Below the pieces are notes generated by a model, which saw only the letters and a program-made list of their open reading frames with translations, was not told where the DNA came from and made no database searches. 64,000 nt of DNA, taken from contig NW_020170410.1 of assembly GCF_000524195.1 (NCBI RefSeq), positions 658,574 to 722,573 on the forward strand, read 5' to 3'. A program made the position numbers and the translations under genes. The DNA comes from Echinococcus granulosus. Lineage: Eukaryota; Platyhelminthes; Cestoda; Cyclophyllidea; Taeniidae. This document shows, one piece after another, positions 1 to 64,000 of this stretch. How positions within the stretch are numbered: position 1 is the stretch's first letter; every line of letters starts with the position of its first letter.

Positions 1-3000
1 CGTGTGATGATTTTTGAGTCATTGCCTTGCCTACTTGTCTAATGGTAATCTGTAGATGGACTATTTCTATCGCGTGGCGTGTACCTTAGGCTGCCTCGCA
101 ACCATGAATTTAATAAATAAAGACAATTGGAGCTTAGATGTAGAGGTAAATTGGAACAACTTTTTGCCTCAATTAAAGCAGTTCCATAGTGATTCAGCCT
201 CTATTAATTGTTTGAATTAGTACAAATCTTGCCTAAAATATCCAAATTCATCAGTAATGTTTCTTTTAAATTTCTGTGGCCTTTCCAATACAATCACTTC
301 TGCAAGGCTTAGCTTGTTGGGAACAGTTAAGCTATACCTTTGAGCAGTAAATTTTGCATGTTTGACTTGAATCTTTACGTCCTTTTAATTTAACCCCACA
401 TTACAACTATGAACGTAGGTTATTCGCATACATTTTTGTCCTAAGTCTTTGGGTTTGGTTCCTAACTTATGCTTTCAGTATAAGTGATGGATAGGAATAG
501 GTTTATGAGGTCATAGAACTCAAAGACTCTCTTCAGAAGACGACTAAATTGCCTAGTGATTGTGGAATAAGGAAACATCTTCGGGTTGGACGTCCTTCCT
601 GGCGATCATTTCCGATCGTGCTGACTAGCTAATTCGTGGATGTGGGATTTCACCAAGGTAACGGTACAATATGTTCTATATTTTCGAAATATTAGGACAA
701 ATTGTAACATTTACAAGTGTCCATATCAATGAATAGGCATCAGGCATTTGGCTTCTACATTGCTTATTTAGTGGTTAAAAAACAGCATCGGTGATCAGTT
801 TCTTACTGACGTCCACTTATGGTGTTTCTTCGATCAATTTTCGCAAGTGAATCGTCTTCTGATCAAAAAAATGCAACTGGGTGTGTGCATGGGATAGCAG
901 GTAACGCTTATGTTAAATGTGAGTTGCATTGCGGAGTAGATGATTTGGAACAGCCACGAGCGAATAAAGTGTTAGGCAAGCAAGTGTATGAGCATTAAAA
1001 TGTTGAACAGTACCAAGGATTCTTAACTGGCCAGAATATTACATTTTGGAATGTGGAGCTTGAAGGTCGTTAGGAGTGAACACGCCTGATGGGAATAACG
1101 ATCTAAAAATAACAGAAGGCACAGCTCAACCAAGTTTTAACTTGGTCACACTAGCAGAGGGGTTGATATACTTGTAAAATTCCCTCAAATTAACGCTGCT
1201 GATGCGTGCTAACATTTCCGTGTTTCGAAAAACATTTTGACATAGACTCTAATGGCGTCGCTGCATGGTTCCCGTGATAGACAATTACCCAAAAGCTGTG
1301 AGGGTGTATTCTTCCTGAACCCCTCTGAATAGGGTCCATTTATCGCCTTATTGACAGTTAAATAGATGGTAACTTAATTAAGGGCGGGTAACATCAAAAA
1401 ATCATAGTTATGAAGCCATGCCCTTAGCCCTAATTCCGCTTTCTCTCCCTTTCTCTTATATTGTCGATTATTGAAATGATCTATCTATGTGCATCGCTAA
1501 ACAATTTTCAGGGATGGTTCGTCAGTTCGTCCACTCAGTGTGGGGATAATAAAAAGTGTCTACCAATCAAAATACTACACCATACGGCAGTTTCGTTGAA
1601 GCAATTGAAGACATTGCATTGCTACCTCAAGGTACTTAGCTTGCTTGGCCGTAAGTAAGTACACTGACAAACACCACGTGTAACATACTTCATCTAATCT
1701 AGTAGGAGGAAAATAAAAAGTACAAAGGGGACTTATAGTGGACATGTGGAATAAGAATACTTTAAAGCTAGAATTGATCGACATATGCAAAAGAAAAAGC
1801 GGTGTCTGCGAAACTTGCACTAGCATCCTACACTAAATTGTAAGCATTAAATGACCATAACCATAATTCTGTTGAAGTACACCACTATGCGGTTCACTTT
1901 TGCCGTGACGATTTAGCAAAAGCAAGTCATTCCCATCACCCAAGAGTAAGTTCACTGGTGACTGACAAAGTGTTCGGTACTGTGTAAAATTTTCCGAGGA
2001 AACAAATGAATAAATGGGGGATGAGGAGACTGCCTGCTACAGATGAGAAAAACAAGAAGGGTACATAGTAAAGTACTTCTGACATCGCTTTGTGGCAGAA
2101 TTTTGAAACATTTTTGCGAAGGCTTTTGATGAAACCTGTGGTTATAGTTAAAGGTGCGAACAGGTGTAGGGTTGCACTGTGCAAACCGCGAGTTGTCTTG
2201 GTGTGAAAGAGATATTTTCCATGAAAAATCATTCAAAGTACGACGCAAAACAACTAAAGGCAATTTAAAATGGCCACAAGATCTTCCTTTCTAAATTACC
2301 AGATTGACCATCCGACTAACTTTCAGGCTAGCCCCATAACTGTTATGGATATAGAAACTTGTGCCCTTCATAACCGTGCATTTGGAAGGCAGCAATTTCT
2401 TTATCATAATGAACGGTCCTACTTTCTCCCCGAATTAAAATACGAAGTAGTTTTTCGAGCTAATCGGAAAACAGTGAACAACCGAAACTAGTTACAATAT
2501 TAATTGATCTCCAGTTTCGTGACCTAAGGAATTAACGAGGTAAGGCTTGTTTCTGTATTTTTGGCATTAACACCATCTTAATTTTTTTTAACATCAAAAC
2601 ACGCAGTATTTATTGCGTTCATGGCCCAAAACGTAATGTCAAGTTTGACCCAATGGAATCATTCATCGCAGTAGGTAAACGCCAGCGGACAATCAGGTGT
2701 GACCTGATGCCAGGTCCGACGCAAACCACATTAATCGAGGTGCAAAAAGCTGGCGTCGAGGTTCAACATTAGCGGCGAATAAATTAGCCACTGTTGTAGC
2801 AGTTTTGCTCACATCGCCCAGATTCCAAACTGTGCAGGGTATTAGCATATCCCTAACTTATTTCTTCCAATTATAAAACTACACATTTTAACATTTAATT
2901 GTGCAAATTCTTAAAAGAGTGATGATTCCTGGAAATAGCTGTAAGCCACATGTTTCAAGAAATTTGCGCAATTAATCGATGCGGATCTTTGAGTTTATGC

Positions 3001-6000
3001 AGCATTCTGAAGCGGTTTTACACTTGTATCGACAACGTGGCCGAGGTCTTATGATCCGCAAAATGCGGCAGCTGACTTAATGATGAAAACATAATAAAGT
3101 TGAGTATCAACCAAAATCATACTATGGCTTTGTCGAGACAAAAAGCCGCACTAATTTTCCTAAAAAGTGAAGCACTTTGAGAGTGAATAATATGCCGCAT
3201 AATAGGTGGGCAATTTTACCCTGTCAATGAGCTGTCACAACGGGTCGGTGACACGAACGAACACGTCTGGTCTATTATACTTTCACAGGGTCAATCGCAC
3301 GAAAGGGCTGGATGATAGCCCAGTGTGGGAAGTGGAATTGAAATACTAGAAATTAATTTAAAACATTTTACTTCCTACAGAGATTATATCCACTTCAATG
3401 TGTACGTTACTTCAACAATTTCAACCCAAAGGCCCGAGTTCTGTCTTTACGAATTTCATTGTGAATGCTAACAAAAGGACTTGTACAATCCTTTGTTACA
3501 TTAAGTGCTTTTGAAAATAGAACCATTTTCAAGCCGATTAAAACATTCTCCTCATAAGTCACTCACTTTTAAAAGATGAACAGAAGTTTTTATAAGTGCT
3601 TCAATTATTCCCAGTTACTTCAAAGATAATTTAACCATCAGCGACAAAAGTTACACATTATGTTGTCTGGGAAAATCCCCCATCCACAGCGAAGCTCTTG
3701 TCACTAATATTTCACGGAGGTGGGGAAATAAGTTTGTTGGATGCGTAAGATGTTAGAAACTTATGCACAGATATTCCATTTCTGAAATTGCACATGGAGC
3801 AAGTGAAAATATCCTGCCAAAAAGTAAAAGCAAAAGTGGTCTATGCTCTAGCATGGTCAAAAATTATGCAAATGGTTACAAAATTAGGGCGAACTTTTTC
3901 ATTATTATAGTCAACATGGTAGTGTAAATGGAAATTAAATATAATGAGATCTGTTAACACTTTCCTGCTTAATTTTGACTTCATAATTTGTGTTGTCATT
4001 TCCCTGAGAGGTCTAAAAAACAGTGACGATTTTCTGTACAGGTTGCAAAATAGTATTTAACAAGAAGCTTTATTGTTTACATTTGGGAAAGCAGCGGATT
4101 CTTTGTTTTTACAACAAGATTAATAAATGGGGCTAAAATTAAGAATAGTAAAGAATAAGTATCATGCTTTTGTTCCGCGAGGGAATCAGAGCATACTAAA
4201 ACATTACAAACAACCGAGTGATGAAAATAAAATGTTAAACTTTAATAGTGTTAAAAATTTTTAAAGCACTGCTAAAGTTTTTTAAGGCTTATTTAATACA
4301 TCCGACTTTTAGGGAACCAATTATGACAAAATCTTTGAGGTGGTTCCAAGGTAGGGTGTGGATTTAGGCGAAACAGCATAAATTTGATTAAATTGTGAAA
4401 ATAAGTTAATGATACGATAGAGCTTAAAACATGAATCGGGAACTTCTGCCCAACCTCTAAATAAATTAATTGTAAAAGCCAAAGAAGCATGCAAAAAGGC
4501 TGGAATTTAAGTAATACGCTAGTTTAACTTAAAGGCGCATTCTATATTCATGTTAAAACCCGTTCTTGAGTAACTTCCTTGCATAAATCAAACAATCTTA
4601 CTTGCGTTTCCCAAGTATGGAAGGACGGAAGGAAATCCTTAGGTGAAATGGATACTCTGTTCATCTGAAAGTACAAAGTCATTAAGGCCTACCTGAACAT
4701 CAAATGCGTACGCCGTTTCCGCCGTTTTCATCATGACAAGGTGGAAAGATCAGAGTATCCTAGAATGTTAATGCATCGCATTCAATATGTTTCCTGCATT
4801 TCTCGATAACAGTCAAAAAATTTTTCCGAAACGAATTCTCATGATTTGTGTGGATACTTGAAAGTACAAACAAACATAAGTAAAATTTTAGATGCTACGA
4901 GGATTGGCTATTCTGCCTCATTCAAAATCTTACCCAGAATAGACCATCACTCTTAAGCAGGTATTTCAAAGACTTGCACAAAATGCCCTTGAATACTCAA
5001 GGAAATCAAATGAGTTTCTTAAAATGATGCTTCATTTCATTTGGGCAACTTTTGGAAAAAACAAATCATTAATAGCTTATGACTTTTACACCGTATTCCA
5101 ATCTGCACAGAAGTTTTCATTTGTAATGATATAACTAATATCCTAAAGTGTAATTATTTTCGGTGATATTGCACTTCAATCTACTGGAACAATAATTTAA
5201 TGGTGTTTTTACCACCTAAATTTATCAGCAACTTCTACTAAACCTACGCATGCTGTTGATTTATTTAAGCCAAATGTTGTCTTACTGTGAGGCTGTTATT
5301 CCCAATTCGCCTTTGAAGTTTGAAAGATCAAACCAAGGCTACGACTTTGGTGCGGACAAATGTAGCATTTAGTGCTATTAGATTAAATTTAATTGACGAT
5401 GAGGCCGCGGGTAATGCAGCAATAAAATTCTATACGATGCCTTGCTATGTTGAGGCGTTTTATCATCAAAGCTACATGAGTCAGAAGAATCGTGAAGAGG
5501 AAATAGGAGCACAAAAGGCAGTAAAAACTTTGCAAATGGAAACTGACAGCACAATGTAAACATCATTTGGCAGATTAGATATATGTTCTGTTAGATCTGC
5601 TAGGTTAAGTATCCTATGACGATCAGCGTAAGTAATTCGTTGCATTCAAAATTAGTGCAAGATGGAAGTTGGGACAAAAAGTCGCCGATTCTTTTGCAAG
5701 TTTAAACTATCTTCATGCTGCGGGAGGTTCCTGATCTTCCATAAAAAATTTATCAGAATTGATCCTGAATGAAAGTGAAGGGACTAAGAGCGTGGTGGGA
5801 CATTATCTGTAGTTTTTGCTTTGCTACTTTTGATACTCTGCGGCATGTTTTTGTATTTTTTGTTTCATGAAGTCTATCGCCATCAAAAATGACGCACGCC
5901 ATTTAATAAAAGTCAGCCTGACATTTTGACTGAAAAATGGGACTTAATAACTTCTTTGTCTGACCATTCGGACTCCCGTTTGTTTTAGGGAAAGACGAAA

Positions 6001-6647
6001 AAGAACATAAATTACTATTGAATGTGACTGGTAGAGTTGGCAAAATTATACAAAATTGAACCGCTGTAAAAGAAACAGTGTTGACAGATTTGCAATTATA
6101 CCACCGCATTGCAGCTAGGAAATGGGCATCAAGTAGACAGGAAAGGGGTAAGTAGCGTGTTACATCTCATTTCATTCCACAGCTCAGGATCAGCAATAAT
6201 CTTTGCTCTATTCATCAGGTGCGGTGTTATCTAGACTTAGAAAACAGATTGGTATTTACTAAGGACCACTGGTAATGAGATTTATTTAAGGTGCCATTAC
6301 TATTGGAAAGGTCTAGACAAAGGAATTATTCACTAGCGCTCCTGGGTTAATTGTCTAAGCCTTCGCTTTTCACAACTTTGGATTGCCGTATTGATAAAGA
6401 ATAATCTTCGCCTGTTTGGTACAAACTATTTTCTTGCTTTTCATCATGAAATGAAACAAGTAGTATTTACTTAATTTCTTTTAATTACTCCTGAATTAAA
6501 GTGACATCATGAAATAATCTCAAAAGTAAGGGGACCATAAATTCGAATTTCTCGAGATAAATGGATAAAGGAGCTCAAGTACCTTCAATTAAAATATTCA
6601 AGCAACATGGCTGAGTTTTAAAAATAATCCACTCCTACATACTAATG
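1..6647. other. Unassigned AT-rich stretch, no supported gene
   Basis: All open frames on both strands are short (about 100 codons or fewer), overlap each other on opposite strands and show no domain or composition that suggests protein. I recognised no LTR of the window's family, no RNA gene and no tandem repeat here. Short exons of a split gene could be hidden, because isolated exons cannot be told apart by eye. Confidence 0.5.
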
Positions 6648-6843
6648 TGTAATACAATAGTGGTTTATCCCCCAATATTGGTGAGGAGCCACTTTTGTAC
6701 TTTGAATTGGCCCTCCTGTACCTCGCTGAGTGGGCTGGCCTTTTGGGCCATACCAATAGCTCAAACACCTTCTCTGCGCTGAATATATATTCAACCGGAG
6801 TACTGTGTCTTCTTTCGTCTTCAGGGGGTCTCGAGACGCTACA
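6648..6843 (+). mobile_element. Solo LTR, type A, with 4-bp target duplication
   Basis: This 196-bp copy starts TGTAATAC and ends GACGCTACA, the TG...CA ends typical of retrotransposon LTRs. It aligns end to end with both LTRs of the element at 52834-53816. It is flanked by AATG on both sides (6644-6647 and 6844-6847), a perfect 4-bp target-site duplication. No interior sequence follows, so it is a solo LTR, the usual product of recombination between two LTRs. The open frames running through it on both strands are by-products of the repeat. Confidence 0.88.
6753..6792 (+). promoter_or_regulatory. Possible LTR core promoter: CCAAT box and TATA-like palindrome
   Basis: CCAAT lies at 6753-6757, and GAATATATATTC, a perfect 12-bp palindrome with a TATA core, lies at 6781-6792. 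The palindrome is intact in the LTR at 52834 (52967-52978), and the CCAAT is intact in the LTR at 53623 (53727-53731). LTRs normally carry their own promoter. Assigning it to these motifs is inference. Confidence 0.35.
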
Positions 6844-6877
6844 AATGGATAGTTTAAAACTATCATTTGAATATAGG

Positions 6878-7072
6878 TGTAGCGCTTCTAGTCTTCCTTG
6901 AAGTAGTTAGAAGGTATAATACTACGACAAAATATATACTGCTGAAGTACAGAAGGACTTAGGGGTTACCGGCACATTGGAAGACCATGCTGCCCAGTGA
7001 AAGTAAAATGGTGGGGTATTGATACTCAGCCAACCAAAAACGATGAGTCAGAAAATTAATCAATTCATTACA
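6878..7072 (-). mobile_element. Solo LTR, type B, minus strand
   Basis: This 195-bp copy reads TGTAGCG at its left end and ATTACA at its right, the reverse complement of the family ends. The flanks are TAGG (6874-6877) and TAGT (7073-7076), matching 3 of 4 bases and compatible with a decayed 4-bp target duplication. It lies 34 bp from the plus-strand LTR at 6648 and forms an inverted pair with it. Confidence 0.78.
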
Positions 7073-8517
7073 TAGTGTGCATTTAACCCAAGGTCAAGAG
7101 AGGATTTAAAGTACAAATCACCCTTTTAAAAGACCTAACTTTGGGACTAGGACAAACTATCCACAAAGATGTGTGCTTCTGACGTGGTCTTCCTTGTGAG
7201 GTTTTGGTTTGTCGGTGGTTACAAAAGTTCCATCAGTGGCGTAGAAAGTTCCTCTACCGAAAAACAATCGTTGTACGCCTTACGGAGCCTCGTATTTTTT
7301 CATAAATTTGTTAGATCTCCAATAACATTTGCAGTACCAACCACTTCCCAAGTCATATCCTCTTCCAACTTTGGCAGGAATATATGTAAACATGATTGCT
7401 TAAGAATAGCAATGATTAGTTCAAGCTATAGCTTAATGGAGCCCTATGTAACAAAACGGGACCAAAAATGTTCAAATATTAACGTTTAATGACTAAAAGG
7501 TTTAGGCTAATAACGCTGGATCAAATCAAGGACCTAACTATAGATGCCCCTCTATATGTACGGAAAAGGAGAGCATTTCGGAATACTCCGGAGCATGTTT
7601 ACGAGACGCAAAAAATAAAAGTAACAATAAAGCAAATTATAATTTCCGCAATATTTAGTCCATTTAAAACCTAGCGGAGCCATTATTTCTTTGAAATATG
7701 AGAAAGATTTCCTCAAAAGGGAGCCTCAGTGCATCTTGATATGTTCGTTAAAACTCGGAACCCTACAAAACTAAAAGACAGCCATCTCAACGTTTACGGC
7801 TGAATACTAAACCTTAGAGTCACGGAGGAAGAGGATTCGCCACCAATGGGTGCATCTGTTAACACTCCTCTCAGGGGGTTAAACTGACTTCAACATTTTG
7901 GAAATTTCCCTTCGCCTATGCTCTAAAAGAAGGCAAAACACAAACTAAGGAAAAAAAAGACTTAAGCGATTAGGGGAATTGTATTACGGAGCTGTTTACG
8001 ATACCTATGCAAAGAGATAAATTGCACGATAAAACGATGACTTCTCCTTGCCCCTACCCTCTGAATGGAACCCAGATAGATGTATGATTTGGTATCAATG
8101 GAATGAGAACAAGGTGGCAAGGAGACGTAGGTACAAAACATTGGTTCCGTAACCATGTTTTTAATCTTCCTATTTTTATTGAATGGCTGAACTTCTAAGC
8201 CAAATCCAGGAGAACTGGCAATTGGGATACAAGTTAACTTTGTGGTAGAGCATTGTCCGTCTTAATGAGCATGAAGGAACTGCATTCCCGTCTTCCCATT
8301 ACAACTTTACAAGTAAAGGGAAGATCCAAATACAGTGCGATTGCCTACAATTGTCAGTGAAGTTAGGATCAAGTAGCTTCTTAAAGGCAAGGAAATTCAA
8401 TGACTGTCCCAGCTGGATCACGGGCTAGTTTGTGACGAACGATGCGGAAAGAAGTCAACGTTGTGAGTCAGAACTGCCTTCAGCAGGGGAGAGAGGTTGT
8501 GTAGTGATCTTATATTT
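7073..8517. other. Unassigned stretch, no supported gene
   Basis: A 106-codon open frame on the plus strand (7169-7489) has no recognisable domain and is probably chance. Around 7140-7190 there are words loosely like the minus-strand LTR, but not enough to call a copy. Confidence 0.4.
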
Positions 8518-8680
8518 TGCATAACTGTGTGTTTAACCACTTGGACGCCTTGATCTCCACTGGTTGTAATCCCATACTGTGACATGGTCTGCATGCCATA
8601 ATAGCAGCCTCTCAGAACTTCTGTGAGTTGGTTAAATGCCTTCTTCTATGACTTTGGAGAAGACTAGGCTCACCGATGCA
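8518..8680 (+). mobile_element. Strongly decayed LTR, probably type B
   Basis: The start TGCATAACTGTG followed by TTTAACCAC, a middle block containing CATGCCATAATAGCAGCC and a TTCTTCTATGACTTT segment follow the order of type B LTR landmarks. The copy has a deletion and many substitutions. No target duplication is visible. This is a tentative call. Confidence 0.4.
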
Positions 8681-9567
8681 AAAAAATTGATCTGCTGTCA
8701 ATCTGATCTTGGTAGAAAAAGCTTATTTTGTATGTTTGGATTTTTAATGCCCTGCATAACCACAGTGTAGTTATTTTTTCATCGCCTCCGCAAAAATGTA
8801 CAAGAAAATGCCTGGTGTCTCATGACTAGGAAAATAGAACACGTTTGCAAGATATAAATTAAACATATTTTTGAATATGCGAGTTGAATTTTAGATGTGT
8901 TTTGAATTCAAAAAATATTCGTGTATATTTAGATAGCTATCCTTGCCATGTCAATCGAATTTACATTTGATTCTTGTCCTCTGAGAGGTTGTGAATGCCA
9001 ACTTTGATTTAGAAATAAATTTGTGCAGCCAATAAGCTAAAAGGCTATTCATTTACTTATAATGAGCAATGAGGCAGTCTCCTATTCCCTGGCTTTTTTG
9101 AGGAAAATATGTAACATGTGCATATTTTAAGCCATTGTGGGTGCAGAACTTCGAAAGGACTTTTTCGGAGAATGAGTCTACTATTAAGTCTCCAGTGTCA
9201 AAGATGCACCATCGCTCTAAAAAGTGCGATTTCAAATTTGAATGGGGAGAAGAAACTGATTATAATGTTATGCCATGCTTAAAATCCGTAAGTTATCTAG
9301 GTTTAGGTGAAAACCCAAGAATTATTTTGACTACTAAACTAAATTACTGCCCAATTCTGACAACAGTCAGAAATTGCATAGTTTAACAAACACCAATTAG
9401 AATTATATTTTGAATTATTATCAGGTAACAATCGGCAGCTTATCTTTGAATACGTGATATGAAATGGTTCCGGTGTCACTCTAAATGCTCTGCTTTGCAG
9501 AGAATTATACATCAAATTGTAATAAATCAGCAATCGCTTCAACACGAATTTAGCAAATCTCATTCCC
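8681..9567. other. Unassigned stretch
   Basis: Only short overlapping open frames (60-83 codons) on both strands. No repeat or RNA gene recognised. Confidence 0.4.
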
Positions 9568-9737
9568 TGTGGTAGGAAGATGACATGAGACTAGGGCAGA
9601 ATATGTACTGTTGACGTACAGAAGAGCTGCGAGTCTACTGACATAGCCCGGAGGTTTTGCTGCACATTGAAAGTGGACTTATGGAGCCTTAATTGCACGC
9701 TTAACCGAAACCGGGTAAAACAATAGAGGGAATTACA
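9568..9737 (-). mobile_element. Solo LTR, type B, minus strand
   Basis: The block ACTAGGGCAGAATATGTACT followed by TTGACGTACAGAAGAGCTG and, further right, CATAGCCCGGAGG is the reverse complement of the 3' half of type B LTRs. The copy ends AATTACA at 9737. The left end is shortened relative to the roughly 195-bp norm, and no target duplication is clear. Confidence 0.75.
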
Positions 9738-12700
9738 CTATGTCTGAGTTACGCGGTTGGCTAATTTTTGCCCATTACTCGGGGTTTGGGCTAATGCAAT
9801 TAAGTAGTTAAGATGAGTTACATACGGGCAGGCCATTTTATGTAATTGCTGCAGATTTGACTAGAGGATGGGTACCAATATGGTCACAGTTGATTATGTC
9901 AGATAGCTAAATTGCAAAGCAATTAAATATGCACAGTGCGCTTTAACTTTTCCTTAACCTAAATAGAAACCTGTAAAATAGTGAAATTTGGATTGTTTCA
10001 GCCGCAGTGAATGAGAGCATGTATAAAAGTTTTCTGTTCTTATGGTTGCAAAATAAAACATGTTGTTTTTATGTTTTAAAGTTGATTGATGGGCAATAAA
10101 CATTGCACTTTTCATTTTTTCAGAGACCACCCACTATCCGGATTGCTGAAGCAATCCTCCTTCCTTTGCAGTTAATGGCCGACATATGGCAGCATTTCAG
10201 AATTGCCCAGTTGCCCTTATATCTATGGATATGGAACTATATAACGTTAATGTAACAGTTCTTAAATGTCTGCTCTTAGGAAATTGGTACTATTGTGGTG
10301 TATCCATTTTCCTACTTAAGGTTTATACAAAACGGTTGGTAAAAAATTTGATGACAATGCACTGGCATTGGCAACTGTTACATAAATCATTAAGTTCAAA
10401 TCTGTATTAATTATGGTTAAGGCTGTGATTACTCAGACAATAGATGAATTTTTATATTCACGTAAAATTTTTCCTTGAATTAACCCCATGTATGGAGCCT
10501 GCGTTAAAAATCCGTGACAACCTGAAGTCCTTATTTGATTTTAGGGCTTTTTGGGATTTAAATAGGTGAATTTCAGACCGAATCTAGTTTTTTAAAAGAC
10601 TGCTTTCCCCTATCCTAGCAGTCAAACAAAGTGGTTTTCCCAGTGACATATCTTTAAAATGCCAACAGATTCTGCACTCTAAAACAGAATAAATGCATTT
10701 CATTGTGATGAAAATGCTTACTACATTCTTCAAAGCAAGGCACTTCGCATACCAAAGCTCCGTCAGGTGCAACCATTTGTAATCCAGGAGTAGAGTGGTC
10801 CCTATCATTAATTCAGCATCATGTATTCACCAATTTTGTACGGTGGTTAAATTTTGAACCAAGATAGCGATTTTATGTGCACACTTCCCTAGCACTGCCT
10901 TCATGGAAACCTACCTCCTTTTTGATAGGAAAATAAAATTTTTGTGTTCACTCTCCATTACATGCTATATTTAATGAATTGGCTCAAAAATTAGAGTATC
11001 CGATAATAGAGGTGGCAGAGCTATCTCCATGTAATACCAACAAATGCGAGGATAACATTCGTATCCAATGTCTGGGTTTGAAAATTAGCTTAAAACTGGG
11101 AAGTTATTGCTTGGCTTGAAATGATTATGACCTCAAAACCACTCAGTTGATATGAATTCGCTTTAGATAGCCCCCGAGCACTGTGGTGTGGCTGACTTAA
11201 AGTCATCTGCGATTCCCTTGTTGACTCGATTTTCTGAGTTGCTAAGTAATTTGACACGATTTCCACAAATGCTACTCTTGACTAGCTGGGCAAGTACAGC
11301 GTTTTTGACGTAAACTGATTATTAATTTTAGCCTTTTTTTCTTTCACAAATGGAATGCTTCAGATGCAGAGGAGGGGGTCCTCTCTGTTATTGCGTACAA
11401 GGTATTAGTTGACATTTAGGTTAACTTTCCATTCGGCCCTTAAGCAGGGGAGAAAACTGTAAGAAAGTCGGAGTTGTTGGGCAGTTAAAATTTTTTCCAT
11501 TAACTTACCTACACAATCGGTATGTGCTATGGTTTAAGTAAAGCAATGTTGATGTAGCAAGCTCATGATTATATTGCTCTCACGAGTTCTCAACAAAGCC
11601 AATATTTCAAAATTGCATTATTAATTCTTAATGATTGGATCTGGAAGCTTTTAAAATCATGCTGAAAATGTCTTTTTCGCAAAGCTTAAGATTTAAACTG
11701 AAGTTAACGCCAACAATTGTTCTTCCCAAAAGCCTTCGAATCATTTATCGAAGAGAATCCTCAATAAAGCATTAAATCGGCCACATTATACCTCTCTTTA
11801 GTCTTTAGTAAGTTTTTGGTTCCTAACTTTACTACTCACTGTTGAACATACACACTCTGAATGAAAGTCTATGGAGAAAATACCTGCACCCTAGTCCCAA
11901 GGGGATAATCTTAGCACCTGCTTCACGAGCCCTGCAAAATGAAAGTTAAAAAGAACGAGAATTGTAAATATATTGCTTAGTTAAGACTTGGAATGATACG
12001 GTATTGGTGACTTACAACTAATGTCCATCATCAAAAGCGGTACCGATTTTATTTGACAAATTTGACTGGTTTGTTTCTTTAAGTTAAATACCCGAATTGA
12101 GGTAGATTTTGGAGTTAAGATCGCAGAAAGATGCTTAAGATAAAAAAATGCACTTTAATTATTTCTCAAATTGCAAATTTTTTGCTAGGAAAAACTAACA
12201 ATAATTTGTTTTGATGAGCAATAAAACGTCAAAGTGAAGAATACTACTTAGTACTGAATTAGTACTTCTACTCAGAACGAGGAACATAGTGAACACAGTC
12301 TAAAACGATTAGTATGCCTATGGTTTTCCAGTAAAATTACCCATTCTTGACCTTTGTTATCCTTGATGGCCTAATGTTTCAAATGATTTGAAGAAAGACT
12401 GGTTGTTTTAAGGGACAACTTTTTATTAAAATTGGAGTGGGTAAATAAACTTTTATCAAAAGAAGAAAACACTTCCTTCACGGTGCAGATGTGATTCATC
12501 TCTTTAATAGACTTAGTGCTGTCCCAGAGCTTTATTAACCATTGTAATCCCAACTATTACTATCTTTAAAAATTCTGATCTCCCTATAGACTCTGGTATT
12601 GATTAACCTAAACTCCTCAGATTACGATGGAAGTGCACATTGCCTGAATAAAGTCTGTAAAAGAATGCAAATAATCCAGAAATCAGGTGCAAAATTGCAA

Positions 12701-13064
12701 AATTGAAGACTTAAAGGTGGGTTATGATACATGCTCATTATATAGTAATGGATTTCTGCATACCATTTAGGTCTTCATGCACGAAGAAATTACGATAGAT
12801 TCTACTACCACATTTTTACTGACTAAAATTTAAAATTTTGCTCCTTAGAATAAGATACTTACAACTTATAACAGTGGGATTCAGACATTTTAGACACTTA
12901 TGTCTTGCTGATGGTGCAGTCATTTAGTACAGCCTCCTGACTTTAATACAGGTGCGGAATAAGCGTTCCAGATTGTTATATTTAAAATGACGTTTTCGTA
13001 TTTTAAAATGCGTTTTGGTATTAAAACTTGACTATTTAACACAAAACTTTTGAAAATATTTTGC
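9738..13064. other. Unassigned AT-rich stretch
   Basis: No frame longer than about 75 codons, no recognisable repeat of the window's families, and no RNA gene seen. Confidence 0.45.
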
Positions 13065-13255
13065 TGCAAAATAAGTCGGTTGTTTAACCCTGCGTTTTGA
13101 TATTGAGTGATCTTAATGCTCCGCTATTCTACTTTCGCTGGGCGAATGGCCTCCGTGCCATATCAGTAGCCCCCAAGCCCTTCTCTACCTCGGCAACACA
13201 TTCTACCCTTGTGCTAAATCTACTTCCTTAGACAGAAAGGGCTTAAAGCACTACG
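13065..13255 (+). mobile_element. Solo LTR, type B
   Basis: It starts TGCAAAATAAGTCGG and contains, in order, TACTTTCGCTGGGCG, GCCATATCAGTAGCCCCCAA, GCCCTTCTCTACCTCGGCAA and ACACATTCTACCC, all type B landmarks. It ends near 13255 at a CTACG that corresponds to the family CTACA. Target duplication not visible. Confidence 0.8.
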
Positions 13256-16200
13256 AATAAAAGGCGAATGGCTTCAAAAGCGTAAACGTATTCATTTGTA
13301 TCCCATTGCTACGACGCGGATATACATCGCAGTGATTGTGGCCATGAAGTTTTTTGCAACCTTTGTTGAGAATTACAGTCTTTTCATTGAAGAACAGAGC
13401 AGGCATTCAGTGCAGACTTCTTGGAATCAAATAGTTAGATTTATATGAAACTCACTGAAGTGCAAATATCATTTGATGATTTGGAATTCCCGAAAACACC
13501 ACTCATTGTTACCTTCTGCGCATCAGGGGTGAACTAATGTGACATTTCGAACTCATTTTACGTCTACTTTTTCGTAAAAGTGGTGTCTATTCGGCCAAAA
13601 ACAACTGTTTACTATTTTTGAGTAAAAATGTATATTTTTTTGCTGGATATGAATTAAACTAGCATTTTCAAATTACTCAAAGAAATAGCCTATAATTATG
13701 AAATGGATTGACTATATTTTTTCCTCGTGGTAAACAGAGTCAGCGGTTGGGTCAATTGAGAGTGCGCGGTTCGCTTAAACCACTTTAGGACAATAGAGTG
13801 CTGACTAACGATTTCTCCTGTATTAAGGCAAACTATAAATACTAATAATGCTTACATACCTAACTAAATCGATCCTAATCTTTAATAAATTCAACCAATA
13901 AGCCATATTCGCGGCCATATATGCACTTATTTGAGGAAATTTTGAATCCAGAATGAGATTGAATCAAAATTGCGAAACCCTTCAACACAATGTCTCACAA
14001 CACGTACGAGATATTTGCTCTTGTTCGGTTAACAATGTTCATCCTCTTCGATAATTTTCATTAAAATAATGCATTTAAAAAACCCACTCATTTACTTTGG
14101 GTGATTCTGTTAAAATCTCACAAACGCTACAAGGTCATCCGCTGCAACAAGAATGGGTTTCTTGACTTTCCTATCTCCATTAGTTACGTAGAAGCGAGAC
14201 AATCCCAATGGACCCAATGGCTCAAGTTGACGAGTTAGAAAGAAATGAATGGCATCTTTTCAAAGGTCTGCAAATCTATCAAAACGTATTCTTTGAAATA
14301 TATATGGTCAGGAAAATTTAATATTAGTGATTTTTGAGAATTATTCCAACCCAAACACCAAGTAAAGTGGACCAGAAACACTTGACAATGTATTTATTAG
14401 GCCGTCCATAAAAGTTTTAGGTTTTTTTAGCTTATATACTGTACAAAGGAACGATAATTTCAAACTACCTTTTGAAGTGTAATTTATTACGCAATTAGCT
14501 GGCTTTTGTCGTGTTGAAAATGGCCTTTGGAGGTGGTCTCGAAACGAGAGTTTGCTACCTCCATTCTGGCCATTAGGGTTATTTGGTCTTTTTTGAACGA
14601 GAACTTTGCCACGAAAAGGAGAAAGGGGAGCATGCTAGAACTTAAATTGGATGCCTCAGAAATAATTGCGATATCCTACATCAGTGATGACTGGCTTTTC
14701 CGCTGGCCAGATATTAGTCGAATTTAGAGGGTATTGAGTGGGGAACCGCAGTATGACCTAAAGCAGGGAGGAATTATGTGCCTAGATATCATTTGGAGTT
14801 TAATCAAATTTAGCCTCTTTTTTGCTTATCCAAAAAGGAGAAAAGAGGGAACTTGTACGGGTTTTTTTATGTAGCCGACTAAATTCGTCTTGAATGCAGC
14901 TACTACTGATATGGTCGGTTGCTGAGACAGCCAGGTGTACTAAGATGTAGCATTTAGGATTTCAGTAAGAAGAGATTTTTTGCACTTTATTCCTCTTTAA
15001 AAATTAAAGTGCGTTTTTGTTCCTGTAAGTGGTTAGTTTAATTGCGAATTCCCATCTCAACCTTCACCTTTTTATTTATTGGTGTGTAACAAGTACTGAT
15101 TCGGAAGCATACTACTCTTACATAGTAGCAGATATTTCATGTTTATTCTGGAATAAGAATTAAAGTAAAACCTTCAGAATCAGTTTTGCTCAATGGGCTA
15201 TGCTCCGCTTCGACATCAAAATTTCCGTTAATCGGATGGATGGCTAGGTTGCCTATAAAGATTTGTTTGAAATAATTTCAAGCGCTGGAATCAAAATCAC
15301 CGCATGTTTTCACCTTCAAGACAAAGGTTTGCATAACTTTGCACCCAGTTTCTCTTGAGCTTTGCTTCCCTTATACAATTGAAATAATTGAGCCCAACTC
15401 ACTTAATTAAGCTGCCAATGTCTATCACTCGACCATAATTAGTTCTGTATGTGCTGCCTTAAAATCCTTAAGAGTAATTCCTTAAACGTACTAACTAGCA
15501 TGAGCTAAGTCTACTTCACGATCCTTCAGAAATGGCTCTGCATTACCTATGTGCCCAGCGAGGCTTTGTGATTCCCATTTCTCTTCTTTCTATTGTACCT
15601 TCTGATGGGGATTGCCTAATGATGAAATACAAGGCTGGCGCAGGTTTTTTGCAGCAGTCCTTATTAGGCAGGTAGCACAAATCCATCTACGTTTCACAAC
15701 TGTATAAAAAAAGCCTAGCTGTACATTTCTATTTTAAGTATTTTCCTGAATATCGTCTACGCAAGACGATTTCTATCGTCAGGTGTGTAACCAGTGCAGA
15801 TTTTAAAGAAAGGGCGGACTGTAAATGAGAGTCTTATAACAGCCAAAATTGAGGGAAACATTGACCCTGTTAATAGCTTAAATATTTAATATAAACACTA
15901 TTTCAAAAAAATAAATACATGGAAATGATTTCAAATATTCAGCAGCCATCAATGCTTCCCTAATACTGTAAATGTCCACCGATTTGGAGAATGTAGCAAT
16001 TGTATAATTCCAAGAATCATTTCGTTGACTTTTAGTAGATGTGAGCAGAATGAGGTTCAGTAAGTATCCACCCAAGGCTAAAGCATCTGTCTTGGGTAAG
16101 GAAGTTTATGCGTAGAAACCACAGTTCAAGTAGGTAAAGGCTGCTATAATGTTAAGGTATGGAGAGAAACCGGTGAATACTTCATTCTTATAAGATGGAA

Positions 16201-19200
16201 GAACTTATTTAAAATATCTTTTATTAATTATGCTTTAAATGCCTGAATTCTAAGCAACGTTGGCGCCAAATAGAAGTTTTTAGGACTGTTTTGGGCGGGG
16301 TCTCCTATCTACGAAAGAATGAATGTTGGTTTGTTTTCCTCCGTCCCTACAAATGGGCTATAGATTTGGGGGAGTAAGTGAGTACTTTCATCTCCCCTAT
16401 TGAGGTAAAAAACGGCCTGTTAGTCCAGGGCCATTAAAATAAATAGATTGCTTAGGCTTAGACTAGGTATATTAACACAATCACAAATGATCACAGGTAA
16501 AGGCAGTAACCTCCTGTTTATCGTTGGCAAGTTGTAATAATACTATCCTTAAAATGCGGTATTGCTTGACTCCTAGGAGTGACTTGGAAATTTTAAAAGT
16601 ATGGTATGGCAAGCTCAGAAATGTTGATTTTGATCTGTAAATCCTTAATAATGCTTTTTTTTTCTACCACCTAATATATATTCGTAATAAAATTTGCTAG
16701 TTTGTATTTCCTTTCAAAGATTATTCATTAACAATCTTTGCGAAATTTTGAAAATTGAAATAAGCCAAAGTATAGAATGTCAATGCTCACATGTTTCAAA
16801 TTAGCTAAGAGAAATATTTCTTTTATATAGACCTTTATGTAGAACTGCTAGCTGCTTAGGTGTCAAATTAAACTTAAAAGGATCTACTTAACTGGTATTG
16901 AGAGCTAAGTTGCTCTTTAATGTATTTACAAGACTCGTTCCCATGGAACTAAATGGCTTTTCTTTAAATAATGCCTGGCTTCCCTCGCAGTTGCAAAATA
17001 CAGGTTAAATTTTTACTTTCTGACTTTAATTGCCATCGGATGAACTAAAAAGTCATGCCATTATTTGGTTTTATTTTACGTATTCCTTGCATAATTTCAC
17101 GGATGTTTAATTTGGACTTACAATGCTATTGCCAGGTAGTTCACACCCCAAATTTTAACTGCTCTTCTCCAGATTTTTAAAGGAATAACCACAATTTATT
17201 CATTCAATAGATCCGTCTGCTGATATTAGGAGCTTACGTTCTGTTGAAACCCATCCTCACATGACTGCTTCTAACTAATTTTGTTGTAATTTCTTACATA
17301 TGCAATAAATCCGCGTTTGAATGAATGGAGGGAGTCTGAAAATACGAACTTCGCGGCGGATCAGCCCTTTAGAAAATCAATGTGACTGGTAAATTTAAAA
17401 CTTCATTTAAAGGGGAAAAACGAAATGGAAGTCTTTTATTAGCTGCTAAAAACCACAATACTTCTCACTCATTTTCATTTGAATATCTCGAGTAACTCTA
17501 TAAATATTTTCCTTTTCAGATCCGAAATATTGCACTAGGCGCTTCCACAAAAATAGCAGGTAGTTTGTAGGTCCCTATGTAGACATCAAAATATATTTTA
17601 ATTTTATTTATAAGGGCATCTAAATATGGTGGACAAAAATAGAAGATGGGCACTAAGATTGCAAAGAAATACCATTGTTTATTCAACAAAGGAGTGTTAA
17701 TTGAAAAATAATCGAGAGTAATGGGTTTATTAACCCTAAGTTCTGGGGCTTGCTTAAAAGACCCCCAATTATGCCATCTCTAAACTCCTTCATATACTTC
17801 TCTTTTACGCGATGATCAGCATTGCAGAAAAATGGACCATTCATATTTTCTGGTAGAATCTGCAAGCTAGCTATTGGGGTATGGAGGGAAATAATTACTA
17901 TATCTCCACAACAGGGGTTGTAGGATGGAGGAGCATGGATACTTTTATGGCTGCAAGCGATTGGAGCGCAAGATCAACTTTTTCTCATTGCCGTGCACCC
18001 ATGGAACTGCCCTCGAGCACCTCGATCTTAGCAACAAGTGGCACAGGGTACTCAGATCTATTTTTTGGGTAGAGAATAATCCAAAGTATGGACAACTCAT
18101 GTTTACCGCTACAACACCAGTCTCAAGGGCATTTCTGAACTTCCCTAATAGTGGTGACGACTGTTCATTAATGGCAAGTATATTCTATTATGAGATTATG
18201 ATAATTTTACGGATTTAAGATGAGGTTTAAGGATCAACTAGAGGCAAACTTGTAACAATACATTAAATTTCACCCACTCCTCCCCGAATCATGGCTTTAC
18301 AATCCATATTTAATTATATTTAAGATGTCTAAGTAAGTACCAATGGTAACTTTTCAACAAATGCACGCCTTGCATGCAAATATATTTTCCGTGAATTTGT
18401 TCAACTGGTTTCCATATGTCAATATCATCAAATTTTTATACATTTTCCTTAAAAGTAACTTGTTTAATTTCCTATAATATGGTTCATTTACCCAATAGTA
18501 AGATATTTCAGACGCTAAATGAACCGAAACTTCGGCAATTAATGTAAGACTTGTAACGAATTGCCAAGTGCTTCCACTCTTTTGAAGAAATAAGCAACAA
18601 AGTAAGTCTCCATGCGTGCAACATGCTAGAGAACAAAAAAATTTAACTAATTGGCAAAAAGGCATCAAAATGACCTTTAAATAATAGCACTTTTTGTGCA
18701 AACCATTGTTAGGGGTGAAGGTCCTACCCTCTCAAGCACCATGTGAAGGTATACTGTCACCGTTTTTATCAGCTTTATTAACAGTTATCTGGCAAGTCTT
18801 TGCTGGTCTGTGAACAACTGCATAGCAAAACCAGCAACACTGAAAGCCACTTAAAACGCCAGAGGTTATAAAGGTATGGATTTCAATAATTATGCTTAAG
18901 GGAGAAATGGGTTAGAAATTAGTCCCGGTATTTGAAAACCTATGCACTAGCAGCAAAATTCTGTGTAATTGATATTTTAACAATAGTGGAGGGTTTCGAC
19001 GGATACATAGGATATTCAAATTCGATAGATGGGTGCTTTCTGCTTCATAAAAATACAAAGCTATGATACAATAGTTACAAGGATTAAGTTGCCAAATCAT
19101 CATGCCGTTTTGACTGGAGCGCTAAGACGTTATTTGAAAATATTCAAAGAAACAGATTTGCTTAATGGTGTAGTCTTCCCTTAATGAGACAATGATTCAT

Positions 19201-19286
19201 ATTACTTTGTGTAAAATGGGAAAGTATCTAGCGGAAATGATGAAGGGGCTCTCTGCACAATACCTGTTATATGGAAGGTTTTTCAT
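13256..19286. other. Unassigned AT-rich stretch, no supported gene
   Basis: Open frames reach 115 codons at most (18354-18701 minus) and show no recognisable domain. Two overlapping plus-strand frames at 17881-18218 sit in a slightly GC-richer patch, but neither looks like a known protein. No LTR of the family was recognised here. Confidence 0.45.
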
Positions 19287-19386
19287 NNNNNNNNNNNNNN
19301 NNNNNNNNNNNNNNNNNNNNNNNNNNNNNNNNNNNNNNNNNNNNNNNNNNNNNNNNNNNNNNNNNNNNNNNNNNNNNNNNNNNNNN
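19287..19386. other. Assembly gap (100 N)
   Basis: Exactly 100 consecutive N, the conventional length for a scaffold gap of unknown true size. It cuts the left side of the inverted repeat copy that starts at 19387. Frames reading through the N are meaningless. Confidence 0.98.
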
Positions 19387-20200
19387 ACAGACGACAACCT
19401 TGTTAGTCCGCCATTTCTACTTCCCTTCAAAAGGTTAATGCCTTTCAAAGATAGCAGATTTACCTAATCAAATCGTCAAAATTTTTATTACAGAACGTCT
19501 CTGCTACCCGTTTTGACGACCATCTAGATAAATACGTCGTGAAAGTTTCCATCTAGCTAGTGCCACATCTGGTATGTCTGGGTTGCCAATCTGAAAAGAT
19601 TTGACTTAACGCAAGGTAAGAGCACCTAAAAGGGGAAGCATATGGTGGTCCAAACGTCTGCCAATTGTGAGCAGCATGAAAAATTGAAGTGGCCGCGTGG
19701 CGCCCTCTGTGTCAGCGCTGGACCACACTGCAATAAATCAACCCGATATATTAGCACACAAATGTGTGGACGCTCGCTACTTAATAACTACGCGTTTTCA
19801 GTGAACACGTTTGTCTGCATCTCCCAATACAAGAGGATGGGGAAATGAAATTATATTGTTTTAGTTATTCTGGCGTTCACACAGAATGTGGTTCTAAGTC
19901 CAAGTATCTCTTAAGTTAAGGATGTACTTTGGTTTGTGGATAGAATGAAATAATTGGGTGCGGTCAGATCGACAAGGCAACAGGCAAGCCTTGTGGCGTG
20001 GCAATAGGAAGACCAGTTTACAAAAAGCAGGTGGTTCTCGGTTCTCCGTTTGAATTTACCATCAAAAATACGGCACGTTGGAGACCTGCACTGAGGTCAA
20101 AGTCGGTGTTTATCATCCGAAAGCTGTTCAGAAATAAAAATTTTAATGGCATAAGATCAACGAAAACAAAGTTAAAAAGTATAGAAGCAACGGTTTATTG
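19387..20200 (-). repeat. Inverted partial copy of the duplicated unit
   Basis: The reverse complement is collinear with unit 2 at about 29480-30230 and with unit 1 at about 22780-23350. Shared blocks include a word close to CGGGTTGATTTATTGCAGT, GGACCACCA, a GTAAACTG..CTATTGCCAC..GGCTTGCCTGTTGCC stretch, and TTTCACGACGTATTTATCT beside the gap. Similarity is moderate with many small indels. The copy is open at 19387 because of the gap. The end near 20200 is where similarity fades. Confidence 0.75.
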
Positions 20201-20495
20201 CTTATCTGCATTTTGTTGAGTTTGAAGCTACAGGAGAAAAAGCCGTCGGACTTTAGAGACAAATGCAACTTGGTCGCTAACGAAAACCCTGTAAAATAAT
20301 CCTGAATTTTGTTTAACATCGATTAATGAAAGGAATTAATAATAACTTGCAACCAAAAACCACAAAGATATATTTTTAAAGCAGCGGTTAATGGGTCAAC
20401 ACAACTGCTTTAGCAAACCAGTATCGGTCATGCATAAAAAATGCCTGTCCATGACGATGGCTATGTGGATTATACCAGTACCTTACACGCTCTTA

Positions 20496-20689
20496 TGTAG
20501 TGGTCTGAGTTTGTTCTAAAGCAGAAAAAAATTCATAATACTAGGACAGAAAACATTTTGCTGACGAACAGAAGGGCCGATGGGCCACGACCATGGACCA
20601 TGGGTCATACCCTTTAGTGATTTTTAAACTGATGAAGCCTTAAATGCCCGTGTACCACAAACGAAATGTTAAATAGCCTAATTATTACA
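20496..20689 (-). mobile_element. Solo LTR, type B, minus strand
   Basis: A 194-bp copy from TGTAGTGG to ATTATTACA with AATACTAGGACAGAAAAC, TTGCTGACGAACAGAAGGGC and GTGGCATG-like blocks in the expected reverse-complement order. The length equals the family norm. Flanks (CTTA, GAGC) do not form a target duplication. Confidence 0.78.
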
Positions 20690-21365
20690 GAGCTCCCCTC
20701 CTCTTTAGAGCATCCTCCTCGGTACTCCCGTCAGATCAGCATCCCATAGGTCTTCACCACAAACCATTTGTGCCATTTATCGAATTTGCTTGCAACTGAG
20801 ACAATATTTGGCTGCACTGCTACTGATTACTAGTTGAAATTCCACTGTATGTGGAGTTTTATCCAGTTTGGGACCCATACTGCAGGAAGAACAATGTTCT
20901 ATTTATCTCTCCTGTCCATTATTAGTCCAAGGAACACTGACACAAAAGTAGAGACATTTGACAAAAAATAAGGTTTAAAGTAGTTTTGTTCGAATGAGGT
21001 TTCGCTTCTGTGCAACCCTGACACAGTGTCCTCACTTCATTGCCACCCAGCCATAACTAGCTCGGTTCTGCTCAGCTAGTGGAGGGGCTGATACCTTCAT
21101 ACAGATACCGTAGACATCCCTATAACAAACTTTTTGAGGTGGCTCCACGCTAGTGTCGTTGCAGTTGTTAATAAAATTCCTGCCGAACACGAGACTGGAG
21201 CAGTTGCGGAAGGCAGATATCTTTTAAAACGTTCCCTTAGAGGTAGTCACAGAATCTCTGATCCACAACTTATGCCATTTTTTTCGTCAAGTTAATGTTT
21301 ACATCCGGTAATAAAAATCAAGGCAGATGTCCTTCAGGACCGAGTTTGTTTTTCTCAGTCACCAA
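20690..21365. other. Unassigned stretch, slightly GC-richer
   Basis: No gene seen. A CTCCCCTCCTCTTTAGAG word just right of the LTR resembles one at about 39320, which could mean a further old dispersed repeat, but the match is short. Confidence 0.3.
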
Positions 21366-21564
21366 TGTAACGGCCTTAGTCTTTTCCGAAACCTACCGAA
21401 TTCATAACACTAGAGAAAAAAAATGTATTGGTGGCGTACAGAAGGACGTCGATACTACTAACCTGTCCGGGAAATCATACCATCCAGCAAAAGTACAATC
21501 GCTAGACCGTAAGCGCCTGCGTAATCACAAAGGAAGAAAAAAAACAAACATCCAAATTATTACA
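21366..21564 (-). mobile_element. Solo LTR, type B, minus strand
   Basis: A 199-bp copy starting TGTAACGGCCTTAGTC and ending ATTATTACA. In between are ATAACACTAGAG, GGTGGCGTACAGAAGGACG and CAAAAGTACAATCGC, which match reverse-complement landmarks of the family. The long plus-strand open frame across it (21295-21621) is a by-product. No target duplication found. Confidence 0.72.
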
Positions 21565-22059
21565 TTAAAACTCACACGCTTAATGCAATTTAAAGTCAAC
21601 TTATTTCAACACACTATATGATTTAAGTGTTTAAATCTTTTCGAAGTAATTGAAATGGATCGATCCACATCTTTACCTCATTTTAAATAGTAGATTTCAA
21701 GCTACTGAATTAGGGATTCTAAGACATGCAAGATCCATGACAGGAGACGATCGTCTTCGTAGGTGAGTGCAAAAATGATCTATTAAAAGGGAGGATGGTA
21801 TTTGTCACTTTGTTCGCAAGTTCCCGTCTCTGTATCAATTTCTTACATTTTCGTTAGTATGAACTGGCAGGAGCTGTTTTGCGTAATGGCGTGTCAAATG
21901 AACAAACGAAAAGCAAACCACGGAACGTTTTTTCATTACCTACTTGCCTAATCACACAGGTGGCTAATTTATACAAAATTAACGCATTCTTTGCAACTTT
22001 TAACGGAAAATTTTTCCAAGTTCCTAAATATTATGTGCGTTTTTAAGAAGCATTTGAAA
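21565..22059. other. Unassigned stretch left of the tandem duplication
   Basis: No gene or recognised repeat. The left edge of unit 1 is placed at about 22060 because convincing similarity to unit 2 begins there. Confidence 0.35.
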
Positions 22060-25000
22060 GGCCATTTTCTTTGTCTTTCGTCATTTGTTTTGTTCTTGGC
22101 TATTTTGAAAGATTTGCCATTGTTGTTGACTAAACAAAACTAAGTAATCGCAAGCAATATCAGTTTACCTGGTCATTAGTGAAGAACTTTAAACGCCCCT
22201 ATTAACTGTTTTTGCTCCAACTCAAATTTTCTTGCTCAGCCTTAAAGTGCAATTTGAAAGCCTTCAGCAGTCTTCTTTTAAACCCAAGCAACAGTTGAAT
22301 TAATGGGAATTCTAATATCCGACACATCACGATTTCCGCAGCGCTGCTTATGCGAACAACGACAACTCAAAATTACTCTAATGGGGGTTCTAGTCACTGT
22401 CTGGTTTGCTCATACCAAATGCCAAGTTACAGTGTCTATTGTTTCAGCTAGAGTTACAAAGTGGTAACGAGAAGTATCGAAAGGCATTATCTTTCCAGTA
22501 AGAATTTGGTCTAAGTTTTTTGCAAAATTAAATCCGATTTTGTTCATCTATTTTGCTGAATGAGTGTCAAACTGGTGTTTATTTTAAAAATTAAGTCAAA
22601 CTTAACTTGTTTATGAGGCTGGACCTCGCATTAGGACACGCAAACAACTTTAATTGTCGGCATTACTTTCCATGGGGCAGAGCTTTATCAGCCATGGGAA
22701 TTTATTTCTAGTCGCTTTAAATGATCACACTTTTTCGGAATTTTACTCTTGTTCAGCCTTCAGTTCATCCAGCTTCTTAAAGCGCTGTATTTTTAATTGT
22801 AAACTTTAAAGAAAGCACAAAAAACCACCCTTCTTAGTCTGCCACAGGCCTCATTCGTTGGCGTGTCGGTTCATTCACACACCATTATTTGACACCGAAA
22901 TAAATATTTGTAACTGTGATATTGCGTTTTGACACTAAATAAAACTCGATAATGGCCAAAGTGAATTGTTGGACACTTTGGCCCTTCATACTGAACCGCA
23001 TCCTGTAAGAACATCCGAATGACTAGAGTAAAACATTTGTACGTCTCCGTCCCCGTTCCGTGAACACAGGGACATGGACAGACAGCCAGACAAGCCCACC
23101 ATAGGTGCGCGGTCATCAAATATCGGGCGCCCCCACCTTTGTCTGCTGCTGCATTGGGTTGATTTATTGCGATGCGTGGCCTCGGGCCGACACAAAGAGT
23201 GGCGGACGAGTGCATCAATTTATTAGGCAGCCCACAGATGGTAGACGTCTCTGGGACCATAAAGTGGTCTTGGCTGTAAGTTGAGTCATACCATTGCTAA
23301 ATTGACAACTCAGACGTGTTTGATGCGGCATTAGCTGTATGCAACCTTTGCAGTGCCTAAAGCTTTTTACGATGTATTCACCCAACTGATTGCAAAAATT
23401 GAATGCAGAGACTTCTGCAATTGAACGCTGATGTTGATGCTGAAAGGAGTGACATTAAACCTTCACGCAGTGCTCAAGAAAGTAGAGCACTCAAAACCTA
23501 ACAGTGGAATATCTTTGAACGCAAATGAGTCATTGTTAAACCGTCATTTCTAATAGCTTTCCGCTTGTTTATGAATTTATTCTGCGTCCTCTCGCATACC
23601 GCTTACGCTCTATTCTTTAAGAAGATCAAAGCACTCGGTAGTTCAAAAGTAGGCTTAAGTTAATAGCCTAAGTTTATGCCATTCTAATGGTCAAATCCAT
23701 GGGATAAAGGAACCCACGATGCATAAAGTGAAATACACCCATTTATAACTCCTTAAATGTTTAAAATAACCAGATCTGTTTACCTGACATGCGGAGAGCT
23801 CCTACTTTTATGTATTGAGATGTATTTGCATGCAGTTTCGTGTGTGTACAGGAGGTTTCGCCCCAGCAATTACTTAGACAACTTTAAATTTTGGTCGGAA
23901 GGTCATAAATAATAGAAATTTGGATGTTATTTTGGGTAGAGACGCAAGCCTGCCTCTGGTTGGTCTTCAATTTGCACTTATAATCCGTAATATTATCATT
24001 GTTTTATGGTAAAAATAACTGGGATCCATTAACAGTGGTTGGCATCCTGACAAAGTTTGATTTGCCTCTGAGACTGGGAAGCTTTAATTCTAAACCTAAG
24101 CTGCCTTTACGTGAAATTATCTTCTACAAAATATGTTAATTTGCTTGCTGCGTAACAGACGTTGTTAGGAGCGGGGTGCACAAGGACCCGGGCTAATGCC
24201 AGTTCAGGAAGTCTACGGCGATGCGAATAGCTGATCCTGTACTCGAACTACTTGCGGCTGTAAAACCATGCATAATCGTTATCCACTTGCCATCGTGATT
24301 GTAAGGGCACAATTACTGCACCCTTTTTGCCCTTAAACTAGCCCGCAGATGCCACTGCAAAATATGGATGGGAAATTTTATTTGATTGTTTATTAATAAA
24401 CGAAAGGGTCCTAAACGAGGAATGTTAAAAGTGATAAAGTAAAGGGTCCTTCAACAATAGCTAAAACTTAGGGTTGATAAGGCTACTGATTTCTATCCTT
24501 GGTCTTCCACATTCGTGAGTTTTTTTTATAAATGAAACGGCAACATGTTTCTTTCCTTCATTGAAGTTTCCAAACTGTCTGCAATGATTGTGTTTGTGCT
24601 TAATCTAGTGTCTGTTTGAGACATCATTTAGGGCCAGAAAAGAGTAAAAAACATTTGTGGAATTTAGCAAAATATTAGCTTTAAGATGGGTGTAGAGCTC
24701 TTTTACACTTATCCGTTGACAGGCTATTTTTATTTCCTCATTCCATTTAAATTAGGTCCAAAAATTACCAACCAAATCAATACCTTTTTAGAAAATAAAA
24801 AGGTTAGGAACTACAATGAAGTTAATGACAAAATTTACTCATTCCAACAGTAAATCACCCATTTTACGTTTGTAGGGAGCTTCTAAAGTGCAAATGAAAT
24901 TACCTGCAGTGTTGATAGCATCCTTCAGTTTGGAGCACTTGTATCTTAAATAAAAAGGCGTGAAAATATATTGACCTTTGACCCAATGAAAGGCAACTGT

Positions 25001-27850
25001 AGAGAACAACTTAATTGATCATAATTTTGAAGGATTTCACTTAGGCTACATGTTAGTCAGATTCATGGATTGTATCAAAATCCTATTCTCCGAAATTCGA
25101 GGGAATTTGCTGCAGCTATCTAGTCATTGTAAGATTTTTTTCGAGAAAATTCGTTATTCGGTAAGTGTGCCCGTAATAACTGGTGACTAAATTATTTATC
25201 CAAATTACCCCCGCTCCTATTACATCATAATTCTTTTAACGAGAAAGAACGGAAGACCATGTGTTATAGACTCAGTATTTCTCCTTTCCACCACAGTCAT
25301 CATACCCCTGATTCGAGCGTATTCAGGGTACGTCTACCCCTCAGGTCCCGTGACGTCCGGTCCGTTGTGGTTCGCATTTACTGATCGACTTGTGCCTAAA
25401 CGGTACATTTCAACAAACATGTGTCATGTTTGTTAGATATTTTATCAAACAAGTTGTCAACACTTATGTGAGTGAGTTTTATTATAACCTAGATTCTTAG
25501 TATCTCCTTCAAAATAGTCTTCATATTGCTAGACAAATGAGTTCAAATTCATTGAATCGTGGGATGATGCTTGCATCCCGGAAATCCTCATGGAAAATGG
25601 TTATACTTTACCGTGTGAACCAAACAAAAAACACCATTGCGGGGGCTGCAGAAGTCCTAATAAAAGTCGGCTAGAAGGTACAATGAAGTAGGTAAAATCA
25701 GGCCTTAATGACGGTGTAACTTTTTGCTTAACCAAATAGCATTCACGGTAAAAATGTAAGAATTTGGCCTTCATTATGCACCTTCGAGAAAAGAGTTACG
25801 AAAGGATTCATCGGGGTGTCATATAAGCCGACTGCAAGAGCTAGGTAACTCTCAAGACTGGTTGAGTAAGTCTAATAGAAAAGACGACCCTTTGCTGCCA
25901 GTCGGATTGCGAAAGAACTTTTGTTTCTGCACCAAAATAGCCAGTAGCTACATAAAAAGGCCACCAGAAAAGAAGTATTTTTCATTTGAATTTATAATCG
26001 AGTGGGCAGTGGCTTTCCGTACATTGATGTTGTTCCAATTTTCAAAATTTTACATGGCTTATCAATTAGTTATTTGGAAGAAGAGTTTCAAAGTAATAAC
26101 TTTCACTCGAAATTTGTGTCGAACGGTAATAAACAAATGCCAGCATTAATGCAATTCAAACACAATAAATGGTGGATTAAAAGCCATAACCCTGACCTAA
26201 CTAAAACTTCAAATTGCTCTTTAGAATCAAACCGTATCACCTTGCACCAATGCAATTAACACATCCTACCAACTCCAAATAAAGGAGAGCTACTGTTTCC
26301 TATGGTTGTGTAGAATTACAAAAATGCACATTGTGTAAGCATAAACTGCCTTTTCTTTAAATCACCCTGGCCCATTAAGCTTTTGTTCCCCTCGACGGGA
26401 GATAGGAGGTTACTAATCTACTGTTTAAAACTAAAGCCTGATTTGTATGAAGGAGGAGGCTTCACAACATCCCTTTGTAATATAAGAGGCCCTGTTCAAA
26501 ACAGCCTTGAAAGATCACCGACAGGGTCCATGTTTGGTGCACACATTGGTTAGGAATCAAGCATTTAATATACTAATAACTGAAAAATATTCCTTACAAG
26601 CTTCACTTTTTTTGAAAATAAAGCAGTTACCGGTTTTCTCTCACATTAATTCATGTATCTAAGTCCTATAAGAGCCTGTCCCCACTTAGGCGGTGGTTTC
26701 TAGGAACGAAATTCCTTTTGAAAAGCTGATTTGAAATATCATTTTCATTTACATACACTACTTGAATGAGAGAAATAAGTAGTGTGTTTCGAGAGATTTA
26801 AATTCTCCCACCTGCATTTTAATGCAAAGCACACAAATCTAGCAGTTTTATTGTAAGAAACCTGCACTGAATGCTCACACAACTCTTTAACCTGAAGATC
26901 ACAAATAAAAATAAAGATTTCAAATAGCTGCGTATCGAAATTTATTCTAATGCAAATCCGGGTTGTAAAAGTGGGCTGACAATGAATAGATTTGCACTTT
27001 GAAGCCACCCATCTTTTTTGCTGTGCCGTTCAAGCTCGTACTGACTACAGAAAAGATTTAACACCAGGGCAAAATATGTGCTGCTGACGTAGAGAAGAGC
27101 TGTAGGAAGCCACTGGTTTAGCTCGTGCGTTATCTTGCCCAGCCGAAGTTCAAAAGCGGAGCTTCAAGTGCACGCGAAGCAAAAACGATTGGTAAAAACA
27201 AATGATCGGTGCATTACACTTTGATTTATCTCCTGGTAAAATATTCTAACAAACTTTGTGTAATATAGTGTGGCTTCAGGAGCAAAATATATCTTAGAAT
27301 GCAAAAAATTCTATTTTAAATATAAGTGCCTGTAACACTTATTTCGACCATTACTAAAGTTTCGAGGTTGCATCAAAAGACCGCACCATCGGCAAAACTC
27401 AACTGTCTATAAAATTTGAAGAATTCGCAATCAACTGTTTAAATTTTGTATTATCACACTTCAAGAATAACAGTTTTGAATCTTAATTATTTGAATTGCA
27501 GAAAGGTAAAGCCTAGAGTGCGTAATATTGCATGATTGAATGTTTCATTTAGGCTTCTCGTCAATAAATGATTCAAGTAGTGTGCTATTCACATTAACAT
27601 TACTTTGCTTGAATTATAACACCTGTACCAGTTCACAAGTAAGGTGATGGTAAAATTTCAGGATGTTCTAACAACTCTGACCTTATTACAGTTTTCCCTT
27701 CTACCCAAATTTAGGCAGTGAAATTGGGAGTCATCTTTGTCATCTTGGCATCCATTTCAAATTATCTTTGATGCCTTGTACTTTAAGTGAAAATGTAAGA
27801 GCCTCTTCTGCAGTGGAAATAATACATTGATGACAAAAAAGAAAAGAAAG
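22060..27850 (+). repeat. Tandem segmental duplication, unit 1
   Basis: Collinear similarity to unit 2 (28718-37750) runs the whole length. Examples are the TCATTTGTTTT..TTGGCTATTTTGAAAGATT block (22080 with 28733), the GGGTTGATTTAT block (23155 with 29951), GCACTTATAATCCGTAATAT (23976 with 31453), ACATTTGACCC / ACCTTTGACCC (24973 with 32385), the GAGTAAG block (25865 with 33328), and GCATC..AAGACCGCACCATC (27371 with 35873). No coding frame is conserved between the units. Boundaries are approximate. Confidence 0.75.
27042..27218 (-). mobile_element. LTR, type B, minus strand, inside unit 1
   Basis: CCAGGGCAAAATATGTGCTG followed by CTGACGTAGAGAAGAGCTG, then AGTGCACGCGAAG and a GTGCATTACA right end, are reverse-complement family landmarks. 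The LTR at 35597 occupies the matching place in unit 2 and shares the ATGCACGCGAA-type block, so both probably descend from one insertion. Confidence 0.75.
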
Positions 27851-28717
27851 GTAATTAATCACAATGCGTATTTTGCATCAAAATGCTTCACTTGCCTGAG
27901 TGGTCAATAGCAGCATTGATAAGTTTCGTGACCAACTACCCATGAATTGTTTTCGGGTCGGAACCAATTCAAGTCAGGCAATGACTTTTTACTTTACGTG
28001 AAGGTATTTCCGCACCTCTAGTATCAGGCACTTTAACATTTGAGGTAAGCATAAAGTAGAGCATAGAAATGAAATTAAGCGAGAAAATTCTTTTATTTCT
28101 TTTCCAAAAAGTAGTTATTTAAAAGCGTTGCGGTAGATTCGCATAAAAGCAGTCCAAAGAAAGCATGCATCTATTTAATTAGTTCTAACATTTAAACAGT
28201 TTTTAATTATTTTTAAAAAGATATGCAGCAGCTTTTTAATTTATTTCTGGTGACAGGTGCTTTGTTTGTCATTTTTTGACGCACTTCTCACACACTTGAC
28301 GTCTATCATGCGAAGTGAGTTAAGAGTTTTCCTAATTTTTACTTGAATTATCAACACATCAAAGTGGAGTAAAATGGCTGACCTTGTTAAAAGGGCAGTC
28401 GATCACTCCTTTTCCTTAAAGCCCCTTCAAAATACGGTAGAAAAAAAAATGTTTGAATAAAAAATTTACAACGTAAGGGAACTGCTTATTTTATTGCTGC
28501 CCAGTGTAATCAAGAATGAGCTAAACTAAAACCACTTTGGCAGTAATAAATTATAGTTTATCCGGAAGGTGCTTGTGTTGTACACCTCAATGAAATGAAA
28601 CTTGGACATGTGTCAAACAAAGTGGAGGCAGTAGGGCAAAAATTCTACAAGCTAACTACATTAAACTATTAATTGTATATGTATAAGCAGTGGAACAAAC
28701 TCTCTGGATTTCATGTT
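27851..28717. other. Spacer between the two duplicated units
   Basis: I could not align this stretch with either end of the units. No gene seen. It may be the worn end of unit 1 or sequence inserted between units. Confidence 0.3.
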
Positions 28718-31700
28718 TTCGTCGACTTTCTTCATTTGTTTTACGCGTGGCCATTTTGAAAGATTGTGTCAATGTTATCAATTTAGTATCAACAACCTGC
28801 TTTGTAGATGTTACTGCCTGGTTAAATTGCAAATACAATTAAGATAGTAACGGGTTGGCAAAAACTTTAAATGAAGCAATATAATCATAAACAGCATTCA
28901 TTCACCACCTCTTCAGTGAAGACTTTACCATTACTTTCAGCAGTTTTATAGTAAATTGCCTCCACAAGTCCAGCGTTGAAGTCTCAACCAAAGGCCATTA
29001 ATTGCCTCTTAAACTCAAAGCTACAGGCTGAGGTAGTAAGGGTTTCTAAATTTAGCTCCTACGACTTTTGCAGCACTAATTATGTGACCAATGTGTACCC
29101 ACAAATTACCCCCTAAAGCAGGTCTACTCGTGTTTATCTGGTTCGCTCATCTCAACTGCCAAATTACAGCACCCATCACTTCAGTTCGAGTTGGGAGGTG
29201 GTAATAAGGGAAATCATAGGGCATTACCTTTCCAGGAAAGCATCGCTCCCAGTTTTTACAAAGTTGTGTCGAAATTTGTTGTTATGTTTTGGTGGATGGT
29301 GGCTGTAAAGTGTTTAATTCACTTTTCGCTCTAAATCAAGTTGTTTATATGGGTTGGCATTATATTATTACGCGGAAACAACCGTAATAATCAAAATTAT
29401 TCTTTATGGGTGGAGCTCATTTAGATAAGTAGAAATATGATTAGTTGTTTTCAATAATTGCATTCTGATTAGCTTTCAGCTGATAATTAGCAACTTTGGT
29501 CTCGGTCTGGGTCTACAACTTGTGTTTTAATGGCAAACTCAAATTTGGGCACTGAAAACTGCTTACTTTGTGTAAACTGATCACTCTATCGCAGTGCCAC
29601 ACGGTTTATCTGTTGCCGTGTCGATTCGACCATATTCCACCATTTGAAGCTATCTACGAGCCAAAATGTGTATTCGTATGGTAACCAAACGTCAAGAATG
29701 GCTAAAGTGAATTACCCGACATTATAGGCCCTCATGCTGAACACCTAGAGGAATCTTTAACTGACGAGATACTTTGATTTGGAACTGCATTCTGTATGAA
29801 CATTCGAATAAATTAAGCAAAATAAATAAATTGCGCTCGTCACTCCGCGTAAGCACGGGGACTTTTGTTGAGTGATACAGACAAACATCCCCACCACAGG
29901 TGCGCGATCATTCATCAGCGAGCTCCCACACCTTCGTGTGCTGTTGTATCGGGTTGATTTATCACGATTTGCTGGCCTAAGCAAGAAATAAAAAAGCCAA
30001 ATGAATACATTAAACTCACATGCTGCTGATAAATGACAGGCTTCTGGACCACCACAAGAAACCATTTTAAGGTGCGTTTACGTGTAAGTTGAGTCATACC
30101 TATTCTAATTTACAGCTCAGTAATATCTGATATGGCTTTGGCTAAAAGGGAACTTGGTAGTCATTGGAGCCTTTCACAACATATTTATCTGGCTGACAGT
30201 AAGGCTCCCATTATAATCATTTTGATGCCTGGGTTTGATTAAACGGACTTTTGATTTACTGCGGTTTTTATAAACACCAGCTCATAAGCCAAAACATAGG
30301 AATGGCTGATTAATATGGTTCTCAATCGTATTTGTCGTCAACTGTACCATTAACTGCTTGATATCTGATTGAGTCTAACCAAGTAGAAGTGAAGTGATAG
30401 ACTACTTCATTATAGTCATTAGACATTTATTTGTTGAAATCCATCTATAGCATAGTATAAATCAGTTTTTTATAAGGAAAGCGCTTGACCATCAAATAAA
30501 TTACAATAATTTATGAGAACAGCATCCCTCATATTGGGTTTTGCGATCCATTCTAGTTAACCTGTTAATTTGGCGATTTGATCCTTGAGACTGTTGTAGC
30601 GTAATTTCTCAGGAATAATTTGTGCAGTGAAAGGCATCTAGCTGTCCAGGTTAATATCATAATTGTCCGTCAAAATTGCCCATAGTGATTGGAACATCAG
30701 TTACAGGGAGTTTCACCGCTAATGTAGACATTGTCATGGACTGAGACTGCCATTCAATCCAAATTGCCACCACTCGACTTGATCAAAATCCAGGTTTCCC
30801 TCGAGGGTAACTGTTAAATAAAGACGCTTAGGAGCCACCTACTGTGCATTTTTAACATTTAAATCCTTCTTTTATGGGTTTTGAGTACAAGTGGATGTTA
30901 CAAATGTTTTATTACCAATTTGATTTCTAATTCACGGTTCCGAAAGCAGAAAATATGAGCCGGATAGATTTAGACAGAACTGTTGGAAAGAGTGAAAACA
31001 CACCATCCAGTACTCGGGAAGGCAGGACATTCAAACTTGGCGAGTGCTATTGTAAAAACGTTATTGTCAATGTCTTTTTAGACAAAAAGTTTTTCGCATC
31101 CCCTTGCATACTGCTTACTAGGTGGCTCTCTTTATTTCTTAATTCGCGAAGAGGGTCAAAGCACTTCGCTTTTCAAAAAAGTCCCGCATTGATGACTAAG
31201 CTTTGACCTCATTTAGAGGCAAAAATATGCGTCCCTTGTTTAAACCCATATTATGTGAAGTTGAACGATCTCGTGGGAAAAGGGAAGTTGCTAATTTTGG
31301 ATGTTGAAACGTAATTCCATGTGAAGCGTGTATTTCTTGCTATGATCATTTCGGCCAGTACTGAGACTTACCTACTCAGGATCATAAGTAATTGAAAGTT
31401 GAACATCCTTTACGATAGAGACACGATCTCGCATTTGGTTGGCCTTCAAGCCGCACTTATAATCCGTAATATTGTCACCATCTTAAAATAAAGTGTCTAG
31501 GAACCGTGTACAATCATTGGCTCTCTGACACAAGTTTTGAAGTGCCTTTGAGATTAGTACGCTCAAGCTTTAAACCCGGGTTGTCCCTACTTGTATTTAC
31601 CTTCTAGCCAAAATGCTGATCTGTGCACTTTGTCGCAGCTGATGCTGGGATCTTGACTTGACCTAAAGGCTGTTCATAGAGCGTAAGGCGATAGAGGAAG

Positions 31701-33486
31701 CTAATTTTGAACTCTTACTACTTGTGGCTGCATAACTACTGGTCACTACACTTGTTGAAGCACAGTCATTGTTCCCCTTACTGCCCCAAAAATAGCGCTC
31801 AGATTTCGCTAGAATACAGAAATGTTCCAATTTGTTAAAATGATAATTATAAGGGAGTGCGAAATAAAGTGGATAATGTTAAAGCAAGAAAATAGTAGAT
31901 ACCTGAACAATAGCCCGAATTGGAGGTTGATAAAGCTACTAATTTCTCTAGTTTATTCATTAACTCCTCTTTGTTGAAGAAACAATGGCATTCTTTTGCA
32001 GCCGCAATACATACACTGAAATCTTTTTGTCTTACATATTTATATGCTTTTTATGAATAAAATAACAGTTCGTTCTACTTTCCATAATGAAGTTTCTACC
32101 CAGCCTTAATCGTTGTGCCTGATCTGGTGTGTCTGTTGAGAATCCACTTTGGCATGAACATGAGTACAGAGCCTTGAACTAAGCTTTATCAACTGCATAT
32201 AACAAACAGGACTAATTAAGAGACACGACGAATTTAATGACAAAATCCACTTAACATAACAATAAAAAAGCTATTTTGTGCTGAGAGGAAGATTCCAAAG
32301 TGGACATGGAATTATTTACAAAGTTGAATAAGCCCCCGATTTGGCAAAGTTGTGCCTTAAATGCGAATCCTTGATAATGCATTAACATTTGACCCGAAGT
32401 AAAGTAATTTTATTGAACAACTTTTAAAATCTTAGTATTAAAGGATTTTACTTCAGTTACATGAGAACAGTATCAAAAGAATATGTCGAAATCCTCCTTG
32501 TCAACAGTCAATGGAATTCGCTACAGCCATGTACTCATAGCGAAGTCTTCTTTAAGAAAAATCTGTAATTTGGTAAGTATTTGTGATCACTACAAGAAAA
32601 TTTACTTATGCAAACTGCCCACACCAGCATAATCTGCTAAACGAGCAAAAAACGCAAGACTAAGTATAATAAACTAGGTGTTTCGCCCTCGTTTACCTCA
32701 CCTTAGCTACCCTTGGAACGCGCAGACAAGTTGGGCAGAAATATATTTCAGTGGGTAACGTTAAATAAAGAAGCACAGATACCGCCGCTAAGCACGTTCA
32801 GAGTGCTTGTCCTCCAGGGGACCGATGGCGTCAAACCCATCGGCACGTTCGTATTTTCTGATCGCCACTCGCCTAAAAGGTAGAGCCAAACAAACGTATA
32901 TTTTGCATTTAGCAAAAAAAGCCTTTCATCACAAAATAGGGAGGTTTTATCACAATCAGTTGAAAGTTGTCACTTGAAAGTGAGTTCAAGTGCGATGCCA
33001 TCCCTAAGCCTTCCCTCTAAAGGGTCTTTATTTTACTAAACAAATAAGTGCAAATTCTTTGAATAGTGGGCTTGTGCTTACCCTAAAAACAAGCTTGATA
33101 AAAGCCGCTATGCTTTATGGCATGAACTAACCAAAAATAGTATTGCTAGTACAGTGGGGTACTTTGCTAGAGATTAGTGAAGGAACGCAAATGAATGTGC
33201 AAAATATGGTTGCAATGACCAAATAACATTGACCAGTACTGCACAACTTCAGGGCAAACTTGGCAAACCCCATCGCAACGATCAATGGAAGTACACTGCA
33301 AGGGACAAATAACCCTTAAGACTAGCTGAGTAAGCCCCTTGGTAAATATGACCTTGTGTCGTAGGTCGGGCATGCAGTTGTGTAAAGGGAAATTTCAAAG
33401 AAATTAATTTTTCATTTCATTTTGCTAGCAGCAACAATCATACTTTAACTCATTTCGAGTTTGGTGATTTTGCATAAACTGTCATT

Positions 33487-33502
33487 TATATATATATATA
33501 TT
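33487..33502. repeat. Short TA microsatellite
   Basis: A run of alternating T and A about 16 bp long inside unit 2, followed by a T tract. Too short to carry meaning. Confidence 0.7.
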
Positions 33503-33954
33503 TTTAAATGCACCTTTGAGGAGATACCATTCATTTATTTCCAAATCATAAATCGAAGTCATTAAGTATGTTAGATTTGTCTCCCTTCCATGGAACGGAA
33601 AGGGAAAACCCTTTCTAGTGGAAGCAGGGGATTGTAAAGCTTTTGTAAAATTTTAAAAGAATCCCCCAGAGTAAATGATCAGGTTCCTTACATGCGTTGT
33701 TTTAATGACAAAAGTATCAAAGAGGATAGATCTTGTTAACCGAACAAGAACAGGTACCTCATGCGTATTGTGTGATATTGTGCTGAGGTGTTTGACAGTT
33801 TTTATTTAACTTCATGCTGGATCCAAAGTTGCCTTAGTTGAGTGAACACATGGCCGCGAATACAGCTTGTTAGTTGAATTTATTAAAGATTAAACTTGAT
33901 TTAGGTAGGTATATTTTAAAAATTCATAGCTCACCTTAACACGTTCGTCTTTTT

Positions 33955-34036
33955 TGCCGTAGCTTTTTGAGCCCTTTTTATCCAAGAATTAGATGTAACA
34001 CTATGGCAGAATATGTATTGCCGACGTAGAAAAGGA
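33955..34036 (-). mobile_element. Truncated LTR, minus strand
   Basis: TGCCGTAGC at the left, then TGTAACACTATGGCAGAATA and TTGCCGACGTAGAAAAGGA match the reverse complement of the LTR 3' half. Similarity stops near 34036, so about half the LTR is missing. There is no counterpart in unit 1. Confidence 0.65.
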
Positions 34037-35596
34037 CATTTAAAGGATCGTTAATTAGAGGTATTCGGAATAAACTACTCCATCTGTAAAAGAAAGCGTT
34101 CATAGGTTCTCCTCCCACATTCATTTTCATACATCTTAGCATCGTAATGGCTTGTCCTTACGTAAGAAATAATTTCAACGAAAGAAGCGTTTTCTCAAAA
34201 TGGAGGTACTAGTCTTGACAGTAGACAGTGGAAGTAAAGGTTCTAAAGGTTCTAAGGATTATAGTTATTACGTTCTCAAAATCAGTAAAACTATACATCC
34301 TTCAAAGGTATAGATAGCTGCTGGTGATTTTAAATTATTTCCAGGAGCCTATTTATTTTGAAAATGATGGTTTCTCTCACAAAAATGGAGGACAAATAGT
34401 AGCAGTGGTATTCTGGATTTCGGGTGTCATAAGACTTATCCGCATTCTACTCCTTCTTCATGAATCTGCACCGGTTATGCGTCCGATAATGGGATTTGCC
34501 GTGGAATGGTAATGTCCAGAGCAATGCTTGAAATATGAACACGTGGTTGAACTTTTTCCTGTAGATATGAAACCTAGGTGAATTTGTGCTTCCCGCGGAA
34601 GAAAAGCTACTGTGCATGTGCAAGAGCATTTTTCAGTGAGGTATCCTTCACGGAAAGAACACTAGGGCGAACAGAAGTAGGTATTACAAGGCCTCGATGT
34701 GCACAAGGGGAAGAGCCTAGCCATTTCAAAAGGATTACAACGTGGCCTTGGTTAATGTAAGGTAGTACAGGTAACGGAACTATCCATGGTCAGATGTTTG
34801 ACACCGATAACTTTATAACGGGAGTAGAGTTCAGTTGTTGTAAGTACAGGTGATGGAGGAAGATCTAAAGAGTAGTCCTAAGCAAAAAATATAATTTTTT
34901 TGTTAAAATAAAGATTGAATGCAGTAGAAATCACAATTCCACTTGGAACCCTTTCACACAAATCGACATAAGCGCCCTCGCTCTCCATCCGACACACACA
35001 AATTGGTATATTCTCGGTGTGTAGCTAAAGATATCCATTCAGTATTTCTTAAAACACATTAAAATGAAGTACTTTGGAACTAACTCCTGCCATGTAGAAG
35101 TTGTATGCATACAAATGCGTACTTGTTGCATGCCAAAAAATTAAAACAACTTGCTAGCTCACTAACACATAGAATCTACACTAGTTGCTTTTAAAGTAAA
35201 TTTGTTCATTTACATATAAGAATTGCAAACCTATCCTGTTTTATCACTTAAAATAAACACAATAGGGTCAAGAGTTGGTTAAAATCTAGATACTATCTAG
35301 GCGGTTCAGTTCACGCCGCTATGGGTTATTCTGCAGTCCCTTACTCAACACTTTCCGTATTCAACTCACATCTACCCAACTGAAAAGTCAGTCATAACTA
35401 ATGTTGGCTATAGCAGTTATTCTCGAGACATCCAAATCCAGTGCTAAAATGTTTCATTTCCTTCTTTGCATGCCAAAGTTCGTTTATAGGAAAAATCAAA
35501 TGAGGTTCCTGATTATAATGAAGGGCATGAATTCCTGCTATCACAGCACTTCCAAAAGTCACTCCAATACTTAGACGTAGCACCTCAAGTCCATTC

Positions 35597-35763
35597 TGAC
35601 GACGATCGAAGACGTAATGCTAAGGCAGAATCTGTGTTGCCGACGTGCAGAAGGGCTAAGGGGCTACTAGTATGGCCCGAGGGTCATCTAGCCCAGTGGA
35701 AGTACACGGATGAAGCTTTAAATGCACGCGAAAATAAATCAAAGAGTTGAATTTTGCGTAAAA
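35597..35763 (-). mobile_element. LTR, type B, minus strand, inside unit 2
   Basis: AATGCTAAGGCAGAATCTGT, TTGCCGACGTGCAGAAGGGC, GGGGCTACTAGTATGGCCCG and CCCAGTGGAAGTACACGG are clear type B landmarks in reverse-complement order. The right flank, starting about 80 bp away, matches the right flank of the LTR at 27042, supporting a shared insertion older than the duplication. Confidence 0.8.
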
Positions 35764-36280
35764 TAGTGGATAATCAACAACAAAAAGCATTGTTCAAAGC
35801 AAGAAACGCTGTTCTAATCATAATTGTCTGGATCATTTATTCCGCATCATTATTAAAGTGTAGAGGCTGCACCAAATAAGCGCACCATCAGCAAGATTTA
35901 AATGTCTAAAAAATTTGGAAAACTTTTAAACCATTATTAAAAAATTCACAATTGCCTCAGTTTGAGAAGCAATCCGTTAAAATGTGACAAGGTGGAACCA
36001 AGAGTGGTCCTCCCAAGCATAAAGGCATAAACGTTATATACAAGCCTTTTGCTGCTCAATGAGCATGCAGGGATAAACAGAATCGAAATTCACGTTTGAG
36101 TCTTCCGTTTTGAGTTTGTGTGGTCAGAATTAACATTCATTGTATCATTTTACTCCCCACAATCAGACAGTGTGTGAGAAGTTAAGGCTAAACAATACCA
36201 CAGTCTGCAGGCAAATCATAATTATTAAATGCAGTAAAGAGTGAAATTGCAGTGGTGAATGTGGTTTCGAGAAAACACAG

Positions 36281-36469
36281 TGTAGCCCCCCGAGACTTCC
36301 CTGAAGACGAAAGAAGCCCTAGTACTCGGGCGGAACACATATATGCGGCAAAGAGAAAGTATTTGTGTAACTGACACATTCCGAAGGCCGACTCACCCGG
36401 CGTTACAGCAGACTCAGGTCCAAAGTGGCTCTTCGCCAATACCGAGAAATAAACAAGCTTCGTATTACA
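36281..36469 (-). mobile_element. Solo LTR, type A, minus strand
   Basis: A 189-bp copy beginning TGTAGCCCCCCGAGACTTCC, followed by CTGAAGACGAAAGAAG, and ending CGTATTACA after CCAATACCGAGAAATAAAC. It is an end-to-end type A LTR. Flanks ACAG (36277-36280) and ATAG (36470-36473) match 3 of 4 bases, consistent with a worn 4-bp target duplication. It lies in a part of unit 2 that unit 1 lacks. The minus-strand open frame through it is a by-product. Confidence 0.85.
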
Positions 36470-37750
36470 ATAGGATGCATTAACAGGGCCGAATCACATT
36501 TGCCCTCTCGTAGCGAAAAACAGGTAATTTCTTCTTATCCCAGCAGTTAAGCCATTTACTCCGTGGAGAAAAATAAGCAAGTTATTCTGCATGTTAAGGT
36601 GATTTTTTTTATAATAACGAATCTATGAAACATTTAATTAAAAAGCCTGGCTACCGTGGATTAGAAGAGTCAGTGCCGGATCCCTTTGCTGAAAAACCTT
36701 AGGCTCAAACCTTTTCAATCTACTAGTTTACTGTTTTCCCTCATTTAGAACATGAGTACTGCTTGAGTATTAAGTGAAATCTTACACTTTATTATATTAT
36801 TGCTCATCTAAACAAATCATTGTCAGTCTTTAGTAGTAAAAATAATGCTATTCTGCTTTGGTAAAATACTTAACAGTTTTACCTGTTTAAAGTATGCGGA
36901 TCAAATACGATGAGTTTTGCGTATCCCGAGCACCTTACGGGAAATTAAATCCCAAACTTTACCTAATTTTGAGTATTTTGTTTCAAGGGACCAAATCTGT
37001 TAAGTTTATCAGATAAAACCATTTTCATCTGTGGGAAAGGGAATGAATGACAACTTGCTAACACCGCATTATTCCAAGCCTTAATTAGAAAAAAGTGCTT
37101 TATTAACCCGCTCCTTTTTGCTTGAGTTTATAAGGCTTGTAAAACGGGAGTTAAGATTATACCTTCGGGACTATGAAGTAGTGGTTACTCCACGAGATTT
37201 TATTTAAGGAGTATTTTGTTTAACAGTAAATGCTAGAGTTAGGAATCGGAAGCTTACTAAAGGCTAAAGAGAAATGTGATATGACACAATTAAGTGTTTT
37301 ATTTTGGATCCCCTTCAATAACTGATTCCAAGACTTTCAGCAATGATGATTGTTTACTGTAGCTCTAGGTTAAATTTTGCTCTTTTGAAAATTCAAAGCC
37401 TCGTCAATATAAATGCAAAAGATGTCAAAGAAGTGGAAGTGGAAATGTAATTTCAATCAATGACTTTTGCTGTGAGCTGGTGATAACAGCATAATAATGT
37501 GCTATCCATATCAACATCATTAGACTTGAATTATAACACATGCATCGGTTGTGTTTGCAAGCCAAGAGCGAAATTCTAGTTTGCTCAAGCAATGCAGACT
37601 TTGTTAGAGTTGTCTTCCCCGACTTAGCTCCAAATAAAAGGCTGATTTATAGGCAAATAGTGACATTGGGAAACATCCTTTCATTTTAATATCCATTTTA
37701 AGTGCTACCTGATATCTTATATCATTTTATTTGTGATAAAAAAGGAGAAC

Positions 37751-38194
37751 TACGCTTTATGTGGGAAAATTTTTTTTTATCGTCTGCCGTCTTTTAATGG
37801 TTAAGAAAAGAGGAGTGGTTCAGCAATTTTCGATAGTGTGTAGTCTCCAGCAAAAAAACTGCGATGTTTACCGCTTATCAAATTCAACTCCGAAAAAAAT
37901 CTGTTTTTTTATCACTATGCCAACAGAAATCTTCCATACATGCTTTCACTTACGATGACTCTGAAAGAGTTGGCTGAAATGATGTAAATTTCATTATTTT
38001 ACAGGCTTCCATTTAAGTTTAGCCAAAGTTAAACCGTTCCGTCCGAAATAATTAATTGTGGCCATGTTGGTCGCCACTCTTGCGTTCATTCGGCAGCAAA
38101 TACTTAAACTGACGTGCCCTTTAACTACTTAATTGCAATGAGCCAAGCCTCGCGTAATGGACAGGAATTAGCCACTCGCCTTACTTATGCACAA
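37751..38194. other. Unassigned stretch right of unit 2
   Basis: No gene or recognised repeat; similarity to unit 1 is no longer convincing. Confidence 0.35.
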
Positions 38195-38331
38195 TGTAAT
38201 GCCTTGACTGCTTAACGCTCTGTTTCAGTTACGCCTGCAATTAAGTGTCCACAAGTCCACTCACTGAGCAGCAAGACCTCCGGGCCGTGTCAGTCGAATC
38301 GCAGCTCTTCCGTACGTCAACAGTACACTTA
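38195..38331 (+). mobile_element. 3'-truncated LTR, type B
   Basis: Begins TGTAATGCCTTGACTGCTTA and keeps ACCTCCGGGCCGTGTCAGTC and GCTCTTCCGTACGTCAACAG, in the order of type B LTRs. Similarity stops near 38331, so the last third is missing. Confidence 0.68.
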
Positions 38332-41300
38332 AATGCGCTTTGATAAATTTTTGTTGAAATAATTGTTATTCAGTTACAATTTGATTTAAAATTATCTACA
38401 AACCGGACTGCAATCTGATAATAATTTAAAATGTATTTTTAATGAATACTCGCTAAAACTGCAATTTCTGCAGTTGCTGGAACAAATTGACAGTGCCTTA
38501 GTTTTGCAGTTTAACTAATTAATTTCATTTTTTTTTAGATTTTTGCTTAAACCAGGACAGCTTGCTTGCTTTAGGCATGATGCTGAAAATATGCTCAGAT
38601 TTATTTGTGCTTAAATTTAAAATCACGCATTTCAGAGCAATGATACAGGGTGGAAAGTGTAGATTTCATAAAAAGCGTGCTTTTAGGTGAATGGCTTCAA
38701 ACGTACACATAGTTATTTATTTTCCTTATAACTTCGCAGATTAGGGGAATACCTCATTGCTTATAAAAGGTGAGTTAATTAATCTTTCCTGGTTTATAAA
38801 ATCGTGAATCAATATTGGAATCAAAGGTGACATTTGCAGCACTTCACAGGACAAGATTCAAATGAAAATGCAGTTAACATAGCAACGACGCTTAATCGAC
38901 TGTACGCAAAGTTTTATTAAATTCCTGATTCATTTGTCTTTAATTGTAAATTGCGTCCATTTTCTTAGTTTTAAGGTAAAAGTTAACTCTTCACACATTT
39001 TTAAGGGAGAGATGTGAAATTACTCGACTCCGGTCAAACAGGGTATTACATAATCAAACTGTAGAATACAAATTTTTCCTGTTAAAATCGGAATAACAAT
39101 TATTTGCCAATTTTTTACATTGGCGTTACTAGTTTTTCCCGAGTTTGTGAGAATGCAAGGCAATGTGAAATAATATACATCATTAAGGTATAGAAGATCC
39201 TAGAGTATGTTCACATGGTTCAGAGGCCATGTAACAGAGCGAGATTATAATCTGTGGAGTTCGAGGCGCCCAAATGTTCAAATACACAATTGTAAAACCT
39301 ATTAGATCACTACTAAGCCCCTCTCCTCTTTAGCGGGTCGTCTCAGCCCAAACCTTGGTCATCGTTTCGCATTGATTGTCACAAAGTAGTGAACAAATCA
39401 GCAATGACAGTCATTATCTTTTATCAATTTCTCCTCACTACCGTGTTCTCATTTTAGTGTTGCCCAATCAACCACCTATCTGGGCTTTATTTTACTGGTA
39501 GTAAAATACAGAGGGCATTGCTATTTTGGGCATTTTATTTCTTTGCATGGGAGTTATAGACTACTCCATAGTAAAATTTCCCTATTCGTTTAGGCCTGAA
39601 ATCTCTCCAGTTTTTGTTTTACTTTCTTGTAGAACACATGCAAAAGATAATGCTCAAAATGATGTTAGCTTAGTGCTTTTGTTAGAAGTGCCCACAAATT
39701 TTACTTGCCTTTACCAGATCCTCTTCCTCTGTCTCTTCAATCCTTATTAATCATCCCTAAATACTGGGACAGCCGAATTTGGATCGGATTTGGTCGCCGC
39801 TACAACCACTGCAGTGTCCCAAGTTATGGACAAAGTTGTGGCAAGCTAAAGCAGTATATAAAATACATATTACCCACTTACTGAAGGATTGATAGGCTGT
39901 TTGCATATACTACACGTCGTGCCACAGAATAAGGGTATAACCCATGTGGGTCATGCAGGTTTAAACAGCGAGTAGTACGAAATACTGGAGTATTTTATGA
40001 TTACTGAGCAGAATCCTGGTTTACGAGGTATTTAATTAAGGGTATATTTGCGATATTCACTGATAGCTATTTTAAGGTGTCAGTTGTTGATAACAATTAC
40101 TTCATCAGTTAATAAATTATCCTAAATGTACATAGTATGTATTCACAGAGATTTTGGCAGCTTGCCATGGATCCTGAAAAATAAGCGTGGTATCTGGTCT
40201 TACCTGAGTGTGTCGTGTAATCACTTCCATCTGAAGCTACGATAACCTTTGAATGCAGTCACCAATTAAAGGTAATGCTCTGAAAATGTCGTGATTCTAT
40301 GTTATGTAAAGAAGGTTTAAATATATTTTTGTTGTAAAGGATCAAACAGTTGTAAGAAGTGTCCGGTTCTCTTTATGATCTGTATCCATTTTCAGTTCAA
40401 TTGAATCCACTTCCTACTAAATGGTTCTATCAAAAAAGGTAATTGCTTGTACGACGGACTAAGCTATAGTACTCGAATCGACTATAAGTTGCCAATGTGA
40501 ATGGATAATTCCATCTGCAAACCACATATTTTAGGTGTGATTTACACGCATTTCCGACCTCGATTTAGTTGTTTTGTTGCAACTTCATCAAAGCACAAAA
40601 TCAACCTTCTAAAAATGACTACTATTAGTTTGCTCAAATGTTGATCACTGTATGGATGAAAAAATGGAACCATACTATTGACACTTAACTTTACTCAAAG
40701 CATACTCCCCGATGATGGGTATCATCCAAGTGATTCATTAAACTTTACCAAGTAGAAATGACCGCAAACATTGCGGTCCCAACTTAACCTTTTCTACGCG
40801 GCTGCAGTATTTACCAGATACGAGGTTACCTACTTCGAAATTAGGCAGTATGCACATTTATGTCAGCAAAAATGGCTTATCAGTCATGTAAATTGTCAAC
40901 TGTTTACTTCTATTGCCTTTTCCGTTGATACGGCTGTTGAATGACATCGTTGCTAGTAATCCTGAGTAAATATTAGTTCTTTTGAAGACTTTGTAAGCAT
41001 CTTCCCTGGTGAAAAGGGCAGGGCTTATTGTAACTTCTAATTTGTGCAAAGAAACATTTCCATTTACTAGATGCAACAACCCAAATGCCCACATTATGAT
41101 GGCAATATAGGGTAAATGTTGTAAATCGGGTGTAATTTGAACAAGTCTCTCAGTCATATTTACTAGTAATTTATTATCTCATTGCTTTTTCTAAAGTCGA
41201 CGGCCTTCCAAGTGGTTCTATAAAGAGCGCGAAGTTAATTTAAAGGGTATTTATCAGGTCCTATTTTCAGCCAAGATGTCAGATTTATTTTAAGCATTAA

Positions 41301-44300
41301 GCCGACACTTTTGCTTTTTATAAAAAGGACGACTTTAATTCTGATGAGATAGGTTCAATAAAAACAAAAAATATTCCTCTATATGTCAAAGGTTCCAAAG
41401 GAAGGGGATTTTGTGGGTATATTATTTTGCTAAGGAGTTTGTCACTTTTACTGAAAAGATTTCGTTAGAAGTTCCTGTAAAATGAGACAATATCCCCTAC
41501 TCTGCAGAGGTATTTTCAAATTTCTAAGAGAATCAATTTTTCCTTTTCCGCCCTTAACCTTGCAACACTTTTATAGCTCACGAATTACTTGCTGGGATAC
41601 TTAGCTACTAAAGTATTCTTACAGGCCAGAACGAACAACTTTAAACTCTGCCAAACGCTTCAATTCAATTTACTACCCAGTGCTTATGGTTCTCATGCAA
41701 TATTTTATGAATGTAATGGGAGAGCTGGTAGTGTGTCTGTGGTTTTCCCAAAGGACAACAAGTAAAGAATGGCAGAATTCTTAGTGCTCGCCTTTTCGAC
41801 AGTTTTTGAACATCTAACAAACATTTATCTTATCTGCCAAACGATCCTTACACTATGCTGTTTTGCTCAAATTTTCCCTTAGATGTCTTTGGATATGAAT
41901 AGTCTTGGTGATAAAACGAATCAACGTGGTATGAGGTCGGATAAAGTGCTGTCTACGAATTAATCGCAGCTTCCACTTTGGTTAACTTCAATCTCATGAA
42001 CGCTAAACGTTACATGTGTCCACTCCAAAGTCGTAGCCTTAGCATCTCTCATTCAAACTTCAAGGGTAAATTAAGATCAACAAATTAAATGCTAGAGAAT
42101 ATTTAACTCAAATAAATCATTAAAGTACTTGGGTTCACCAAAAGTCGCCCGTGAAATGGATTGGTTGAAATGTCTATTAAATCACGGTTCTGATAATGCG
42201 AAATGTAACAGCATCGGGATTTGTCACACCTTAAGATATCGTTTGTGCTACAACTAACGCAAAATTTCTCTACAGCATTTTAGTCAGTGTAGCATTCCTA
42301 AATGAAAGACAATTTTCATAAGTTGACTACCTAAAAAAATTTATATTTGTAAAAATCAAATTTGTTTTCCTCAGAGTTCAGAAATGAAAAGGCATATTTT
42401 CCAGAAGTTATTTTTGACATACGTTAACACTACTAGTGGTTCTTTGTCGGTAAGATTTAGAAAGAGGCTGCGGAAAAAGGAACAGGGCTAGAAAAAACGC
42501 CGATGTAATCTAGCATTTTATGGATGCCTGTTTGTACTTTTAAGTATTTTGCATCAACCTTGAAAATTTTTTCTTTTAGAACTCGCCGAATTATTCCTTA
42601 GAAATGCTGCAAATATATCGAATCCAGCGAAATACGGTTTTTTAACTGCTCTGTCTTGTTCACCTTGGCCAGAAGATTATATCTCACGGCGAAAGCACAA
42701 AGGCTGAGCCTTAACCACTGGCAAAACCAAAAGGAAGAGGGGGGCAAATTGTCAAAGGTTTAAGGGTAAGGACGGATTTTATCGTAAATTGAAAATACAA
42801 TTCTCAGGAAAATAAAATCTTCCTGAAGTTTTGATCCTTTTTTGGTTTGTAGAATCAGTGTATTGAAGGGCGAAGGCAACAATTATCAAGTCCGCTTATA
42901 AGCTCTCTCATTTGTCTCTAATGTTTCGAATAAACCCACACCCCACATTAAAAGAACTGATTGATTTTTAAACGACTTTAAGAAGTGTCTAAAGTTCATT
43001 TGCTTTTACGGCATTTGGCATTCTGCTTCCATCAATTTACTGCATTGGTACATTTGTAATGTTTCCAGTAAGCCCCCTGTTCATCCACCAAACTGCCGCC
43101 TGACTTATTTCTCATCTTTTCCAGCTTAGTCTCATCAACTACTTATGCTATGGGAGTGAAAAAATCCACTACCATTTCAATTTTTTGCCTGAAAACACTT
43201 TAATAAATGACATTTTGCAAGTCCTTCTAGTGATTCTAGGTTTTTTTTACACAAAACGATAGTATTAGGCAGAAATTACTATTAGGAAGGGAAGAGTTAC
43301 CACATTTGATGACATTTGATTCGCATGTACAACGCCACATAAATTAGACTAACATAGAAAATTTTTCCAAATTCAGTGATAATCCGTACAGTTTATCATC
43401 TAGCTAACGTGCAGGTCACCTTTATATTACTCGCTGTCCAGGTTTCAGTATTTGTTCATAGGTATCGGGTTTTCATAAGCTAGAGAACTTTCTCCCACTG
43501 CATGATGCTTCGGCTACTTTTAAAGTAACTGAGAGCAGTTGAATCATGTTTAAAATTTTTGTTCGCCCTTCAAAATGTGGGGACAGCAAGTCATTTACTT
43601 GGTCGACTCAAAATTAGTTCTAATTTTAGGAGTAATTGATATTACAAAGAGTTGCAAAGTATTTTTTTGTTAGCCTTCACAAAGAACTTTGAGCCTTAAG
43701 ACTTGGAATTATCTACCTAATGTATCCGCTAAAGTTGTACTGATTTAAATTGATTTAATTTACAGTATTTTAATTCGGCTTTTTACAGTGAAGGTCATTT
43801 AACCCTTGTTTGCGGGTGACTTAGTGGAAAGATAGTGGAAAAGCGTTATAGGGAAAGACAATGCAGTGGGACATGTTCATTTGAAGCACCAACTCGTGGC
43901 GACCACTTGTTTACAACGCAGAGTGATTCACGTATGATGTGTCATATTCTTTACTCTCAAGCTGTTTTATTCTTTAGGACGACTAGCACCACTTTTTGTC
44001 TAGGCAATACCATGATATGAATTTGTATGATATTCAACTTCAGTATGTTCTCTTCAATGGGTTAGTTGCCACGTCTTACAGATTACACGATCTCATCCAT
44101 ATGGCCATAGAAGTATAAATTCACTTCAAAATACTTTACAAATACAAAGATTCCCATAAATTAATTAGGAAACTCTTCAAAACAACAGTGGTGACAGTTA
44201 TTTTAGGAATTACTATCCCTTCATGAATTCATAAAGATGGTTTAAATGATTAATGTCTATTAATCCATGGATGAACTCAGGGAACACATTCCGAAACCGA

Positions 44301-44770
44301 AGTAATGTGATCAAAAGTACTTTGACAGTGGTCAATTTATTAACTTCTCAATTTTGGATCTCGTCGTTGGCTCTATGCTCTTAGGTTATGTGGCTTGCTT
44401 CAAGATTTGGCAATAGGTCACTCACCGTGATGAATGATTGCGTAGGGTAAAAATTAACGCCCTCTTTTGATCCATAAACTCGGAAAATATTGCTCGTTTT
44501 AATGGTCTAATTATAATAAAGTGGAGTTTTGCGAAAAAATACGGAACTGTATTTAGATGATTAGGCCCACAAGTCACAAAATTGGGGATCCACAAATTTA
44601 TTATTTGAGTAATGAGATATTAATGCGTTAATCTTGCTTACTGCCTCCCAAATATGTCAAAAAACAGCTTATTTTTTGTTCAGGGGTAAATTAAATTGTT
44701 TACTATATTAGAGAATTTCCCTTCTGCTAAATACGCGGTTGTAAAATGTACAAATTTAGATATCTACGGC
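38332..44770. other. Unassigned AT-rich stretch, no supported gene
   Basis: Open frames reach 99 codons (40858-41157 minus) with no recognisable domain. Words at about 39320 and 40790 recall the window's repeats but are too short to call. Confidence 0.45.
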
Positions 44771-44967
44771 TGTTATGGAAGCATCTTCAAGGTTAGTCGG
44801 GTGGCTACTCATAGATCCGAATTTACAAATGTCTACATTGACTTTTACTTCCCGCTCTTCCTACCGTTAGCGCTTACGATGGTTCAGCCTTTCTGCATAC
44901 TACTAATAGGTCTTCCTCCACACCACTATCCTTCATTATGTCTCCAGAGATGACTTAAAGAGCCGCA
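44771..44967 (+). mobile_element. Very old LTR copy
   Basis: The right half, from CAGCCTTTCTGC through CTTCCTCCACACCACTATCC to CATTATGTCTCCAGAGATGA and a GCCGCA end, matches the copy at 61440 and, through it, type B LTRs. Extending left to TGTTATGG gives 197 bp, the family length. The left half is poorly conserved. No target duplication seen. Confidence 0.5.
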
Positions 44968-47900
44968 TCGATGGCAGCGGCAGGAGGCCAGCACAAGCAA
45001 ATGACAATTCTGATTTCATTAATTGGTTACAAGATCTAAGCACCATGGAACGACATCTGATATTGACGGTTAAATTTGCAAAGACTAGCAAATTAGGAGT
45101 TTTTGAAACATTGGTAACTTCCTTGCGAATGCCACATTATCAGTTCTGCGAAATTGCCCCTAGTAGAGCAAGGTCGGGCTGCAATGGATCCAGATTAATC
45201 CCCAAGTGCTGCGTGCTTCTAAGAATAAGACACTTTTATCTCGTGTTGTATGTAGGCGAACACTATCGTGAAGATTAATAGGTATATGGAATATTCCTGC
45301 TATGAAAAATGTCCAGTCTTTAGTACTGTTTTCAAAGAGTTCTTCGTAGACTCAGCTTCTATTACAAAGAACGTGGTACTTGGGAATCGCAAATAGAACC
45401 AGAATATTTAGCGCAACTAGTAAAATAGGTGATATTTTCTAGATGTTAGCCATTCTGTCTTCTAGGTGGTCTGAGTTCAAAGGAATCAGAGCAGAAAAGC
45501 GAATGCAAGTAGAGTCGACGATCACGTTTAAATGTATCACAAAGGTATTTATTTAAATGTCAATTCAGCTATACATTTTCACCTCCTTTTTAATGTTATG
45601 GTATCCATTAATGCCTATGGTCTTCCTGTTTCGCCAATAAATTATTTTAGGGATGACTGGATGTCAAGTAGAGCCAACTATCACATACCTCCCATCAAAG
45701 ATCACAATGGTTGAGTTTCATTAAAAAATCCTTATGTCCGACTCTTTGCAAATATGCTACAGGTTGTTGGCGTTTGAGTTAATGGCACACGATATGGAGC
45801 GTCATGACCTAAACGCTCATTCTTCTCGACTCCCGACTTTTTGACATATCCGTATTACTAAAATAAAGGTATTTATTGTCTTCTACCCTAGCATGCTAAA
45901 TAAAAAACGCTCCCCATTTGACTTTCGGATGCAGAATTCGACTGACTTGAGGACGAAAAGGAGATGTAACAAACATGAGGTAGCACCATTTTGCATGTTG
46001 AATTCACGTGGCCTTAGCTAGTAACCATTAAAAGAGTGCAGACTATAAGATAGCACCATTAATACTCCCTCTAAGAATACGGTTAAGCCATATTCTATTC
46101 ACATCGCTTACATTAGACTAGAAAGCTCAAAACACCACATTTCCTTCAGCTATAAGTTTTAAAGTCGATATTTTTAGTCCTTCACTTTGACTACTGCATC
46201 GTTCCAGTTGCTACAACGGTGGTCTATTGCCTTTCTTTAAATATGATCACCTTTTAAGCAATTGCAGGAAACCGTGAATTAGTCGAACGGCCCTTTCTCT
46301 TTTGCACCTGTGGTCCGTGGTGGAAGCAATAAATCAATCGGATATTTGACCTGCAAATGGCGATCAATGGAATCATTCCACTTAAAATAGATAAGTTAAG
46401 ATGCGGAAGGAGATCTAGACCAGGACAAATGTATATAGTGGTATGCTATCGCATAAATTCTTGGTGCCAGTGTTGGACATATACCGAACCAAGCACGCAA
46501 ATGCAGGAAGGCTTCGATACCTTTACTATTGCCACAGCCATAGAACACTTGAATCACAGAAGTACGATAAAGAAGATAAATGGATTTTGCATCAAAGGCG
46601 CCATTAAGTTCTTTTAAATCTTTTTTTTATTGGCATTACACCATTGTGAAGAAGTGACGCTTGTCATGATAGTACGTAATGATAAGCAGGTCTTTTCTCT
46701 CCCTCGCTCTCCCCACATAGCTTAATGCTACCAGCGTCCCGGCTCTATTTTTGAGCCACCTCCTCACTCAGGTATCCCATAACATCTCCAAAGATAATTC
46801 AAGTACTTAAATAAATTAGCAAGTCACTAAGATGAACCAACTTATCTTGTCAGTAATTTAAATGGCACCGTTAGAGAGCTAACTTGTATTTTAAATTAGG
46901 TAAATCATGATCCGTATCTTGGAATGCGGGAGGGTTATTTTGACCATTACTTGGCTTTTTTCTCATTTTACATTTTTACTCAGTATTAGCGTGGTTCTGT
47001 TTAAAGTATTTTTGCAGTGTGATAAAACAGCAAACCAAAACTGTCACAAGACGGTGTCAATGTTTCACCTCCAGGACATTTTTACAACCAGGCAAATAAA
47101 ATTCATAAGTTACTGAACCTAGCTGCCTTTCTACTTAAAATTGTTTTACAGTAAACAAGTCAGCTGTTATCACTGCACCAAGTAAAGAGAAAAAAGCACA
47201 ACTGAAAAACAAAGACCTTTGTGAACACTTACACAAAAAAAATACGGAAAAAACCGAACCTTTTGTACGTGTGATGCTCATCAAAGGCATGCGCTGGAAC
47301 AGGGCAATTAGTACCGATGTTTTGTCCCATAAGTGATGCCTAATTTTTTACAAATAGGCGCCTGTGAAAATGTAATTTTAGGAAGCTGAGGCTGTAAGAG
47401 TCTTTGTTTACAACTGCGCCATTTTTACAATAACTTTATAACTTCTACTTTGCGGTCTGGCTATTTGCCTTTGTCGTGGACTGCAAGATCAGCCTTCCAA
47501 AGAGGTTATCTTAAGTTCCCTTTCTGATTTCTTTTATAGTAATGATTCAATGCATCAATTCAGCAACAATGAAGCAAAGAGATTAGCAAGTATTTAAACT
47601 GGGATTGAATAAAGCACCATACTATACCGAATTTTATGTACGCAAAGAAATGCAAAATTTGCCGTCTGAAACGAAGCCAACTGTAATTAAATATAAAATT
47701 GTATGGATTGTATGGATGGATTTAGGCTTATATTCATTTTTAAAATATTTTTTAGAGTATTTCATAGTTTTACATCCGTTTCTACAAAAAAAATTCTTGA
47801 CATCTATGTATGTGGAGTAGATTTGTTGCGCCAATGCAATAATTGGAGGTTCTTAGTCGATTAAAGAACCTGCGACTCGGAAAGCGCCGTTGATATATCT

Positions 47901-48071
47901 CATCATGCTTCACCTTACATAATTTCTGTGCAAACTTGAACAAAAGACACAAATCTAAGTTCCACACATTATTTTTCTTAAATTTACTTATCCCATTTAC
48001 AAAAATTCTTTTTCAGCTACGATCCCAATGATCTGCCTGCTATTTTCCCCACAATTGTGAGTCAGAACAAC
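44968..48071. other. Unassigned stretch, no supported gene
   Basis: Several plus-strand frames of 60-86 codons, none with a recognisable domain. Near 46330 a word close to AGCAATAAATCAATCGGATA resembles the conserved core of the duplicated unit on the opposite strand, possibly a small fourth fragment. Confidence 0.4.
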
Positions 48072-48152
48072 TGTAGTCCCCCGGGTCTCTCCTAGAGACG
48101 AAAGAAGGCATAGTACTAGATGAAAAACAAATATTGCTGGGTTAGAGAAGGG
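48072..48152 (-). mobile_element. Truncated LTR, type A-like, minus strand
   Basis: TGTAGTCCCCCGGGTCTCTC, then GAGACGAAAGAAGGCATAGT and GGGTTAGAGAAGGG, match the reverse complement of the LTR 3' end. Similarity ends near 48152, so the rest is lost. Confidence 0.68.
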
Positions 48153-50965
48153 ATTGCACTGTTTTTACGCTGTTTCGACACGCAAATGACGCCGTTAATT
48201 TGGGATGCCCCATAAGCAAAGGTATAATATAGCGGTGGTAGTCAATTCCGATTTAAAAAAAACTTTGACTGATGGCAGAAGTTCCGCCATCTTTACAACC
48301 ACGTCCTCTACTTCAAATCTGGCATTTTAATTTATGGCTGGCGAATTTGCCTTATCTTCTCCCTGGGTATTTCATGCAAGAGGAAGGGCAATGCCTTTGT
48401 TTACTCAAACATTCCCTCAGTAGGGCTGAGTGTCTTAGGAAGCCAAATGATACCATTTTTCTTCTCTTGTGAAAAGATTTCATCCATAATAATCTTGTGA
48501 TTCGACACTATGAAAGATAAACGCTTCGATCTGATCATAGATGGGCATCGTTCATCCATCTGTGTTGCCGTCTTCTATCGATCCGCTAAACCTGTGTCTC
48601 TTTCCACCAACGACGGTGTCCCCTTTTGTGAATACAAACTCACATGGTTGTTTAGCAAGATGAGGAATCAGGAAGGTAATATATTGCATGTACTTCTGTT
48701 AAGACACACCCCAATGAATCTATTGAATGAAAGGGGAGGGACAAGTGAAGTGTACCGAAGATGGAGGTACCCTAGCCACAATATCCACCCTGCCTGGTTG
48801 GCATCTACCTTTTTGTAGAATTTCTCTAATTAAAACGACTAAGCCTGGGCACAGTAATCATTTTTGAACCACCCAATAAGGAAGAAAAGATGGGTTTGGC
48901 ACTCATTAAACTCGTATTTCATGCACATGCTTTAATCCCTTCCCTAGAATGCACGAAATACTAACCAAACAAAAGCATAACCTGCAAAGTATTAGTGTTT
49001 AAGGGTGTGTACTACTTGAGTGCCCCCTTTTCATTGTTATACAAGCCTTCAATCTGTATATGCAATGTATTGCTTTTTCTTTTACATTGGAAGCTTATAG
49101 TGCATTTCCAACTTTACCATCAGATTTTATTTAGCTTGAATAAGGTATACGGTAAAACCTATGAGATACATGAGATATGTAGGCAGCTAAGTCAGTGTAA
49201 ATGATGGACTAAGTTATGATTATTACGTGAATTTACATTATGTAAATAATTGTTACCTTTTCCATAACCTAAAAATGATATTGACATAAAGTTAAGAAAT
49301 TCTACCGCTTCATTTAGAAGCAATAATGGTGACTAACTCTCTTGCTAGTGTTAATTAAAGTGTTTTAGATTAATAGGCAAAAATATCCATGGTTTGTAGT
49401 TGGAGGCAGTTACAAAAATAGCATGTATATTGTTATTGACGGCAATATTCGAATGCAAAATATGCTTTGGATATCCTTGGTGTACTATATGGCTATTCAG
49501 TAGGGCCAATTTCGGATATTCATGCAAGATTGCAGCATCACTTTTAGCCCTCAAGAGTACTTGGAATTACATTATTTTCGGTTTCTAAGGTGACCGAAAA
49601 TGTTCATAATATTAAAGAGTGGGCAAACGAAACTGTTCTCAATTTGAATATTTAATTGAATGCTTGCATCCAGTTTCACATGAGGATTTTTAGTTGATTG
49701 GGGCTTTTCCTGTTACTAGAATCGCTAAGTCTATGGCTGTGCATTGGCGAAGCCAAAAACATTATTTCTATATCTTGAGCTAGAAAGATCAAAAGCCGTT
49801 TGCTGAATAGTGAATGAAGCCCAAAATAGAGGGCTGTAGAAAAATTTTCCAAATTTCATACCACATAGCAAGAATTGCGCAAAGTTTTTGGAATTTCCAT
49901 AGAAAATTCTCCTTAAAAGCTAAACGCAATCTCAAGATTCCGGATAAAAAAAGAAACCCTTGTTATTTTAAGATTACTTGGAATTAGACAGTACGTCTTA
50001 ATAGCATAAACAAATTCGCTTGCACTGTCATGTAAGAATTATGTCAAAGTGCAAAGAATGAAATCATTTAAATTACATATTAATATTTTATTGATGTGCT
50101 AGTCATATTTTAACTCCTTCATTCAGTTGCACATCAAACAATGTCACCGCCTTTAATTTAGTTTCCAAATTTCCGCAATTCTCCCTTAATTTGCTGTTAC
50201 CTTGAGATGCATCCTCTGCCTGTGGATGGTAATAACAGGGAATTAAGTAAATGGTTATCAATTAACCGTAAAATTTACTATAAATTGAGTTAAGGGTTGC
50301 TCATGATGCTAAAGAGGTCTGCTTCTATTAGTTATTTACTTCACTCGCTTTCGGCGTCTTATACTAAAGGAATAGCAGAAGAGATAATAGGAAATATAAA
50401 GTCGGTAAGTGATGATGAAATGCATTTTTTGGGGCTCCTCCAACAAGACCTCAAGATTTTATTATTATTTAAGAGAAGCTTTACTTCCGACATTTCATAA
50501 ATGGATTCTTTGGTCAAAGGATCGGTTTCTCATGCCAAGTTATCATGTGCATTCACATCTTGGCTTAAAAATACCATACGTAAACATGGCAGACGTATTT
50601 TGCTAACCCATTTTCACTCTCTTTATAAAAGCCAATTTTCCCCCTCTATGAGCATCATTTATCAAACCAGCATTCGTTATTCCATATAACTAAATCAGCA
50701 GGGCTTAAAAGCCAGAAAAATTGCTGATTGACGCTTGCGAAATGATACAAATTAAATGACATCGGAATTCCCCTTCCAGTGATCTGATAAAAATCGCAAA
50801 AGGGGCAAGCTAATTATCTGTTCTGCTTACAACTGCAATAGAGGTGATAAACACATCTTCAAATCAAACAGTAAATGGCAATGTGATTTAGATCGCATTG
50901 GCCATTCAACGGCATAACCACTTGATATTGTTGGGAAGGTTATTAATTGCACTAACTGGGCGTAA
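48153..50965. other. Unassigned stretch, no supported gene
   Basis: A 102-codon plus-strand frame (48510-48818) and several shorter ones have no recognisable domain. No RNA gene or repeat identified. Confidence 0.4.
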
Positions 50966-51160
50966 TGTAATGCTTTAATTGTTCTTAAGCCCTTTGATTC
51001 GAATTTGGGGTACTAAAGGATCCGTCTCTGTACTCCCACTGGGTGATATAGCCCGGAGGCCATTGTCAATAGCCGCTTGGCCCTTCGGTACGTCGGCAAT
51101 ACACATTCCGCTCTAGTATTATTACTTCATTCTTCTTCGTGGAAGTCTGAACGTGTTACA
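50966..51160 (+). repeat. 5' LTR of TRIM element 1 (type B)
   Basis: 195 bp from TGTAATGC to GTGTTACA, with CACTGGGTGATATAGCCCGG, TACGTCGGCAATACACATTC and CTCTAGTATTATTACTTC as type B landmarks. Confidence 0.85.
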
Positions 51161-51161
51161 T

Positions 51162-51179
51162 TGGAGGCAGTGGGGAACA
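51162..51179 (+). other. Candidate primer-binding site, TRIM element 1
   Basis: TGGAGGCAGTGGGGAAC starts one base after the 5' LTR end. It aligns with TGGCATCGGAAAGGGAAC in element 2. TGG complements the CCA end of a tRNA. The tRNA is not identified; a leucine-type site is a guess. Confidence 0.5.
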
Positions 51180-51830
51180 ATCCCGACCGTAAGAGACACC
51201 TACTTTGATATTTATTACTCAATGCTGAACCTTACCTTGACGATGGGAGAACAAATGCTGCGGATGAAAGAATTTGCTATGATCCCTAACAGAAGGGTGA
51301 AAGTGGAGGTCTATTGTCCGCATCTACCCCATCTCCATTTTCTACAGGATCACTATTAACAGCTAAAGCGACTCTATCTCGGGCTGTGAGTCTTATGGAA
51401 AGTTTTACACAAAGCTGTCTATGGTACCTACATGAAGATGTCAACTACGTGAACACACGATACCGCCACCACTTCTCTACTGGCCGGGCAGAACGTAGGC
51501 AGATATGGCTGAACGGCTTTGAAGTGAGAACAACGTGGCAAGGAGGAATAGGCGCGAAACTTAACCACCATGAAACTATTTTCATCCTCGTCCTTTATCA
51601 AATGACTCTGCTTATAGGCCAGTGTACTTAGAACTGGCGATGGACATACGTAATGAGCGAATACAGTTATGAAACTGCAAGAAACTCCAGATTAAATGAA
51701 ATTACTAAGAGGAATCAGCAGCCCCGCTGTCAGATATTTTTTCAGTTGCACGCAAATCCACTGACAGCCGTCTTTGGTTCGTAAGTGCTCTTCACATAGC
51801 ATCAGCTACGCAGATGATCAAAGGGCCGAT

Positions 51831-51849
51831 GCTCAAAAGTAGAGGAAGG
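51831..51849 (+). other. Polypurine tract, TRIM element 1
   Basis: GCTCAAAAGTAGAGGAAGG directly before the 3' LTR, matching GCTCAAAAGAGGAGGCAGG at the same place in element 2. This is where plus-strand DNA priming is expected in LTR elements. Confidence 0.7.
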
Positions 51850-52054
51850 TGTTCCAATACTTTCATAATTTGTTTGACCCTTCCTTTTGGTTTCAAAGAC
51901 GCCTAAGGTCCCGCGGTTGTGGGTTCACTGGGTATCATGGGGTCTGAGCAACTCAGTTATCTCCTCACACCTTCCATAAGTCGGTAATGCGGTTTCTGGC
52001 CTGATATTATGACCTTATTTGTCTTCAAACAAGGATAAAAGACGTAAGATGCGC
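51850..52054 (+). repeat. 3' LTR of TRIM element 1
   Basis: Begins TGTTCCAATACTTTCA and keeps GACGCCTAAGGTCCCGCGGT and TTGTCTTCAAACAAGG of type B. The last 30 bases are worn, so the exact end is uncertain. Confidence 0.7.
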
Positions 52055-52249
52055 TGGCAACACTCCGATAGTTTGTTTAACTTTCTGTCTTGGTTTCCAG
52101 GCCATCTGAAGCCCCGCTTCTGCACTTCAGGTGGGTAATATGGACTGTAGGCCATGCCGGTAGCCGCCAGTCCTTCTCTACGTCGGCAACATTTTCTACC
52201 CTAGTATTGTTACTTCTTTTGTCTTCAGACAAGTCTGAGGGAGCTATCA
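52055..52249 (+). repeat. Extra LTR abutting TRIM element 1
   Basis: 195 bp from TGGCAACACTCCGATAG to GAGCTATCA, with GGCCATGCCGGTAGCCGCCA, CCTTCTCTACGTCGGCAACA and TACCCTAGTATTGTTACTTC. It sits head-to-tail against the 3' LTR with little or no spacer. Confidence 0.78.
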
Positions 52250-52833
52250 TTTCACTCTGCTCTCAATAACTACTAGTTTAATAGGTGGCAATATTATCTT
52301 GTACCAGTTTTATTTACTTTAGGAAAAAAGAAGTTCAGTTAAAGCCCAGAGAAATTGATCCTTTCTTCTTAAACTTTAACTTAAAATGAACACAAAAATC
52401 AAAACTCTGGAAAGTAAATTGCATTGAGAAAGACTGGAAAAGAAAATCGCCTTAAGCCCGATTTGGTGATTAAGATAAAATCGAGCTACCTCAATTTATT
52501 TTGTATGTGTGAACGATGTAATCTGCGCAATCGCTGATACAATGTTTTTGCCACTCAAAAAAGCTGATTTGGTGAAAAAAATATATAAAAGTGGACGCCT
52601 CCTTCAATAAAATAATATAGGCTATTCAGTTGTGCTTATAGCAATGTAAAATCGCAGTCAACATGCACCAAAAATTGGTGATGAAATGAGGACGGTAAAA
52701 TTCAAGGATGCATAAGTGTTCATACAATTTTTCGGGCATCAATCAGTAAATAAAGCATTAAGGTTCCGTGTCCGCTTGCACTTGCTCAAGAACTAATGCA
52801 GAAAATGTGTATTTATTCCAAAATCAAAGTTAA
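52250..52833. other. AT-rich spacer between TRIM elements 1 and 2
   Basis: 584 bp with no gene and no recognised repeat. Confidence 0.45.
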
Positions 52834-53028
52834 TGAAATACGATTGTGGTCTATCCCTCGGCATTAGTGAGGCTCCACTTTTGTACTTTGAATTGGCTCT
52901 CTTGTACCTCGCTGGGTGGGCTGGTCTTTCGGGCCATGCTAATAGCTCAGCCACCTTCTCCGCGCTGAATATATATTCTGCTGAGTATTTTGTCTTCTTT
53001 CGTCTTCAGAGAGTTTCGGGACGCTACA
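52834..53028 (+). repeat. 5' LTR of TRIM element 2 (type A)
   Basis: TGAAATACGATTG to GGGACGCTACA. Contains the TATA-like palindrome GAATATATATTC at 52967-52978. Confidence 0.88.
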
Positions 53029-53032
53029 TTTG

Positions 53033-53050
53033 TGGCATCGGAAAGGGAAC
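53033..53050 (+). other. Candidate primer-binding site, TRIM element 2
   Basis: TGGCATCGGAAAGGGAAC, four bases after the 5' LTR and alignable with the site in element 1. It looks partly like leucine-tRNA sites used by some LTR elements; this is inference. Confidence 0.5.
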
Positions 53051-53600
53051 CCGATCTTAAAGGACATGTATCCTGATTTTCCACTTCTGCGTGATGAGCC
53101 TTAGTGGAGCGGAAGAAGTACATATGCTACGGATGGGAGAATGATGATGACCCCTAATAGAAGGGTTTAAGTCGACCTCTACCTTCGGCACCTATCCCAG
53201 TCCCGTGTTCTGAAGAAAAGCTATTAACAACTGAAGCGACACTAGCCGTGAACCATCTGGAAGTTTCGTTACAGATTTCCCCTACCGTCCCCCATGGATC
53301 TGTTTTAAATCTTGTATTCCCTTATTCAAATCTGCTTTTAGGCCAGTGTTCCTGCATCTATCTATCGACACGCATGATGGCCAGCGCAATTCCCCGTCCT
53401 GAATCAAGTTCCTAAACCAGACGAAACTTCAGATCCAGTTAAGCTGCCAAGAGGGATCAGTGACGTTGAGGTTAAGTATATCCTGAGTTGCACGCTAATT
53501 TGGTGACTGGCACGGTCGGATCGCGGGTGTTTCTTTACAGCACCGACTACGTTGTAATGGCTGACGCGAGATGTTGACTTGAGGGAGCGCCGGGGACGGC

Positions 53601-53622
53601 GCTCAAAAGAGGAGGCAGGCCA
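53601..53622 (+). other. Polypurine tract, TRIM element 2
   Basis: GCTCAAAAGAGGAGGCAGG, then CCA, directly before the 3' LTR. Conserved with element 1 and, more loosely, element 3. Confidence 0.7.
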
Positions 53623-53816
53623 TGTAATACGATGGTGGTTTATCCCTCGGTATTGGTGAGGCGCAGCTTTTGTACTTTGGACCAGCCTTCTTGTGCCTCG
53701 CTGGGTGGGCTGGCCTTTGAGCCATGCCAATAGCCCAGACACCTTTTCTGTGCTGAATACATATTCTGCCCGAGCATTATCTTCTTTCGTCTTCAGGGAA
53801 GTCTCGGGACGCTACA
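53623..53816 (+). repeat. 3' LTR of TRIM element 2 (type A)
   Basis: TGTAATACGATGG to GGGACGCTACA, with GCCATGCCAATAGCCCAG carrying a CCAAT box. A minus-strand open frame of 112 codons across this LTR and the interior is a by-product. Confidence 0.88.
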
Positions 53817-54891
53817 TAACCTTTTCGGAAAATGTCATTACCCCACTTAATACGAATTTTAATTAGATGTAATTACATTAAATTAGTGGTGGATTTTAAC
53901 ACAAGTCAGATGCAAAACGACTTTTTAGCTTTCATAGTTGTCTGACAGAACTTCTAAGTGTCATAATTTTTTCCGAGGAATAAAATTAACAAAATTAAGT
54001 AAAACAGAATAAAAATCAGGTGATTACGCGCAAGCGAAATCCTTCAACCTATCTACTGAACATTGTTTAGCGTTAGCGGTGATTTTAAGTCTCCTCCAAA
54101 ACTCTTCCGCATGATGGAAGAAAAAACCTGCAAAATGTTTAACAAACTACTGAGCTAAGCTAACCTTGAATAGGGATTAAAATTTGCTCTTCAATGTTAC
54201 CATCCACAGTAGTATTTAGTGACTTCAGGTTTTATATATGAGAATCAAATTTCGTTATCTTCCTCATTTCAATGTTTTTTTTGGCGCCGTTTTGCTAATA
54301 AAGCCAAATAATTGCTGATACGCATGCATTTAAGAGATTTGCCAGTTATTACTTACCAATGCCATTTAGACTGATTTGGTGTTAGGGCAAAATACCCAGA
54401 AATTTGTTTGAATAATCCTCTTACTGTGTCCCGCTTAGTTAAAAGTAGTTGAGTTTCCGATAGTAACTTTTTACAGGCAAGTGTTGTTAATTTAACTTCT
54501 TGTCGTTGTACTAGCGTTTAGCGTCGAAGAAGAGCGGATTTCCCATGTTAGGCATATCTTCAAAGCAGTGCTGTAATAGAGCGGTTCTTCTACGTAAAAA
54601 ACCCGTTCTGAGACCTTAATTTAGTACTTATTCGCTGTGTGCCTTTCGTAACGTCGTGTCTAAGCAAAACATTCATCTTAACTACTTGTGATTTGTACTT
54701 TCCACGGAGGCATAGGTAAAATTGCACACGTTGCTTACCATGCTGTCACGAATTCGGGTCTCAAATTGATCCTTTAGAAGGTATAGAACAAACAGGCTCA
54801 GATGTGTCAACCTATGACATCTGATGCAAACTGTGTAGTGCTGTCGTACTTGTCATTCATAAAGACGAAAATATGATTCTGACTTGTGATC
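53817..54891. other. AT-rich spacer
   Basis: About 1.1 kb with no open frame of note, no recognised repeat and no RNA gene. Confidence 0.45.
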
Positions 54892-55080
54892 TGTAATACG
54901 TTGGCTGTTTAACTCCCGGTTTTGATGAAGGATCACTTTTGTCTCGACTAATGTACCTCTCTGGGCGGCTGGCTGGCCTCCAAGCCATGCCAGTAGCCCT
55001 AGTAACTTTGCATGCTGAGCACATATTCAGCTAGAGCATTGTGTCCTTGTTCGTCTTTAGGAAATTTCCGGGGCGCTATA
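54892..55080 (+). mobile_element. Solo LTR, A/B mixed type, with 4-bp target duplication
   Basis: A 189-bp copy from TGTAATACG to GGGCGCTATA, flanked by GATC on both sides (54888-54891 and 55081-55084), a perfect 4-bp target duplication. The left part carries TGTTTAACTCCCGGTTTTG as in type B, whereas the right part, TGTTCGTCTTTAGG to the end, follows type A. It lies about 700 bp upstream of the gene at 55775 on the same strand. Confidence 0.85.
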
Positions 55081-55774
55081 GATCGGATTTGTCGGACTGA
55101 GTTACCTAGACGATATGAGATCCAAATAGGTCTATCGCACAGTACAAAACACTGTCTCTAATGGCTCGTTAGAATCGTCAACACGTCCTGCTGCATCAGG
55201 CCCTTCTATTGTTCATTGTCTCGTTCATTGATAGAGAGATTACAGTGGAATTGTTGAGGTCACTGACATGAACTCGCAAATCTGTTAGGCCTAGTAACTA
55301 CATAAAGAGTGAGTAGCTTGTCTTTTGCAGAACCGCGTCAAATAGAAGCCGGATATGTTAGAGCTAGGGATTCTTAATAACTAAACAGTTAAAGTTGTAA
55401 AGTTGAGCGCATAGATTGTGTATCAAACCTCTGCACTCGTCATCTCGAGTGTTGATGTAAACGTGTATTTGATGTATACATTAAAAAATATATTTGTTTG
55501 CATTTAATGCTGGTAAGAGCATATATGCAGCCTTAATTATTCCAACTGAAAAGATTTTACTTGATGCAGAATTAAGTTAACCGACGACATACAATCAAAG
55601 AATGTTATTTGTTATCGAAGTAAAATTCTAGTTTTGCATCAACTGTGCACAAAAAATTGTTTGCAATTACTTAACAAAAGTGCTTTCGTTTAAGTGTGCC
55701 AACGAGTAAACTATGTCCTTGAACCGAAAATACCGCGAAATACTGTGCATTTCCCGATATGCTAAATTACCTGG
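55081..55774. other. Upstream region of the 120-residue gene
   Basis: 694 bp between the solo LTR and the start codon. AT-rich words such as AAAAAATATATTTG (about 55484) and GCATATATGC (about 55519) could serve as promoter elements, but nothing decides this. An in-frame stop (TAA, 55763-55765) lies 9 bases before the start codon. Confidence 0.35.
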
Positions 55775-56137
55775 ATGTATCCTCGAAATGACTTTGCTGC
55801 ATTTAAGCTCAATTACATTGCCCTTGCCTTTGGCTTTGGAGTTTTAGTGCTAGGAACTTTGTTTCTTTTTATTTGTCGGAATTATGTTTACGATTATACT
55901 AACAAGGATCTCTTCTTACCATTTGGAATCCTGTTGATCATTATTGCAATTATATTAATGATCGCTTTTGGAGTACGCATTGGTCGGGATTGGATTAAAA
56001 GCACGGATTTTATGAAGTTAAATGAAGCTATTCTTCCGAGAGATGAACCAGAGCAACAGGATATACAGCCTCAGTCACCTCAGCATTCATTGATGACAGG
56101 TGCCTACAGCGTATTCAATACACAGTCACCAATTTAA
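55775..56137 (+). CDS. Small two-pass membrane protein, function unknown
   Basis: I do not recognise the family. The 120-residue product has a short polar N-terminus, a first hydrophobic segment at about residues 14-34, a loop of about 11 residues starting RNYVYDY, a second hydrophobic segment at about 46-67, and a hydrophilic tail. The stretch right after the second segment reads RIGRDWIKSTDF, a basic-aromatic run that looks constrained. The last 30 residues are rich in Q, P and S. Topology is uncertain; both segments are followed by arginine, so a hairpin is likely. The ATG is preceded by an in-frame stop 9 bases upstream, so it is the first possible start if transcription is unspliced. The frame has no intron and third-position variety typical of real coding sequence. 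It could be a single-exon gene, a last exon, or a retrocopy. It is much more protein-like than any other frame in the window. Confidence 0.72.
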   Translation: MYPRNDFAAFKLNYIALAFGFGVLVLGTLFLFICRNYVYDYTNKDLFLPFGILLIIIAIILMIAFGVRIGRDWIKSTDFMKLNEAILPRDEPEQQDIQPQSPQHSLMTGAYSVFNTQSPI

Positions 56138-59100
56138 AAAGAATGTACTTCTTGCTTTCATATGCGTCGTCAAATACAACCCTCTAGCTGTAAAATATTC
56201 AGCATAAAGTGCTTTTTACTTATTCGTGTGTGAATATCTGGGGAACTATATCTGCCAGGGAAATATTGTCTAATCTATTTTTGGCTTTTTGCGGTTAGTC
56301 ATTAGCCTAACGTAAACGGCATGTGGGTGCTAAAATTATGCTAATTGTCCAAAGCAACTCCAATTATTTAACCGTTTTTGTCTTGCTCCTGGGTTTTGTA
56401 TGATATCATAATTTATTGTAATGCTAAGTTAACCTGACTCCATTTGTATGCCTTTTACAATTATCATTTTCCCCTTCGATTTGTTAGCCATAGTTTTACA
56501 AAATCAAGCAACTTTTTTAACTGTGTCTTTATAAAAGCTAGTATGATATTGTTAAGCATTCTTTCCTTGGCCTTTTTGAGCATTAAATTTGCTGATTCAA
56601 GTTAAAAAGCCCTCGTACTGCTAATTTACCGGTAGCATATCCTGTACGGACTGAATAAGGAATATCGTGACGTCGTTTATGGTATACATGTTGAGTTTAT
56701 GCAAGTGTTACGTAGTTGTAAGATTGCTTTTGTTTCTCTACATATGGTGAGCGAAAAGTAATAAAATCCAAGAAAAAATCGTTAAGATTATATCTCGGCT
56801 TTAAAGCGAATCGCAAATCACAGGAGGACAAATATACTGTCTAGCGGCAATTATCATCCTATCATAAATTGATTTTTGCTTAGGTTGAATTTCGCATTAG
56901 CTTCAAATCATAAAGCAAAGCAGGATTTAACAAAATGCCAATTTATAGTGTGATATAAGCAAATTCGACGTGGGATCCTTAGTGAAAGGGACGCTTGTAG
57001 CGTTTTAACTTGAGCCGTCTCTACAATGATCATTGTTCCTTATTTCCTAACAGTCACTGCTTTAATAGACCAAAAGCGTAATGTTTTCATTTTATGTACC
57101 AATTCACTCCTTCCTTTGGACAAAACGATATAAACCTGGTCGCTTTCAGCCGATTTCTTCCTTTTAAACATGGTTATATACATTTCGAAAAGTAATTTCT
57201 GTCAAGAATTACGATGACTAACATTTCTTTTCCTTGAAATTTGTTTAAGGGTACAGAAATGAGGTAAAGCACGAATTGTTAAGCGGCCACATGAGACAGT
57301 GCTAAAAGTATGAGCAAAAAATATTCGAAATCTAGTGATCGGGATCTCGCATCAACTTGGTGACGCCATTAGAAACTAGTGCAGCTAAAAGACTTCCGTT
57401 TTTCAATGTCAGACAACAAGCTGACAGAAAATTCACTTATGTACAGACAAAATACTTTCCATCTTCAAGGTAAGAAGACCAGTTTTTCAGTTTGCAGAAG
57501 AAAAATCACTGAATGGCTTTCAGGAACTAAACTGGATTTGACGAGAAGGTTCTGATTTATGTATAAAATATCTGTGCAGCAATAAAATCACAAATCTCCA
57601 TGTAATTGAGATGTAGCAACATAGTTTTTGCTTTAAAAGTACTTGTATTTAAATGGCTGAAGTAGGCACCTGATTGCTTTATCACTTTGACACAATATTT
57701 CGAGGTTGTAAAAACACTCAAACTACTTTTGATCCCTCCCCCTTTTGTCTTTGATGACATCACTGACTCGTTTTCTGATGTCAAAATGCATATTATTTTT
57801 CTAAATGCGTAAAATATAGGGGTGATCAGTTTTGAATTCAATTAGTGAAATTTTTTATTATTTTCTGATGCTTTTAAAAGGCGATGACGCTAAAAGGGGC
57901 CAGGGCATATCCTCAAAATTGACACCCAGGTCGCACCATCTTAATGCTTTAATGTAACAGCCGTTCGTAAAAATTGACAATTAGATGTGCTCGATGTTGA
58001 GCATTTTAATTTACATTAATTAAACTTGTATCTCAAGCCATTTGAGACATTCAATTTATCCTCTTGGTGATTAACCATTCAAATCAACAGTGGGACAAAA
58101 CAGGCGGCTTAAAATCATAAAGTGGCAGCCAAATCTTGTAAGCCCCCAAGAAACATAATTGTCATCTTAAATTATTACAGCTCTAAAGTTGGTCGCGTAA
58201 GAGCAAGTTTTGGCATTTTTGTAAGTCTTGACATGGAAATTGCATGTGCTTTCCCCGAAAATGACGAGACTCTGAACTCCACTACTAACAAAAGCACATT
58301 GTTCAGATCGGACAAGGTTGGATAAGCTTGTCAATACAAATACCTAACTGGTGCTTAAAATACGGAAACAGCTAGCTAGAAATTGTACTGACAGTAGTTT
58401 ATGTAGAGTCTGTGTTATCTCCATAATTTTGTATTTCGCTCCGATGCCCTTAAGTACCTACTTCAGTGTCTTTAAGTGTCGGTAAATCATTTTTGTGAGC
58501 ACAGGGGTTTGTCTCGTTTCTTAAAGGAATTGTAGCCTTCGGTCTCTACTAAAATGGACTTCAAGGGTAATTTTATAGACGTGTAAGTGGGTTAATGATT
58601 CTTATATCAAATGCCTATGATGGCTGTTGTAAAATCAGTATAGCCACATAGAGACCTAAAAAAAGTGAAACATGAAATGTAAGTGATAGGCTCGCAAAAA
58701 ACATTGGGTCTAAACTATAGAAGACTCTCTTTGACCATATAAATCAAAAATTTTAATTTTTAAAGAAGTAGTTTTAGTTTGGTGCAATGTATTGCTGGTC
58801 CGAGAATTCAACAGCAAAAACAAATGTATACAAATAAATCCCTGTAAAAACAATTAATAATAACCTTTTCAAAGTGGTCTAAGGAAGTAAAGAGAGGAAA
58901 ATCGGTTCTTTAAATGGATTCCTCCTCCTCTGAATTCAGGCGGATGAGCGTCAGAAGATTGACCTTTATAGCAACATTAATGAACCTTCCTGTGGGACAT
59001 AATGAAGTAGGTACTTTCAAAGCGGTTCTGCTCAGTTGTCGGATGCATTTAAATCCCGGACGGATTAAGCCACAAAGCTGAGAGATGATGGCGTCTGGCT

Positions 59101-61439
59101 GATAATTCAGTTAATCGAAATTAATCTTATTCAAATGACATCCCGTCTCCCTATCAGCCACCTGTCAGCTAAAAAACTAAGACCGCCATCACGCTGGAGC
59201 TTTTAACTATTTGATTACTTCGTTCACGTTATGATTAGCACTTCACTCTCTCTTCACGTTTCTTCTTCTTCAAAGCCTAATTAAGATGGCTACATTTAGG
59301 GCATTGAATATGGCATCTGCTACTAAATGTTCAAATAATGGACACCTGAATCACATAGAGATTCAGTTTGTCTAAAAGCATCTATTTGTTTACTTGGAAC
59401 GCCCTTGGGCGTGCCCTAATGAGAATTTGATAGAAATACCGAGCTAGCAAGAAAGGGTAGAGTAATTTGCGTGACTAGATCTAAAACTATTTACTCCATA
59501 CTGCTGTGCAAAATCAAATGATTGCCTTGATTAGCAGCATGCCAAGTACTGTGGTTAATATATCAAACATTAATGGACAAAAAGAAGCCCCCATAGTAGT
59601 ATCCAAAATGGAATCTTTCGTGCGTTGGCCAAAGTAAACAGGCGAGTAATTTTTTTTTCTAGTGGGAATTTTACAATGGTGACTTGAAGTGGAGTAGGCT
59701 TTTGTTATAGTATGTGGATTAGATAAGTCATTAATGGAAAACAAAGGAAGGTTACTCGAGCGGGGTAGGTTATGCGCAGTATTTTTCTCTTACTTTTATT
59801 TTCGATAAAAAATCCCAATTAGCGAGACAATTTAAATAGAACCGCGACTTCAAATTCTGCATGCACAAGGGAGGATGCTACTGCAAGGATAATGTAGAGA
59901 ATAGTAAGTGTTAATTGCCTTCCACTTATGTCCATATCACGGTGGATGGCGACAGTGTTAGCGGTAAATAAAGTGGAACAGCGGATGCGCAGATATCTAC
60001 TGATACCTAAAATGGCTTCAGACACAGATTTTGTGGTAATGTGGTGCCCCTATTCTCAACAATAAAAAATTTGTATAGAGTCAGTATTCCAGCCGGCAGT
60101 AGCACTGCACGGTAGGCTGCAGTAGATCCCATTCCACCTTAAGTGTGAAAAATGCTTCACCCTGGTAGGGAACGGACGTATAATCTGCCATGCAAACGAA
60201 TAGAAGTCGAAGCCTTCTGTGAGAACTGATAGCAGTTATTTCTATGACAAACTTCCACTTCGACTCTGAAGTTAAAACTGGCTGTACGGAAAGATTAAGC
60301 AAAACTGACAGGTCTTCCGCCCTGTCTAAGCTTTCCAATTGCTAGTTAAAAGCGGGATTAAGTGTTTGAATGTAGCATTAAAATGTATCAGATGAAGATC
60401 TTTACTCCCTGAATTTAAAACATGAGAACCCCCTGTCGAATGTACTCCTCAATGATAAAAATACCATCAAGTGGTTAATAAGTGAGAATATATTCAAAGT
60501 ATAAACTACCGAAATTCTTGAATTTCACAAAAGCTGATTCCAAAATACACAATAATTAACCCACAGTCTACACCAAAATTAGCAATACTAAGTTCATTCG
60601 GCATTTTTCTGGCATTAGTGAGGATACCAGTATAGGTACTTAAATGTCTTACGTAAACTTTATGTTTGGTGCTCTGTGTCTATTTGAAAGCAAAGAGAAT
60701 ACACTTTTGTCACCTCAAAACCATTAAATATGTGCAGTTTGAGAAAATTATGGGGAATTAAAACAAGTGAAACTTTTTAATAGAATTCGGTAATATTATC
60801 GAAAGTGCGTGTTGACAGTTACCAGCAGGTCCAAGCACAGTGAGGAGGAGAGCAGAGGAGAACTTTAATGATCCGAAAGAGCGTAGTCTGTCTAGGAAAT
60901 AGGCGTCATGCTTGAAGAATATTTTTCCACCTGGTTCAAATTTCCAGCCATTATTAGACGTCTTTTAGGGTAAAAGGTTAGAAAACTTATGAATTCCAAC
61001 TTAAATTGTCTGTAAGTCTAAATGTAAGTTGTTTTTTCGACTTAAAAGGGCAGTAACCCAAGCAATCTAGTAGAAAATTCTCTCTTTGTTCATTTAATAT
61101 CAACTGATTTTATTGGTGGAAAGGGATTTTATTTATTGTTTCCAAGAAGGTGTGGAGTGAATTCTGTCTGCTAAAAATGTCTTAAGCATAATACTTCAAA
61201 ATTTATGAATTTAGGATAGGTAGAAACTTTTGTTTCAGTGTGCCGAAGTACTCCGTGATTCTATTAGCGGAGCTGCATGCCTTTCAGACTTTTTGATGAT
61301 TCCCATTAGATTATTAAAGATCACTTTTGAAACCCCAGTAAGTTAGCCGAACACTAAACACTTTAAAAATTCATGATAAATTCCACACCTCTGAGAGTAT
61401 CTTTAGACTTATTCTTTTTAGTCATATTCTATCCAACTA
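56138..61439. other. Unassigned stretch, no supported gene
   Basis: The first part is presumably the 3' untranslated region of the upstream gene. Beyond it, short frames up to 94 codons (57557-57841 minus) and two minus-strand frames at 59819-60338 show no recognisable domain. No LTR of the family recognised. Confidence 0.4.
56760..56765 (+). terminator. Possible polyadenylation signal (AATAAA)
   Basis: AATAAA about 620 bp after the stop codon of the 120-residue gene. The hexamer occurs by chance in AT-rich DNA, so the link to the gene is tentative. Confidence 0.25.
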
Positions 61440-61632
61440 TGATAATACTGCATTCGTTTAAATTTAGAGTTAACCACTTCAGCTCCTCCGTCTTTAAGTT
61501 TCTTATCACTGTCATGGTGGTAAGGTTATTCATCTGTGCCTATGGCCTGCCAGCCCTTCTTGAACTAGTAACCAACATTCCTCCGCACTAGTATACCTCA
61601 TTATCCTTTTAGAGATTAATCGAGATGTCGCA
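61440..61632 (+). mobile_element. Very old LTR copy, type B-like
   Basis: From TGATAATACTGC to GATGTCGCA, 193 bp. GCCTATGGCCTGCC, AGCCCTTCTTGAACTAG, AACATTCCTCCGCACTAG and CATTATCCTTTTAG follow the order of type B landmarks with many substitutions and small deletions. The 72-codon open frame across it is a by-product. Confidence 0.58.
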
Positions 61633-62378
61633 TGACATTTTCAAAAGTCAAAAATGCTTCAAGTGTGCAGACTAAATCTGCAAAACTTATGCCATACATT
61701 AATAAGCTAAAAGCCAATTCAAATCACAGATAAAGTTATTCGGTAAGTTTACAGCACCGAGGTGTTAGTAACTATCATTACTACAGCTACATGCCACCGA
61801 AAATGGGGAATCTGGATTGCCACCAAATCTTAACTATTTCCGATAAAAGTTAAAAGTTTAATGTAATGTAATGTAAGCTTTTGTTTAACTAGAATAAAAA
61901 CGATAATAAAACCCACTATTTGACGCTTGATGGACTTATAATTTCATAAATGATCTTCAATTTAATTAACAATCAAGACTACTGTTACTGAAGCATCGTC
62001 TTTTATCATAAGAATCCTTACCTATTACAAAAGTGTTTTCGGTATTTGATTTTGCCTATCAATGCATAAGGCAGTAGCGTAAGGTAAGTTCTACTGAATT
62101 TTTTAACACAAAAGTAGGAGGGCTTGTGCGATGCAGTTACTGTAAGTGGAGCGCAATTACGGTGAGTGGACTAAAAGGAGGAGAGTGCTCTCCTATGCGT
62201 GTAGAGAAAACAGGAACATTTTAAGCTAGATAAAAAATAAAACTGATATCCTCCCCTGTAAATAAAAAGATTAATGATGCAACAAATTATTCCGTGTTGG
62301 GATGAATGTAACTTTAATTTTAATGTTTTGTAAATTTGACAACTCTGACTAAAAGAGAATTTATTTTATGGTGAATTA
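61633..62378. other. Unassigned spacer
   Basis: About 750 bp with no gene. A short local duplication (TAATG TAATG TAA) lies near 61861. No larger repeat seen. Confidence 0.4.
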
Positions 62379-62601
62379 TGCAATGCTTTGGCTGTTTGTT
62401 AAACTCTTCTTTTCGGTTTTGAGGGCACTTAAGGCTCCGCGTTGGTACTTTTCCTGAAAGGCATGGTATCTGGGCGACGCCAGTAGACCCCAGCCAATTC
62501 GTACAATAGCAATACATATTCTGCCCTAGTATTATAATTTTCCTCGATTTTACTAAAGACTTAGAATACTATGTTGGCGACAGAAGAAAGGAAACGCTAC
62601 C
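62379..62601 (+). repeat. 5' LTR of TRIM element 3
   Basis: Starts TGCAATGCTTTGGCTG and contains GGCTCCGCGTTGGTACTTTT and CATATTCTGCCCTAGTATTA. About 28 bp longer than usual near its 3' end. Confidence 0.75.
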
Positions 62602-63289
62602 TTTGGGTCAACTGCACCAATTTCTATCTCAGTATGCTGAATGTTAATGTGACGGAGGAAGAGCATAAGCTAGGAACGGAGGATTCTGTAACTACGCCTA
62701 ATAGAAGGCTTTGACTGACGTTTACCTTTGCCAACTACCCAGTACCGCGTTTTTCAGGAATGCCATTACTATCTGAAATGGCACTGGCCGTGGCCGTGAA
62801 CCACCTAAAATAGTTTGCTACGGAGTTGCCTATGGTACTTCTACGTGGTGAACGTGTAATACCTCCTCCACCTCTCTACTAGCTGGATGGAACGCAGACA
62901 GATGTCTGGCCAGCTTTGGAATGAAAACAAAGTGCTGAGGAGCAGCGGAGGCGAAAACTTATCCCACAAATTCATATGAAACCTGTCCTTTACTCATTCA
63001 GCGCCTTTAGGTCAGAATTTGTACGATTACCAATGGATTAGGTGATGGCCAGCACATTTCTCCTTCCCCAATGCAGATCTCCAACAGGACAAAACTTCTA
63101 ATCTTGTTGAATTGCCATGAGGGATCAATGGCATTGCAGTCCTCTCTCTCCGTTGCAGGCAAATTTGATAGCTAGTTAGGTTGGGTCTTTGAATTTTTTT
63201 CCTTGCAGCAGTGATTAGGTAGTAAAGACCTACGCGGGAGGTTGATCAAATGGAGTTTCGAGAAATACGCTTAAAATGATAGGAGGTTA

Positions 63290-63484
63290 TGCAATACTTT
63301 GATAGTTACTTTAATTCTTCTCTTGGATTACGCGCCTGCTAAGGCGTCGCAGTCGTACTTTCGCTCAATGGCATGGCTTCCAAGCCATGCCAGAAGTCGC
63401 TCAGCCCCTCTGTATATCGGTAATGCATATTCCGCCCCAACATTATGTCTTCGTTTGTCTTCAAGGACGTCTCGAGTGGCTATA
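63290..63484 (+). repeat. 3' LTR of TRIM element 3
   Basis: Starts TGCAATACTTTGATAG and contains AAGGCGTCGCAGTCGTACTT, CCATGCCAGAAGTCGC and TTCGTTTGTCTTCAAGG. 195 bp. Confidence 0.8.
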
Positions 63485-64000
63485 GCTGAGCCTCTTTTAG
63501 ATTCCGTTGGGGTGTTAAATGCTCAATTTCTTTGACCCTCACGAATTCTTCAGAATTTATTGATGTTAAATTTTTTACTAGATAGGATATTTACTTGAGC
63601 GATTTAAATTGATAATCTCATTCATGTTGGCATTAACATGCCACATGTGCTAGCTAAGCAGATGTTGCTCACCACTATTGCCATTCAAATGGAAAGAGAA
63701 GTTTTAACAGTCCCACCATTGAGTTAGTCGAAAATACTGCTATAAACACTCAAGTGATTAAATATTAAAGAGTCCTTCATTTATTATTAAATTGCCTTTG
63801 ATTTTCATCCAAAATATCCAAAGTAGAGCAGCAAAAAGCTCCAAAATGAGTAAAAATTCATTAGCATTTTAATTTGAGCTAATAAGAACAATATCCCGAA
63901 TGCTCACGCTAACGCTCCGCACTGCTAGGAGTATGTCTTAAGATATTTTGGTAAATTTTTCACTCCGCATTCCTGAAGGTTCTAAAGATAAATAACAACA
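63485..64000. other. Unassigned right edge of window
   Basis: 516 bp of AT-rich DNA with no gene or repeat recognised. Confidence 0.4.

Follow-up and report, generated by a model that had tools for sequence, protein, structure and literature searches.

Echinococcus and other taeniid tapeworms carry an already known family of miniature LTR retroelements, ta-TRIM, for which PMC4558846 describes an LTR of ~198 bp with TG..CA ends, an interior of ~590 bp without genes, a primer-binding site (PBS) with the letters TTGGTGGCAGCGGAAAGC that matches leucine tRNA, and a purine tract immediately 5′ of the 3′ LTR. Target duplications are given there as 4 bp in 52/57 E. multilocularis cases and as 5 bp in Taenia, and solo LTRs as numerous; the RNA starts and ends within the LTRs and is heavily expressed in stem cells/germinative cells, and splicing inside ta-TRIMs has been reported (PMC4558846). 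The proposed mobiliser is lennie, with which ta-TRIM is said to have the first 8 LTR bases and the PBS in common (PMC4558846). The family is of interest as a source of transcripts driven from its LTRs in Echinococcus stem cells (PMC4558846).

Three two-LTR elements had been recognised by the initial annotation in the window (the whole 64-kb stretch of E. granulosus DNA analysed here), and these are almost certainly copies of ta-TRIM, a gene-less, miniature, non-autonomous LTR retroelement of the Echinococcus genome. That annotation had left it open whether the family was a described one; it is, as ta-TRIM (PMC4558846), and our modest new observation concerns how ta-TRIM became smaller. The assignment is based on the described features and on the primers printed in PMC4558846. 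The elements in the window are:

50966..51161, + strand: 5′ LTR (LTR A) of element 1, by LTR query mapping and pairwise alignment
51162..51852, + strand: interior of element 1, long form, 691 bp, with a degenerate PBS (ACA, then TTGGAGGCAGTGGGGAAC) at its start
51853..52050, + strand: 3′ LTR (LTR B) of the two-LTR unit of element 1, possibly starting a few bases earlier
52057..52250, + strand: extra LTR C, ~6 bp from LTR B, either in tandem with it or a solo LTR in its own right
52834..53028, + strand: 5′ LTR of element 2
53029..53622, + strand: interior of element 2, mid form, 594 bp, with a degenerate PBS (TTTGTGGCATCGG) and the purine tract AAAAGAGGAGG before the 3′ LTR
53623..53816, + strand: 3′ LTR of element 2
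62379..62573, + strand: 5′ LTR of element 3
62574..63288, + strand: interior of element 3, long form, 715 bp
63289..63484, + strand: 3′ LTR of element 3
20498..21565, - strand: element 4, with its 5′ LTR at 21565-21365, a long-form interior of 675 bp and its 3′ LTR at 20689-20498

The direct LTRs, proposed at ~195 bp, measure 194-198 bp, and the interiors are indeed homologous (65-69% identity, z 14 to 19 for the pairs E1-E3, E1-E2 and E2-E3), but their lengths, first put at 594-689 bp, become 691 (element 1, between LTRs A and B), 594 (element 2) and 715 bp (element 3) with revised boundaries. Element 1 had been drawn as 50966-52249; its start stands, while the unit stops near 52050 and the rest is the extra LTR C. 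In a self-comparison of the window the A-B unit of element 1 aligns with element 3 (50963-52028 against 62376-63464; 59% over 1121 aligned positions, E 2e-56), and a fourth related unit appears near 21594-20511 on the minus strand: the three members proposed are real, and element 4 (21565-20498, minus strand) had been overlooked. The TGG reported after the 5′ LTR reads TTGG in elements 1 and 3 and TTTGTGG in element 2, and the purine tract before the 3′ LTR is clear in element 2. The lack of a gag or pol frame also holds, the longest stop-to-stop frames (113, 135 and 72 aa) lying inside the shuffle range, and no frame of at least 150 aa occurs anywhere in the 64-kb window.

The two LTRs of an element are 85% identical in element 2, 70% in element 3, 68% in element 4 and 65-67% in element 1 (three pairings), with global alignment scores of 7.1 to 24.3 s.d. 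over shuffles. Inspection by eye shows no 4-bp target duplication flanking element 1 or element 3, and the flanks of element 2 match over 3 bp only. Compared with a young interior, those of elements 1, 3 and 4 are 67-68% identical; with LTR pairs at 65-70% as well, these three elements would be hard to assign alone; it is other old copies and intermediates (L084, L078) that tie them to the family.

LTR and interior queries taken from both young and old copies mapped to 18 LTR stretches and 6 interior stretches in the 64 kb, and gave 0 matches on the reversed window. Nine of the LTR stretches lie beyond elements 1 to 4 and are accompanied by one interior remnant:

6648..6843, + strand: lone LTR, 85% identical to the young copy L044 (query mapping)
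6878..7073, - strand: lone LTR (query mapping)
7757..8424, + strand: interior remnant in two pieces, clear LTRs not found alongside (query mapping)
9562..9737, - strand: lone LTR (query mapping)
13076..13255, + strand: lone LTR (query mapping)
27049..27218, - strand: lone LTR, weak (one query only)
35575..35771, - strand: lone LTR (query mapping)
36281..36469, - strand: lone LTR (query mapping)
42663..42761, - strand: LTR fragment, weak (one query only)
54892..55080, + strand: lone LTR (query mapping)

The whole-assembly search that the initial annotation had called for (103.6 Mb, 272 contigs) was run with elements 2 and 3, and dispersed relatives were found. Element 2 has 39 other places at E = 0 among the best 40 of 2657 candidates, and in 36 of those 39 the match extends over 934 or more of the 983 bases of element 2, at 86-89%. 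Element 3 finds old relatives only: among the best 40 of 465 candidates its long matches are at 64-69%, and its short ones reach 75% at lengths of ~100-260 bases, with a single 44-base piece at 86%. (A COX1-like remnant in the assembly looks flatworm-like by eye.) We then describe two sets of loci, an element-2 set of 30 (element 2 plus 29 fetched loci, which are its best matches and not a random sample) and a junction-chosen set of 30 (20, then ten more), picked by the 22-base LTR/PBS junction, which has 351 genome matches at up to 2 mismatches against 0 for the control.

The element-2 set resembles published ta-TRIM throughout. LTR length is 194-200 bp in 55/60 (extremes 185 and 206), most LTR ends read TG..CA (exceptions L041, L044, L052, L061 and L062), and the interior is of 583-595 bp, giving whole copies of ~990 bp that lie within the size given for TRIMs (<4 kb, typically 0.5-1 kb, without gag/pol). 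The interior starts with TTGGTGGCAGCGGAAA, the published primer-site letters, in 21/30 loci and with small variants in the remainder, and AAAAGAGGAGG stands 5′ of the 3′ LTR in 25/30. Target duplications are of 4 bp at 15/30 loci and of 5 bp at 1/30, with neither at 14/30; pairing the flanks of different loci gave 4 bp in 4/870 cases and 5 bp in 0/870. Thus the ~198-bp TG..CA LTR, the PBS letters, the purine tract, the gene-less interior of ~590 bp and the many solo LTRs of the published family all have their likeness here (PMC4558846), the duplications are mostly of 4 bp as in E. multilocularis (PMC4558846), and the primers TTGGTGGCAGCGGAAAGC and TCAGGGAGTCYYGGGAYGCTACA printed in that paper fit ta-TRIM copies of assembly GCF_000524195.1. 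The structural evidence examined (LTRs, PBS, purine tract, size, lack of genes and target duplications) supports the first reading of these elements as a TRIM.

That one interior recurs in dispersed copies, each with its own LTR pair and target duplications, makes it very unlikely that these are independent internal-deletion derivatives of a still-present autonomous LTR retrotransposon rather than a self-propagating miniature family, even though lone LTRs and varied interior lengths exist and TRIMs in general presumably started that way. The site of loss discussed below is, moreover, common to nine mid-form copies, those in which the variable site was read. The initial annotation had named full-length relatives with gag/pol as the finding that would speak for such derivatives. 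The ta-TRIM interior begins all of the first 20 junction-chosen loci (in L072 for just 38 bases), its far part is present in 17/30, and no coding interior was seen in the 30; the other 13, which are unreadable to the far end and could still hide one, comprise nine with assembly gaps, L099, which ends with its contig, and L072, L074 and L082, which break into other sequence. Nor did a search of the assembly with the integrase H2C2 family, giving 37 places at E ≤0.001, find an intact gag-pol partner or a copy of lennie: two places were inspected, and no open frame exceeds 311 aa save one that spans an assembly gap. That one, a 692-aa ‘open frame’ at C199, was rejected as being the gap itself. 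Also rejected as a partner was C88/L091, where a ta-TRIM-like 3′ LTR seemed to stand beside a gypsy-type integrase; this sole integrase locus read in detail carries merely a nested solo ta-TRIM LTR, with ATAT on either side, inside a broken gypsy-type integrase (rve match under the cut-off).

A further explanation, that the long repeats arose by chance or by ancient local segmental duplication and are no retroelements, would suit the high divergence of elements 1 and 3 and their want of clear target duplications. We give it almost no credence, as alignment scores stand 7 to 24 s.d. over shuffles, the reversed window is empty of matches and copies are spread over many contigs; for the element 2 group it is already refuted by the target duplications (16/30 loci vs 4/870 cross pairings).

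Taking the elements as ta-TRIM copies, we find that their interiors fall into forms of ~700, 594 and 486 bp (long, mid and short), which are seemingly unreported, as we found no mention of them in the text of PMC4558846. One region present in elements 1, 3 and 4 (interiors of 691, 715 and 675 bp) is absent from element 2 and from the 594-bp young copies. An intermediate, L084, keeps this long region (interior of 714 bp) and elsewhere matches the young form at 87% identity; its extra segment scores 265 against element 1 (shuffle mean 85, maximum 133) and 174 against element 3 (shuffle maximum 122), and against element 4 scores 119, below the shuffle maximum of 139. The long form is the ancestral one, of which elements 1, 3 and 4 are very old copies; element 2 is a younger copy lacking 124 bp. 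In the short copies L071, L075 and L083 a further ~109 bp is missing, and this loss falls at the same point (L044 interior positions 255-262). Both losses share a start point and each is bounded by short direct repeats, 124 bp being the spacing of two ACCGT repeats (in L084) and 109 bp that of two CCGTCC repeats (in L044). L071, although of the short form, has two LTRs, a PBS, a purine tract and a 4-bp target duplication.

Since splicing inside ta-TRIMs has been reported (PMC4558846), intron loss was considered as the origin of the two deletions, and was rejected by eye: no possible boundary reads GT...AG, with the 5-bp and 6-bp repeats allowed for. Because the site of loss is shared by dispersed copies with their own LTR pairs, we infer that the losses were inherited through retrotransposition. 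Together these observations make it probable that ta-TRIM shrank stepwise while staying mobile, from ~700 to 594 bp by loss of 124 bp at ACCGT, and then to 486 bp by loss of 109 bp at CCGTCC.

The order of the forms is consistent with LTR divergence. Both LTRs were found at 62/88 loci (L001-L088), with 24 copies long, 34 mid, 3 short and 1 with a gap. The 24 long copies have interiors of 576-741 bp (median 702) and an LTR divergence K of 0.173-0.502 (median 0.321), a figure that is biased low in old copies, being taken from locally aligned LTR parts only; K is 0-0.202 (median 0.075) in the 34 mid copies and 0.058-0.124 in the three short ones, which as a group are not younger than mid copies. 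With ten loci and element 4 added, long and mid copies differ at a Mann-Whitney p of 5e-11 (26 vs 37 pairs, L104 counted as mid), a contrast that is inflated by the two forms having mostly been fetched with different queries. The junction-chosen sample is fairer for comparing forms: 17/30 are classable (4 long, 8 mid including L104, 3 short and 2 with gaps), and K is 0.173-0.363 in long (3), 0.005-0.247 in mid (7) and 0.058-0.124 in short copies (3), so that the ranges overlap. L104, first classed as mid, has a variable site unlike that of the mid form and retains part of the long segment; we treat it as a copy of the long lineage with its own deletion.

When 74 elements are placed on a tree built from the conserved parts of their interiors, 5 changes of form suffice, whereas shuffled forms need 26.7 on average and never fewer than 17. 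The long copy L084 sits within the mid group in the FastTree tree, at a weakly supported position. Uniting mid and short copies in one clade gives a tree that the AU test does not reject (p 0.70) and whose likelihood exceeds that of the free quick tree; nor is a single clade of the three short copies rejected (p 0.57). In the free FastTree tree the short copies are scattered among mid copies, which leaves room for repeated deletion at the same repeats.

For the stepwise shrinkage that we favour, we suggest the following course. With a leucine tRNA as primer and an autonomous LTR retrotransposon supplying the proteins, the ta-TRIM RNA would be packaged, copied into DNA and integrated; the losses would probably have come about when reverse transcriptase switched template between short direct repeats. 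After the 124-bp loss the 594-bp form would have become the main young family; one 594-bp copy would then have lost 109 bp more, and the resulting 486-bp form would itself have inserted, as L071 illustrates. Solo LTRs would be left by LTR-LTR recombination. If this is so, the middle of the interior is dispensable for packaging and copying, and a packaging signal would have to lie outside the two lost segments, which in either form fall at about interior positions 250-370. A single genome that keeps a dated series of interior sizes would also make retroelement miniaturisation a testable question.

Pattern searches of the assembly for the primer tRNA gave 0 matches with the first pattern, one non-tRNA place with the second, and with the third a single 2-mismatch place which has a tRNA-Leu-like 3′ half and is not accepted by ARAGORN; Rfam found nothing over its gathering score at either of the two places. 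E. multilocularis is reported to have an LTR at the locus EmuJ_000465100 that E. granulosus lacks (PMC4558846). The 19-base gene primer for this locus has 1 exact match and 1 at 2 mismatches in our assembly (control, 1 within 2 mismatches), and the LTR primer has 14 matches at 1-2 mismatches, none of them exact (control, 0). We saw no LTR in the 2.8 kb upstream of the gene primer; a longer intron would hide one. The primer results point to an Echinococcus host, probably one other than E. multilocularis.

Near-identical LTR pairs point to late insertions. For the element-2 set of 30, LTR-pair K2P has a median of 0.075 (range 0.005 to 0.175). Among the 62 loci with both LTRs the youngest four pairs, those of L044, L088, L049 and L040, are at 0 to 0.020, each of these copies having a 4-bp target duplication. 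LTR divergences of 6.1-22.9% are given for 21 E. multilocularis elements in PMC4558846, where the rate is put at 7.1e-9 per site per year, so that our four (K ≤0.020) are younger than all 21 given there. As a rough guide, that rate dates element 2 to ~12 million years ago and the youngest four copies to within the last ~1.4 million years. Evidence of active retrotransposition is said to be lacking in E. canadensis and E. granulosus (PMC5327563); the near-identical pairs suggest insertion more recent here than that reported for E. multilocularis (PMC4558846).

Among other described repeats the nearest is E.canG7_Brep of Echinococcus canadensis, which at 88.5% identity over 70.2% to an E. granulosus TRIM belongs to the same family, and which its own paper handles as a repeat (PMC5327563). 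PbTRIM of the harvester ant and the TRIMs of plants, such as Wukong, are of the same class of short non-autonomous LTR elements, a likeness drawn here by description, and TRIMs from different hosts are considered to be convergent (PMC4558846).

An older LTR retrotransposon has itself received an insertion of ta-TRIM, the gene-less miniature LTR retroelement of taeniid tapeworms, as the broken gypsy-type integrase frame of locus L091 carries a complete solo LTR within its end:

L091:1812-1998 (within G000:C88:64200-67800), minus strand of L091: complete solo ta-TRIM LTR, 187 bp, TG..CA ends

In the sequence of this locus, ATAT flanks the LTR at both ends. The integrase family search of the assembly also returned two pairs of equal-scoring matches, each pair on one contig, which represent either recent local duplications or assembly artefacts:

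G000:C88:66869-67033 and 95587-95751: integrase match pair, 28.7 kb apart
G000:C207:447503-447658 and 452720-452875: integrase match pair, 5.2 kb apart

Among the 30 ta-TRIM copies chosen by their LTR/PBS junction, 11 meet assembly gaps, either within the element or next to it (L069, L076, L079, L081, L086, L087, L095, L096, L097, L101 and L103). Young ta-TRIM copies have probably broken this assembly, and young elements are therefore likely to be undercounted in it.

Two further loci carry sequences of other kinds:

G000:C84:42156-43243 (L090): COX1 fragment with an in-frame TGA and several frame breaks
G000:C8:7780-7960 (L094): leucine-tRNA-like sequence, its likeness to tRNA-Leu judged by eye

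The COX1 fragment appears to be mitochondrial DNA copied into the nuclear genome, its flatworm origin being judged by eye from the sequence. The leucine-tRNA-like sequence has a normal T-arm half and a degenerate 5′ half; ARAGORN, run on L094, did not accept it as a tRNA.

Lastly, L053 and its surroundings contain a head-to-tail series of ta-TRIM pieces:

G000:C239:235579-237630: three ta-TRIM pieces, all on one strand, spanning ~2 kb

This arrangement agrees with the tandem ta-TRIM copies mentioned in the published description (PMC4558846).
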